From contig KL197740.1 in the NCBI GenBank assembly GCA_000697665.1, positions 379,342 through 443,341 of the forward strand: a stretch of DNA of 64,000 nt, in the 5' to 3' direction. The notes beneath the pieces were generated by a model, which saw nothing but the letters and a program-made list of their open reading frames with translations, did no database searches and had not been told where the DNA came from. A program made the position numbers and the translations under genes. Shown here one piece after another: positions 1-64,000 of the stretch (positions are counted from its first letter, which is position 1; each line of letters starts with the position of its first letter). The stretch comes from Jaapia argillacea MUCL 33604. Its lineage: Eukaryota > Basidiomycota > Agaricomycetes > Jaapiales > Jaapiaceae.

Positions 1-334
1 GCATACGGGGCAACAGCCCGTTACGACAACCCATTATTACTCCATAAATACCATAAATTTCAGGAAAGGAGCGTATTTACATCGGTCGAGAATACAAGGT
101 AAGTGGATGTAGAAGGCATATAAAGGGAGGTTCAGCCGTGAGGGGGATTGAGGATGAAGCGGCGCGAGGTGGCAGATCATTATGTGCATACATGCGGCCG
201 CGGGCGAAGTTGCACTTGGCTGACAGCACGAGTGGAGAATGGGTAAAGAAAGGGACTGCTGTAGACTGCTGTATGTCGAGGAGGGTATTGTGCCATACTG
301 TACCATGAGAGGGAGATGATACAGGCGGGATAAG

Positions 335-470
335 GTCACGGAAGCACCCTCAAGTTTCTGAGCTCAGACGTCACAAGAGACATGTCTCATCTTTGTAATC
401 GAGGAAAAAATTGGCTGAGAACCTGTAAAGCATACAACGATACAAGACCCACTACTAAAGTAGCGGGAAT
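335..470 (-). repeat. Dispersed repeat, copy A
   Basis: The reverse complement of this roughly 136-bp stretch matches 38982-39112 closely over its whole length. It starts at the shared string CCCGCTACTTTAGTAGTGGG, continues through GATTACAAAG and GAGACAT, and ends at GGGTG(C/T)TTCCGTG. It sits directly downstream of the stop of the TPR-CHAT gene, so it may form part of that transcript's 3' end. Nothing similar continues into 1-334. No gene was found in 1-334 either. Confidence 0.8.
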
Positions 471-3400
471 TTACAAGCCGTAGTGAACGAACGGCACCCA
501 GCGCATAAAGGAGGCCCCGCTACCCCTCAACTTCAAGACAGCGGTGTGCAGTGCTCGAGCTGCTTCTGTGGTGTCGGGACAGAGCAGAGACTCGGATTGT
601 GCAAGATTCGATCTAGAAAAGAGGTGGCCATAGAAAACAGCAGCAACCTCTGGTCCATCGCGATCAAGAATCGGCCTGGACAATAATCAATAATTATCAG
701 GCTAGTGAAGAAACAGTAGGTTCGATATTACCACTCACCACATAGTCGCAACTACGCCACGGAATCCAGCAAATAACATCGCTGCAGCAAGATGCATAGA
801 TTCGTCCGGATTTTTCTCATCTCCTGCCGCTGTCTGACAGGCGCTAAGGAAGGCGAGAGCCGCGTCCCGGAGAGGTAGTCGCATAATGTCCGATATCTTC
901 AACTTCTGGCCTCCCTCGAGGAACAAAGCACTTTCCAGTGGGTCCCCCGCGTTTTGCTGGCCATGACAGGCGAAGTGCACAATTAATGCAGATGGGAGCT
1001 CCTTAAGAACACGATCTGAGGATGCTGGTGCAACTCGGATGAGAGACTCTTTGGGCACGTATCTCTCGATTCTCTGCAACTCTTCCCCAGCCCCGCGAAG
1101 ACTTCGAAGGCCTTTCGTCTCCGTTTGAACAACCGCCAGCATTTTAAAAAGGTTAGGGTCTGGTCCAGTGGGAGGAGATTGGCTCTTCAGAAGTGTGCCG
1201 AGTGTTGGTGTATAAGAGGAGACGGCATAATCGAGCAAACATTCGGAGGTTGTATCTTTATTGTACATCCCAGCTGCATGAAGCGGGAGAGAGGTAAATG
1301 GTCCAGTACAGCACCACCACAAACGGGGCGGGGTGTCAGATTCCTGTAGAACAGGGTCAAGCCGTGCGTTACTTCACTTGGAAGAGGATGTCTTACCTTC
1401 AGGCTCAGCCGCCGGACAACAGGCTCGACTACCGACTCCCATAGTTCTTTCAAGACAAGTCTAAAGATCTCGTCGGAGGATCTTGGGACATCATCAACAA
1501 GAATAGCCCCTCGGTTATCTTGGTCGAATGCTAAGGCTAGTGATGTTGGAGTATCAGCAGCGGACCCATGGGATTGCGGAAGGGTGTCCGATTCGTCGGT
1601 TGGTTTGTTCAATTCAGAATTCATCCCAGCTTGTTCTAAAGCGTTCTTGAGCTGTGCAGCAAGGATTTCAGCTCGTCTGTAAGAGAACAGATGGAGGGGA
1701 ATGTGTGTGATGCGTGATGAAGTGATGATTACAGCAGCACATTCCGATGTGTCCCGTGTGGCAATTAACATAACAACTGGGTCATTGACTGCCACTTTCT
1801 GGAGCTTCGCACAGGGCTGCGGGAGCAAGAAGTCCTGAAATCCGTCCAACCCGCGGATCTCATCAAGAACTGCCTGTCGCTCCTCAATACTGCGTCGGCG
1901 AAGTGACAATTGTCCGTCGACCTCTTCTCCTGAGCCCCTGGATAACAGCTCAAACGAACCAAGGTCCAGCGTCCGAGAGACTCGCTCAAGGGTTTGAGCA
2001 AGGTCGCTCCTCACCGCCTTGAGATTGTCCAAGGGAGTTCGGAGATGGAGAGCCTGAGACCAAAAAACTGAACGCCCCTCTTCAAGGAACTCAACCGCCT
2101 TCTCAATCTCACCGGATCGAAGACAAAAGAACGCCGCGTCACTGGCCAATCCAACACTTCGCGACCGCAGCGCGACCAGCTGTGAACGGATATTGGAGCC
2201 GAGCATGGCAATGCGAGGTAACAGGCGAATTGCCGTCTGAAAGGCCTCAACCCCCGAAGTGTGGTTGGATTTGCTCGCCATTTGCGACCAGTGACATGCA
2301 TGGATAAAAAGCTCAAATTCACTAGCTGCTTCATGCGTGGCTGAGGCACGGAAGGCTTTGACGGCCTCCTCCATGTCGGTCATCTCACCAGTCAGCTGAA
2401 ACCGCGCGAAGAGTCTCTGTGCCATGTGATTGAGTGAGAGGGCTTGCTGGGGATGGGGTCGGAGGTTAAGGATTTCGCGCTCCAGCTCAACCAACTCCTC
2501 CACGTCTGCTAACTTCCTCCCCTTCTCTAAAAGCGCGCCGAGACTGGATGCGAGGTTGATGAGTGAACTGACTCCATCGGGGTGCTCTGCGGGCAACAAA
2601 TGCAGAGCTTCGCGACTGAGCTTAACTGACTCATCCAAGTCTGCCGTCTCACCCGTCTGCCCAGCTCGTAGCTGGAGATGACCTGCTAGGAGATTGAGGA
2701 GACTGGCTCGACGAAGATGGTTTGTCGAATCTAAAGTGAGGGCTTCACGGTCCAGCTTAACCGCCTCATCCAAATGCGCTATCTCGCTCGTTTCCTCAAA
2801 TAGGCTCCTGTGGATTTCTGCCATATTGAAAAGCGAAGTACCTCGAAGGGGGTGTGGTACTGGTCGCAGACAGAGGGCTTCACTGTGAAACTTGAGGGCT
2901 TCCTCTAAGTCTGCACGCTCCCCCGTCTGTAGAAACCGCAGCCTGAGGTCAACTGCCAAGTCGTTCAGTGCGTAGGATCGAAGAGGATGCGGGGGCGGTA
3001 GCAGATGGAGGACTTTTCGGTTTAGATTGAGGGCCTCCTCCAAGTCGCCCATCTGCCTGGTCTGATCAAAACGTGCCTTGAGGTCTATTGCGAGGTTATG
3101 AAGGGCGATAGCTCGCTGAGGGTGATCTACCGGTCGCAATCGGACGGCTTCACGGTGTGATTTGATCGCCTCCTCTAAGTCTGTGATTTCGCCCTTCCGC
3201 TCGAAACGTAGTCGGAGGCCGTCTCCAAGGTTATTAAGTGAGCTAGCCCGTTCTGGGTGTGACGGTCGCAATCTGAAGGAGGCACGGTAAAGGTCGAGCG
3301 CTTCATCTAGGTCTTCTCTCCTATCCCAGACCTCAAAACGCATTATCAGACTAGCACCTAGGTTGTTAAGAGAATCAGCTCGACCACTATGTGGTTCTGG

Positions 3401-4137
3401 TCGCAAACGGAGGGCTTCGCGGTCAAAACGAATCGCCTCCTCCAGGTCTGCATGGTCACCCTTCTGTTTATAACGTTCCCTATAACCATAGGCCAAACCG
3501 AAGAGTGTGTTGCTCCGATTAGGATGTGGCTCCGGTCGCGAAACGAGCGCTTCCCTATCGAGCTTGAGTGCCTCATCCAGATCAGCCATGTCACCAAGTT
3601 GCCGAAAGCGTGTCCGGAGGTCGATGGCCAAATTGTTGAGCGAGGTACCACGATCGGGATGCAATGGCGGTCGCAAACCGAGGGCTTCACGGTCCAGTTC
3701 GACCGCTTCTTGAAGGTGGGATAGCGTGGAGGCGCGACGAAAATGTGTTTTTAGAGATATGGCCAGATTGGTGAGCGAGTCTGCTCGTTGGGGGTGTCCC
3801 ACCGGCCGCAAAGCCAGCGCTTCGCGGTCAAGTCGGATAGCCTCCTCCAGGTTTCCCAAAACACCTGTATTCCGAAAAGTCGCTGCTCGGGCGTGGAGCT
3901 GGGAAGCTATGGGATCGGGAACTACCTCCTGTTGTGAAATGGCGGCTTGGGGAACTGGCTCGGGCTCTTCATCGATACCTTGCTCTATTAATGGTTCGGG
4001 GTGGTTGGGAGCTGACAGATCGACGCCTCGTCGGATCCATACACGTCGTGCAACGTGACCAATAAAAGCAAAGAAGTTGCGGACCGTCTTGAAGGGGCCT
4101 TTTTTATCTAAAGCCCGTCTTGCTATGGATGTATCCT
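471..4137 (-). CDS. TPR-CHAT protein (caspase-like CHAT domain with TPR array)
   Basis: The protein is a long tetratricopeptide array followed by a CHAT domain (caspase HetF associated with TPRs, clan CD protease fold). About twelve TPR units of roughly 45 residues, of the form DLEEAIxLDREALxLRP..HP.R..SLNNLA..L..RF, run from about 3860 down to 2300. The CHAT domain ends the protein. Its histidine motif is VHFACHG and its cysteine motif is AFLSACQTAAGD, so the His/Cys dyad is present. The C terminus reads through two introns (about 1348-1395 and 676-738) and ends FVHYGL at the stop at 471. The 5' end is unresolved: the frame is open to about 4137 but has no ATG there. A typical acceptor (ATGTAG) sits just upstream, so the start lies in an earlier exon, perhaps within 4140-4450. 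TPR-CHAT proteins are expanded in Agaricomycetes with largely unknown roles. Protease activity is inferred from the dyad only. Confidence 0.88.
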
Positions 4138-5837
4138 ACATCTTGTGCTCAGTCCTAACCCCTGCCGACAAATACAGTCACGGGACATACTTGACGTTCA
4201 CCATTACCAATCAAAGTCTTGTTGGATTGATCATTGGTGGTTTCATGGTTTGAATTGAGAGCAGATCCCTAGTGGTGTCGATTCGCGTCAGAGTGCGAAG
4301 GATTGGAATATGAGAAAGACAAACGGGGATCTGGGATTTTTGGTCTGTCATGCTTCTGCGAAAGGTTGAGAGCCACTCGCAGGGAGGAGACCTTGATTTA
4401 TTTGGATGGCGTGACAAGCTTCATCGATGATCGTGACCATGTGCTGGCCTGAATGTTGTGTGGACTTCATTGCGGCCATTTCCGTTCGCCCCCGAGAAAC
4501 TTGTGCATCACGGCGATCGCGTTGTGGGCTTATGGAAGTATCAGATTAAGAAACACGCTCTGTGCACGGGTCAAGAGGTGGCCTTGTCGCAATCGCGTGG
4601 CAACGGGCCATTCGGACACGTTTTATATGCTCTTCGCTCATAGCGCAAGGTCTATTGTATTGACTGGCCCCTTGATGCGCTGACTCTGTAGATCTGTCGG
4701 GCATAGTTACCTGCATGTTGGAAGGGCCGCGCGAACTTGAATACCAGACGACCCTATAAGCAAAATGCTCAGGGTTAGTCCCATGTGGCAAGAGGTCGAT
4801 CCTTCGAGATCCAGAGATAAGTATCGAGGTCAACGCAGGTGCAAAGAGATCCACGGTATCCCTGCCTGGGCGAATCCTCTACATTCCGTCCATATCCAGA
4901 AGTCTGTACGTACAATGTGACATAGTGTGACATCCAAGTGTACCAGGATTCGTCCAATACGAAGCTACTTGGTTCCGTAACTTGGCTGAACGCCCCTCTG
5001 GAAGTGGAACGCCGCAAAAACGAGGCTGCTCATGGCCACATTCAGTACGCAGATTCGTGGCACAGGTCAGCAAAGAGCTTAATCATTAGCTCTATCGATC
5101 TACAATCCGACACGACTTGATGGCACTTGAAGCTTCAAGTTTGACGCTGAGGAAATGTGGCCAAGAAAGGGCTCCTAGCTTATCAATCTACCTCAAGGCC
5201 GTATGATAAGTCATCCCTGCGACCCAAGGTATCGTTCATAAGCGCTGGTACCTAAGCTATGTTTTTTTATGGCGAAAGATACTGTAGATTTTTAATTTCG
5301 CAATTGCGCGTGTGTCCTCAGTGGTGGGTCTTCCGGTTCTTGATATGTATGTCTTCCAGATCGATTTCCCTGAGGGAACAAGGCTCAATCGATATAGTAG
5401 GCGCGTTAGATTCAGAAGGTGACAACCTGAATGGCTTCAGGCGGCGCTTCCAGCAAGGTTCAAGTTTCGGAACACGCATCTTCTAAGATACACGGCGTGT
5501 GTGGGTCTGAAACTCAACTTCGAACATGGCAACAAGTCGAAATCACCCAACGGCTAGAGCGCTTCGTGAGTACCTCACGGCACAAGCTCTCCAACCTACT
5601 GTATCAATTGAACGCTGACTCATCAGGTATATCGATCTAGAAGCAAGTTGAACGAAATTGGATGGACCCAAGGAAGTCTACCCAGACATTTTGTAGCTGG
5701 ACTCCTTTAAAACCGGTACTGCTCAGGCTGATGGAATACTCACTTCGCCGAACACCCCTCTGGCAATTCAATGACTGATATAACCAATCTTCCTAAACTC
5801 CGCCGGTTCATGAATTGGTTGGCGGATCCTGTTGTTT
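4138..5837. other. Divergent intergenic region between TPR-CHAT and caspase genes
   Basis: This must hold the unresolved first exon(s) and the promoters of both flanking genes, which diverge from here. Only short open stretches occur on either strand and none resembles a known protein. An ATG at 5526 followed by a good GTGAGT donor is a candidate first exon for the caspase gene. It does not join in phase to the exon at 5873 without another exon between them. Confidence 0.5.
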
Positions 5838-8012
5838 ATGATCATAGACGTCCGACTTACGTCTGTTTGTAGGGGATTTTGGCGACGGAAACCGTTACCA
5901 CCATCCATTCACTTTTTTGCGCTGATCATCGGAATCAACAAGTACAGGTGCGAGGATATATCGAATCTCCGTGGCGCTGTCCCGGACGCGAATGCCATGA
6001 AAGATTACCTGGAGAAGGACCTGCAGGTTCCCAGCCACCAGATTTGTGTTCTTCGCGATGGAAATGCATCAAGGTCGGCGATTATACGGGAATTCCAAGC
6101 GCTTCAGAAGGACTCCCGAATTCGGCCAGGAGATCCAATCCTGATTTTCTATGCCGGCCATGGCTGCAGGGTCAAGGCACCACCCGGCTGGGCGCACGGA
6201 AGTGTCGACGGCAAGGTTGAAGGGATTGTATCTCAGGATTACGATGGAAAAGGAGTGCACTTCATTCCGGACCGCACCATAGGAGAGTTGATTGAGGGAA
6301 TAGCCCGAAACAAGGGCGATAACATTGTGAGTGTGCCTCGTCGCCGTTCAACTAATATTTATACTTTTCGATAGACTGTCATCTTCGATTGTTGTCATTC
6401 TGGGTCGGGAACCCGGGAACCAGATCATTCGATTCGCTGTGCAGAGATTCAATATGAAATACCGGCCAATCTCGACCAACATATATGGGGAACCGATATC
6501 GATACTAGAGGCTCAGCGACACTACCTGACTTCCGCCACACCGGCCTGAGCTCGCATATACTATTATCTGCGTGCAGTGCAGGCGAATTCGCCAGGGAAA
6601 GGCGTCAGTGCGGACGTTTCACCGCAGCTCTCTTGAAATTACTCCAGACTGTAGGGGTAGCGAAGCTCACCTATCGGGATGTCTTGACACTGATCGACTC
6701 GGATACCATTCCAGAGTAAGAAATAATCTCGAGTATCTTCGACCCAATCACTGAAACCTTGATCCAGCCAAAACCCGCAATGCGAAGGGGTCCACCAGGA
6801 TCGTCTCCTCTTTCAGACAACGGTCCCCACTGTCCAACGTCCCTACTACTTCGTACGCCTCGAAGACTGCCACTACGTCATGGCCGCTGGCTCCGCTCAG
6901 GGAGTCACTAAAGACGCTACATTCGCCGTGTACAAGGACAAAGAATCACTCTTGAAGACCCCTGTTCTGGGCACTTTGATTGCAGATGAGGTTGAAGCAT
7001 TCTCGACAACCATGGCGCTCCCTTTAGATGCAACCCCTTTTGACTTTCCGAGTTCTGCAGTCGCTCTGCAGATCAAAGCGCTCGAAGGGGATCTTGTTCT
7101 TTACGTCCCACCGGAAGATAAAGTCCTCCCTGGGTTTGGAGCCGTCGCGAAGCAAATACAGGAGATGACGGACGCTTCTTGGCCAGTCGTTGTTGTATCG
7201 GCAGAGGAGGAAAAGTACAAAGCACATCTAGAGATCAGGATCGAGGACGACAAACTGGCTTTCATTATCCTTGGCGAGAAGACCACAAAGTACGGGCTGA
7301 CTCACATCCCTTTCCTCGTCCCTATTGTCAACGACATCCGCCCTATATTATCTTCTGTGGCCCATTACTACTGGCACCTTAACAGACCCAGCCTCGAATC
7401 GTGGCTCCCGGACGATGTCAAAATTGAGTTCAATAGGCTACACTCTCGAGTCGATAGCTTTGGCAATGGCGGTCATTCCACCCGATTCCGTTCCCCCGAA
7501 GGGCCCAATCTCTATCGCGACGGGGCAATTCACCTCGTTGCGAATGGGAAGGACACCTATGGTATCACGATCACCAACGAGAGAGAGGTGAACTTATTCC
7601 CCTACGTATTCTTCTTCGACAACAGCAATTTTTCTATTCGTAGGTGCCTCACGGTGATACTTGCTGTTATTGTACTAATACACTGCGGTTAGAGTCTTTC
7701 TACATGCCACCAACTGCCGGCCGGTTCAGTGTTGACCCACCTCTCCGGGAGAGAGGCTCATTGACCATTGGTCATGGATCTGGAGGTTCCAAACCGTCCA
7801 CATATACATTGAGGGATGGACAGGATGTAGATGTTGGATATCTGAAGTTTTTCTTTACCACAGAGTTCGTCGATCTTTCGAGTATCCCCCAGAAGTCTCC
7901 TTTCTCCGAACACCGTCAGTGTCAACTAGTCGAGGAACAACTCGAGGAGGGGAGTTGGTGTAGCGTCGTCGTTCCGTTGATTCAGCATCGTTTCGAAGTG
8001 CCCTCAATTTGA
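5838..8012 (+). CDS. Caspase-domain (peptidase C14, metacaspase-like) protein
   Basis: The N-terminal p20-like caspase domain starts FFALIIGINKY. It has the catalytic histidine in FYAGHGC. After an intron (6327-6374) the catalytic cysteine appears in VIFDCCHSG, so the His/Cys dyad is intact. Further introns lie at 6716-6767 and 7640-7692, and each junction restores the frame. The 400-residue region after the caspase domain (for example PYYFVRLEDCHYVMAAG, then a beta-rich stretch to the stop at 8012) is the tail usual for basidiomycete caspase proteins, of unknown function. The given start is only the first ATG in the open frame. An acceptor at 5872 suggests that the real first exon lies upstream. 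Role is inferred: cell-death or stress-related cysteine protease. It is divergent from the TPR-CHAT gene. Confidence 0.85.
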
Positions 8013-8323
8013 ATGCAATACAGTACAAATACAGTACATACAGGTCAATTTCTCAGCCTAATCGCACAAGTTGGCCAGGCTCAATCCGACTAATATTGAG
8101 CGATACAGTACCTCAATTGCATAACAGCTCCTGGCCCACCCGAGCGTAGCACACACCCTATATTTCGGATGCATAGATTACATGGTGCGTCCCTAAATCC
8201 TAGTCAAGAGCATGTGGCACGAAACACGAGTGCAGTATCACAAAACGCCTTCCTTGTTACACGGTACCTATTTCGGCCCCCTCCCTTAATGGCCGAGAAT
8301 GATGAAGATGATCTCTGAGTATG
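8013..8323. other. Convergent intergenic spacer
   Basis: The 3' ends of the caspase gene (plus) and the MetE-like gene (minus) face each other here. No open frame or RNA gene was seen. Confidence 0.6.
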
Positions 8324-10143
8324 TCATCCCCAAACCTCCTTCGCAACCTCAGCGACCAAAGCCAACTTGTTCCTTTCGTCCTACAAATACCAGCCAAGTA
8401 ATCAACATGAAAATATAAGGGAAAAAGACAAGAATATTACACACCTCTTCTGTTAGGGGATTACCCTCCCAGCCAGATGCGAAACCGCATTGCGGACTCA
8501 GACACAATCTGAATAACGCGACCACGCATCGAAATTAGTATTGTTTTGCTGATGTTCCAATCAAATCACCAAGACGTACTGATTCAGAGCATTCTCCTTG
8601 GATCGCTTGGGTACGCCCTCAGCAATGATATCGGCGGCTTCATAAATCCTCGCCTTCAACTCATCGACGTTCTCCAATTGGGGCTTCTTGGTCGTAACGA
8701 GGCCCAAGACTGCAATTTTGTTAGGAGGAAGGTATTTGAGAGGTTGGAAATCCCCTGAACGGTCGGTGTCGTATTCAAGCTATCGATCCTTTAGATGGTT
8801 AAAGACAACGAGTGGGGAGGAGATCCGAACATAGAAACAATCGAAATTGAGCTCTTGGAAGAGTTTTTGTGCGATAGGCGCATACCCTCCTTCTGAACAA
8901 TGCATTCCTCCCTGAAAGATTCGTCAATCTCGAATCTCCATGGAGGGATCCCAAATATCCCACTCACCTTGATGTTCCCCCGACACATATGAATGCCTAC
9001 AACCAGATCCGGCTCCCGTCCTTCCACGCACTGATTCATAGCCTTAATATAAGTCTGGAGTAGGGAACTATGGTCGACGCCATCTTCCTTCAAACCGGAG
9101 ATCATGCGGTCATCGCACAGGAAACAGAAGGTTGCATCATCGAATTGAATGTTTCCTACAGGTTTGAGTGGAAACGTGTCAGGTATGCGGCCAGGAGTCA
9201 AGGAGGAAAGAAAGTTAGGGCAGGCGAGAGGGACATACGACATCCAAGAGAGTAGAGATGAGCTATCTCCTCTTGATAAGCTTTGGCAAGGTCGGTGAAG
9301 TATTCATCTGTGAAGAATGAACCAAGATGCTCAGCCTGAGGTTCGCCATCAAAGCCAAGGAAAATCGAATCGTACCATCATTCTTGTAGATCGAGAGATC
9401 GTATGTCAAGTCCGATCCATGACGTTGATGGAACCAAGTCGGAGGGCAAACGGTTATTTTGAGGTTCTTCACTTCCTACAAATTCTCTTCGTCAGGATCA
9501 TAGGACGTAAGTGAGCGTGAATGAGGGTACCTCAGGTGGGACAAGAGTCTTGAGGTACTCGAATTGCTTCGCATACCAGGGGACGGTGCGCTTGATCTTA
9601 CCCTAAAATCGCGGTGGGATGTGAGCGTCGGTTCACGGGGGGTCACGCTCAGACCTACAGTACAAAATATTGACGGGAACTCTTTCATACCGAAGGCATT
9701 CATCAAAGAGACGAGAGGAACATATTGCTACATTGGCATAAGAATAAGCTTGGAATTACTGCGGAAGAGAAGTACATTCTTACCTTGAACTCTGTGAGTG
9801 GACCTGGGAGGACCTCAGTGATATGATAAATATGCGAGTCCCCACAACAGATTCATTAGCAAAAATACGTACGGCGAGGTATCACAGTCATTCCCTCCAT
9901 AGTCTCAAAGACACCCTCAAAGAACATGCCCCTCCTCAACTCCCCATCCGTTATCCCCTTGAACCCAAGCTCCTCCTGCATCTTAACGACCTTCTTGATC
10001 GCCTCGTCCTCCAAAACCTCAAGGTCCTGGCGCGTACATTTCTTTTCCTCGAACAGTGCACGTTTCTGGAATAATTCTTTTGGGCGGAGTAAAGAACCAA
10101 TGTGCTCTGCACGGAAAGGCGGTTTCGAGCGAGGTGCGGGCAT
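8324..10143 (-). CDS. MetE-like cobalamin-independent methionine synthase family protein
   Basis: The protein starts MPAPRSKPPFRAEHIGSLLRP at the ATG at 10143, typical of the short single-domain MetE/YxjG-like methyltransferases. Exons can be followed down to the stop at 8324. Key blocks in order are GFKGITDGELRR, FDDATFCFLCDDRM, DLVVGIHMCRGN, MHCSEGGYAPIAQKLF, FYLEYDTDRSGDF, AVLGLVTTKKPQLE, LSPQCGFASGWEGN and the C-terminal LALVAEVAKEVWG. The zinc-type ligands of the family are all present: His and Cys in HMC, Glu in LEYD, Cys in PQCGF. It is about half the length of full MetE and lacks the N-terminal barrel, as in this subfamily. The family transfers methyl groups to thiols, but the true substrate of these fungal short forms is not established. 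One intron uses a GTTCGG donor. Confidence 0.85.
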
Positions 10144-10571
10144 GGTAGAGACTACCAAAGGTGATTCTTATAACAGGACTGACGATGTGGGTGACCAGTG
10201 GGTCGAGAGTACACAGGGCTTGACTATGTTGGGGGACTCAGGAAGTCCCTGACAAGAAGTGTAGGATGTTCCGGTATGGGGCGTCGATCATCGGGGATCA
10301 TCGTAACTGAAAGGAATTCTATGGACGCTGGGAGGCCCGACCCCGGCGGCCGTGTATCGAATGGGTGAACGTCTGTTACAGCTGGTTCAACTGTAAGGGT
10401 GGACATGGGAAACTGATAGCCACGAGGTCCAGGAGGAAGCAGAGTCTACGGACTCTACGTTTAAATTGTACATCAATGCATATGGAACCCTGATAGTCCT
10501 CGATGGATTGAATCCCATTGATTTCAACGATACAACAGTTATATAACTTCTACCACATCTCCCTCCACCTT
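10144..10571. other. Spacer, promoter side of the MetE-like gene
   Basis: This separates the MetE-like start from the 3' end of adenylosuccinate lyase on the same strand. No convincing gene was seen, only short chance frames on both strands. Confidence 0.55.
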
Positions 10572-12674
10572 TTACACATTAAGCTCAGCCTTACCTCCCT
10601 TCTTCAACACATCCTCAAACTCCTTATCACTCAAAGCAGGCTCAACCCAATTCTTCAAGAACGAATCCACCTGTTCCGGTGCCCGTCCAATGAAACTCTT
10701 AGGATCAAGCAAAGAGTCCAACTCGGGTTTGATAGGATCAAAGTAAGCTGTGGCTCGGATGCGTTCGATGAGGTCGTTCTCGAGACCTAGGCCTTTGACT
10801 TGGTGGGCAGCTTCATGCGACAATACCTAATAAAATACGGAGATGAGTTGAGGAGGAGGAGTTATGGGTGATTGGGTGATGGGGTGCAACGTACTCGGAT
10901 CTGCTCATGAGCTTCCTGTCTGTCTCCTCCCTTCTTGACAAGAGCCATGATGACGTTCTCAGTAGCCATGAAAGGGAGTTCTTGAGCGATACGGCGGGCG
11001 ATGACCTTGGGATAAACCACGAGTCCCTCGGATACATTTTGGAGTGTCGTGAGTACGATATCAGCGGTCAAGAAAGCTTCCGGTAAGGTAATACGACGAT
11101 TTGCGCTGGAAAAACGGACATATTCAACAGAGGCACTTGGGCGTGAACGGCATGGGGGGGGACGCACCTATCATCGAGAGTACGCTCAAACCACTGTACA
11201 CTGGCAGTCATCAAAGCATTCTGCTGGATGACCATCAAGTGGCGAGAAAGACTGCAAATACGTTCGGAGCGCATAGGGTTACGTTTGTACGCCATAGCAG
11301 AAGAACCGATTTGAGTGGATTCGAAAGGCTCCTCGACTTCCTATATCGCGAATACACACACATACGTCAACAACACGCTGTCAAACCAACGAGAACGAAC
11401 TGACCTTCAAGTTAGCCAATAACCTCAGATCGGTAGCGATCTTGTGTGCTGTCGCACCGAATGATGCCAAAGGAGAGAGGACGTCGATGTCGATCTTGCG
11501 GGAGTAGGTTTGAGAGGTGACGGGGTAAGCATAGCTGAAACCAGAGAGCTCGGTCACGAGCTTGTCCAATTCCTCGACCTAGATGGGGGGGTCAGTTATG
11601 AAATGGCGAGAGGAATGCGATTGGAGGACCTTGTCATGATCACCATCGAAAAGTGCAAGGAAACTAGCTTGAGTCCCAGTGGTACCCTTCACACCTCTAA
11701 ATCCAACATCATCTCTCGCACGCTTGATATTACGAAGATCCCACAACAACTCCTACATCCCACAGTCAGTAACCCGTACCCCCGATGGAAAGGTGCAAAC
11801 AAACCTGGAGCCAAAGAGTACACCTCTTGCCAACAGTCGTCAACTGCGCAGGCTGGAAATGTGTGAAGCCGAGAGTGGGTAGATCGCGGTATTGACGAGC
11901 AAAGTTCGCGAATCGGCTGATTACGACTGCGAGTTTGGATAACAATAACGTTAGAGCCGTTCGGATGAAGATCAAGTCGGCGTTGCTGATGCCCCACACA
12001 AACAACAATGGAACTCAGAACATCAACAGGTTGGTATATATATAAATATATGAGAATCACTTACTCTGTAACGTAGCAAGAGGTAGCGCCCAAACTAGAC
12101 AGGTCGCCGGAATCCAAGAAGTGGTTTTAAGCAGTTTAGTTTGTGAAGGGGGGTGAGAATGTGGTGGGTGGAGACGGACTGGATGATCCCTGCAGCTGCG
12201 GGCGCGACTTGGCCGAATGTATGGACGTGAGCCATCACATCATGACGGCGTTTCTTTTCTTCAAGAGCGGCGATCTCGAATTGTTTGGCATCGAGGTGCT
12301 GGATGTACGATCGCACAACAAAAACGCGATGAGTACTTGGCTTGTTTCCTGAGGGGGTGAGGGAAGACTCACGAGATGAGCATCCATCTCTTTGATAGCT
12401 TCATCGCTGATGGGTAACCCAAGCTGTTTCTCAGCGATGGCGAGGTTCAACCAAAGTTTTCTCCAAGTATAGAAACGGTTCTACATCCCAAAACCACGAA
12501 ATGAGTTGCGATCCTAGAAGCAAAGGACCATGGCGTACCTCTGCCGAAAACAAATGAGCCATCTCTTTACTCGCATACCGACTACCCAACGAACATTCAA
12601 CATCGCAGCGACACAAACCAATAGATCGGTCCTTACCTGGAGAGAGGGGTCTGGTAAGTATTGAAGTCCTCCAT
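10572..12674 (-). CDS. ADE13: Adenylosuccinate lyase
   Basis: Adenylosuccinate lyase cleaves SAICAR and adenylosuccinate, releasing fumarate, in de novo purine and AMP synthesis in the cytosol. The start at 12674 gives [20 protein letters not shown] across the first intron. Later blocks are [50 protein letters not shown] and [20 protein letters not shown]. The fumarase/ASL superfamily signature [16 protein letters not shown] follows, then [20 protein letters not shown], and the protein ends GKAELNV at 10572. About eight or nine exons are interrupted by short introns. All motifs are in open frame once introns are removed, and I saw no lesion. It lies in the same direction as the MetE-like gene. 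The two are separate transcription units, not an operon. Confidence 0.95.
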
Positions 12675-13417
12675 TTTGTTCGCGAAAGATCTGATCTGAG
12701 AGAGGGGTTGGGGGTTGAAGAAATCCGAGCCATCATGACCTTTATGTAGTGGCGCGTCAATTGGACCTTTTGAATTTGGAGGTTGTCTCGACCGTTATGA
12801 TCCTTACCCCGTGCTTTCACGTATTGAACTCTTGCATGGTAGATTTCAAACTCGTTGTAGTTCAATCAATGTGCGACGACCTGGTCCCTTAGTTGTGGCT
12901 CTAGATGATCCTATACGATACGCCCCCTCACTTGCGGATGTCCGAGACGCGCTTTTGCGGAGGAGGTTTGTTTCGTCCTCCTTGATCTTCCGGGTGTTGA
13001 GGAGGGTGTTATCACCTGGTCGGAACGCATGGGTTTCATGATCGCACATTCGTTGATACCTGATGGTCAGCGCTAACTGCAAACGATTCCGATGATGTTG
13101 GATGAAGTCCCGAATCTCCAATCTTTGGGACCTCCTTGTTGTCATGTCGCTGTGGCGGGTCTTCACGATCTCACTCCCCTCCCGGACCCCTCAAACCAAT
13201 CCTAAGGTTCCACTCAAAACATATAATCGGCGCTCATTAGAGGTCAACAGAACATACGCTCCCCCCCCCGCACCGATACAACCCTTCAAAATACCCCGAG
13301 GTGACGGCGTTCCGGACCTATCGGGCATGCTCAATTGCAACGTATCTCTCTCATCGCAATGATTCACAATCAGATCCCGCTACCTTTGAAGTTTAACTTT
13401 GAACTCTCCTAACATAA
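12675..13417. other. Unresolved region upstream of ADE13
   Basis: Open stretches occur on both strands and I cannot decide which, if any, is translated. The minus strand (about 12750-13166) reads RDFIQHHRNRLQ, then RPGDNTLLNTRKIKEDETN and YRIGSSRATTKGPGRR. The plus strand over the same bases reads GPLVVALDDPIRYAPSLADV. Neither resembles a family I recognise. The promoter of ADE13 should lie at the low-coordinate end. Confidence 0.35.
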
Positions 13418-13926
13418 ATGGCCACAGCAAAACGCAATGTACACATTGATCCTCCCAAGATCGAGGGTACCGTCCAGCGAGTACCGCGCCCTTTTTATAC
13501 GCGAAGAGGTATTCGACCACAAGATACATGCAAGTGTCCCAGCTGTTAAAAACGCCGTTGGTACCGTCCGATTCCGTACATTCTCTTCCCAACTCATTGA
13601 TGAGTTGTGCAGCGTTGGCTTCACCTTGATCCGCGAGAACTGGATGGTGACACGGGACTGGCCCAAGCCCAACACATACCCTGTAGGTCTTACCGCAAAG
13701 CGAAATACTTAATGGTGATTGATTGATTGCCCCTGAGCCTCAGGCCCTCCTCGCCCTCGTCGACACAGTGCGAGATAGGCTTGGTCTCTCAGAGCAAGAC
13801 AAGATCTGTCTTAAATCCGGGAATACTATCATTGATAGTCGAAACTGGGATGTATTCTTGAAAGTGGCGAGCGATGGTGTTGCCGAGGGTGTGCTTATCA
13901 AGATCACAGTGGTGAAGGTGGGATGA
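13418..13926 (+). CDS. Small hypothetical protein
   Basis: I do not recognise this gene. An ATG at 13418 opens MATAKRNVHIDPPKIEGTVQ. Downstream segments are NAVGTVRFRTFSSQLIDELC, GFTLIRENWMVTRDWPKP and, after a likely intron at about 13684-13738 (GTAGGT to CTCAG), ALLALVDTVRDRLGLSEQDK to the stop at 13926. The first join is a problem, because the only phase-correct intron I see there is about 34 nt, shorter than the others in this window. The last 60 residues look like a compact folded domain with alternating strands and helices. No signal peptide or membrane segment was seen. The boundaries and the first exon are tentative. Confidence 0.4.
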
Positions 13927-14543
13927 AGGAAGTCTGGTACACTGTTTTTGTCGCGTAGGTGATATCAGTTGTATCAAAGAAGGGTCCACAACGTATTGAG
14001 TTGTGTTCGCACGTATCAAACCCGTAACTGGATCTAGATGATAGACCCGACGCCGTTGGGTGTGGGATACCGATACTGTAGGTACCCACCGCGAATGTTT
14101 TTGGCTTGCCACCGACAGCGGGAGTGTGCCTGGCTTAACACTGCATAATGGATCGATCTGCATACGACGGGTGATGTATCTTGAAGAACGATCGACGTTC
14201 CTGTTAATGTACCTTCCATTACTCCGAAATTCTCACTGCTCCATAGCAGATAAGCGCTTCGATGACGAGCAGAAGGGAAGGTTAACCGTGAGAAAAACGA
14301 CGTCAGCCACAAGAAGCATGCAAATGGCGTGTTTTTAACCTTGGGCTGAGGCTCAGGCCCATACAGTACAAGAGGGTCGAACAATCGAACACTACTCAAC
14401 CGTCTTTGCTCCGCTCTAATCCTCCCCCGGGCTTGCATTGTCCCCACTTTCACCCGTACCCTTCAAAACTCCTTGACCCCTCTGTCCTTGACATTGTCAT
14501 CTACCCTAAACCATCCGTTCACCCTAGCACATTCACGAACACA
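13927..14543. other. Intergenic, promoter side of the PalI/Sur7-like gene
   Basis: No supported gene. A CT-rich stretch with short runs of C precedes the ATG at 14544, as is common in fungal promoters and leaders. Confidence 0.5.
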
Positions 14544-15638
14544 ATGGCTTACCGAACGTTCTGCATCCCGGGTGTCTTCTTCATATTCTCTGCTTTTGTC
14601 TTGATGTTCATCACTTCCATATCCTTACCCTATTTGACGGGGGTGGATTTTGTGAGGGTTCATTTTAATGGGGGAGGGGCTGGGGCGGGGAGTGGAACTG
14701 GGTCTGCTGTTAGCCAGTTGAGGGTGAGTTTTTTTTAATTGTTTTGCGTTGGGTTGGTTGGGATTGAGTGAGGTTGTGTCGGGAGTGAATGACGGCGATG
14801 TCTTGGTTTCCTCTGCTTCGCTTTGCTTTTCTGCTTCTGAAGACAAATATATTGACTCCTATGTTTTTTCTTTCGTCCTCTCGTCGCCTAGTTTGGAATT
14901 TGGTGAGTCTACATCTCATATCAATGAACTCAAGGCTGATTGTTCTGTTGATTAGGGCGTACTGTTTCAACGAGATTCCTTCTGGGAACAGGGTCTGTAG
15001 CCCCTCAGGTTCGTACCTCCACCCCGCTTCCCTCCTACTTTTCATGGAATTGACGAAAGTTCATGGTGACTAGGACATGCATACTCGGTCTCGATTTTGA
15101 GCCCTACGCAAAACAATACCAACGTGATCATCGGCCCAAGCTGGACAAGAGGATTAGCCATCCACCCAGTCGGTACGCCCCCTTCCCTCCATCCTCCTAG
15201 CTTCCACCACCCCTAACTCATGCGTTAACAACAGCAACCGGCGTAATCTTCATCGCCCTCCTCCTTTCCTTCTCAACACACATCACAGTCACCCTCATAG
15301 CCTCCCTCGTAGCATTCCTAGCTGCGTTATTGACTTTAATCGCATTTGCTTGTGATATCGCGTTATATGCGTATGTCAAACATCAAGTGGGGAAGTTGCC
15401 TGGTGTGTCGGAGAGTACGATTACTGGTCCTGGTGAGTCTTTTCTCCCTCCCTCGCGTTTGGGGCCTTGTGTACTGATGTGGGTGTGGATGGTAGGATTT
15501 TGGTTGACATTTGTTTCGTTTTTGTTGTTGTTGTTGGCGGGATGTACGGTTTGTTTTGGGAGGAGGAGGGATAGGATGGCTGGGGCTACTTCGTATTCGA
15601 CTACTAAGAGGCCGTTTTGGTCGAGGTTTAGGAGGTGA
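14544..15638 (+). CDS. PalI/Rim9-Sur7 family four-span membrane protein
   Basis: An N-terminal hydrophobic segment (FFIFSAFVLMFITSISLPYL) is followed by an extracellular loop. The loop holds the family-like FGIWAYCFNE and a second Cys in NRVCSPSG. Three more membrane segments follow: GVIFIALLLSFS, a pair around VAFLAALLTLIAFACDIALY, and FWLTFVSFLLLLLAGCTVCF. A basic tail ends WSRFRR at 15638. At least five exons join in phase. PalI/Rim9 proteins take part in ambient-pH signalling at the plasma membrane, and Sur7 proteins belong to eisosome/MCC patches. From the sequence I can support the PalI/Sur7 superfamily but cannot choose the subgroup. The cytosolic tail is short compared with ascomycete PalI. 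Confidence 0.8.
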
Positions 15639-15998
15639 GGTGGTGGGACATTGGACGGGGAGGGAAAATGGAGCGCGAGTACTGGAGAGAAAGGAACTCG
15701 TTGCTCATACCCAGTGAAGAGGATGGACTCTTATGCTTGATACGACCTTTTGAACGATCTACGATACTAGTACATACACACCGTGTTCGTTATCCCGATA
15801 CCTTATAAACGCGCATTTATGATCAGAATCCCCCTTTGCCTCGACCCTTGATACGAAGTCCCCACCGAGTTCTCCCACGATTGCCAGGTCGGCAATTCCC
15901 GCAGCCGCCAAAAGTTGTCTGGCAAATTGATCTCAAAAAACCAGGACTCTGGTCGTCCCCCCCCATCCGCCCTCCCTCGTCATTCCCATCCTCGGGCC
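15639..15998. other. Intergenic, promoter side of RPO41
   Basis: No gene seen. The frame of the RNA polymerase is open upstream of 15999 but lacks an ATG there, so this is treated as leader and promoter. Confidence 0.5.
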
Positions 15999-18900
15999 AT
16001 GTTACCTCGAGCCGCCAACAAAATAGAGACGACTTTATTGCCGTCGTCGTCGGCGACTGCTCGTCAACGCCTTCCTCGTCCCGCTCGTTTCATTTCTACG
16101 CGTCACGTCTCTCATACCATACCCCCACCTCCAAAACGAGACTATCCTACTCCTTCAAAAAGGGACTACTCCACTCCTTCAAAAAGAGCTAACGCTCCAG
16201 CTTTCGCACAAGCACAGCTGTCCCTCCCCACGCCCGAATATCCCGCCTTCCTCAACACCCCAAAATCTCGAGTCCAAATCCAAGAAGATGCAGGTTCTCC
16301 ATTACACGACATGCAAGGTTTCCTCCGGCGTCGAACGCCCTACACAATCCTCCCCACTCCCCTCCCAGACGATACCCATTCCCCCCTCAACGCATTCTGG
16401 TTCCCCGATTCCCCCACTCAAGATTTGTTAGCGGTGATGGACGCGTGTTTACATAACCTCTATGACGTCCCTCGCGCTAAACAGGTTTTTGAGGGACTGA
16501 GGAGGGATAGAGCTGGGGATCCGATTTTGGAGGGGAGACTGTATAATTCGTTTTTGGAGAGTTTTTTGGGGATGGCGGAGAGGGAGGAAGGGGGAGGGAG
16601 GGAGAGGTGGGTTGAGGAGGTTGTGAGCCTTTGGAGGGTTATGGAGAGTGGGGAGGAGAAGGTGGGTCCTAGTGGGAGTACTTATGCTATTATGATGCGC
16701 GTTTGGCAAAAGTAGGTTTTTTATGCTTGAGGTTTTTATCGCGGTTCTTTTTAAATTGATGCGGATTTGGTTTTTGAATGAATAGGTTTGGACCGAATTC
16801 AGCGAACCCGCACCCCCATCCACTCCCATCACCTATAGACCTCCTTTCATCCCTCGACCGAAACCAAGGATCAATCGCCACCGTCATCTCAGACCGCGCC
16901 TTCACCACTTCTGAGTCTGCAGCTGAAGCTATTCAACTTTTCTCTAAAGCTGCAATGGATTTGGGGATTAGTAGGATTGTGAGGGAGTTGGGGAGTGTGG
17001 AGGCTATGGGGAGGGTTCCGGATGAGTTGGAGGACGTTCCAGAGGTTTTACCTGTTACGCGTATGGTTGTAAGTCTTCTTCTCCGCTTTGTTGTTGTAGA
17101 AGGGGGGACGAAGCTGATGTATTTTGGGGTTGTTGTAGAAACAGGAAACAGGTGAAGGTGGGGAAACAGCGTTGGTGGAAGAAATCCCGTTCAACCTTTC
17201 TTCACTTCGTAAACACTTAGCGCAAGTGAATTTATCTCGTCGAGTCTTGACGACCGATTTAGCCTCTCGACAAAAATTCTTGGAGGAGTCGGTTTATACT
17301 GTTGCTGTTGAGAGGATGAAGAGGGAAGCTGAACATTTTGATGAGTTGGGGCTTGGGGGTGAGATGGATAAAGCTATGAAGAGTGAGAGGTTGCAGAAGT
17401 GGATGTGGGAGTGGCATGGGAAGTTGATGGAGAGACTGAAAGTTGATATTGAGGGGGTTATTGAGAAGGAGAAGAGTTGTAGTGAGTTTCGCTTTTTTTT
17501 CTTACGCTCCGAGAGAGGAGGATGTGCGGGTGCTGATGAGAGTTGTTGTAGCGGAGAGACAGATGGTTCATCGACTGGGACCTTTCCTCTCGCTCCTCAA
17601 ACCTGAGAAACTTTCTCTGATTACTATTCTTGAACTTATGCGTTTGCATGGTACGGGTGGTGTCTCGGATGGTATGAAGACCGCACGCGCTCTCCTCGCA
17701 GTAGGCCGAGCAGTCGAGCTCGAATACAAAGCCACCCTATGTCGCCGTGCGAAGATTTCCATACCATCCACCATCTCGGCCCTTTCGTCGGGGACGGGCA
17801 GGCCAGGAGAGGCAGGGTATTTTAGTGGGAGAGCGTATGAGGATTTGTATAAGAGGAGGGTTGCTGCTAGGAGGTGGGTTGAGGATGGAGAGGAGTGGGC
17901 GGGTGAGTGGACGCAGGTGGGCAGGGTGAAGGTGGGGAGTTTTTTGGTGGATTGTTTGATGGATGTTGCTGTTGTGGAGAGGAAGGGGATTGATAAACGG
18001 ACTGGGCAGGAGGTGTAAGTCATTTTCTTTTCGTTTTCGTTCTTTGACGAGGTGAAGAATGTGGTTCTGATGGTTTTTTGTGTGGTTGTAGGAGGGAGAA
18101 CCAACCTGCTTTCTTCCATTCGTATGAATATCTCCATGGACATAAACTTGGTGTTATCAAGTTGAACCAAGTTGTTGCTGAGAGGTTGGCTAAGGATGGG
18201 TTGAGGGATACTTTGCATCCTAGGCATTTGCCTATGTTGATTAAACCGAAGCCTTGGTTGAGTCATACGGATGGAGGATATTTGTACAACAAGAGTGCGT
18301 TTTATCTTTTGATTTATTTTGGCGGTTGAGTTGATGTGGGTGTTTGGTAGCCGTTGCGATGCGTTTCAAGGATTCGATGGAACAAGAGTCGTACCTCAAA
18401 CATGCTTCGTCGCTTGGGAATCTCGAACTTGTGTATGCAGGTCTTGACGTTCTTGGATCTACTCCTTGGAAGATCAACCGAGGCGTATTCGATGTCGTAC
18501 TCCAGGTACGTTCATCTCCCAATGCCGCCCTTGTGGATAACTCGAATTGACCTCCCGTTCGTTGTGGTAGGTATGGAACAAGGGTGATCGCATGGGTAAA
18601 ATCCCACCTGCTGTCTATGACGCTCCGGAACCGGAACCGATAGAAGGGATGGAGTGTGACCCCAAGTCGAAGAATGTTTTCATGCAGAGGCAGAAGGCTT
18701 GGGCTCATGGGAAGGCGAATAATCATAGTGATAGGTGTAGTGTGAATTATAGGATTGAAATTGCTCGAGCGGTACGTACCTCGTTCCCCCCTTTATCTTT
18801 TCCTCCAGACGCTGATTCATTCGGGCGCTGTGTAGTTCTTGGGCGACACTTTCTACCTGCCACACAACATCGACTTCCGAGGCCGTGCCTATCCCATCCC

Positions 18901-20823
18901 ACCTCATCTGAACCACATCGGTGATGATTTGAGTAGAGGGTTGTTAATGTTCGGCGAGGCGAAACCTCTCGGCGAACGGGGGTTGAAATGGTTGAAAATC
19001 CATTTGGCGAATTTGTATGGGTATGATAAGGGCAGCTTTGATGATCGGGTTGTGTTTGTGAATGAGCGTTTGGAGGAGATTTTTGATAGTGCTGAGAAAC
19101 CGCTTGAGGTTAGTGGTCTTTTCTTGATTGTGTGTGGTTGTGATGCTGAATTGTGATTGATTGTGCAGGGTAAGGGATGGTGGAAGAAAGCCGATGATCC
19201 TTGGCAATGTCTCGCCGCCTGCAAGGAACTTCATGCAGCCCTCAACTCTCCAGACCCGTTGGCATACGAGTGCGCTCTTCCCGTCCATCAAGATGGAACC
19301 TGTAATGGGTTGCAACATTACGCCGCCTTGGGTGGTGATGAGCAAGGAGCGAAGCAGGTGAACTTGGATGTGACGGACCGTCCTAGTGATGTGTATACAT
19401 ATGTCGCGCAGATGGTGGAGAAGAGGATGTTGGCTGATATTGAGAAGGGCGACGGAGGATCTGCAAAGTTTGCTAAGATGTTGTCGGGCAAGGTCTCGAG
19501 GAAGGTTGTGAAACAGACTGTGAGTGGTGTTTTTTGGGTTTGAATCTGCTGTGGTGTTTACCTTGGTTTTGCTCGTAGGTGATGACGACTGTGTATGGTG
19601 TCACCTTCATTGGTGCCCGAGACCAGATCGAGAAACAGTTGAAGGATCGTGGTGACCTTCCCGAGGAAGAATGCTGGCTCGCTGCATCCTATCTCGCCAA
19701 GCAAGTCCTTCTCTGTATCGGGAATCTCTTCGCCGGAGCCAAGGACATTCAAAACTGGCTCAACCTATGCGCTCGTTTGATCTCAAAGTCCATTCCTCCA
19801 GAGCGTTTGGAGGAGGCGATGTCTGAGAACGTGCCGCAAGTTAAAAAGGGACGTGTGCCGAAGAAGATACCTGTGAGTAGGTTGAGGAAGGAGCAGATGA
19901 CGAGTGTGGTTTGGACGACACCGATGGGATTGCCGATTGTCCAGCCCTACAGGAAGACGAAGCGAAAGCAGATCATGACGGCGTTGCAGACTGTTTTCAT
20001 CAGCGATCCCAACACTCCTTCTGAAGGTGTGTTACCTCCCCCACAATACGTCCGCGATTCTTGTGCTGATTATGTATGTTGGTAGTGAATGCTGTCAAGC
20101 AGGCCTCTGCTTTCCCTCCCAATTTTATTCACAGTCTTGATGCGACGCACATGATGTTGACGGCGCTCCAATGCAGAGTAAGTCAGCCCCCCCCTTTGTG
20201 AATGAATGTATCTCATCTGGTCTCACAGACTCGAGGGCTGATTTTCGCATCCGTCCACGATTCGTACTGGACCCATGCGTGCAGTGTTGACGAAATGTCT
20301 GGCATCATTCGTGACACGTTCATCGCCCTGCACTCTTCGGACGTCTTGAGGAGACTTCATGCAGAGGTACGAGTTGATCCTTTGTCGTCTTATATCTTCG
20401 TCTGACTGTCTCGTGTAGTTCATCGAACGATACAAAGGCTACAAGATTCCTCTTGTCTCCCTTAAGGCCGGCAACCTCTTCAAGCACGTTCGCGCTTCCC
20501 CCTCCGTTCCCCTTTCACCCGAGACGCTCGAAGCCCTCGCAGGCGAAGAGGCCACTCTCGATCTATCCGTTTCGGATAGAGATGTCGTCGTTGAGGATGG
20601 TGATGATGTGGATGCGTTGATGGAGATGGAGGCCGAGGAGGAAGAGGAAGAAGAGAAGCCGAAGGGAAAGAAAAGGGGACGAAAACCCAAGTTCGACGAG
20701 TCTATGAGCGACGCGATGATCGCGGGGAAGTTTGTTGACCTGGCCGATGTCTTACCCCCGCTACCGGAAAAAGGCAACTTCGACGTTAACACCATCAAGC
20801 GATCGCTGTACTTCTTCTCATAG
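15999..20823 (+). CDS. RPO41: Mitochondrial DNA-directed RNA polymerase (T7-like)
   Basis: This is the single-subunit phage-type polymerase that transcribes mitochondrial DNA. The first ATG at 15999 begins a basic, Ser/Arg-rich leader ([11 protein letters not shown] then [17 protein letters not shown]), typical of matrix import. More than ten exons join to a full-length enzyme. Conserved catalytic parts are [20 protein letters not shown], motif [17 protein letters not shown] with the metal-binding Asp, and motif [20 protein letters not shown] with the nucleotide-binding Lys and Tyr. Motif C is [12 protein letters not shown] with the second Asp. The C terminus IKRSLYFFS gives the aromatic foot seen in this family. 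Near the end an acidic run ([13 protein letters not shown]) and a KKRGRKPK stretch interrupt the thumb/palm tail. I saw no frameshift or stop. Confidence 0.95.
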
Positions 20824-21197
20824 GCATCGCATGGTCATCCGCTCGTACCCCCATCTCCGTCCTACTTTATCGTATTGACCTATTTTACTTCGGCTCTCCT
20901 GCAATGTAGCATACACTCATTCGCCCGTCTATTGGTTGCTTCTAACCTGTTCTGCTTTTTGTTTCCAATCCTCCCTACGTACCCCACAAGTAATGTAATC
21001 TTATCGCACAAAATAGAATGCTGGAGTGGAAATTGTTAGTTCAACCCGTTGGTGGCCTCCCAAGGAAGGAAGCCTGAGGCTCGTGTAGTTGAATTCAGGT
21101 GTTCTACTGCCGGAAGACCTCCAAATGCCAACACACGAAGCGGATCACAGAAATTCTCTAATTCATTCCTAGCACAACACAGAAATGAAATCCCCCT
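20824..21197. other. Convergent spacer between RPO41 and ATP14
   Basis: This holds the 3' untranslated regions of two genes that face each other. No open frame or RNA structure was recognised. Confidence 0.55.
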
Positions 21198-21770
21198 CTA
21201 ATGATGAACCTCTGCCTTGGGCAAATCAGCCTCCAGGAAGGCAAGGTAAGCCTCTGCGCCGGCTCCGACATCCTCCGTCGACGCCAATGCTGCCGCTGCC
21301 TTTTGTTCCGTCACGGGTTCGGTAGCATCGTAGCTGGAAAGCTCTGATGCAAGATCTGCAGGGAGGGAAGGTGCTGTGGGTGCAGAAGGCGCAGCGAAAG
21401 GCTTGACGTTTCCAACATGTGCGTCCTTGGCCTGTTCGTGAATCGCAGTGAGTGGGTTGGCAGAAATCAGAGTTGAAGGGAGCGCGTACGGCGGGGGGTG
21501 CCTTGTAGGCCTTCAACTCCTTAACGTAGAGGTCCTGAACAAGGTCTGGAGAACGGTTCAAAGTTAATGAGTTAGTTGGTGGAAACGCGTGAAAATTCGG
21601 ATGCTCCGCACTTTTGCGTGTCACTGGCGATGTTGACAAGCAACGGGTCTGGGAACGCAAAGAGAACTTTGCCTAGCAAGTCCATGTATAAATCAGCATT
21701 TTTCTTGACTTATTCCAGAGGATATGCAGCAACATACCGCGGACGCTGCCTGCCTGAGGACTGAACTCAT
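21198..21770 (-). CDS. ATP14: F1Fo-ATP synthase subunit h
   Basis: This is a mitochondrial ATP synthase peripheral-stalk subunit. The start at 21770 gives MSSVLRQAASA. After an intron it continues with a cleavable-type presequence (KFSLRSQTRCLSTSPVTRK). The family-typical DLVQDLYVKELKAYKAPPA follows after a second intron. The last exon carries KDAHVGNVKPFAAPSAPTAP and the acidic C terminus AYLAFLEADLPKAEVHH, with its stop at 21198. Size (about 115-125 residues) and order fit yeast Atp14/subunit h. It is divergent from the ATPase-inhibitor gene, with only 160 bp between the two ATGs. Confidence 0.88.
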
Positions 21771-21930
21771 GGTTGAAGGGAATGAAGGTGTGACGTGACG
21801 ATTTTCAGTCACACTCGGACGGTGAGGACAAGCGTCGGCTGGACTCGCCGAGACAGTTCGTTGGACACAACGACAAGCTATAAATCCACGCAAAACCCTG
21901 ACGTCTTCATCGTTCATTTCAACTACCAAC
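21771..21930. promoter_or_regulatory. Shared bidirectional promoter of ATP14 and INH1
   Basis: The two start codons lie 160 bp apart on opposite strands, so both promoters and both leaders must fit here. No TATA box stands out. A TATAAATCC-like string near 21880 could serve the plus-strand gene. No other gene fits in the space. Confidence 0.65.
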
Positions 21931-22436
21931 ATGATCGCTAGATTTGCCTCTGCTCGCTGTCTGCCCTCTTTAACCAGCACTGTCGCTATGCGCAGTTACT
22001 CTGGCCGTGTCGAAGGCAGCGTTGCCTCGTCAAGGGAGTTCGGGTGCGTTTGTCACGATGTTTTTTATCCGTTCATTGAGCTCACGTTTTGGTTTTTTGA
22101 CACTGTAGTAAGAAGGAACGCGCACATGAAGGTTAGCTCCACAACTTGCCGAGAGGTGGACGCTTGAAATATACATTTCCGTCCCACAGATCAGTATGCT
22201 CGCGCGCATGAGGCTGAGCAGCTCAAGAAGTTGAGGGATCAGGTATGCAACACAATCCAATTCGGTTTATTTCGGACCTGAAACTGACAACTTTCCAAAG
22301 ATTGAGAAGAAGAAGCAAGAATTGGTATCTTGATTTCTTCAAGTGACTTCGCAAGGGTTTCTCATCCTGATCGTATAGGCCCAACTCGAGTCGGAACACG
22401 CTGAAGTGGAGACCAAGGTGAATGGAAAGGCATGAG
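21931..22436 (+). CDS. INH1: Mitochondrial F1-ATPase inhibitor (IATP family)
   Basis: This small matrix protein binds F1 when the membrane potential collapses and stops ATP hydrolysis. Exon 1 (21931-22043) encodes the presequence MIARFASARCLPSLTSTVAM followed by RSYSGRVEGSVASSREFG. After an intron comes the inhibitory core SKKERAHEDQYARAHEAEQL, then KKLRDQIEKKKQELAQLE, and the protein ends VETKVNGKA at 22436. Four short introns separate the exons and all join in phase. The core matches the conserved KRE-A-E-x-Y-x-R-x-H-E pattern of the family, and the C-terminal half is a predicted coiled coil. It is about 90 residues long, as usual for the family. Confidence 0.92.
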
Positions 22437-23672
22437 TACGCCCCGTCCAGCCTTCTTTTGTCGTTGATTGCGTGAGTTTCTCCCCTTTTGGTTCGGATTA
22501 TCGCCTGAGGAACCGTCCTCAGAATCCTGCCAATTCTCTGTAACATCTAGGGGAGTTTGTCAAAGGACCCTGCTGTAGCTACACCACCGAATCGATAACT
22601 TTTCGAATCACGAAATTGTTCCGTCCTCATCGCCAACCCTGTCACGTTGACCACCGGGTAGCACGACACGGACTTGTGATCCTGTATCAGAATCAGTGCC
22701 AGGGTCCTGGGTGCTTGTGACCTGGCTCTCCCAGGACGTATCAGCCACCCGCAAGATTCCAGTGATCCCCTGCTTCCGAGTGTAATAGCGATGGTGTGCC
22801 TTCACAAGGTCTCCGAAGTGATCTCCACGAAGCTGCTATCGCCCACCTATCCTGAAATGAGCCAAAACTGTGCGTGGCGGCAAACACCTGCTAACATGCG
22901 GATTCGCTGCGCTGAGGCATATGCTGACGCTGGATTGTTCTCGTTGAACCAATTTGGTGTCTGACGGTTGCGATGTCGCTCGCGGTTCTCCTTACACCCT
23001 GCACTTGCGCCGCATGTTCTGCAGCTCCATTTAGACTCGCAGGTTCAACCTGAAAGTGTCGAGTCCACGAATCGGCTATTGGCGGTAGTTTAGCCGGAGG
23101 GTTCGGCGACTTTATTATGAACGCTCCATTATACACGCTCACCTGCATAAGGCTTCTTTTTCTCTCCTCCACGCAGCGAAGCCGGACCTACTGGGAGATA
23201 TGTACCCCTGTGGTGCGTGTCTGGTTCATATGTCTGATCGTGAGTTCATCATGATTGCATTCGAGCCGTGTCACATAGACTCTGGGTCCTAACACCTACA
23301 TCTGAAGAGAAGTTCCCTGCTTGGAGGTGAGTGTCCGATGCCCTTGTACCCCCTTCGGCATAATGATCTACAGATCTTCCATCATAAAATCTTCCCGAAG
23401 TTAGTTAATTCTCGGTTATCTGCTTCATTCTCACAAGAGCCTTCCTAAATACTCCAAGTATCGTCCTTCTTTCCTGGCGTTACAAAGAATCCTCGGCCAT
23501 ATCGGTGCTCTAGTCAATCAGAGCTCAGTCTAGGTCGGTGCCGGCACGGGGGATAATACCTCTGACAGATACTAGACATCACAAGGGACCTTTCTTCTGT
23601 CTTCCCTCTCCCGCTCCGCCTCCCTTCATTTCCATACGCTCCTTTCACCGCGAGTCTTGAGGTTGGGGGATT
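22437..23672. other. Intergenic with a possible small minus-strand gene
   Basis: Two minus-strand open stretches (22891-23172 and 22608-22805) could be exons of one small gene. A candidate donor follows ATGCAG near 23145, and an acceptor CTTTCAG lies near 23055. The peptides (for example GAAEHAAQVQG and QGITGILRVADTSWESQ) match nothing I know, so I do not call a gene. The promoter of the plus-strand gene at 23673 lies at the right end. Confidence 0.35.
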
Positions 23673-25559
23673 ATGGCGTCAATCATTGCTGCCCTGGACA
23701 CTCTTCCTCCTGATGTCAATCGTTTTACATTCACTGCTGAGTATCTGAGGGAGCAGTTTGTTATCACCAACCCAGCATGGTATGACTTTTCTCCCCCAAT
23801 GTTCCGTTGTCGGTTGGGCTGACTGGAGACCTCGTCACTAGGGTCCATGCTATCTTTCACGTCTTCGCTGTCTTCTTCGCTATGTGAGTCCTGAAACAGA
23901 CACATCAAATCCGATTCTTATACTCGCGGGGATTAGTGCTTTGGCATTGACTTTGTTCGGTCTGGCTTGTAAAATCAAGAGTGGAGAATTCTACCTTTAT
24001 CGTTTCTCTGACGGATTGGTGGCACCAAATGCGTGAGTAAACTTCCGTCAGCTTGATTGCGAAACTGACCGAAATTTCTAGTGTGGTGTTGTATTCTTTA
24101 TGGATTTCTACATTTATTATGATGATGTTCGCCAACCTGATTTGGTCGATCTGGGAAGACGACCATGCTCAAGTGAGTGCCCCTTTGCAAGGAGCGCAGG
24201 TCGATCTAATTCCTTGATTGAAAGCCTCCAACGGGCCGTTTGGCACTCTTCGGACTCATGTGGTTCGCGTTCTGGCAAGCGGGCTTTAGCTATGTCTGTT
24301 TCCCTGTTTCCCCCTGCTTCTGGTCTCGTAACCTTATTTCTGCATTATGACAGACGATATCAACCATTAGCTACACGCTCAAGGTCGGAGGCCGGATGAA
24401 TAACCTAACTGAAGACGCTAGCCGCTGGGCTCAACGGAGAGCCAAGAGGGACTTCAAGGTCTACTTGGTTTGGCTATGCGATACACTCGCAGTTCTGCTC
24501 CCTGTATCACACATCGTTGGTACGTCGGGACATTCGCTTTCTTGTTATTAGGGTATTAATCATAATGTCTAGCAACATGGACCATATTCATCAAGTCAAA
24601 TCAATTGTTCTCCAACGCTGTGACCACCATGAGGACTGTTTGTTCCAACTTGGAGGCCTTGGGTCCTTCATACAACCCGGCTACCTTCAACATCGTCACC
24701 GACCTTGTTCCTTCGCTGGCTCCGTTGACAGGAATGCAGGATGATCTGAACGAGTGGATCCGATTGTAAGTCTCATGTTCCCAAAGCCCTCAGTGAACTT
24801 ATTCTATGCAGGAGTGGATGGGGTTATGGCCTACTGGCCTTTTACTGCTTTTTGTCCCTTACCGTAAGTATTGATCAAATGTTGGATCGACCGTACTGAC
24901 TCCCTGTTTTCAGATATGGGCGCCGTTCTTCTTTATCCTTGGTAAACACCTCCGTGCATCGATGAGCTCGACAACGCGTAGTTACTCGCATGGGACGGGT
25001 TCTGGCTTATCAACCAACATTGTCCCTACTCAAGCTCGCCAACAGTATCGTCACTTACTCCTCACTACTGCGGCCATTTTCGGCAAGGATTTCGCTTATG
25101 GAGGCGTAGCTTGTGAGTTCGACATGCCTCGACTGACAACATCGCATCGCAGAAGCTCACGCATCGTCTTTACTTCTAGTGGCTGTGGCCGTAAAGCCAG
25201 GCTACGTCCTCGACCCACATTATAACATCGTTGCCATTGTCCTCTCCGCAGGCGTATTCTCCATCTTCGGCAACGTCGTCGCAGGAATGATCGCATACCG
25301 CGCGTACCAGTCTCTCCGACAGGCTTCGAGCACGCAAACCGTCCTTCACATTAGTAACCCCTCCCTCAATGGCCCAACCACTTCCCTTCATCTACGCACA
25401 CAGTCTCAGACACAGATGGAGATGGGGAATATTGTCAGATTGAACTTTGACGCGGATCTACAGAGCTATGGAGGTGTGAGGACACATGCGGTGAAGGTAG
25501 AGAAGGAAGTTTATCATTATTTTGAAGATGATGTTACGGCGAAGAAGGATCTTCAGTAA
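23673..25559 (+). CDS. Seven-span integral membrane protein, unknown function
   Basis: I do not recognise the family. Eight or more exons join in phase from ATG 23673 (MASIIAALDTLPPDVNRFTF) to the stop at 25559. Predicted membrane helices in order are AIFHVFAVFFAISALALTLF, VVLYSLWISTFIMMMFANLI, RLALFGLMWFAFWQAGFSY, FKVYLVWLCDTLAVLLPVSH, GYGLLAFYCFLSLTIWAPFF, LLLTTAAIFGKDFAYGGVAL and IVAIVLSAGVFSIFGNVVAG. A cytosolic Ser/Thr/Gln-rich tail follows and ends FEDDVTAKKDLQ. A long loop between helices 4 and 5 contains TMRTVCSNLEALGPSYNPAT. The seven-helix topology with a soluble tail is receptor-like. I see no class-specific GPCR motif, so a receptor role is only a guess. Confidence 0.75.
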
Positions 25560-25774
25560 GACGACTCTTAATTGGTGGGAATGTATGCTCGTTGGTAATC
25601 TTTGCCTGAAACCGTAGTACGGTGGCAAGTACTTGATGTACTGGCATTTTAGTGGAACACATTATGTATATGGGTGGTCGATTCACCCCCTGGGCAGCTT
25701 CCCAGATCCACGCTGAACGCCCTGGACACCGGGAAGTGGTAAAAGTATGCAAACAACGATGTCGATACAATGCT

Positions 25775-27125
25775 CTATTTGTCCGGACTTCTGGCGCCAA
25801 TTACCGCAATGATATTCTCATAAACCGTGAACACGATACCCCCACTGAGCTACACAAGCGGAGTTCAGTCAATCCTCAGTCCACTGGAAGCGAAAGGGCA
25901 CACGTACCATCAATCGAACTAGCCGTGGCGTTGTCCCAGTCCAGAAACGCAATATCCCTTCCTCGGTGAAGATTCGGTATGTACAGTGGAACGAATTGCG
26001 ATACTGTTGACGAGCGGTGAGTGACTGCATGCGAGTCTTGATGACACTAAAGGTGAAGAATTCAGGAGTTAGGACAATTCAGTACAATTCGAGGGCGCTT
26101 ACTCCAAGGGCATGGTGGTATAGACAGTAACTAAACCAGCAACAGCGCCAATACCAAACGTGACGCTAGTAGGCATGTTCTGACCGGTTCGCATCCGGGT
26201 TTGGATGGCTTGCTTCAGGGTAACATATGTCGTGAATCTGACAGCGGAGTTAGCACCTTGTCGCATCATCTATTGGGGACAGATGTTAGTCAATCAAGGA
26301 GCGGGTCGGATATACGGTTGTTGAAGCACTAACAACGGGGAAAAGACCTCTATAGATTCCTTTTAAGCCTTCTTGCTTCACGATTTGAACGGACCCGTGT
26401 ATTAAGCCTCTATATTGAGGATTAGGTCGCTTCGCGTCGTCTATCAACTTCGTCCTGAGGAAGAGGGGTTAAAATGAATTGAATTGTCCATGACAGTAGA
26501 GAAACCTACTTTATGGTTTCAGACGGTGTAACTGCAAAAATTGCCTCCATCATACCAGCACCCAGTCCAGCTAGAAATTATGCAGCGTTAGGGGGAAAGT
26601 ACGAGGTAAACACCAACACCAACACCAACACACTCACCAAGTAAACTTCGCGGTGTGCTCACTTTGCCCTCACCACCCACTCACGTGAGCCCAAAAGCAT
26701 GTCAAAAATACCAGGTAACTCACCTGCGAGTCTGCTAACATGCCCTTAAAATGATCATAGCTAACGAAGCGTACTCCGGCCTTGAGCGAGTTCCCGGCCA
26801 TGAGTGCAGTACATCCCGAGTACAATCCCTTGACGCCCTTGGTCTTGAGGGTATCTTTGATGATAGCGATGGGACTTTCCCTCTATGAACCATTGGGTTG
26901 GTATCGTTCTACAAGTAAATTTGAAGGAAAAGACACTGACCTTGCCTTCGAATTGTGATCTTGTTTTCACAAATTCCGTTGGATAAGTCACGAAGCTACA
27001 GTCCTGCAACTCTTCACCGATTTGTCCGGGCGTAAAATCTGGTGAGGTTTTGCTTACGCTTCGATAGCACCGGCCGTAGCCCCTGCAAACAGCGAGTGCA
27101 GCGGCTTTTCCTTCTTGGTATTCAT
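25775..27125 (-). CDS. CTP1: Mitochondrial tricarboxylate (citrate) carrier
   Basis: This SLC25-family inner-membrane carrier exchanges citrate for malate. The start at 27125 gives MNTKKEKPLHSLFAGATAGA. The three repeats show the carrier signature: TYPTEFVKTRSQFEGK in repeat 1, a second site leading to TKLIDDAKRPNPQYRGLIHG in repeat 2, and VYTTMPL-x-VIKTRMQSL in repeat 3. The repeat-2 sequence with QEGLKGIYRGLFPVMMRQGA is typical of citrate carriers rather than other SLC25 members. The C terminus IVFTVYENIIAVIGARSPDK ends at 25775. About six introns interrupt it, one containing a (CACCAA)n run near 26610. It is divergent from HEM4 with 114 bp between start codons. Confidence 0.92.
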
Positions 27126-27239
27126 GGCGGTCCAGAGATTCGACAGGAATAGAAAATGTGGATAAGGGTGGAGGTATAAGTTTAAGATGGGTTCGGCCGA
27201 AGTCAAAGCTGTTGAGACAAAGTTCCCACAGTTACAGCG

Positions 27240-28248
27240 ATGGCCCTTCCCAATGTGATCCTCCTCCGCTCACCATCGAGCAGCGGCCCCGACCCTTACG
27301 AATCTGAATTCTCCACCAGAAACTATCACCCATTCTCTGTCTCTGTTCTGGAGACAGCGCTCACGAACCTCGGTGAGCTGACTGCCATCGTCAGCGATGG
27401 TCCGAAAAGTCGAAATCTTGTTGGGGTGATCATCACCAGCGCCCGAGCATGTGAAGCTTGGAAATCGGTTGTTGGGACACTGGTGGGGAACCCAACACTT
27501 GACTCTGTCCATGAAACAGAAGATTTAGACACTGGTTCGCCCTCTGAGACCAATCCTTTTCATACATTGACCCTCTTGCTTCGCGATAGATTGGACCTCT
27601 GTCCCATTCTACGTCGTGGGCGAATCCACGGCCTCTTCACTCCTCGATATCCACAAGGAGTATCACACCCCCTTGGCTCCGACAGATGTCAGAGGAGGGG
27701 CCGAGAGCGGGACTAGCGAACGACTTGCACATTTCATCCTTGAGGATCTTCCCACTACGGGCGAGGGACGCAAGTTACTATACCTTACAGGAGACAAGAA
27801 CCGTGATACCCTCCCCAAGATCCTGATGGATGGAGGTGTCACGTTGGAATCCCTCCAGGTGTATGGAACGAGGGGATCATCCACATTCGAGCATGATCTC
27901 GCAGCAGTCATGAAGTCGCATACAGGCGAGACACACAAGCTTTCCCTCAATCCTTCCCTCTTCTGACGAGTACCTTCAGACGAAGAACAATGGTGGATAG
28001 TGTTCTTCTCTCCTTCCGCTGCGGAGTTCGTGACTCCTATTCTTCGCAAGCGATTCCAACTCTCGCCGAGCACCGAGTCGAGCACATCAACCTCTATATC
28101 GACCCTAGCCATCCCTCGCATTGCTGCGATAGGTCCCACAACGTCCACATATCTCCGTGATGCACTTCACATTCCGGTCCACGTTGTCTCCCCAAGACCC
28201 AAAGCAGAGGATCTAGCGCAGGCTATCGATGCTTTTGACCACCCTTGA
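27240..28248 (+). CDS. HEM4: Uroporphyrinogen-III synthase
   Basis: This enzyme closes and inverts ring D of hydroxymethylbilane in haem synthesis. Three exons give about 299 residues: 27240-27534, 27590-27925 and 27980-28248. Typical blocks are the N-terminal NVILLRSP, GVIITSARACEAWKSVV, VPFYVVGESTASSLL, GRKLLYLTGDKNRDTLPKIL, WWIVFFSPSAAEFVTPILRK and IAAIGPTTSTYLRD, then VVSPRPKAEDLAQAID near the end. Overall identity between members of this family is low, but these blocks and their order fit well. Intron 1 has a GTTCGC donor. Intron 2 (54 nt) appears to be a GC-AG intron, because only the donor after CATACAG restores the reading frame into EEQWWIVFFS. Divergent from CTP1. Confidence 0.88.
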
Positions 28249-29094
28249 ATTGGTGAGCAATAATTCCCTATGTGCAAAGGTCCTTTGTTGTCACCTCGTT
28301 ACATAGACTTTTTGTAGACTCTTCGTTTGCCATATTCTGATTTACTTCTGTTGCGCAATATAGTTCCCTCGTTTTGTGTAAGACCTGAAGGGGTGAACCA
28401 CGCAGAAAGGCAATTCATGTTCCCGACTATCTACCAGGTTCGGAAGGGTGAGAGTTTCTGAAGGCGGTTCTGGAATATGGATCTCTGAAACTTGGGGCTC
28501 AGGAACCGACCACAACAGACCACAACGGCGCTCAACCAGGGAGCATCGCAACCGATGAGAATACTGATGTTACAGTCTGTACATCTCATCTAGGCAATAC
28601 GATGGCAGAGAGTGACCCAATGGGCGCCTATGGGATCGGAGGCACCCACAAAGAGCTGGACAGCTGCCATTAGCAGACGGCTGGCTATCGACAGGCTCTT
28701 TATTTTCAAGAAGCCTCGTGTTCCACCAAAAGCTGCGGATCCCAGTCCCGCTAGGCTGGGAAGGTGATGGGGAGGTGGAAAACGAATGTCGACAGTCAAA
28801 GGCGTCGCCGGAGAACTGGAAGAAGTTGAAGAGTCTGAGGACTGCGATAGAGGAAGTGATGGGATTCTTGAGCCCTTGAGGAGCGAGGAGGAGCCCGAGG
28901 CGGAAGATGACGACTACGGGATGGTGAGCAAGAACGTTTCATTGTGACATGTCAAGAAAGTTCTGATGCTCAGAATGCCCGAAGCAACTGTCTCCCACAT
29001 CAATGCATCGCCGTTGGCAGGGTGAATAACGAAAAGGTCCACAAGTTTATATATCCAGAGTGGAGGCAACCGTTCCTCGCAATATTAATCCCCG
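28249..29094. other. Intergenic, no supported gene
   Basis: Short frames occur on both strands. A plus-strand acidic stretch around 28810-28925 (LEEVEESEDCDRGSD) might be an exon fragment, but I found no convincing start, splice sites or relatives. Confidence 0.4.
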
Positions 29095-30045
29095 ATGTCG
29101 ACTCACCCTCGCCTGATACATCCTACGCCCAAGTATCCAGGCATCCATGAAGCGGACGATCATCCACCCCCGTATTCCTCCCCAGCTCCCCCAGACGAGG
29201 GTCCCCCGATCAGTGCTCTAGTGGTTGAAGCTGTCCGAAATCACCCAGCCTCAGGGAGCCACTACTCCTCGTATTCCGTGCCCAATCCTACCGCTGCGCG
29301 GATCCATGACAGTGGCAACTTCCACGAGCCCGTGCTCTTGTTCACGAATCCGACCCCCGTCTATCTATCGAATCAATCCGGCTTCCAGCCTTCCCCGCTT
29401 TCATCCCAGCATTTCTCCAGTTCTTCGCTTGATCCGATAGTTCGCAATTCTTTGCAGCCGCCGTTCGTCCTCCCTCAGCACAACACCTCTTCCTCGTTGT
29501 TATCACCTTCACAACGCCCAACGGCTCCCTCCCACTTCTTCTCAAGGAGGAACCTCATCGTCCTTGCTATAACGGGCGTATTCGTTATTGGCTGGGTGGT
29601 TGGGGGAGTGGTTGGAGGTATCGCTGGCAAACGGCATGTGTCATCCGCCACCCCGGAGAGTCAGACCGTTCTACCATCCAGTAGCGCTGGGATACCAACC
29701 GTTGACACCTCTTCCCCCCTCTCCCCATCACCCATCCCGTCTTCCCAAACCCCGTCCCCCTCCCCCCCTGACCAAACCCCTTCACCCTCTCCCCCTGATC
29801 AACCTCCGTCGCCCACCCCCTCTCACCAAAATCCCCCACCACCCCTTCCTAGTCCAACTCCGCCGCCCGTACCCACCACCCAAACTCCATCACCCATCAC
29901 CAGTAGCAGTTCTTCCTCTTCTCCCGCACCTCCCGCGTCTCAGAGCCAAACCACCCCCCGGGACCCCCTAATAATAACTTCACCGCAGGACGTCAATTGC
30001 CTTTTTCAGTGTCCATCCAACTCTATTTGTACGGCCCCGTGTTAA
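29095..30045 (+). CDS. Single-pass membrane protein, Pro/Ser-rich, with PPPY motif
   Basis: One uninterrupted frame of 316 residues from ATG 29095. There is no signal peptide. Residues 1-150 are Pro/Ser-rich and hold the WW-domain-binding motif in ADDHPPPYSSPAPPDEGP. A Gly-rich membrane helix follows at about 155-178 (NLIVLAITGVFVIGWVVGGV), after the basic SRR. Next comes a long Ser/Pro mucin-like region with PSPSPPDQ repeats, and the protein ends in a short Cys-containing tail (LFQCPSNSICTAPC). By the positive-inside rule the N terminus would be cytosolic and the repeat region outside, probably O-glycosylated. It is paralogous to the gene at 31467 over the N-terminal half and membrane helix. 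No catalytic domain was seen and the function is unknown. Confidence 0.75.
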   Translation: MSTHPRLIHPTPKYPGIHEADDHPPPYSSPAPPDEGPPISALVVEAVRNHPASGSHYSSYSVPNPTAARIHDSGNFHEPVLLFTNPTPVYLSNQSGFQPSPLSSQHFSSSSLDPIVRNSLQPPFVLPQHNTSSSLLSPSQRPTAPSHFFSRRNLIVLAITGVFVIGWVVGGVVGGIAGKRHVSSATPESQTVLPSSSAGIPTVDTSSPLSPSPIPSSQTPSPSPPDQTPSPSPPDQPPSPTPSHQNPPPPLPSPTPPPVPTTQTPSPITSSSSSSSPAPPASQSQTTPRDPLIITSPQDVNCLFQCPSNSICTAPC

Positions 30046-31466
30046 TCCTTTTATTATCCGTTGTGCCCAAGCCATATGTCGGACACTTAGTACATGCGGG
30101 TCATATATCTACGTATGCCCAAAAATGTAATCGTCGATCGAAACAAATATGGTGGACCTTATTGGACAAAATTAAAAATGAGACTCAAATAACCAATGTT
30201 CTCCAGCTTCTACCAGGTCTTGCTGGGTTTTCCCAGAAATTACCAGTTATCAATAAGAGTTTGTTCGATCTCCTAACACCCAACGAACATTTCGTCAAAC
30301 ACTCTCCGAACATTGAAGATCCAGGATGTCCTTTGTCTGTTTGGCTTAGTAATCGATGTTCGGAGGGTGCTTGGAAGCTATTCGTACAAAGACTGGGGCG
30401 CGATCAATCAATCGTTTGGGTGGCATGTGTGGAGCAGTGTTCGGTGTCGAAACGGCGGTTATTGCACCCAGTGACAACCTAATTACCTTGGACCCACCAA
30501 CCAGGGGGTTGGGGTATAATGCTCATTCTTACAGAAGCTATTGTAAATTTTTAGAGAATTTCTGAGGGGTTGAAAGTCTCTGTACACCAATCGCTGTGAG
30601 GTCCACGTTCTTCCACGTTCTACGGGACCATTGAGGATGACCCTTACGGGCCGCCCTCGCCGTGTACAATCAAAGGGTCTACGATAGTAAAATGCACACC
30701 TCGATAACATGCACCGATAAATATCGGTGTTAACCAGCAAAGATCAGTAGTAACTAGTCCATGAGGGCCCGGGGGGATAGCCAGTAATTTCTAGATTGTT
30801 CCAAGAGTACCCCTCTGGCCGAGGAAAAGACACGAATTTTGTCCGAAGGCGACCGTCAAAAACAACAGCCTTCAATGAGCGTGAACTTCAGGCAATACTG
30901 GTGTCCATAAGCGAAGATCAGTGGTAACACTAACTGGTCCATGACGGGGATAACAAATTTTTTCTAAAAATTTCCAAGGTTACCCCTCTCGTCGAGCAAT
31001 AGACACGAATTGTGTCCAAAGGCGACCGTCAAAGACAAGATGCGGTTCTCGATCTATTATTTGATTCTCTTGCACTGGTCCGCCTTTCACTTGCGTAAGA
31101 CTTAAGTGATAGCAAAATTGAAAGGCGCCGATTCTTCACCATCTGCCACGTCGTTTGGTCAGCGCAGGAACGATTCCGTGCCGATGGGTGTCAGGATAGT
31201 TGAAACCCCGGGCCCAACCTCCTCGAGCTCGCAATGTCCGACGCCAAGTGCAACCAAGTTCTCGACCAACCTCGAGCCATGTCAAAGTTGGCCTTTCCTT
31301 CCAGTGGATATACATCAAGTCAAGTTGGACTTTAGAGGCACCATTGTACGCAACTGGTGAGGTATGGACGGGACCTCGACCAATGGATAGTCGCCAAGGC
31401 CGTCCATTCGCCACCAGTTTATAGACCCTAGCCAGAGGTACCCCCGGGTTTGCTTTGCAATGCTTG
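30046..31466. other. Intergenic with a diverged tandem duplication
   Basis: No gene was supported. The first part has a few open stretches without known relatives. The second part contains the direct repeat described at 30725-31050. The promoter of the next paralog lies near 31400. Confidence 0.45.
30725..31050. repeat. Diverged direct repeat, two copies of about 145 bp
   Basis: Copy 1 (about 30733-30868) and copy 2 (about 30910-31045) share strings in the same order: AAGATCAGT, GGTCCATGA or AGTCCATGA, TACCCCTCT, GACACGAATT, GTCC(G/A)AAGGCGACCGTC and AAA(A/G)ACAA. Differences and small indels between them show the duplication is not recent. No coding potential was seen. Confidence 0.7.
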
Positions 31467-32201
31467 ATGTCGACTTACCACCACCTAACAATTTCTACAC
31501 CCAAACTTCCAGTGATCTGCGAAGCCGATGATCGTCCGCCCCCATATTCCTCTCCAGCTCCCCCAGATAGCGAGGGCCCTTCTGTTCGTCCTTTAGTGAC
31601 TGAAGTAGCCCGATCGCGAGACCACCCAGTCTCAGTGAGCCACTATCCGTCGTATCCCCTTCACAATCCCGCCTCTGCGTCGTCGATACATAGTGCCACC
31701 AATTATCACGGCTCGCAGAACGGGCATCCTACCCTCGTGTCTCTGTCGAACCAATCTGGCATCGAGACTTCCCCTCCCTCGTCTCGGCACCTCTCCGGTG
31801 CTTCGTTCGATCCAGTAATCCGGGACGCTTCGCACCCGCCGTTCGTCCGTGAACGAAACTTGTCCTCCTCGTCATTTTCACCTTCACGACACCCCACGGC
31901 GTCCTCTCACTTTTCAAGGAGGACGCTGATTGCTCTTGCTATCGTGGGTGTCTTCATTATTGGTGGGATTGTTGGAGGAGTCGTTGGAACTGTCGTGGGA
32001 AAACAGCATGGGTCATCCGTCGCTACCGCCGCCCCCGCACCACCCTCAGCGCCAGACACGTCCGAGGGCCTCCCAACTGGCGCGCAAACACAGCCTATTG
32101 GCACTTCTTCCGCTTATCCGTCGTTCATCACCCAACCCGTGGCCACATCGTCTTCCAGCTCAGCAGCACGAGCGACATCCGCCATTGGGACCGGCCCGTG
32201 A
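31467..32201 (+). CDS. Single-pass membrane protein, paralog of the 29095 gene
   Basis: One frame of about 244 residues. I use ATG 31467 (MSTYHHLTISTPKLP). An earlier in-frame start would need a non-ATG codon. It shares with the 29095 gene the CEADDRPPPYSSPAPPDSEG segment with its PPPY motif, a SLSNQSG..TSPPSSRHLS block and the SRR-flanked membrane helix LIALAIVGVFIIGGIVGGVV. The C-terminal Ser/Thr/Ala-rich part is shorter and lacks the PSPSPPDQ repeats and the terminal cysteines. This indicates a tandem duplicate with a diverged outer domain. No enzyme domain was seen. Confidence 0.75.
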   Translation: MSTYHHLTISTPKLPVICEADDRPPPYSSPAPPDSEGPSVRPLVTEVARSRDHPVSVSHYPSYPLHNPASASSIHSATNYHGSQNGHPTLVSLSNQSGIETSPPSSRHLSGASFDPVIRDASHPPFVRERNLSSSSFSPSRHPTASSHFSRRTLIALAIVGVFIIGGIVGGVVGTVVGKQHGSSVATAAPAPPSAPDTSEGLPTGAQTQPIGTSSAYPSFITQPVATSSSSSAARATSAIGTGP

Positions 32202-32818
32202 TAATTCGCGGTGCTCATCATCATTTCCACTCCGGGTCAGATTTACATCAGTGCCACAACCACCATAATCGCCTATTGGCAAGCAGCGGGGGATGTAATA
32301 CTACAAGCAATTCTTATTGTCCACGATACTCTCCAACAAGCTTATGTATAGCAATACAAGTTACGACTTCCCGGACAGGATCATAGTTCTCGATTGTTTC
32401 CAGGTTTGTTCGACATACTGTATTCGTTCTCTCGCTGGAAGAGAATTGTATAACCACGTGGTAACTGTTACCTTGATCCAGGGTATTGAATTCTATCTTG
32501 TATTTTCGTCGATTCCCCCTGGTACGTACATAGCTATAGGTGATTTGGTTGAAATTCATGTGAATACTGAGTCAGTAAGAATGTCCACCCTCCAGCGCCC
32601 GCCTCAGTCGCTCCAATAGAACGCGTCCGCCATTGATCACGTGGTATAATCACCTGACTCTGAGCTGTGCCGTAAGGGGAAATGCAATGCGCAGGTGATG
32701 GCGGCTATGCAGTGGCCACGCAGGAACCAAGACTGGACAGCCTCTTGCCGAGTTTCAGCCCAGGCGGTTTGGGACCTTCAATTACCTTCCTCGTCGGACG
32801 GACGTCTCGCCCGCAACA
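32202..32818. other. Intergenic, no supported gene
   Basis: Only short chance frames. It contains the presumed promoter of the gene at 32819. Confidence 0.5.
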
Positions 32819-33515
32819 ATGTCATCCTCGTATCACGACACCCCCAAACATAACGGCTCATACGACGCCGCCCTTCTCGCCGCCGCCCCCGTCGCAACTC
32901 GCGCTGAGAAGCAGGTAACCCAATTACCAAAACTTCATCATGGGCGCTATCTGACTAAATCTCATTTATTAGGAGGGTTACAATGTCGATTTGTTAGACA
33001 ATGGAAGGCCCAACAGGGCTGCGTCTACCAGTCCTGGTCCCGCTACCGTCCTCACACCCCATCGCTCTGATCCCGAGCTAGCCGCATCGAAGGAGCGTTA
33101 CGCCAATGGACTATCGCCCTCGTCCAGCGCCAAGGTTCCATTTTGGCGGACGACGAAAGGGTTGATCATCCTCGTTGTGGTTGCAATCGTCATCATTGGC
33201 GCGGTAGTGGGAGGTGCTGTTGGTGGGACGGCAGGGAAGAAGAAGAGTACCAACGGCGGAGTTGGCGGTGGTACAAATCCAGGGTCAGCTCCCGACACCT
33301 CATCGGTCGCTTCCCCCTCAGCTTCGATTACCGTGTCTTCGACTGGATCGACTGGATCGACAAGCGTCCCAGAGTTTGCCACTGGCACAACCGCTGGCGC
33401 ATTCAGTAGCATATCCGAGTCTAGTTTGGGACGAACAAGCACAATATCCTCTTCCACGACAACGCCAAATGTAGTCAGTCCCAACCCTACCTCACCATCA
33501 TCCGGGGGTCCTTAG
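32819..33515 (+). CDS. Single-pass membrane protein with Ser/Thr-rich tail
   Basis: Two exons (32819-32914 and 32973-33515) join in phase at QEGYNVDLLDN. The protein starts MSSSYHDTPKHNGSYDAALL, has no signal peptide, and carries a basic stop FWRTTK before the helix GLIILVVVAIVIIGAVVGGA. A Gly/Ser/Thr-rich tail follows. The layout (cytosolic N terminus, helix followed by GGAVGGTAGKKK, Ser/Thr-rich outer tail) matches the two genes before it. The sequence is clearly more distant and lacks the PPPY motif. Unknown function. Confidence 0.72.
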
Positions 33516-34087
33516 GGACGATTGGATTTGTCGAGCCTCTCGTTGTCGACCGTTCTGCTTCAGACGTTCCTCGTCAAGTTACACCGTACTCTCGTAGCAT
33601 GCTTTATCCCCCAATTTCTTCTATCCTGAGCGTTCGTGTTGTTTTGATTTTGGGAGTAATTTACTTGTTTCATATGGTGCGTTTGGATTAGTGAGGTTGG
33701 ATTTGGATTGGATATATTATGGCACAATTTCAGAACTTTTTCCGTGCTGGGACGTGGTGTACCTACCCTATACTGATACATGCATAGTAAGACTCAGAAT
33801 CAACCTTCCTGTGAACTCAGGTATGACCACCAAGGTACAAAGGTATATTTCTGTCAATGAGAGGTTGATTACTCGTAAATATAAATATCAAGGAACACCG
33901 CAGTAGCAGATAGAACTTAGAATTCACAACCTCCGACGACCACGAACCCTCGTATCCAAAGAAGTGCCGACGAGAATGATTATCACCACAATCCCGACAT
34001 CGGCGGAGATGGGTAAGTTCTCTCACCAGACCAAGGACTTCCTGCGTAAAACCAGCACCTCCACCACCGTTCGTGGTCCCTTGGGCG
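33516..34087. other. Convergent spacer, no supported gene
   Basis: 3' ends of the plus-strand trio and the first minus-strand cupredoxin gene face each other here. Nothing else was recognised. Confidence 0.5.
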
Positions 34088-35660
34088 CTAACCACTAGCG
34101 CCCAAACCACCAATGTTCCCAGATGACCCAACTCCCAGATTAGCATGACCCGAAGTACTTCCACCAGCACCGGGATTACCCCCGCGAGCAGCGGCTGGAT
34201 TGGTGTGCTGCGGAGCACCACCACCAACAGGGTTCACAGGAGGACCAGGTACAACACCTTCCTGTCGCAACATCTGCAAAATCTCGGTTGCAATCTCTCT
34301 GACATTCGGATACGCCACACCCATAGCTGGACCAGGCTGTCCATATGCCATAGGTCGGGGTACAAACGACTGTGGATTCTGCACTGGAACCCATTGAGGA
34401 GATGGGGGCCCGCTCATATGGGAAAGCGAAGGGGTATAATGTAAAGATGAATGGCCTGCCGAGTAAACTGATTCCCCGTCATGTGTTGCGCTCCTTGGAG
34501 AAGCCTGGCCCGAGTTCGTGGAGTTATTCCTATTGGGAATAAGAACGGCCTCGCTCCCAACGTAGCTCTTGTTCTCTTCAATCTGCCTTGGGTCCACAGG
34601 CACTTGATTGGTGGCTGAGCTTGGGTTGCTCTGTCGACTAGCGCGCCAGAGGAAGTATGCTAACGTCCCGATGATGGCGAGAACCACGACTCCGCCTATA
34701 ACCCCTCCCACAATCGGCCCCGTCGCAACCTTTTTGGACGAAGATTGGGAGGGGGAGGGTGAAGGCGAAGGCGAGTGGGTTGCCGAAGAAGTTGGTGGGA
34801 TGAAGAATGAAGAGAGGGCCGAGATGGCTGTGGCGTCGGAAGTGGGACTTGCGGTGATGACCACAGGTGTGGGGGTTTGGATGGCGTAGGCTCCTGAGCC
34901 TTGGAGAGTTGGACTAGTATTCGGCTGGTGAATTGTTAATCAGGTGGAGAAGCGGAGGGTAGAGAAGTAAACGTACCGCAGGCGTTCCACTGATGGATTT
35001 CGCAGCTGCGATATAAGTTGACCACATATCATTCGAGGGAGGGTTGATGACCCTAATGATGGATATATGCGCCTAGTTAAGTGCTCTGATCAACACTCGA
35101 TAGTGGGTTGGAACACACCCGACCATCCCAACTGCACAATGCGACTCTGGCCTTGTGCCTTGACAAAAGTACCATATCGCTGCGCTCCAGCAGATCATCA
35201 ACAGAAGGTGTTGTGGTTCTGGAAAGAAGCTCACGAGTGGAACCGTTCGTGAGGACCAAGTCCCATTTCATTGCGGGGGCGCTCAGGTTCGTACCAGGGC
35301 CTACGAGTCCGCTGTTGAACCCGCCTGGCATAGCATAACAAGGGGTTTCGAATGTCGTTTGGGTCACTCCGTGAAGCCTGGTGGGAGAGTTTTGAGTGTA
35401 AGCGCCGGAGGAAATTTTCGGATGGCGGGGTCGGTAGACTCACCCAGCACCGATAATAAACGTTATGGTATCGTTGGTTTGCGCAGAAAGCGTTGGCGGA
35501 TCGTAGAAATGGAGTGAGGTCCCCACCATCACCTGAAGTACAACTACTGTCAGTCGAGCGGGCAAGTAGAGTGGGTTCACATACATACAGTATGGGTTGT
35601 CTGCCCAAGGACAATCAGAACTTGGGCCGACAACAAAGAGAGTCTGAGCAAACGGGGCAT
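34088..35660 (-). CDS. Cupredoxin-ectodomain single-pass membrane protein, copy 1
   Basis: Start at 35660: signal peptide MPRLLRLSLLSAQVLIVLG, then QTTHTVMVGTSLHFYDPPTL and NDTITFIIGAGLHGVTQ. The cupredoxin-like domain keeps the set expected for type-1 copper: His in GLHGVTQ, Cys in IWYFCQG, His in ESHCAVG and Met in VGMVG. A Ser/Thr/Pro stalk with ISALSSFFIPPTSSA leads to the helix PIVGGVIGGVVVLAIIGTLA. A cytosolic tail follows with ENKSYV, SVYSAGHSSLHYTP and NVREIATEILQMLRQEG, then a Gly/Asn-rich end. Four or five short introns join in phase. It belongs to the fungal extracellular serine-rich/cupredoxin-like proteins. Whether it binds copper or acts in redox sensing is unknown. First of three tandem paralogs. 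Confidence 0.85.
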
Positions 35661-36711
35661 GTTGAATCAACGACTGAGGTCCAATCTCCAGTGAAGTCAA
35701 AAAACCGGAGAAGAAGACCAGCGAGCCAAGACAGCGTCGTAACGGTGTCAACGGCCTTTATGAATCGGGGGCGAGGAACAGGCTTTGCCATCTTTGCCAG
35801 GATCTCGTAACTCAGGGACACTGGAATTGAACTCTCCGTAAGCACACAGTAGCCTTCTAATGTCCATTAGGCTATGGGTTAAAGCGCTGGTGCGCCCGGA
35901 ATCAGTGTACCAGAAGGGCGAGGCGTACCATTGTAAGTGGAGACGTATTTTGCAGTTGGATTTTGCTAGGATAACAAGACGGTAATCCCCGCTTGATACA
36001 GGTGGTCGAAAGCAAGGATTGGTCTTGTAAAAGTCGAAATCGTCGTGCCAGACAAGTGCCAGACCGCGCGGGGACAAGACAGCGCTCAGCACTCAGGCTT
36101 GGCTCAGAGGTGTCGTGATCATAGTAAGTCAAGGAAGGTTCAAACTTGGGATTGGCTGAACGTGTGCGCTATTCATCAGATGGATCCACCTGGAGCCTTG
36201 GCGTGCCCTAAGGCAGCCTGGATATCGCTGGGTATCCTTGGCCCTCGACTCCTAGTCGGAGAGTCGAAGGTTCAGCTTGGCGATCCTAGGGGGAGACTCG
36301 GAGCCTGAGTAGCATATGTCATGTTGGGAGCAAGAGCGCCACGTAGAGCGGTATATGCAGACTCCGATCTCCGGGCTGCTGTTCGACAAGTGCCAGTGGC
36401 GTCCGTCCTCTCGTCCGAGTGAGATGTAATATGGCGTGTAAGAACTTGGTAAAAAGTTAACAAACTTATGGTGCAGCAATCCGAGTCGAAGCTTCCCTTG
36501 CTTCGAGACAACTTCACTCACCACCGATGATGCAAAAGTTGGAAACAGTCAAGGGCCTCCAGGCGACTGTACCTGGCAGTGTGGTGGGTGGTACGAGGTA
36601 CTATAGGCCCATTAATTATCTTACATAATCGTCACGAATCCCAAAACACGTTCACTCGTAAGGACATAAAGCATGGACCGGAAACATCCCCCAACCATCG
36701 ACATACTTACA
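35661..36711. other. Intergenic between cupredoxin paralogs 1 and 2
   Basis: No supported gene. A stretch near 35800-35890 looks loosely like a tRNA on the minus strand but fails on stem pairing (see rejected items). It includes the promoter of copy 1 next to 35661. Confidence 0.45.
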
Positions 36712-38423
36712 TCACGAACCAGAATTTGAGGGTAGAAAATGTCCCCGACCGGGAGAGAACCCCGCGAGATGCTGTTGCGAAGAAGGATCCGAGGTCGTAC
36801 CCTCCGTACTACGAGGGCCTGGAATTCGCGGGAGTGGGTGAGGTTTCTCGCCAGACCGACTGCTTCCTGCAGTGCTGGCTGGAGGGCTAACACTGGTAAC
36901 ACCCTCAGCTGGACCAAAACCAGAACTTCCCACATGAGTAGCGGTACTGGTGGATGGGTCGCTACCGGCCACGGTGGTAGCAGGAGGTCCAGCAGGCGCA
37001 AGACCTTCCTCTCGCAACAACTGTATGATTTCCGTGGCTATCTCTTTGACGTTGGGGTACGCAGCTCCAGGTGGGAGAGCAGCATGTCCAGGCGGCGGCA
37101 CTACATAGTCAGATGACGGTCTAGGAGCAAATCCGGCAGGGATTCGTGTTGGACCAAACTGTGGCGAAGACGGCGCTTGTGTCTGGGTATGCGATGGGGC
37201 ATAATGCAAAGATGGTTGAGCGGTTGAGTAAACCGATTCCCCGTCATGCCCGGCACTCCTGGAGGGAGGCTGCCCAGTGCTTGTGGGATAATTGGTACCC
37301 GGAACGTAGACGTTGCCGTTGTGTATGTAACCCTTGTTCTCTCCCATTTGCCTCGGGTCGAAAGGAGCTTGATTTTGGTATGGAGTAGCTCGTCTTGGGT
37401 CACTCTTCCGGTGAGCGCGCCAGAGGAAGAAGGACAAGACCCCGATGACTCCGATAACAGCGACTCCTCCTATGACCCCTCCCACGATGGGACCCGCAGC
37501 GACCTTGTTTGATGAAGATTGTGTGACAGAGGGCGAGGGAGTTGCGGAGGAAGTGGCTGGGATGAAAAATGATGAAAGGGCCGAAATAGCTGAAGGATCG
37601 GCAGTTGGTTGGGTGGAAATGATTACGGGTGTCGGAGTTTGGACAGCGTAAGCGCCTGAACCTTGAAGAACAGGAACCGTTGAAGGCTGATAATATGTTG
37701 GATACATGAATGGTTACACTGGTGTGACGGCGTAGACTTACGACAGGCGTCCCGCTGACAGATTTCGCAGCCGAAATATACGAGGACCACATATCATTTG
37801 ATGGTGGGTTGATAACCCTGTCACAATTCTGATAAGAATGGTACCAAAGGCCAGGACCAGTCAAACATACCCAACCATCCCAGCCGCACAATGCGACAAT
37901 GGTCTCGTGCCCGGACAGAAGTACCATATCGCTTCACAAGTAGGAATCAGTGTTGTAGCGCCTGCATAAGCATCTAGAAAGCAGCTCACGAGTTGATCCA
38001 TTGGAAACGATCAAATTCCACTGGAAGCTTGAAGCCGTAAGGTTCGTCCCCGGGCCTATAAGACCACTGCTGAATCCCCCTGGCATAGCGAAACATGGGG
38101 CTTCGAATGTCGTCTGGGTGACACCATGTAGCCTGAGGAGCGAACCTACGTAAGCGCCCAATAACAAGGGGAGATCTTCGAGATGTAGAGACTTACCCCG
38201 CGCCAAAAATAAACGTTATGGTGTCATTGACTTGCGCAGAAACGGTTGGGGGGTCGTAGAAGTCAAGTGAGGTCCCGACCAATACCTGAATAAACGCGCC
38301 TGTCAGACCATGTCCCTGGGCGCTTTATTCAAGTAATTTGAGACTCACAGTATGGGTTGTCTGCCCAAATACAGTACAGATTTGGGCAAAGAAGGACGAG
38401 AGCGCGACGAAAAGCAACACCAT
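36712..38423 (-). CDS. Cupredoxin-ectodomain single-pass membrane protein, copy 2
   Basis: Start at 38423: signal peptide MVLLFVALSSFFAQICTVFG, then QTTHTVLVGTSLDFYDPPTV. Copper-type ligands are retained: His in GAGLHGVTQ, Cys in IWYFCPG, His in LSHCAAG and Met in GMVG. The stalk contains AISALSSFFIPATSSATPSP and the helix is PIVGGVIGGVAVIGVIGVLS. The cytosolic tail shows ENKGYIHNGNVYVPG, SVYSTAQPSLHYAPS and NVKEIATEIIQLLREEG, followed by a Ser/Thr/Pro-rich end to the stop at 36712. It has the same exon layout as copy 1 and is the closest relative of it in the array. The function is unknown beyond the ligand-based guess of copper or redox binding. Confidence 0.85.
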
Positions 38424-40107
38424 GTTCAAGCTCAAGAGTTGGCCAAGGACAACTGTAACTCCACTATCTTGGCTTCACCTTGGCCTGGAGTTGGGAGGAA
38501 GGCAAGATCCCGAAGAATGGAAAAGGGATGGATGCATCGTGTTACATACAACGTTCACTCATTGAACATTGAATGCTTCGATGCACGCCTTGCCCTTCTT
38601 GACAGGGTCATGCGATTGGTAGTTTGAAGAGATTGGAAATGCTTTACGATAAGCGTTCGAAAGCCGCCTAAAGCTCCCATCAAGGACAAGTTGATCCTGG
38701 TTTGATATGGACAGTCTGGGAGGAAGTACCGTCAGCGGGACCAACATCGGGAGTAAGTAGCTTGCACTAACGCTCGATTTCGCTGATATATTTCAATGGC
38801 CAAATCGTCTGGAACGATATTATTCTCTGGGTCCACACTTGGCAAATTTCTATTGTTCCGTGGTTCGATGAGAGCTTAAGGACAAGGTTCAAACCATTCC
38901 CTTGGTTGATTCAAGTCAAGCTTCGGCTTGATAACACACTGGCAGTGTGTTTTATGCATCAAGCCCTGGCCCACGGCCATATTCCCGCTACTTTAGTAGT
39001 GGGTCTTGTACCGTCCTATACTTTACAGGCGCTCCGCCAATTTTTCACTCGATTACAAAGCTGAGACATTTCTTTTGTCTGAGCTCCAAAACTCAAGGGT
39101 GTTTCCGTGGCCATCCTCATCAACGACGATTGTCTGTGGTCACTAACAACCATCCTGTTACCCCCACTCATGTCAAATCTCTGTGTATTGCACCCGTCTC
39201 ATGGCGTCGACATCCTCCCCGCAGCCCAACACTTGTTGTTGATCAGCTTCCCCACAGCCACAACATTCCTCGTTCGATCTCCTCCGAGTCCGCAGTCATT
39301 TCCTCCGTATCTAGTCCTGTTGTTGTTTGCGCGCTGGAAGGCATATATCGGTCAACCTCAGGCTTTCCCCTTGCCGTGGCTAAATTGCTAGGAGCGGACA
39401 TCTTGTTGGGCCGCGACTGGTTCGATTTGTGTTGTCCTTCATTCGAGTGTCTCATTCAAGTCTCCCAAGTAGACCAACTAAGTGAACCCTTCCTGGACCA
39501 GTTGCCATGTGCTTGTCTCCCCTTCACCCTTTCCTGCAGGATCACCCGCCTCCTTTTTTCCACCTGCCGGTCGGGTTTCATACTTCATCGTAGTTAGCGT
39601 AAGTTGAACTACTGTCGTTGTATACTATTCGTTCGTGTGCTATAAGAATTTATTGTCGGTGCCGCCTTCTACTTGCTGTTGTTAACTTGTTCAAGAGAGA
39701 ACCTGGTATGCATTCCCCTGATTTTCTTCATCATGTCAACATGAAATTGCTATATTTGTGAACGCTGGTAGCGGGCTCTTGCCGCACATGCGGCCTTTTG
39801 TGTTATATTGTACCATAGTTTCCTTTCCGTTGCGGTTATTTGCTGTTCCAATAGCGGAGCAAAATTCAAGGCGTTACGGGTGAATGCATGCCCAACGCTC
39901 GATGTTTTCAAACTCTGCCAATGGTAAGGAACGCGCAGTTTCGTTCGTGGAGAATAAGACATACGACAAGTTTAGTACGATATTGCCATAACCCATCCCC
40001 ACATACCAACCCATGCAAAGTCCGACCCAACCAAGATAATAAGGAAAGAGATCGCAAAGGAGCAAAAGAGCATTGTCCACACAAATAATCACCAAACTCC
40101 CCAAACC
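38424..40107. other. Intergenic with repeat and possible retroelement fragment
   Basis: This region holds copy B of the dispersed repeat (38982-39112). An open plus-strand frame (to 39597) has no ATG start. Near 39390-39430 it contains LLGADILLGRDWFDL, a D-x-L-L-G-x-D-W pattern reminiscent of protease-domain remnants in fungal retroelement proteins. The rest of the frame is low-information sequence. I treat it as a possible transposon relic, not a gene. Confidence 0.4.
38982..39112 (+). repeat. Dispersed repeat, copy B
   Basis: This is the second copy of the repeat at 335-470, in opposite orientation and about 38.6 kb away. Similarity begins at CCCGCTACTTTAGTAGTGGG and fades after GGGTGTTTCCGTG. 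The copies differ by scattered substitutions and short indels. Confidence 0.8.
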
Positions 40108-41774
40108 TCACGCAGAATAAGAAGGTGGGTACGGCCCCGGACCAGGCGAGAACATCCTCTGCGGAACAGGAGCATGCACCGCCAAATGTTGATCCGAACT
40201 AGCCACCTCCGACTGAGCGTCCCTAATCTCAGGTACATTCGGCAAACTTCTATCCCCAGGTCGGCCACTCACTCCACCCGATCCCGCTCCCCCAGCAGGT
40301 GGAGTAGCAGCAGCAGCTGTACCGAGTCCCTCCTGCCTCAACATCTGCACAACCTCACTAGCAATGTCCCTGATATTCGGGACGTTCGAGTATTCAGATC
40401 CAGGTGAACCGGGATATCCCTGAGGAGGCTTTGAAGAGATGGACGACATCTGGACTGGTACAAGGGCTGGAGAACCTGGAGGGCTAAATTGCTGGTAATG
40501 TTGTTGCATTTGGGGGATAGGTGGTGCTTGATGAGGATCGTAATGTAATGGAGGTTGTTGTGTCGAGTAGATTGAATCTCGATTATAGTAACCTGGTCCA
40601 CCGGGAGAAGTAGGGTTTGTGGTCGTGGTCGTGTAGGTAGAGTCCCTGACTGGAACAGCGCCGGAGGTAACGAATCCCTTGTTTTCGTCCATAGGCGTAG
40701 GGTCGAAAGTTCTTTGACCGCCGTACGGAGTCGGAGTCACCTCGCTCTTACGTTGAGCTCGCCATAACAGGAAAGATAGGACACCTATGATGGAGAGGAC
40801 GACTACACCACCCACTACGCCTCCCACAATCGCGCCGATTGGAGCCTTCTTGGACGCAGAATGGGTGGCAGATGGTGACGGAGAGGAGGTGGGTGGGATG
40901 AAGAATGAGGAGAGGGCTGAGATTGCCGTCGCATCTGAGGTGGGTTTGGTGGAGATCACAACTGGGGTAGGGGTCTGAATTGCGTAGGCTCCAACACCTT
41001 GGAGAGCTGGGGTGGTAGTTGGCTATATGCGGTCTTATCAGCGCCGGTAGGGAGAGCTTCGGACGGGATCGAAGAAGCTTACCGCAGGTGTTCCGGTAAC
41101 TGATTTGGCAGCTGCGATATATGATGACCACATATCATTCGAAGGAGGGTTGATCACTCTATTCCGAGGTCATTGAATTCAGTCAAAGATCGTGAGGATG
41201 GGAGTTAGATGAGGTACATACCCAACCATCCCGGCCGCACAATGAGATTCTGGTCTCGAGTTTTGACAGAAGAACCAGATGGCTAGGAGAAAAAAATCAA
41301 CGATGTGGATTCATATCCAGACAAAAGCGCTTACGGTTTGAGCCATCAGTGAGGACCAAGTCCCATTGTAACGTTGGTGCTGAAGAGTTGGAACCTGGTC
41401 CGACAAGACCGCTATTGAAACCTCCGGGGAGAGCTACACATGGTGTCGAGAAGGACGACTGGGTGACACCATGGATGCTGATCGTATGCACATGAGCGAG
41501 TGGGTCCCCAGATAGTCGTGCGCATAATAAAATAACTCACCCTGCTGCAAACACAAACGTGATTGTGTCGTTGACTTGGGCGGATAGCGTTGGTGGATCA
41601 TAAAAAATCAAGGACGTCCCAATGTAAACCTAGAAACCGAATCCCAGTCAAAATTCCTCCCGAGATAAGACTGTTTGAAGAAATGAGACTCACAGTGTGG
41701 GTCGTCTGCCCCAAGACGGACAAAATATGGGCGGAAAATGCCAACGACCACAGCGCGAGAGACTTTGGCGACAT
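40108..41774 (-). CDS. Cupredoxin-ectodomain single-pass membrane protein, copy 3
   Basis: Start at 41774: MSPKSLALWSLAFSAHILSV as signal peptide, then GQTTHTVYIGTSLIFYDPPT. The domain has His in IHGVTQSSF, a conserved Cys in TPCVALPGG, Cys in IWFFCQN, His in ESHCAAG and Met in GMVG, so the type-1 copper set looks intact. The stalk AISALSSFFIPPTSSPSPSA is followed by the helix GAIVGGVVGGVVVLSIIGVL and WRAQRKS. The cytosolic tail has MDENKGFVTSGAVPV, DSIYSTQQPPLHYDP and NIRDIASEVVQMLRQEGLG, and ends YPPSYSA at 40108. It is the most diverged of the three copies but keeps every motif. Unknown function. Confidence 0.85.
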
Positions 41775-43292
41775 CGTGGTCGACGTTCAAGACAAAGGGA
41801 CGATGGCAACGCCGGTCGTGCAAGCTGCGGTGAGGAGAAAGAGGGCAAGATCCGGGACAAAAGCAACGAGGAAGCAACGATATAAAGTACGAGGGCCCAT
41901 CAATTGGTCCCTGACGCTTTGCCTTTCTGGCCAGTGTCATCGGATGGGAATCTGAATACCGATCTTGGAGTCTAAACACCCGTTAAAATCCATTCAGAAC
42001 TGCCTTGGCGGGCCTCACCGCTGGGCGGTGGTTGCGGTACCGGTAATGAATATCGTTTGCTTGCACCCCGCCTTGGAACAATCCCTCCGGTAGGCCATGC
42101 ATAGTTTCTAGTATTCAATTTTGTGACAAAAGCGAAGGGCAACGAGGTGAGGACCGTGAGGCCCGAGGATGCGATGGCAATGTTGAAATTCATTTGAGTT
42201 TGACCTAGTTTGACGTGAGCGGGCAGTGCCCCACCGACAGCATACACCAAAGCGCCTCTCTGATTGGCTGTGCCTTCAATTGCCTCCTATTATCCTCTCA
42301 TTGGGCTTGGGCTTGTACAATTGTGGACTGACTTTCCATGACCCAACAAGGACCTGAATTTGACTGCTGAGTAGCAGTCAGATTATATATTTCGCTAGCG
42401 TGCACAAGGTGAAGGGGTAAGGGCGATAAGGGCTTACCATGGTTGAAGAGCGCGGGGCAAAATACTTCGGTACTACTTGCCCTTCCCGTAAGACAGAAAC
42501 CCGATCGAAGGGCGGTGGCGAGAGTAACGGAACCGATCAATGTCAGTTCAATGTCCAGCGACGTAAAATGGACCGCCTGAAAGGGGTCCCGGACACGCTC
42601 GAAGCTTTCATTCAGAGTTGCGCAATCCCGTGGAATGTCGAAGATAATCTTCACGCATGGAGAGATTCGCTCAACAAGGGAGAGGTTATCGCCGGAGGAG
42701 ATTTCGGCCCTGGCATCACGTAGCTGGACAGGTTCTGACCATTCTGAGAATTGACTTCGTGGAATATTGTCGTTCATCTTGGGAGACTCAGAGACTTTCC
42801 TTCGAGAAATCGTCGATGTCCTCCACGCCTTTAGCACACCCATGAAATCCAGTTTTCCCCTCATTGGTCTCCTTTGCCAACAGTGAGAAACCACAGAAAG
42901 CATTCACACATGATCATAGCGTACTGATTCCGTGTATCATCTCCTGAGCTCGCCATCCCGGCCATCTCACAATTGAAGCAGGCCAAACCATGATAGAACC
43001 CTTCATCAGACTCTTCCTTCCTCATTCTGGATGGAAACATCGAGTTCCTGGCTGGCGCTGCTCCATCTGGAGGTTCGAAGAGTCGTCCGCTGACCGCTTG
43101 TGTCTTCTGTTTTGCAAAGTTACCGCATACGTGACCACACAATGGTGAGCTGATATGACGCACATTCGAGTTGAGATACAGGATAGGGATCTATAAAGCC
43201 GTATAAGATCCAGGCGCATCCATCTATTCGTCAACTATTTGCAGCTCCCTCTCAGAAATCAGAGGCGTGCTCTTCCTTGAACCACCATCATC
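41775..43292. other. Intergenic, possible unresolved minus-strand gene
   Basis: Open minus-strand stretches at 42298-42903 and 41972-42250 include hydrophobic runs (LTLIGSVTLATALRSGFCL and FNIAIASSGLTVLTSLPFAF). They could be exons of a small membrane protein with a GTAAGC donor near 42437. I could not join them in phase and know no relative. The right end must hold the promoter of glycogen phosphorylase. Confidence 0.35.
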
Positions 43293-46200
43293 ATGACGGC
43301 CGTTCTCGATACAGCGAGCATTGGCAAGCCCAAAGCTCGGGCGAGGAAGCACGTTAGGTCGTTGACAGGCAAGTGGAAGAGATACCCTCTCACAAACGTT
43401 CGTGCCTGGCTAACGTAGAGACGATGATACCACAGGGTACTGGCCCGAGACTGACTCTACTGGTAAAGAGAAATGGCCCAGGGGTGACGAAAAGACTTGG
43501 AAAGATGCTATCAGGGGTGTCGCTTCAGGTACGGTGGTCGTTTTACCCATTTCTCTCCTCAGATGTTGGATACAGAGCACCTTTTTTCCAGACACTCCAA
43601 CTATCACAAAGTCGATTGTGAACCACGTCCAGACATCCTTGGCTCGCCAGCCTCACAATTTGGACGATCTTGGTGCATACCAGGCATCTGCATTGTCTGT
43701 TCGTGACAACCTCATCGTAAGTTTTGTAATCTCTGCCCCCAAACGACCCTACTGAAACCCATTTCTTCTCCCCAGGTGAACTGGAATGAGACCCAATTGC
43801 ACTACACTCGCAAGGCGCCCAAGAGGGCTTACTACCTCTCCCTCGAGTTCTTGATGGGTCGAACCCTCGACAACGCCCTCCTTAACTTGGGTCTGAAGAA
43901 CAAGTACAACGACTCTATCACCGGACTAGGGTTCAACCTCGAGGACCTAATCGATAAAGAACGCGATGCCGCTCTCGGCAACGGAGGTCTCGGTCGTCTC
44001 GCAGCCTGCTATCTTGATTCCTCCGCCTCCCAAGAACTCCCTGTCTGGGGTTACGGTCTCCGTTACAAATACGGTATCTTCCAACAATTGATCGCGCCAG
44101 ATGGTCAACAATTGGAAGCTCCTGATCCTTGGTTGGATAACCAGAACCCTTGGGAATTACCCAGGTTAGATGTCACTTATGAAGTGAGGTTTTATGGCCA
44201 TGCGGAGAGGACTGAGAATGGGAGAGCCATTTGGAGTGGTGGGCAGGAGGTGTTGGCGGTTGCGTATGACGTGATGATCCCGGGGTACGATACCAAGAAC
44301 ACGAACAATTTGAGGTTGTGGGAGAGTAAACCCAAGAGAGGTTTCGATTTAAACAGTTTCAATGGTGTGTGTTTTTGCTCGTTGGTGCTTGTGGTACGCT
44401 TTCTGACCCGCATATAGCTGGTAATTACGAGCAGGCTGTCGAATCATCCAACAGCGCCGCAGCTATCACAGCTGTTTTGTACCCCAATGATCACACCACA
44501 TGTGAGTAGGGAATGCTTGCATCTTATTGATCGCTTAACAATCGCCTGCATCATAGTCGGGAAAGAATTGCGCCTCAAGCAGCAATACTTCTGGACTGCT
44601 GCCTCCCTCGCAGATATCATGCGTAGGTTCAAGAACATGGAGAAGCCCATCTCCGAGTTCCCTGATTATGTCGCCATCCAACTCAACGACGTTCGTATTC
44701 TCATTTTTCTTCAAACCTCTCAATGCAAGGAACTAAGTATTATCTGATCGTAGACTCACCCAACCCTCGCTATTCCCGAGTTGATGCGGGTCCTTTTGGA
44801 TGATGAAGAACTTAGCTGGGCCGAAGCTTGGCAAATCACTACCAACACCTTCTTCTTCACCAACCACACTGTCCTTCCTGTGCGTTTTCCGACCAATTTT
44901 CTTTCTTCATGGGCTTACTGTTTGTGGGGTTGTTAGGAAGCACTTGAGGTATTTACTACATTCTCGATATGTTAGAATATCTGACACGTTGGGTAGAAAT
45001 GGCCTATTCCTCTCATGGAGCAACTGTTGCCGAGGTAAGCTCCAGCCTTTTGCGATTTGCTCTGGGAGCTGACCCATTCTTTCCAGGCACATGCAGATCA
45101 TCTACGACATCGTAAGTCCCCTCCGTTTCGTCCTCCCGGCAGTCGTACTCATGACCGCCTAACCATATGCTCGCACTTGTAGAACTTGTGAGTTCTGTTG
45201 TCTTTCTGAGAGTAACCACCACTCACCTTCATCCTCCGCAGATTTTTCTTACAGTGTAAGCATGAATATGGCTGTTGCGCTTCGATGGAACTTGCTACTG
45301 AACGTATATCCTTTTAGCTGTGGAGAAGCAGTTCCCAGGAGATCGCGACAGACTGGCCAGGATGTCCATCATCGAAGGTAAGCCCGAGGACCAGTTTTTG
45401 CGATGACATGGCGGTTCTTGATATCCGTGGCTCGAACAGAGGGAATCCCGAAGCAGGTTCGCATGGCCAACCTGGCTTGCATCGGTTTGTTTTAATGGTA
45501 TTCTACTCTTGTTCTCTCCTCACCCTCATCATATTCGCAGGCAGTCGCAAGGTCAACGGTGTAGCTGAGGTTCGCCCTTTCTTTCCGATGCGTTAACGGC
45601 ACTCTAAATTTACCATTTGCTCCAGCTACACAGCGAGCTTGTCAGGACTACCATTATGAAGGATTTCGTGGAACATTATGGAGTTAGCAAGTACGTTTCT
45701 TCCTACCTCTGTGCTCGTCTCGTCGTATTTATCCCTTCGTCACAGGTTTGGGAATGTCACAAATGGAAGTCCGTATAGTTTCCATTCTATCTCCTTGTCT
45801 CTCTATCTAATCTGCCCTTGAAGTCACTCCTCGTCGGTGGTTGGATCAGGTGAATATTACACACCTCACTATTCTCTATGCGTCCACATCTAAACCTCCG
45901 TTTGTAGTGCAACCCCGGACTCAGCACGTTGATTACCGAGTCGCTCAAAATCCCCAAAGCCGCGTGGCTCAAAGATTTGTACAAGTTGGAGGGCTTGTTA
46001 CCTTTCGCTGAGAAAGCCGACTTCCAGAAACGTTGGGCTGCGGTCAAGTTGAGCAACAAGAGGCGTCTCGCCCACTATGTCGAGACCACGCTTGGTGTTT
46101 CGGTCAACACTGCCGCCATGTTCGACGTTCAAATCAAGGTTAGCTCATCATGTTGCATCGGTCTTGATATTTACTGACTTGCCGACTCCCCAGCGCTTAC

Positions 46201-47498
46201 ACGAGTACAAGGTACCTGACTGATGTCTTTGTGATGCACTCACTCTAAACTCAATCCACCTGTTTCAGCGTCAAAGTCTGAATATCCTGGGTGTTATCCA
46301 TGTCGGTGGCTTCTTTCGTTCATTCCTACATCTGACTAATATTGGGCTTTCCAGAGATACTTGCTTCTCAAGACCTTGACTCCGGCTCAGAGGAAGAAGG
46401 TAGTACCCAAAGTGGTGTTCTTTGCTGGAAAGGCAGCTCCTGGATGTGCGTACCTCCATATACCATGAGCACATGACAGCTTACATTGAACCTGTGCAAA
46501 GATTTCATTGCGAAGCTCGTGCGTATTTTTTAATCCTCTGACATACACCATCCTCATCCCCTTGTGTTAGATCATTCGCCTCATCGTCAACGTCGCTCGC
46601 GTGTTGAACTCGGATCCGGATACCAAAGAATATCTCACCGTCTTCTTCCTCCCCGATTATTCCGTTTCGTTGGCGGAAATTCTTATCCCCGCTTCGGACA
46701 TCAGTCAACACATATCGACTGCCGGTACTGAAGCGTCCGGAACCTCCAACATGAAGTTCTGTTTGAATGGAGGATTGCTGGTGGGGACAGTAGGCAAGTC
46801 GAAGTGTTTTCCCTAGGAATGGGAGGGCTCACAACATTTTCAGATGGGGCCAATATCGAAATCGCCGAGGAAGTCGGGGAGAGCAATGTTTGTGAGTGGA
46901 TTTGCGCTTTTCCGTGTCACTTCTGTTCGCCTAACTTGGCCAATTAGTCTTCTTTGGACATTTGACTCCTGCGGTGGAAGATTTGCGATACCAGCACTTG
47001 TATCATCCAGTCCCTGTTGAGCAGAAGTCGCCTGCACTCGCAGCTGTTCTCAACGAAGTATCCGCTGGTCGCTTTGGTGATGGCGGTGTTTACGAACCGT
47101 ATGTCATTTAATCCACTATATACCGGGAAGGAAGTAACACCAGCAATCTCTAGGTTGTTGAACACGATCAGGCAGCACGATTACTATCTTCTCACTGATG
47201 ACTTTGACTCCTGTAAGGATGGTTACCCCAGTCATGGTTTGTTGCTGTTGTTAACCTGCTCCGCAGACATTCGTGCCCTGGACATGGTGGATGAAGCCTA
47301 TCAAGACCGGACCGAGTGGATTAAGAAGAGCATCAGGACCACAGCGAAGGCATGAAACTCTCAGATCGTATTTGCGTCTGATTTTGACCATGGTCACTTT
47401 TATAGATGGGCAAGTTCAGCTCGGACCGCGCTATCCAAGACTACGCTCAGGAGTATTGGAACATTGAAAGTACCAAGCTCGAAAACGGGACTGCTTGA
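43293..47498 (+). CDS. GPH1: Glycogen phosphorylase (GT35)
   Basis: Releases glucose-1-phosphate from glycogen in the cytosol using pyridoxal phosphate. ATG 43293 begins [20 protein letters not shown]. Around twenty exons give a full-length enzyme. Blocks in order are [107 protein letters not shown] and [20 protein letters not shown]. The PLP site follows as [15 protein letters not shown] with the Schiff-base Lys, then [15 protein letters not shown]. The C terminus is [14 protein letters not shown], stop at 47498. I saw no lesion. Parts of this gene (exon blocks near 44.4-44.6 kb and the 3' end) are duplicated as a broken copy at 53.2-53.65 kb. Confidence 0.94.
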
Positions 47499-47817
47499 GT
47501 GTTGTATCCCTTGGGCCAATGCCTCCATCGTCAATGTCGTGTATTTTTATGTAGTCGCGAGGACCATGAAATCAACGAGAGAAGAGATCTTTAGAAGTCC
47601 GTCTTAGATTTCAATTCGAATGATATACGATAGCGAGGATATAGGGTATGGGAGAAGGAGTGTTGATGACACATGAGAATAATTGAAGGGTAGCGAGTGT
47701 GACGAGGAAGCCGCGCATGATTAGCCTCCACGGAGGATGACAGCGAAGAAAGCAACCCAACGTTAACGACTATAAAAACAAGGTGAATGAAATAGGGTAT
47801 CGAAACCGTAATACGGT
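47499..47817. other. Convergent 3' region of GPH1 and the Msb1-like gene
   Basis: This holds the GPH1 3' untranslated region. About 220 bp of it (47540-47765) recurs at 53430-53650. Confidence 0.65.
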
Positions 47818-50800
47818 TAAGGCTCATGAGTTTCGTCGGGTGGGTGCGTCTCAGTAAGAGGGGCAATGGGGTCTTCCGTTGAGAGGGCCGGTGGATCTAG
47901 AAGGGAGGTCAGCCTACAGGTGCACGAATGGGATGCCACGACTCACCATTAGATTCAAGCTTTTCCTCAGATTCTGCAGGCAGCGAAGCCCCGTTTTGTT
48001 CAGGAATATCGGCTTTCTGAGTCGACAGGTCCTTCTTTGAGATATGTGAACCTGGAGAGGTCAAATTGTTAATCAAAGGGCCCATTACCCAGATGAGACG
48101 CAAGTCCTGACCTTCAGTGAGAGGGATGGACGATTCAACAACCTCGATCGCAGGTTCATCAGCAACATTCACGACAGCAGTCGGTTCCTCGGCTGGCGAA
48201 TCTTCTACCTTTGCAGCGTCGTGTTCCGGATCTTCAGGAACAACCACGCTCGTGAGCTCCTCCACCTCTGGGTCCTCGGCAGCTGGAGCATCCTGCACAT
48301 GCTCTTCGGTAGTTGGAGCGGGAAACGACTCTGGTTGCTCTACAATTTCAGGCTCCACTTCCGCATGCACGACAGGAGAGCCAGGAGCCACGGCCTCCGC
48401 AACTGGTTCGTCAACTTCAGTTGAAGGGTCTGCAGCTTGAGGTTCAACAACAGGTGCAAGTTCCGCCGTGGGCTGATCAATCTCGGGTTGCATACTGGAT
48501 ATCTTGGGCTCGGGAACAACGTCGGCTTCTGTATGGGGCTGATCTACGAGATCAGGTACTTCCGCAACCGCGGGAGACGATTCGGGCGTGGTGACATGAT
48601 CAGGTGCTTCCTGGACTACCTCAGAAGCAGATTGCTCTTCGGTAACTGACGCAGGGGGTGAGGATTTCGTGATGGGGGTTGGTTGTGTCGACTCGATGAG
48701 AGAATCATCCACAGAAGCGCCGTGATCCACGGGTTCCGCAGGAATGGTCAACTCCTCTGCTGGGGGAACTACAGAGTCTACGAAGGTGACCTCGGGCTCA
48801 ACATGCGGAACTACTCTCTCCACAAGGGCTTCCTCGAGTTGAGGCTCAGGAACGGATGACGCTGTGTCGGTGGGCTGGGGAACATTGAGGTCCGATTGCG
48901 CGGGGAAGATTTCACGAGCGGAGATGGTCTCCGATTCCTCCTCGTTGTCTGGAACAGGAGGGGCTGCGGGTATCCCGGGAGCTTCAGTAGTTGGGGCTGG
49001 TTCCTCTTCCGATTCCGCCACAGGGGTCGAGGCTTCTGCGAGGAGAACACCAGTCGGTTCGACTAGGACCTCAGAAGCAACAATACTCTCCACGGGTACA
49101 GGGGCGGGGACAGAATCGTCGGCCTGACGGTAAGGAAGTGTTCAGAAGGTTAGAAACGAAATATGAATGATGACTCACATATGCGGCAGATTCAACTGCT
49201 GAAACTTGTTCAGGTTCTTGCGCAACTTCGATATGCTCGACCTCAGCTTGTTCAAGCAAGTGGGCGACGGCGACGGGTTCGCTCGTCGACAATGCAACTT
49301 GGGGGCCAGGTGTCTCTCCGGCAAGAACGACACTCTCGGGAGCGGGAGGCAAACTCTCACCATGTTTGTCGGTAGGAACTGGCAAGTGGGTGTGAACTGG
49401 AATTTCGACCTTGGCCGTCTCAGTTGGCGTCGATTCCTGGATGGGTGCCGGTGTTTCCTGGGTAGGCGCTACTTCCTGGACAGGTACAGTGGGGACCGGT
49501 TCCTCGACTGGTTCAGGGAGTAGAACTTTCAGGGTGGATTCGGGGGGTGCTACCTCCTGGACTACGGGGGATACTGATTCTTGGACGGGTTCAGAAGCCA
49601 CAGTCGCATCTGGTTGAACAGGTTGGACGACCTCTGCTTCTACAACTTGCGCGACCGGTGTCACCTCAGGTTCGGATGTAAGCAAGGGTGCTACCTCCGG
49701 TACGGATGGGGGAACTGGCGCAGGGGAAGGTTCCTCGCTCTCCACCACCAAAGCTGTCGCAGCGGCAGCCGTTGCAACAACTGCAGTACTAGTTCTAACT
49801 GCAGCCGCTTTCCCACTCTCTTGTGACGAAGGTGCTGGGGCGTTTACACTCACGGGCTTCTCTTCTTCCTCAGCCAGAATTTCACCCATCTCCCCAACTC
49901 TCGGTGACACCGCAAGTTTATCCTTCTTCTTCGAACTAGTTTTGCTATCCTGACTTCCAAAGAGGTGGAAACGCTTGAAAGTTGAGCTCTTCCTATTGTC
50001 GATGGACGGTCGTGGGGATGTAGCCCTGACAGGCGAAACAGGTGTTTCCACCACAGGCGGGGGAGGTGGGACTGTATAAGCGTGTTCGATCACAAGCCAA
50101 TTCACGGGTTTGTTATCAGGGGTTTGCAGACCAGACAGATTTCGAAGTTGGCAAACGACGAAGCTCGGCCATGTGGAAGAGATCGGGTCAAGCAAGGCGT
50201 CACTCCAGAAATCGACAAAAGCCTCGTCCAACTGAATGAGCGTAATGCTCGCGACCTTCGCTGGCTTCGGTATCGAAATCGGGATGGGAGACATGGCGGG
50301 AGGGGTACTCGCAGCGTAGTCTATAGAAGACCGTCGGCTATGACCTGGCGAAGGCCTTCGTTTCCTACTAGATTTACGACTTGGGAACGCAGACGGAGGA
50401 GCGGTTTTCTCCACGTCGGTGTCGAAGAGTGTAGCTGCGAGACTATTTCCAGTTCCCAATTCTCCGAAACCGGATGTAGAGAATTGTAGCCAATCCGTCG
50501 GGGAGGAAGGGGAGGTAGGAGAAGTAGGAGAGCTTGTAACCGTACCACTTCCGTTGACATGTCCGTTGGAGGAGCGCCTTTCGCTGGGATCACCCATGGA
50601 AGACGATCGTCTCCGTTTAGGTTGAGGGGCAGAGATGAGGACAACCGGAGGTGAAGAGAAGGACGAAAATGTGGGAGATAGTGGGGCATCCTTGTCCATT
50701 AAATCACGGGGAAGGAGGGAGAAAAGACGTGTGGTTTCATCGGCAAACACCTTGGGCAGCGCAAAGTTATCACCAGTCTCTTGCTCGCCCTCCTGAATGG

Positions 50801-52241
50801 GCGTAGCGGCCTTCTTGATAGCATCCCACAAAGGATCGTATTCGCCTTGTTCAGCCCCGGATTCGGACTTGAACGCATCGGCAATGATTCGAAGCGGGTC
50901 CTTCTTGGATTTGGGACGCGCCTCGAAGGCGAGCTCGTTCTCGATGCGGACGAAAAGGGCGTCATATTTTCGAGTTGTGAACCGAGGTCGAGGAAGGAAC
51001 TCTTCCCCTGTTTGGCCTTTTGAATACGGGTAATGGGTGACGAGTTCCGTCAAGCGTTTAGGCATGGAATGACTCGCGGCTTCGTCCCTAGTGGAGCGGA
51101 ACTCGGTCAACGTGCAAAAGAGTGAAAGAGCTGAACACACGTACCTGATCCTGGCGAGGAACAGATGCTCCAATATTCGGCCAGCTCTTTCCCAGCGTGC
51201 ATAAAACGTATTCCAGTCATCAGCGTGTTCGGTTCTACTGGCCGTGAGGAGCCAGAGCCCGATAAACTTGGTCAACTTGCTTCCCGAAATGCCGTTGGTT
51301 TCTGCATGAGACGCGAGGGAGGAGATTATGTCCAACAATGTTGAAAGGAGTTGGGCGTGAGCCGGTGGTAAGAGCGGGATTAATTCATTCGTGAACGCCT
51401 TGGGTGGGTAGGCAGATTTTCGCTCCGCTTCGAGGAAAGTGGTGTACCATAACCAATTGGGGGATGTCTTGCCGAATGAGTCTCCTTCGATTCTCAAATG
51501 GCGTAAACCCCATCGTAGAACAGCAGCAACGTCATGAGGAGACCGAGCGTCTGCTGTTTCGCTTTCAAAGGCGGACTTGGCGACGACGGGTGAGATTGGT
51601 GTGGAGGGGGTATCCGTGGGGGTTGGGGGAGAGATGGAGAGAATGAAAAGAGAGATTAATTTGCGTTGTACGTCAGGAGATGCAGAGTACCAGTGAGGGT
51701 GCATGATGCCGAGGGTTTCCAGGCCTGGACGAAATATGAGAGAAGGGGACAGGGGAAGCTGGATAGACTCACCTCGCGCGATGATGGCCTGAGAGCAGGC
51801 TTGGATCAGAGTCAAGGCCTCCACAGGACTCAATCTCCGTTCCCCAATTACGGCATCGCTCAGCAATGAACGACCCTCGGAGTCAGCCTCGAAAACTGCT
51901 CCGAGCGTCCGAGAACTTTCTTCCTTGAGGCCAGGGAGGTTCAACGACAGATGGGGAGCCTCGACTACTTGCTTCTGCGACCCAAGAGGAGGAGATACTG
52001 GTCGAGAACGGCTCCTGAACAACGACGGCAAAACTCCATCCTTTTCCTTCTCCTTGGCCTTTTCCTTCTCTTTGGGAGGTTGGAAATTGGGGATGGAGGG
52101 TGACGACGGTGGGGAAATTGCTTCGAATTTCCCCTCTAATAACGAAGGTTGTGAAGTGCGTTTGGACGTTCGGGGAGACTCCTTGTCGTCCCTATTACGT
52201 CCAAAGACTTTCGTTTGAACTTTGGCAAGAAACGAGGGCAT
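47818..52241 (-). CDS. Msb1/Mug8-domain morphogenesis protein with long acidic tail
   Basis: Start at 52241: MPSFLAKVQTKVFGRNRDDK, a basic Ser-rich N terminus. From about residue 130 the Msb1-Mug8 region (formerly DUF1708, RhoGAP-like fold) follows, with LSPVEALTLIQACSQAIIAR, LETLGIMHPHWYSASPDVQR, LLPPAHAQLLSTLLDIISSL and GSKLTKFIGLWLL. FDTDVEK and a second folded stretch (LIQLDEAFVDFWSDALLDPI) come next. From about 49900 downwards the protein becomes a very long Glu/Val/Pro/Ala-rich tail. The last intron joins EKLESN to DPPALSTEDPIAPL, and the protein ends THPPDETHEP at 47818. Yeast Msb1 links Cdc42/Rho1 signalling to bud growth. A role in polarity here is inferred from the domain. The tail is probably disordered. 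Confidence 0.85.
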
Positions 52242-52487
52242 AGCGTGCCCTGATAAATGTACAAGGCTGTAATCTCTGACTGTCAATCTCGCATGGACGA
52301 GCCGAATCGGAGAAAAACGCACCGTCAAGACGTGGGGGTATCCGTTGTTCGCCACGAGCAAAGCTGGTGGTCGATGGTTGAACCCGAATTGGCTAGAATT
52401 CTCAGACGCGTCTGCCGCGTGGCTTCCATCATTCGCTTAGCTTTCCCGCTTGCTTGCTCTCCTCGTCAGATACCATCGTCGATGCAC

Positions 52488-52586
52488 GGGTGGCTGGTGT
52501 AGTTGGTTATCACGCCCGCTTAGCATCGAAACATGTCGGTTGTCTTGCGCTGCGGGAGGGGAGGAGTTCAATTCTCCTGTTGTCCA
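52488..52586 (+). tRNA. tRNA-Ala(AGC) with a 25-nt intron
   Basis: The cloverleaf can be drawn in full. The acceptor GGGTGGC pairs with GTTGTCC, including the G3-U70 wobble that identifies alanine tRNAs. The D-arm is GTG-TAGTTGGTTAT-CAC. The anticodon stem CCCGC/GCGGG carries loop TTAGCAT with anticodon AGC. The T-arm is AGGAG-TTCAATT-CTCCT and the discriminator is A. A 25-nt intron (52526-52550) sits one base 3' of the anticodon, the canonical nuclear position. The 3' CCA is not encoded, as expected. Confidence 0.92.
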
Positions 52587-52593
52587 AATGTTG

Positions 52594-52599
52594 TTTTTT
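52594..52599 (+). terminator. RNA polymerase III terminator of tRNA-Ala
   Basis: A run of six T residues begins 8 nt after the tRNA discriminator base, the usual Pol III stop signal. This supports the tRNA call. Confidence 0.8.
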
Positions 52600-53184
52600 G
52601 CCACTTCAATTCACTTTAGATTCTCTGGAGGTCCATCGGTATCTTGGAAAGACTCTGCCATCTGAGCGTCGCCGAAGTTTTGGAAGCCTCAGGCGACGCG
52701 GGATCCTTTGCCTACTTATTCCTGGTGGGCAAATTTACTTCCTAGTTTTAACCCTTTTCATCCAAGGTCTCAACAAGCTTTTGATCGTAGGCGAAGTTTT
52801 ATCCAGTACCCCTACCAAGCCCCTCGCAGATTTAGATTGATTTCCCCCCTCACAGAGCCGTTGTATCCAGGTGTTACGTCTCTCCCTCATTTGTAACATT
52901 GGCTGCCTGGCGACACTGCATCGACGACATTAGGACGGCACCCGGCGGCTTCAAGTTACGCATGAGGATGAAGGGGCCCCTCTCTTTGACATGGCGGAAT
53001 GGGCAAGACAAAGTTGAGTTGAGTTCAGAGTTGAACGCTTTGCGCTAAGTGGACGTGTTCAGGATATCACTCAGGTCGAACTCAACCGGAAGTTAACCTC
53101 ATCATCTAGCATCCACCTTGGTTGCACACACGTGCGAGACACGACGCTGGACATACATGTAACACTGTTTTTTTTCGTTGGCCC
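52600..53184. other. Intergenic, no supported gene
   Basis: Nothing recognised between the tRNA and the glycogen phosphorylase fragment. Confidence 0.5.
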
Positions 53185-53650
53185 TTGCAGTACGCTTCCT
53201 GGTCCTTGTGGTGCACCTCCTGACCCGCATATATCTGGTAATTACGAGTAGGTTATCGAATCATTGAATAGCGCCGGAACTATCGTCGTTGTTTTGCCCA
53301 CGGCGCATGGATTGTTTAACAATCATGGTCGGGAAAGAATTGCGTCTCAAGCAATACTTCTGGCCTGCTGCCTCCATGCTCGAAAACGGGGCTACTTGAG
53401 TTTGCATCGTTTGTCACGTGTGCGTTTATGTAGTCGCGAGAACCATGAAATCAACGAGAGAAGAGATCTTTAGAAGTCCGTCGTAGATTTCAATTCGAAT
53501 GATATACGATAGCGAGGATATATGATATGAGAGGAGTGTTGATGGACACACCAGAATAATTCAAGGGTAGCGAGTGTGACGAGGAAGCCGCGCATAGTTA
53601 GCCTCGTTGGAGGACGACAACGAAGAAAGCAACCCAACCTTAGTAACGAG
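53185..53650 (+). pseudogene. Broken duplicate of glycogen phosphorylase
   Basis: Sequence from 53190 to 53390 follows the intron and exons at about 44375-44610 of GPH1, including intron bases (GACCCGCATATA, TGGTAATTACGAG) and the coding string GTCGGGAAAGAATTGCG. It then jumps at CTGCTGCCTCCATG to the last GPH1 exon (GCTCGAAAACGGGGCTACTTGA). About 220 bp of its 3' flank follow (47540-47765), with small differences. Roughly 2.9 kb of the gene is missing in between. Because intron sequence is kept, the copy arose at the DNA level, not by reverse transcription. It cannot encode an enzyme. Confidence 0.85.
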
Positions 53651-54839
53651 ATACAAGTACCGCGCATGATACGCAGGTCATATGGGGTTATTACGACATC
53701 CCGACTGGACGGAGGAGGGACCTTGTCGCCAAACCGGCCCAAGAAATCCTCGGAGAACGGCTTTGGAGTAAAAAGCAAAAGGACCCTTCGAGAAGACTCG
53801 CCCGCCGGTGCGATACTCGAAGACCCAGAGCCGTGACCTCTGGAAGAAGCACAGAAAGAAGCAGTGAAACGGTAGATCCCGAGGTGCACCTGTTCGCGCC
53901 AGGGGAGTGGATGCCCCAGGCCACGGTGAAGTTGAACCTGTACTAGCGGGTCTAAAATTCTTCGATTTGGCGCACCCTCCGCGTAGCCATACCCGTGTCT
54001 CAGGACATGTGCAATTCCCAGGAAAGTGTTGTAATGGTGAAGTTATCAACGAGATGAGCAATTTGAGGGACTGGAAGCAAGATTGAGAGCATACGAGCCA
54101 AAAAACAGAGAGTTGAGCCACATAGACGCATAACAAAGAGCAACGGTTGCATCTTCACTTTTGTGCGCTGCAGGTTCTGCGCCAGCCAACGGTAAAAAAA
54201 TTGGCGACATCGGCGGGTCAACATTCCACCAGAGAGACCTCAAAATCGCCAGGTCCACCAAAGAGGGGTAGAAAAGATCATAGCCATAATCTCCAGGAAA
54301 ACATATCCAGGCTCAACCAGGTAGAATACAGGCGAAGAGGATCGTTGACGAGCTTTGAATTTGCTTGGCGACTGGTAGTTCGAGGTCAAAGTGGCTGGTA
54401 GCACGTGGATTAACTTTTTGCCATTTACGGTAACTCGGTCATCGCTTGCTCTGCCCGCGGCCACTGCCAGACTTATCAGCAGGATCAGCCTTGATGACCT
54501 GCCCGACTATGCCTCTGTATATATTCTTCCCTCGCTGACCATTGCAAGTTACAAATCGACAGTCAGGTCGCAAAACCCGACAGACGCACAGAATTGACTT
54601 TCCGCCGTTAGCTGCCAGCAAGACCGTCCGAAAGCAGCAATTCCCATCAATTCTGAGACCGCTTCAGTTCGAAAGGGACTCCGACGACACTGCTAACGGT
54701 CGGGCATCAATATTTGCTGTGGTATCTTTTTTCTCAACCTGTCTATCGATCCGTAACTTGCTGTGACTGCACAACCATCCTACACCACTGTGGCGTCAAA
54801 TACCCGCGAAATTCACCGTGCAATGCAGTCAAAAGTCCG
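53651..54839. other. Intergenic, no supported gene
   Basis: Short frames on both strands without recognisable relatives. The right end (54780-54840) has CACTGTG- and CACCGTG-type motifs that also occur in the transposon ends, so the element could begin slightly further left than called. Confidence 0.4.
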
Positions 54840-55048
54840 ATTCACTGTGTAAAGCAGTGTCAACTCAGTAGTCAGTGGTAAAGCAGTGATTTCTCGTAAC
54901 ATAAAAATCACTGTAAACTGAAGGGAAAAACCTTAAGTGCAGATCGGATGTTTAAGGACAGCGGAAAGAGCTGCAGGGTACAGATAAATAAATTGGTTTT
55001 TGATGGCAGCTGCTCGTCACCAGTGGATTCGAGTAAAATAAACATCAT

Positions 55049-58000
55049 CTATGTAAGGGCGAGCTCCTCGACATAGAGCGCCCGCGCTAGAGGTCCGCTC
55101 CGGTCAATAATACCCCACCGCTTCCCTGTGTTGTCATCGGGCACCCTCCCGACAAGACACTGGACTGTTGACATATCCACAACATCCATTTGCCCGAAGT
55201 TGGAGTAGTAGTGGATGTCGAGATCGTTGTCGCTTTCGATCAGCTTGCAAGAGCGAATAGCGGCGAGAAAATGGATTGCTGGTTTGTCGAGATTGAGGTT
55301 CTGGGATGGCGGAAGACGGATAACAAAGACGTGTTGTAGTTGACCAAAAAATGTCTTCGCCACAAGCTTCGGGGCGATGTTCTTCTTCTTTGCATGGACA
55401 TCGACATAGGCTTCGTACTGCGAGAATAGACATCCGTTAGTTAACTTCAGGTGGTATCAGCAAATGTATTGTTTGAACATACCCGGATGAAGCTGGCGTC
55501 GCGCCTATCCTCGCCGATCGCAGTCATTGATGAGGCATGCATCACATCCCCACCAAAAAGCCTCCGGACTTTACCCCATTGCTCAATCCTAGCTGCATCC
55601 AAGTGTGGTCGGATTTTCGCTGGTGTTGTTGAGTATGCTGTAACCAAGCAACCTATGACTTGCGCAAGAAGACCGGAGTCAACGGGTGCGACTCGACGTG
55701 GTGGCATCAGAACACAATGTGGATCTGAATAGAAAACTTAGGCGCATGAAGAAAGGAATAATAAAATAGCCATTACTCACATGCTACGTCCGAAAACTCT
55801 CCTCGGCAAAGATCTGCGGTGCGAGGTGCTTTGAGAGATAGCTCTTGCCTCAAGTTGTAAACGAGTTTAATTTGAACGAGGCGCGCTGAGTGGAGAACGT
55901 GGCGGTCGATGCAAGCATAGGGGAATCTGCGGCTTTTGATTGCAGGTTGGAGGTGGCCGCAGTAACGTTCCATCGGGAATGCCCACGATGTCCAAACAGG
56001 TCCACTGGCCTCAATGCTGTCGGCAATGTGAAGGAGGGCATGGATAGTGAGCGGACACGCGGACAGCCGAGATGGTTGACCCTGGTAATAAAAGCTGGAA
56101 AAAATAGTAGGGAATCAACAAACACGCCATAAGGCTCTAGCATAATATGCCGTACCTCTCGTATTTCTCCACCCAGCCAATAAAACCTTCTCGGATGTGA
56201 GAAATATCTTCGGTGGTCAGCTCAAACTGGAGGCAGAGTCGAAGGAGCTTGACGAGTTCAACAAAGTGGTTGTAGTACTTCGGTTGCTTGAACTTGCGAT
56301 GGAGAAGAACTGGTGCGATGTATTGTGTCCAAAATGACCACGCATCAGCGCTGCATTGGGATTTATTGACCGCGATATCAGGAAGTCGTGGGCCATACAC
56401 GTATGGTATTGTTGAACCAGATTGCATCGTCGCGGCACCAATTCCTTCCCACACAGCAGTTGTGAGCTCGTACTGCTCCCGGCCCTGATCCAAGTCTTTA
56501 AACTCGCCGGTCCATAACGCAATGAGATTCTTGATTAGATTCTCCCATATGAGGTGCATGAAGTCATATGGAAATGATCTCGGAAATGACAGACTGTGTA
56601 AGACACTAAGGAGGGGGATGCCTTTGATCCCATATGTCTTCGCAAGGTTGTCTGCTTCGGTAGCAGTTGCCGCGAACTGAACTTGACGGGCTTGCAGGAG
56701 GAACTTGTCATGTGTTCGAAGCGGAAGGTTTCGTGGATCATAGAGTTTGATGGAAGAGGGATTCTTGCGGACAGTTGGGTGGCGAGATCTGTCAAGAGGC
56801 ACATAATGTGTCGTAGCATGAGAATCAGGCACTCGAAGTCCAAGAATCTTGCAGAGTCGACATGGGGAAATCCCATTGTGCCCCTTCATGCGCATGAGTA
56901 ACGAGACGGCAGGAATGTCCCCCGAAACCATGATAAGGTAGGCATGTAGTTTAAAGACGGCTCGGGACAAGGCATCCCATGCAGTGATCCCGATCGCGAG
57001 GCGGAGGAGGTCCATGATCAGCGGCCAGAGGAACGAATCTAAATCGAGGGGTTTTTTCGGACCAGGGATGACTCCAAAGGCAATGATATTGTCGATGTGG
57101 AAGCGTTCTTCTGGGGCGAGGTTGTAGTTATAGCCGATGAGTGGCCATGCCGTTTTCTTTCGACGCTTGAATGGGGCAAATCCGTCCGTTGACAAGCCAA
57201 GTGCGATGTCACGATCGTCCTCGAAATAGGTATAGGGGAGTTCTTTATCCCCTACTTGAACCTTCTTTCCCTTGAGTGACCGAAAGTGGTGTGAGTCGAA
57301 GACATCTCGCACAACTCCGGGGGTATGCACATGTTCTTTGGCACGATAAGCCAGTCGTTTGGCACTCGAAAGATTGGCGTGCATGGCTGCGAGACGAGGA
57401 GCGGGAGGGATGTAGCTGAAGGTGTTTCTTGGTTTCTCGTTTGCGTTTAGTCGAGGCTCGGAGCAGTGGGGGCATTCCACTAGTTCAGCATGTGGGCCAA
57501 CGAAGCAGATGCAGGAATTGACGCAGCAGTCGTACTTCACAGGCTTGACACCCGATAAGAACGCAGCACGCGAGTATACCTCTTCAAGGCTTGGCAGAGG
57601 TTCCGATGGGAAAACGTAGGGTAGTTTGTTGAAGTCTTTCGTCGTTAGATTGGATGAAACTTTGAGTGCGAACACACGCATCATCGCGAGATCAGATTCT
57701 GACAAGTTTTCACCTACGAAATTGTCAGCCAATGGGAGAACCTGATGCAAAGATCTGAACATACCCAAGTCAGCGGCTTGACGAATGAAGTCTTCGTTCA
57801 GAGTGTCCCAAGCCGACAGATATGGATTATTGCTCTCGTCAAATTCTGACTCGCCGTCAGAAACGTCGCTATCCGAGTCCGAGTCCTCCTCGCCTTCCTC
57901 TTCGTCATCACTCTCCTCGTAATATTCCTCCACCGTGGCCTTGTACCGAAACTCCTTCGAACCTAGGATATCACCCAGCTCAATCTCAGAGCCATCCACA

Positions 58001-58329
58001 CCTGCCTCCAAGTCTACCACCCCACCACTGATGATATCTCCGTCATGCTCCGGCTCACATTCAGTCAATCCAATTCTCGATGTTACTCCCTCCGACCCTG
58101 AATCATCTACGAGCTCATCCGAATGGGAACTCAGGCCAGGACTCGAGCCTCGGAACTCAGTTCGGAGTCGCTTGTATGGTCTCTGACTGTGTTCCGAGAT
58201 TGTAACACCAAGTCGTTGTGCTGCAGCCGCCTTCACGTTTATACGGGCCTTTCCGTCTTGGTGTCGTTTGTCTGTCTTGAGCGAGACCATCTCACCACAC
58301 CCACAACTACACAGGCTTTTGTTTGCCAT
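55049..58329 (-). CDS. Tnp2-family (CACTA) transposase
   Basis: Start at 58329: MANKSLCSCGCGEMVSLKTD, then a long acidic region (EEYYEESDDEEEGEEDSDSD). The Tnp2 part has the zinc-finger-like YDCCVNSCICFVGPHAEL with CPHCSEPR, SLSTDGFAPF-type ALGLSTDGFAPFKRRKKTAW, MKGHNGISPCRLCKI and FPYDFMHLIWENLIKNLIAL. An intron near 56090-56150 joins KYE to SFYYQGQPSRLSACPLTIHA. The next exons read FPMERYCGHLQPAIKSRRFP and, after further introns, MDVVDMSTVQCLVGRVPDDN, ending at 55049. CPLTIHALLHI and MERYCG are hallmarks of basidiomycete Tnp2 proteins. It cuts and joins the CACTA ends. All exons are open, so the gene may be functional. About 1,060 residues. Confidence 0.88.
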
Positions 58330-58664
58330 ACTTCTGAAGGATCAACTGATTATGAGCACCAAGATGCGAAATCAACAACGGAAACTCACATGTCAATGGG
58401 TGGGAAGGGGAGATTCGATCAGTGTTTCGACCAAGGTGAGGAGTGGGGGGGTTGAGATGGAGGGCCTCGGGACAGCAGACAGTAGTGTAGGATAGCCAAA
58501 TCAATATATAGTGAGTTTCGTAGTGTACAAGATGGCTGTCGGCGGGGGATAGTGAACCGTGAGAATCTTAACTTCGCGGACTCATACTTGTGCAAATTTT
58601 CATTCACGTCCCTTGCTCAACCTCAACCACCTCATCAAAGACCAGCCAACCCACTCTCGTTATC
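58330..58664. promoter_or_regulatory. Bidirectional promoter of the two transposon genes
   Basis: 335 bp separate the divergent start codons of the transposase and the accessory gene. Both promoters must lie here. No other feature was seen. Confidence 0.6.
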
Positions 58665-59748
58665 ATGTCTGCCAATAAAGATAAATCCACCTCAAATCCC
58701 TCTTCCAGAAGAAAAAAAGACGCCAATCAGACGACAGAGACTGCTCCTGCAACCCCAACACCAGCCACAAAAAAAAGGAAGACACGATCTGCAGATCAAG
58801 AGAACGTACCAAGCCCCAACCCTACTCCTCAGAACAATCAGGCCAATGGCCCTGGGAAGCATCCCACTCTGGCACAGATCAATGCAGATTTGAAGCGCCA
58901 GCTCGATGAAGCACAAGGTACGAGAGGAAAAGATCCACGAGTCTCGAGGGATCACTAATACCGAGGGTTGTTGCCAGCACTCAAGACCAGAGCTGAGGAG
59001 GCAAAAGCACAAGCTGAGCGGCGATTACGGAAGTTCCGCAAAGCAAGCAAGAAGCAAACAGTCGAGAAAGCCAAGGTACCGCGCCCAAAGGGATCGGCTG
59101 GACGAAAGGCGAAAGGTTTCAGTCTCAAGGTGGCGATGGGGTTGGAGAAAGATGGAGTGACGTACTCTTCCATTCTCGTCAGTCGGATTCTGTCGTTGTG
59201 TTATGTGTGCGTTTGTGGGTGTCGTGACGTAACTCAATCACCTTCCTTTTCTCAGCGCTCCGTGAGGGATCTTGTTACAGCAGCCGGCCTTGATTGCATG
59301 GAAGATTTCCGAAACCAACCCCCGGCAAAACTCGGTGAGATCTACCGTGTTGTGAGTTTCCCGAACCCCACACCTCCCTCCACCCACTCATGAATTGTAA
59401 TTCCAGGCACGCGAGAGGCAGAAGCATCTCAAGAACTTCACGAACAACTGGCCCACAGCAGAAATCGCTCGACAATTCTTAGCGAACCGTCGCAAGGCCG
59501 AAGTGAACCGTAGGAAGGCATTGGCAGAAGCCGGTGATGTGGAACTGGGTCAGAATGAGGAGGGGGGGAATCCATCCCGAGCCGCCAAAAAGCGCAAGGT
59601 GACCTACGAGGATGACGATGAGGATGAGGACGAGGACGATGAGCAGGGGGACGGGAACGGCGAAGATGATGACGATGACGAGGGGGACGAGAGGGACGAG
59701 GGGGACGAGGAGAACTGCGGTGCAAGTTCAGTCCCCATGAATGTCTAG
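58665..59748 (+). CDS. Transposon accessory protein, coiled-coil and acidic
   Basis: Start at ATG 58665 (MSANKDKSTSNPSSRRKKDA). Four exons join in phase through DEAQ-ALKTRAEEAKAQAERR, YSSIL-RSVRDLV and IYRV-ARERQKHLKNF. The order is a basic Ser/Pro/Lys N terminus, a coiled coil (residues about 65-110), and a small conserved-looking helical domain with SVRDLVTAAGLDCMEDFRNQ and NNWPTAEIARQFLANRRKAE. A very acidic tail of Asp/Glu repeats follows to the stop at 59748. It has no enzymatic motif. Its place opposite the transposase suggests a second element-encoded factor, perhaps comparable in role to TnpA of plant En/Spm, which binds subterminal repeats. That comparison is inference. Confidence 0.78.
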
Positions 59749-59895
59749 CCAGTTGTGTCCTATCCACAATCTCGAAGTGCTCAAAATGAAATTTCTATCT
59801 AATTTTTGGCTGCTTTGTCTGAACTATTTGTTGGATCGAACTTCGCTGGAGTATCACACGAAAATGACTGAGATGATCACAGCGAATTTGGTGTA

Positions 59896-60045
59896 CTGTA
59901 TCGTCACGACCAAAGCGGCGGTCACACGTCACAGCCAATTTTCGCCCGTGTGCGCAATAATATTTTCTCGAATTTTCGGATTTTCTGGATTTTCTGAAAG
60001 TCCAAAAATTTCCGAAATCGCGCCGCTTTGGTCGTGACGATACAG
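59896..60045. mobile_element. 150-bp MITE with perfect 25-bp inverted repeats and TA flanks
   Basis: The left end (59896-59920, beginning CTGTATCGTCACGACC) is the exact reverse complement of the right end (60021-60045). Both are bordered by TA, the target duplication of Tc1/mariner-type elements. The 100-bp interior is AT-rich, has no open frame, and itself contains short inverted repeats (GGATTTTC, CTGAAAGTCC). It lies between the accessory gene stop and the right CACTA end, so it inserted into the larger element. Confidence 0.9.
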
Positions 60046-60291
60046 TATCTACACAGCGAACACGAGGAGTGAAAAACATGAAGCGAGACAGTGATTATCC
60101 TTGTGGGGTCAGCTCACGAAGGTACAGCGAAAGTGGACACTTAGTATATGATTTTCACTGCCCAACTGAACCGCAACAGACAGCGTTTTATACCGGATTT
60201 CAGGGGATATCGCTGAGTAACACAGTGGTAATTACAGTTTCTTAGCTGTGAAGCAGACGGTGAAAATCACGACTTCTCAGCAGCACAGTGA

Positions 60292-61195
60292 ATGTCCACA
60301 GATCTTCTGCAGGTCATCAGCAACGAATCGCAACGAGCTCGACTGAAGAAACTCATCAAGGAAGAACATGAAGGATGAGAGAAAGCTTGGTGTGTCCCGT
60401 TCACCGCGTTACCAATGTCTGAGGTTCTGAGATTATACCTTGTGTAGGAAGGAACAGGTTACACCCTGGGATGCGGGCCAAGTCCAACCCCCACTTCGAG
60501 ATCTCATTCAATCTGGCGAGTTGGACCTCCCCAAGTCTGGGAAAGCCCTGGTCCCGGGGTGTGGTAGAGTAAGCTTCACCTCTTGTCATGTTTACTTGGT
60601 ATGTTTGACATGACATGGCTGGGTCTAGGGTTATGATGCGATTTTTATCGCGTCCTCACTTGGGCTGGACACGTTGGCTGTGGACATCTCCCAGACCGCA
60701 GTCAATGCAGCGAATGAGTGCTTTAGGTTTTTTTGAGTGTGATGACGATAATTTCCGTGCCTTTTATCAGACTTTTGGCATCTTCTCCCCCCACCTCAGG
60801 GAAAGCCTCCTTTGAGATCGCCGATTTCTTCACAATTTCGGTTCCAGAAACAGAGAAGTTTGACCTAGTCTATGACTACACGTGAGATAACTGCCTTCGT
60901 ATAAACGTATCCTTGGTCTTAACCGACTTGCAGGTTTTTCGTCGCTATCTTGCCGACCATGAGGCCAGACTGGGCTCGTCAGATGACAGCCTTGGTCAAG
61001 CCAGGAGGGTACCTAATAACCCTCGTCTTTCCTCTCCACCACAACGACGCTGGGCCTCCCTTTCCCGTGGAACTTGGTCATTATGAGGAGCTGCTGAGCT
61101 CAGACTGGGATCGAGTGTACAACAAGGTGCCAGAACACGGTTTACCATCCCACGTTGGTCTGCAACAAATGGTTGTATGGAAGAGAAGGTCCTGA
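60292..61195 (+). CDS. Thiopurine/thiol S-methyltransferase-like gene with early in-frame TGA
   Basis: A class-I SAM-dependent methyltransferase of the TPMT/halide-methyltransferase family. Exons join to VTPWDAGQVQPPLRDLI, the SAM site ALVPGCGRGYDAIFIASSLG, LAVDISQTAVNAANELLASS, ASFEIADFFTISVPETEKFD and LVYDYTFFVAILPTMRPDWA. LVKPGGYLITLVFPLHH and the C terminus LQQMVVWKRRS complete it. The apparent start ATG (60292-60294) gives MSTDLLQVISNESQRARLKK, but codon 29 is TGA (60376-60378) where the family usually has Trp in EGWEKAW. An alternative ATG at 60368 with a weaker donor would skip the stop and give MKDERKLGVKEQVTPW. The gene is either truncated at its N terminus or decaying. Its first codon overlaps the proposed transposon end. 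Confidence 0.75.
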
Positions 61196-63009
61196 GGGGT
61201 GTCTTGCAATGTGCTTGCTTTATGAAAGAACAACAAGACATGCCTCACTTCGCTTCGGCGATGAATTCAAATATATGTACAGGAAAGCACTCGAAAGTGA
61301 ATGCAGAGGCTGACATATGGACCATATGGTACCCTCCAACACACTGGGTAATTCCCACCAACACATAGTGCAGGCTGAGGGCAGAGGGGGCAACACACGC
61401 TCAGTGGGGGAGAGGCAACTGTAGTGTGGTAATAGATGCATGGGACAAAAATTGGAGTGTCACAATCATAATGATACCTCTTGCCAGCTGGGCGAGCATG
61501 AGTTGGAGTCATGAAAGGGTGCCGGGAATTCGGGTTCCTCAGAGGGCAATGGACATGATGTTGGGCAGAAATTTGAGGGCGAAAATCAATCATGTGGGAG
61601 AAACTCATGACAAGTGGGGTGAGTATCAGTCCCCCAACTCCCGAGATGGCTCACCTGAGGCCCCAAGAAGTTCAGGACCCATGTTCCATCCAATCCAGAG
61701 CTACTGTGGCTTCGGTAACAGCCTGTAGTGTTCATAATATGGGGAGATATGCCTTTGTGACAGGATAGTGAATCGTGCCAACCAAAAGTGGTGTTCCAAA
61801 GGCGACACTGTGACATGAGATGTCCATATCCCACACAGTCTTAATTTTCAAATGATCCAACTCCAAGATCCAAAATGTTGTCAATTGGCCATCCAACACC
61901 ACAGCAGCCGACTCCAGTGTCTATGATAGGTTCGAATCCAATTCCATATAATCCAAACTGGCATGTCTTGACACCGACCTAAGCCGTCTTTGCTGATGAA
62001 GTTCTGGTGTCTGGGGTGTACCAGCATTCTTGAGGTGTGCTCACCGTGAAACAACAGGATCAGGTGTCGCTATCAATCATTCCAAAATAGGTGGCATAGA
62101 TGGTCTGTGTTAAGAATCACACTGTGCTATGTCTATTTTCAATTTTCTTGTTATTTGACACTCCTCGTGGATATCCAATCCTTCCATATATGGATCATCA
62201 AGTACTATAATCATACTTCTCCTGAACACAAGGGACAGGTTCACATCCCTTCAACATCCCTCTGATACATCCTTGTTCCTGCACATCCAACCTTTAGTGC
62301 ATCATCCTTCACTTACACTCAACCTCTGTCACTCTGACCCTCTGGTACATCAATACTCCACCTTCTAATACGACCCAGGCCACGGACTACGGACCCCTAT
62401 GTCTCTGACTCATACATCAGACCATCAACTGTGGACTACAGACTACGGACCCCTAACTACGGACTCCTATCCTTCTGACTCACTTCGACTCATGCTTACT
62501 ACTGTCTTACTCATCGCTACTATGGACTATGGACTGTGCTTTGTCTTAGTATATATACTTCCCTGTATTTGCTAGTATTCCCCATCTTGTTCACTTTGTC
62601 AATATAGATCGTTATCTTTATTCACATCGTCCCAACTTGGTCCCTGTCTGATCATCTGTCTGGAAACCTCTGTTAGCTTCTCATCCTCTCGTCGTTCTAC
62701 TTCTGTGGCTGTAGCCTAGGTATCATCAGAGAAGTATCAAGTCTTTCATCGTATACTTCGTTGAAGTAACAGTCTGGATGAACCTCCAGACAATGAAGAC
62801 ATATGGGATGGTGAATTCGACAGGGATTGCTCATCAGCAGTTAGATACGTCGCAAATGATGCTTTGATGGAGGGGTATCTGCAACTGACAGATGCTCCAG
62901 AGGATGATCTCGATGCCGCCATGCTATCCGATCTCAAGCTCATCTGGAAGGTGCCTGTTAATGGTTGAGTGCTTGGGAGTCGGTTGAAGACAGTTGGATG
63001 GTGTGACCA
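61196..63009. other. Gene-poor region with a possible LTR
   Basis: No supported gene in 1.8 kb. Short direct repeats of GGACTAC/GGACCCCTA occur near 62390-62470, and an LTR-like segment is listed separately. Open frames are short on all strands. Confidence 0.45.
62108..62626 (+). mobile_element. Possible solo LTR
   Basis: The segment starts TGTTAAGAATCACAC and ends TTTATTCACA, so it has TG...CA ends of LTR type. It contains a TATA-like GTATATATACTTCCC about 90 bp before the end, as a U3/R promoter would. I see no second copy in the window, no flanking retroelement genes and no clear target duplication, so this is tentative. Confidence 0.35.
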
Positions 63010-63689
63010 CTAGGTATTGTCTGCAGCTAAAGGCAGGCTGGTGGGGCTCATTGTTGAGGCAGGATCTGGCTGCTCGAGGATGGGTTCTATGGGTTGGTAT
63101 GGTAAAGCAATCCTGCCATGACTTTTATTCCGACTGGAATGCTTGCCGCTCATGTATGGTGGCAGAGGAGACAAAAGGGTTGGGTCTGATGATGAGGGTG
63201 AATGCAAAGGTGGTACATCCTGGCGGGAGTGTGAGCACGAGGTATCGGAAGGTGGGTCAAGGGTAATGCTGATCCCAGAACCCAAGGACTGAGAACACGT
63301 AGTTGCAGACCTGATCATCAAAGGGTATGACTCAGCTGTATGACCATCCTTGCTCAACTTCTCTTCACTATGAGGCAAACTCCCACTTCTTCCGAAAAGT
63401 GGAGAGGCGGGCAGGAGCAGTGATAATGAAGGGTCAGTGCTGGCAGAGATAGCTCTGCTGCTCTGGTATGTCCCGTCCCGTGCAAATGTGAATGTGAGGG
63501 TATTGAAGCAGATTCAAGATCGAGGTATTTCGTGGTACTGCTGCTCTGGAGGATTGATACACACCATTGGATCGTCATATGCTTTCTTGCAAAAGGGATG
63601 ATGACAACCACGATTAGCAGGATGAACACTACAGCACCTAAGATGATTCCCACCAACACTCCGCCTGGTACACCGCTGCCTTGACTCAT
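63010..63689 (-). CDS. Small single-pass membrane protein, Ser/Pro-rich tail
   Basis: Start at 63689: MSQGSGVPGGVLVGIILGAV continues into the hydrophobic VFILLIVVVIIPFARK, giving a short outer end, one helix and a basic stop. Downstream the open frame shifts. A second exon, ending at 63010, reads LPHSEEKLSKDGHTAESYPL and later SPSSSDPTLLSPLPPYMSGK, with a PLPPY motif. I could not place the intron between them in phase, so the joined structure is tentative. The layout (Gly-rich helix, Ser/Pro tail) recalls the SKG6-type tails of the cupredoxin proteins at 34-41 kb, but no ectodomain is present. Unknown function. Confidence 0.42.
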
Positions 63690-64000
63690 GGTTATCTACT
63701 CCAATCAAATGGGGTGCTGGTGTCGCCAGAAATATGTGTGATTTTGGGGAATTGGCTACAAAGAAGATTACCAGGGGACATCAGTCGAAATTTGTCAGTC
63801 GACGTGGGCAGTGAATGCATACATCAGGAAAAAGGGTTTGGAACTCAGAGTGCCTAGATGTTATGAGCGCCTTAGCGTTAGCGTAAGGTAGCGAATAAGG
63901 CTTGTACGTTTTTAGGTGTTTCTTGCTAACTAGTACTCAGGCTACGATCTTGAGGCAATAGAGGATGACGAGAATGAGCGAACCGGTTGAAGGATACAAC
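63690..64000. other. Window end, no supported gene
   Basis: Nothing recognised. A small near-palindrome (CGCCTTAGCGTTAGCGTAAGG) lies near 63870. Confidence 0.5.

Follow-up and report, generated by a model that had tools for sequence, protein, structure and literature searches.

Cupredoxins outside the laccases are common in fungi and largely unexplained. Among well-described members of the fold, plastocyanin and pseudoazurin are soluble single-domain carriers with a Cys-His spacing shorter than the seven residues found in the array described here. Plant phytocyanins such as umecyanin and uclacyanin are GPI-anchored or secreted, carry a further Cys immediately behind the second His with an upstream Cys as its partner, and have no tail of the type reported below. 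The family of SwissProt entry P0DN32 is presumably of the fungal GPI-anchored cupredoxin, or 'extracellular serine-rich protein', kind. That entry is named in an excerpt of PMC9138800; excerpts of the same paper and of PMC6234650 and PMC11965168 annotate fungal cupredoxins as secreted or GPI-anchored. The excerpt of PMC6234650 concerns a protein of unknown function that combines a cupredoxin domain with a secretion signal and is co-expressed with a manganese peroxidase. Among the open-licence literature matches listed, none presents a transmembrane, tail-bearing fungal cupredoxin in its title or the start of its abstract; some deal with multicopper oxidases, a different kind of protein.

The window analyzed here is a 64,000-nucleotide stretch at the end of contig C32 of Jaapia argillacea, and the genome searched comprises 43.7 Mb in 95 contigs. 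Spliced gene models bear out an array of three adjacent minus-strand paralogs: gene A (40108..41774, 454 residues, stop codon just after 40111), gene B (36712..38423, 472 residues) and gene C (34088..35660, 425 residues). The sequence-only reading had placed the array at 33817-41774; its upper end stands, and its lower end moves to 34088, where gene C stops. Each gene consists of six exons separated by five GT-AG introns of 52–66 nt, and the lengths of exons 2–5 (89, 143, 61 and 76 nt) are identical in all three. The encoded proteins share one order of parts, with leader and topology read from the sequence: the leader precedes the cupredoxin domain, a Ser/Thr/Pro-rich stem comes next, and a hydrophobic segment with basic residues behind it leads into the tail.

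The leader, a cupredoxin domain of the form H...C-x(4-9)-HC-x2-GM, a second conserved, paired Cys and a Ser/Thr-rich stretch behind the domain are all shared with the fungal GPI-anchored kind. That kind ends in a GPI-like stretch; the array proteins instead continue through a membrane segment into a tail of 187–237 residues. With plant phytocyanins, they share the extra Cys directly behind the second His and its upstream Cys partner. Their four ligands align in register with those of plastocyanin, and pseudoazurin is the best profile match, whereas neither of these carriers has a stem, a membrane helix or a tail.

Synonymous divergence between the paralogs over the ectodomain is high (dS 1.1–2.4), and the duplications that formed the array are therefore old. 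Across all region-by-pair comparisons, dS lies between 0.70 and 3.21 in 25 of 30 cells and is saturated, beyond correction, in the other five. Values this high rule out recent duplication as the source of the shared tail motifs. The array appears to consist of three copies of a divergent fungal cupredoxin that arose by old tandem duplications.

Several other frames surround the array. On the plus strand, frames 29089-30045, 31425-32201 and 32973-33515 resemble another tandem group of single-pass proteins, in which a basic part is followed by a GGVVGG-type hydrophobic segment and then by a Ser/Thr/Pro-rich part; none of the three has a Pfam match. On the minus strand, Pfam identifies an Msb1/Mug8-domain frame (49071-52436), a DNA-transposon frame with Transposase_21 (tnp2) (56137-58341) and a large TPR-repeat frame (1187-4135). 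The yeast relative of the Msb1/Mug8-domain frame is a polarity and wall-integrity scaffold, and large TPR-repeat proteins of this kind are expanded in mushroom fungi. The transposase frame and the gene structure point to a fungus of the mushroom class.

The claim that all three proteins keep the four type-1 copper ligands (His, Cys, His, Met) holds. In each, the ligands are carried by an 'HGVTQ' element and a C-x7-H-C-x2-G-M block, located by alignment and motif and, for gene C, also by a PDB match. The ligands are His59, Cys110, His118 and Met123 in gene A (41227..41473, minus strand, exons 3–4), His57, Cys108, His116 and Met121 in gene B (37876..38128, minus strand), and His56, Cys107, His115 and Met120 in gene C (35124..35373, minus strand). 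A PDB search with one array ectodomain matched plastocyanin (E 0.0033), and the four ligands of the two proteins fall in register. We also built a profile from nine cupredoxin domains, the three of the array and six from other loci of the genome. The ligands occur in the right order and register in all three array proteins and in all six other domains, and they are invariant across the nine together with a Cys pair, one member of which directly follows the second His. The best match of this profile was pseudoazurin, with a whole-sequence E of 6.6e-5. The search is weaker than this value implies: the stretch spanning the domain alone gives E 0.026 with the Cys out of register, many of the matched entries align with the first third only, and from E 0.077 upward antibody chains are among the matches. 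Umecyanin was a weak match (E 0.28).

No Pfam family exceeded the cut-off in any of the three array proteins, and none of them matched Copper-bind (PF00127) at E values up to 1. A search of the genome for PF00127 likewise returned no match, despite the cupredoxins present there, and matched in 5 of 14 control genomes; too great a distance from the model, or the shortness of the exons, may explain the lack of a match here. The copper site thus rests on distant homology, with the ligands in register, and at this level a type-1 copper domain is supported. Nonsynonymous divergence of the ectodomain between the paralogs is low (dN 0.11–0.17). As judged from the sequence, the ectodomain very probably binds copper. 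The intact ligand set would also fit surface proteins that store copper or hand it to an uptake transporter, a role for which a position at the membrane would be suitable. Nothing in the tail or in the neighborhood points to a transporter (among nine neighboring frames, Pfam named four, none of them a transporter), and we consider copper delivery very improbable.

The relationship of the array to other cupredoxins of this fungus was examined by searching the genome with the ectodomain, which revealed at least five further cupredoxin loci, one each on contigs C2, C7 and C8 and two on C5. Four of these five outside loci (C2, C7 and both on C5) end, as judged by eye, in a short hydrophobic GPI-like segment and have no tail. 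By eye, the loci on C2, C7 and C8 (L051, L052 and L054) each contain two tandem cupredoxin domains, probably within one gene apiece. Between the array ectodomains and the six domains on C2, C7 and C8, identity is 30–41%, compared with 49–62% within those six. This difference in identity, together with the GPI-like ends elsewhere, indicates that the array belongs to the known fungal cupredoxin kind as a branch that is old and divergent and whose anchor has changed. No relatives of the ectodomain were detected in prokaryote genomes or viral contigs, nor relatives of the tail in viral contigs; such absence is expected for a fungal family and is no evidence of rarity among fungi.

The part of the proteins between the copper domain and the membrane was left out of the sequence-only reading. 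Its conserved core is an extracellular stem of 41 residues, found on the minus strand at 40882..41004 in gene A, 37546..37668 in gene B (coordinates counted by hand) and 34784..34906 in gene C, and in each case marked by linker dN and by a genome search in which the array genes were the only matches. The linker containing the stem changes as slowly as the copper domain (dN 0.12–0.18 between paralogs; 75–80% identity over 56–58 aligned codons). Such slow change is unusual for a Ser/Thr-rich linker.

A single membrane helix had been proposed for each protein, and hydropathy agrees: all three have a 21-residue peak past residue 40 with a mean Kyte-Doolittle value of 2.3–2.6, at 40777..40839 in gene A, 37426..37488 in gene B and 34652..34714 in gene C (minus strand), the last also appearing as a long helix in a structure model. 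The segment diverges with dN of 0.18–0.27 between paralogs and the stretch just inside the membrane with dN of 0.27–0.68. The two sub-threshold Pfam matches, TM_ErbB1 to the membrane segment and TM_PetC to the stem, were both in protein C. With a membrane segment, a long tail beyond it and, as judged by sequence, no secreted or GPI-type C-terminal end, the proteins conform to the earlier proposal that they are membrane proteins rather than secreted ones. We hold a type I topology to be very likely.

The same kind of anchor occurs elsewhere in the genome. Other single-pass frames possess a similar GGVVGG-type membrane segment, so the anchor type of the array is ordinary in this genome; by eye, we take the outer parts of these frames to be aspartic-protease-like or galactose/glyoxal-oxidase-like. 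A search with the membrane segment plus the tail returned ten places, three in the array and seven weak ones (E 0.0018–0.24), of which three, on C19, C42 and C17, extend into the tail. The tail by itself found the array and one outside match at E 1.4, and the tail helix found the three array genes alone. A degenerate DNA pattern of the helix core matched seven times, three of these being the array; the pattern read backwards matched four times, which places the other four matches at chance level.

Three short tail motifs had been described. The first, ENK(G/S)(Y/F), is present in all three proteins as noted: ENKGF at 40672..40686 in gene A, ENKGY at 37327..37341 in gene B and ENKSY at 34562..34576 in gene C, all on the minus strand. 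The second is likewise present in all three (minus strand), as SIYS-x5-LHYDP in gene A (40534..40575), SVYS-x5-LHYAP in gene B (37195..37236) and SVYS-x5-LHYTP in gene C (34430..34471), with five residues between YS and LHY in every case and not the four originally given. The third, a helix of the form N(V/I)(R/K)(E/D)IA(T/S)E(I/V).Q(M/L)LR.EG, occurs in each protein as described, as NIRDIASEVVQMLRQEG in gene A (40327..40377), NVKEIATEIIQLLREEG in gene B (37003..37053) and NVREIATEILQMLRQEG in gene C (34256..34306), again on the minus strand; regional dN and window shuffles bear on all three copies, and a structure model on that of gene C. Gene A contains, in addition, half of a second copy of the helix at 40204-40239 (counted by hand; NVPNIRDIASEV versus NVPEIRDAQSEV), with a score reached by none of 500 shuffles. 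No second copy was found in genes B and C (p 0.36–0.88).

The motifs were said to be conserved while the spacers drift, and this proved true of the helix and less clearly so of the other two. In this comparison, limited to three sequences of one array, the helix diverges with dN of 0.14–0.24 between paralogs, close to the copper domain, the two spacers with dN of 0.53–1.48 and the tail beyond the helix with dN of 0.72–0.88. Motif 1 (0.20–0.33) and motif 2 (0.19–0.52) are intermediate between helix and spacers. In the B–C pair, dN/dS of motif 2 is 0.27, equal to that of the spacers (0.27–0.30), and in the A–C pair, motifs 1 and 2 give 0.46–0.53. Because the region borders were drawn after the alignment had been seen, we ran shuffles. 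The invariant columns, 38 of 152 in the tail, are not significantly clustered (p 0.31–0.76 for the summed top three windows of 8–20 columns). When BLOSUM weights are applied to all columns, the three described blocks rank highest at window sizes of 14 and 18, with joint p from 0 of 3000 to 0.012. When ungapped columns only are used at these two sizes, joint p is 0.008–0.049 and the second block moves past LHY; the helix alone reaches p 0.03 at 18 ungapped columns. Windows of 22 columns give joint p of 0.003–0.008, and windows of 10 are nonsignificant (0.057–0.16). Several window sizes were tried and these p values are uncorrected. Thus, conservation of the tail helix appears fairly well supported and that of the two short motifs modestly so.

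These results bear on the possibility that the proteins are plain membrane-anchored surface electron carriers or wall proteins, in which the helix would serve only trafficking or dimerization and the short motifs would be due to chance or composition. The nonsignificant clustering of exact identities agrees with this, as do the GGVVGG-type anchors borne elsewhere by other outer parts and the annotation of published fungal cupredoxins, in the excerpts cited, as secreted or GPI-anchored (PMC6234650, PMC9138800, PMC11965168). Motif 2 points the same way: when a rough pattern was used to select ten other single-pass frames, the S.YS core was present in three, and a single-pass frame on C19, missed by that pattern, has S.YS followed by AYAP, so that the core of this motif is not specific. 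Against a plain carrier stand the dN of the helix, near that of the copper domain, the significant joint clustering in BLOSUM windows of 14–22 columns, and the absence of ENK, and likewise of a helix-like pattern, from every one of the ten frames. Overall, we regard a plain carrier as a real possibility, though a doubtful one.

The tail had been described as disordered-looking. AlphaFold was given the exon-6 protein of gene C, a contiguous reading, along with its two paralogs, and the resulting gene C model, with a mean pLDDT of 45, agrees with that description, the constrained helix lying within the disordered part. It contains two helices of at least four residues and is otherwise unstructured except for a three-residue turn. 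The first helix is the membrane helix (residues 69–98, blocks of pLDDT 63–78) and the second is the tail helix (residues 208–221, blocks of pLDDT about 49–56), which has a hydrophobic moment of 0.52–0.56. With low confidence, the model therefore suggests that the tail is disordered apart from a single short amphipathic helix.

The proteins had been put forward as copper- or redox-linked surface receptors, in which the state of the copper site would be signaled through a single helix to a partner bound at the tail. The overall build, from leader and outer domain through the membrane segment to a long tail, suits a receptor, as does the constraint on both the stem and the tail helix. However, the tail has no Pfam domain above the cut-off, a single helix offers no shown route for a redox signal, and conserved cytosolic tails also serve sorting and anchoring. 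We consider this reading unlikely. The broader proposal of a transmembrane cupredoxin receptor family of mushroom-forming fungi, in which the site would sense copper or the extracellular redox state and relay this through stem and tail helix to a dedicated cytosolic partner, is in our estimation more unlikely still. The term 'receptor' exceeds the evidence, and a tethered copper or electron-transfer protein with a docking tail is the more economical reading.

We accordingly favor, with moderate confidence, a tethered copper or electron-transfer protein docked inside the cell by its tail. A membrane helix and a disordered tail would have taken the place of the usual GPI-type end. The outer domain would bind copper and either pass single electrons or hold copper at the face between plasma membrane and wall, and the stem may set the distance of this domain or itself engage in contacts. 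Inside the cell, the amphipathic tail helix, perhaps together with the two short motifs, would bind an adaptor, a scaffold or a sorting machine of the cytosol, and the protein would thereby be placed at particular sites or recycled. That the tail has a docking or sorting role of some form seems reasonably probable.

Thus, what appears to be new at this locus is a membrane-spanning, tail-bearing subfamily of a known cupredoxin kind. If the tail is absent in other species, the case reduces to an ordinary lineage-specific swap of anchor. The membrane-spanning form with its constrained inner helix would provide a handle for finding a partner within the cell and thereby for testing the role of surface copper proteins in a fungus, with the conserved stem as a second target.
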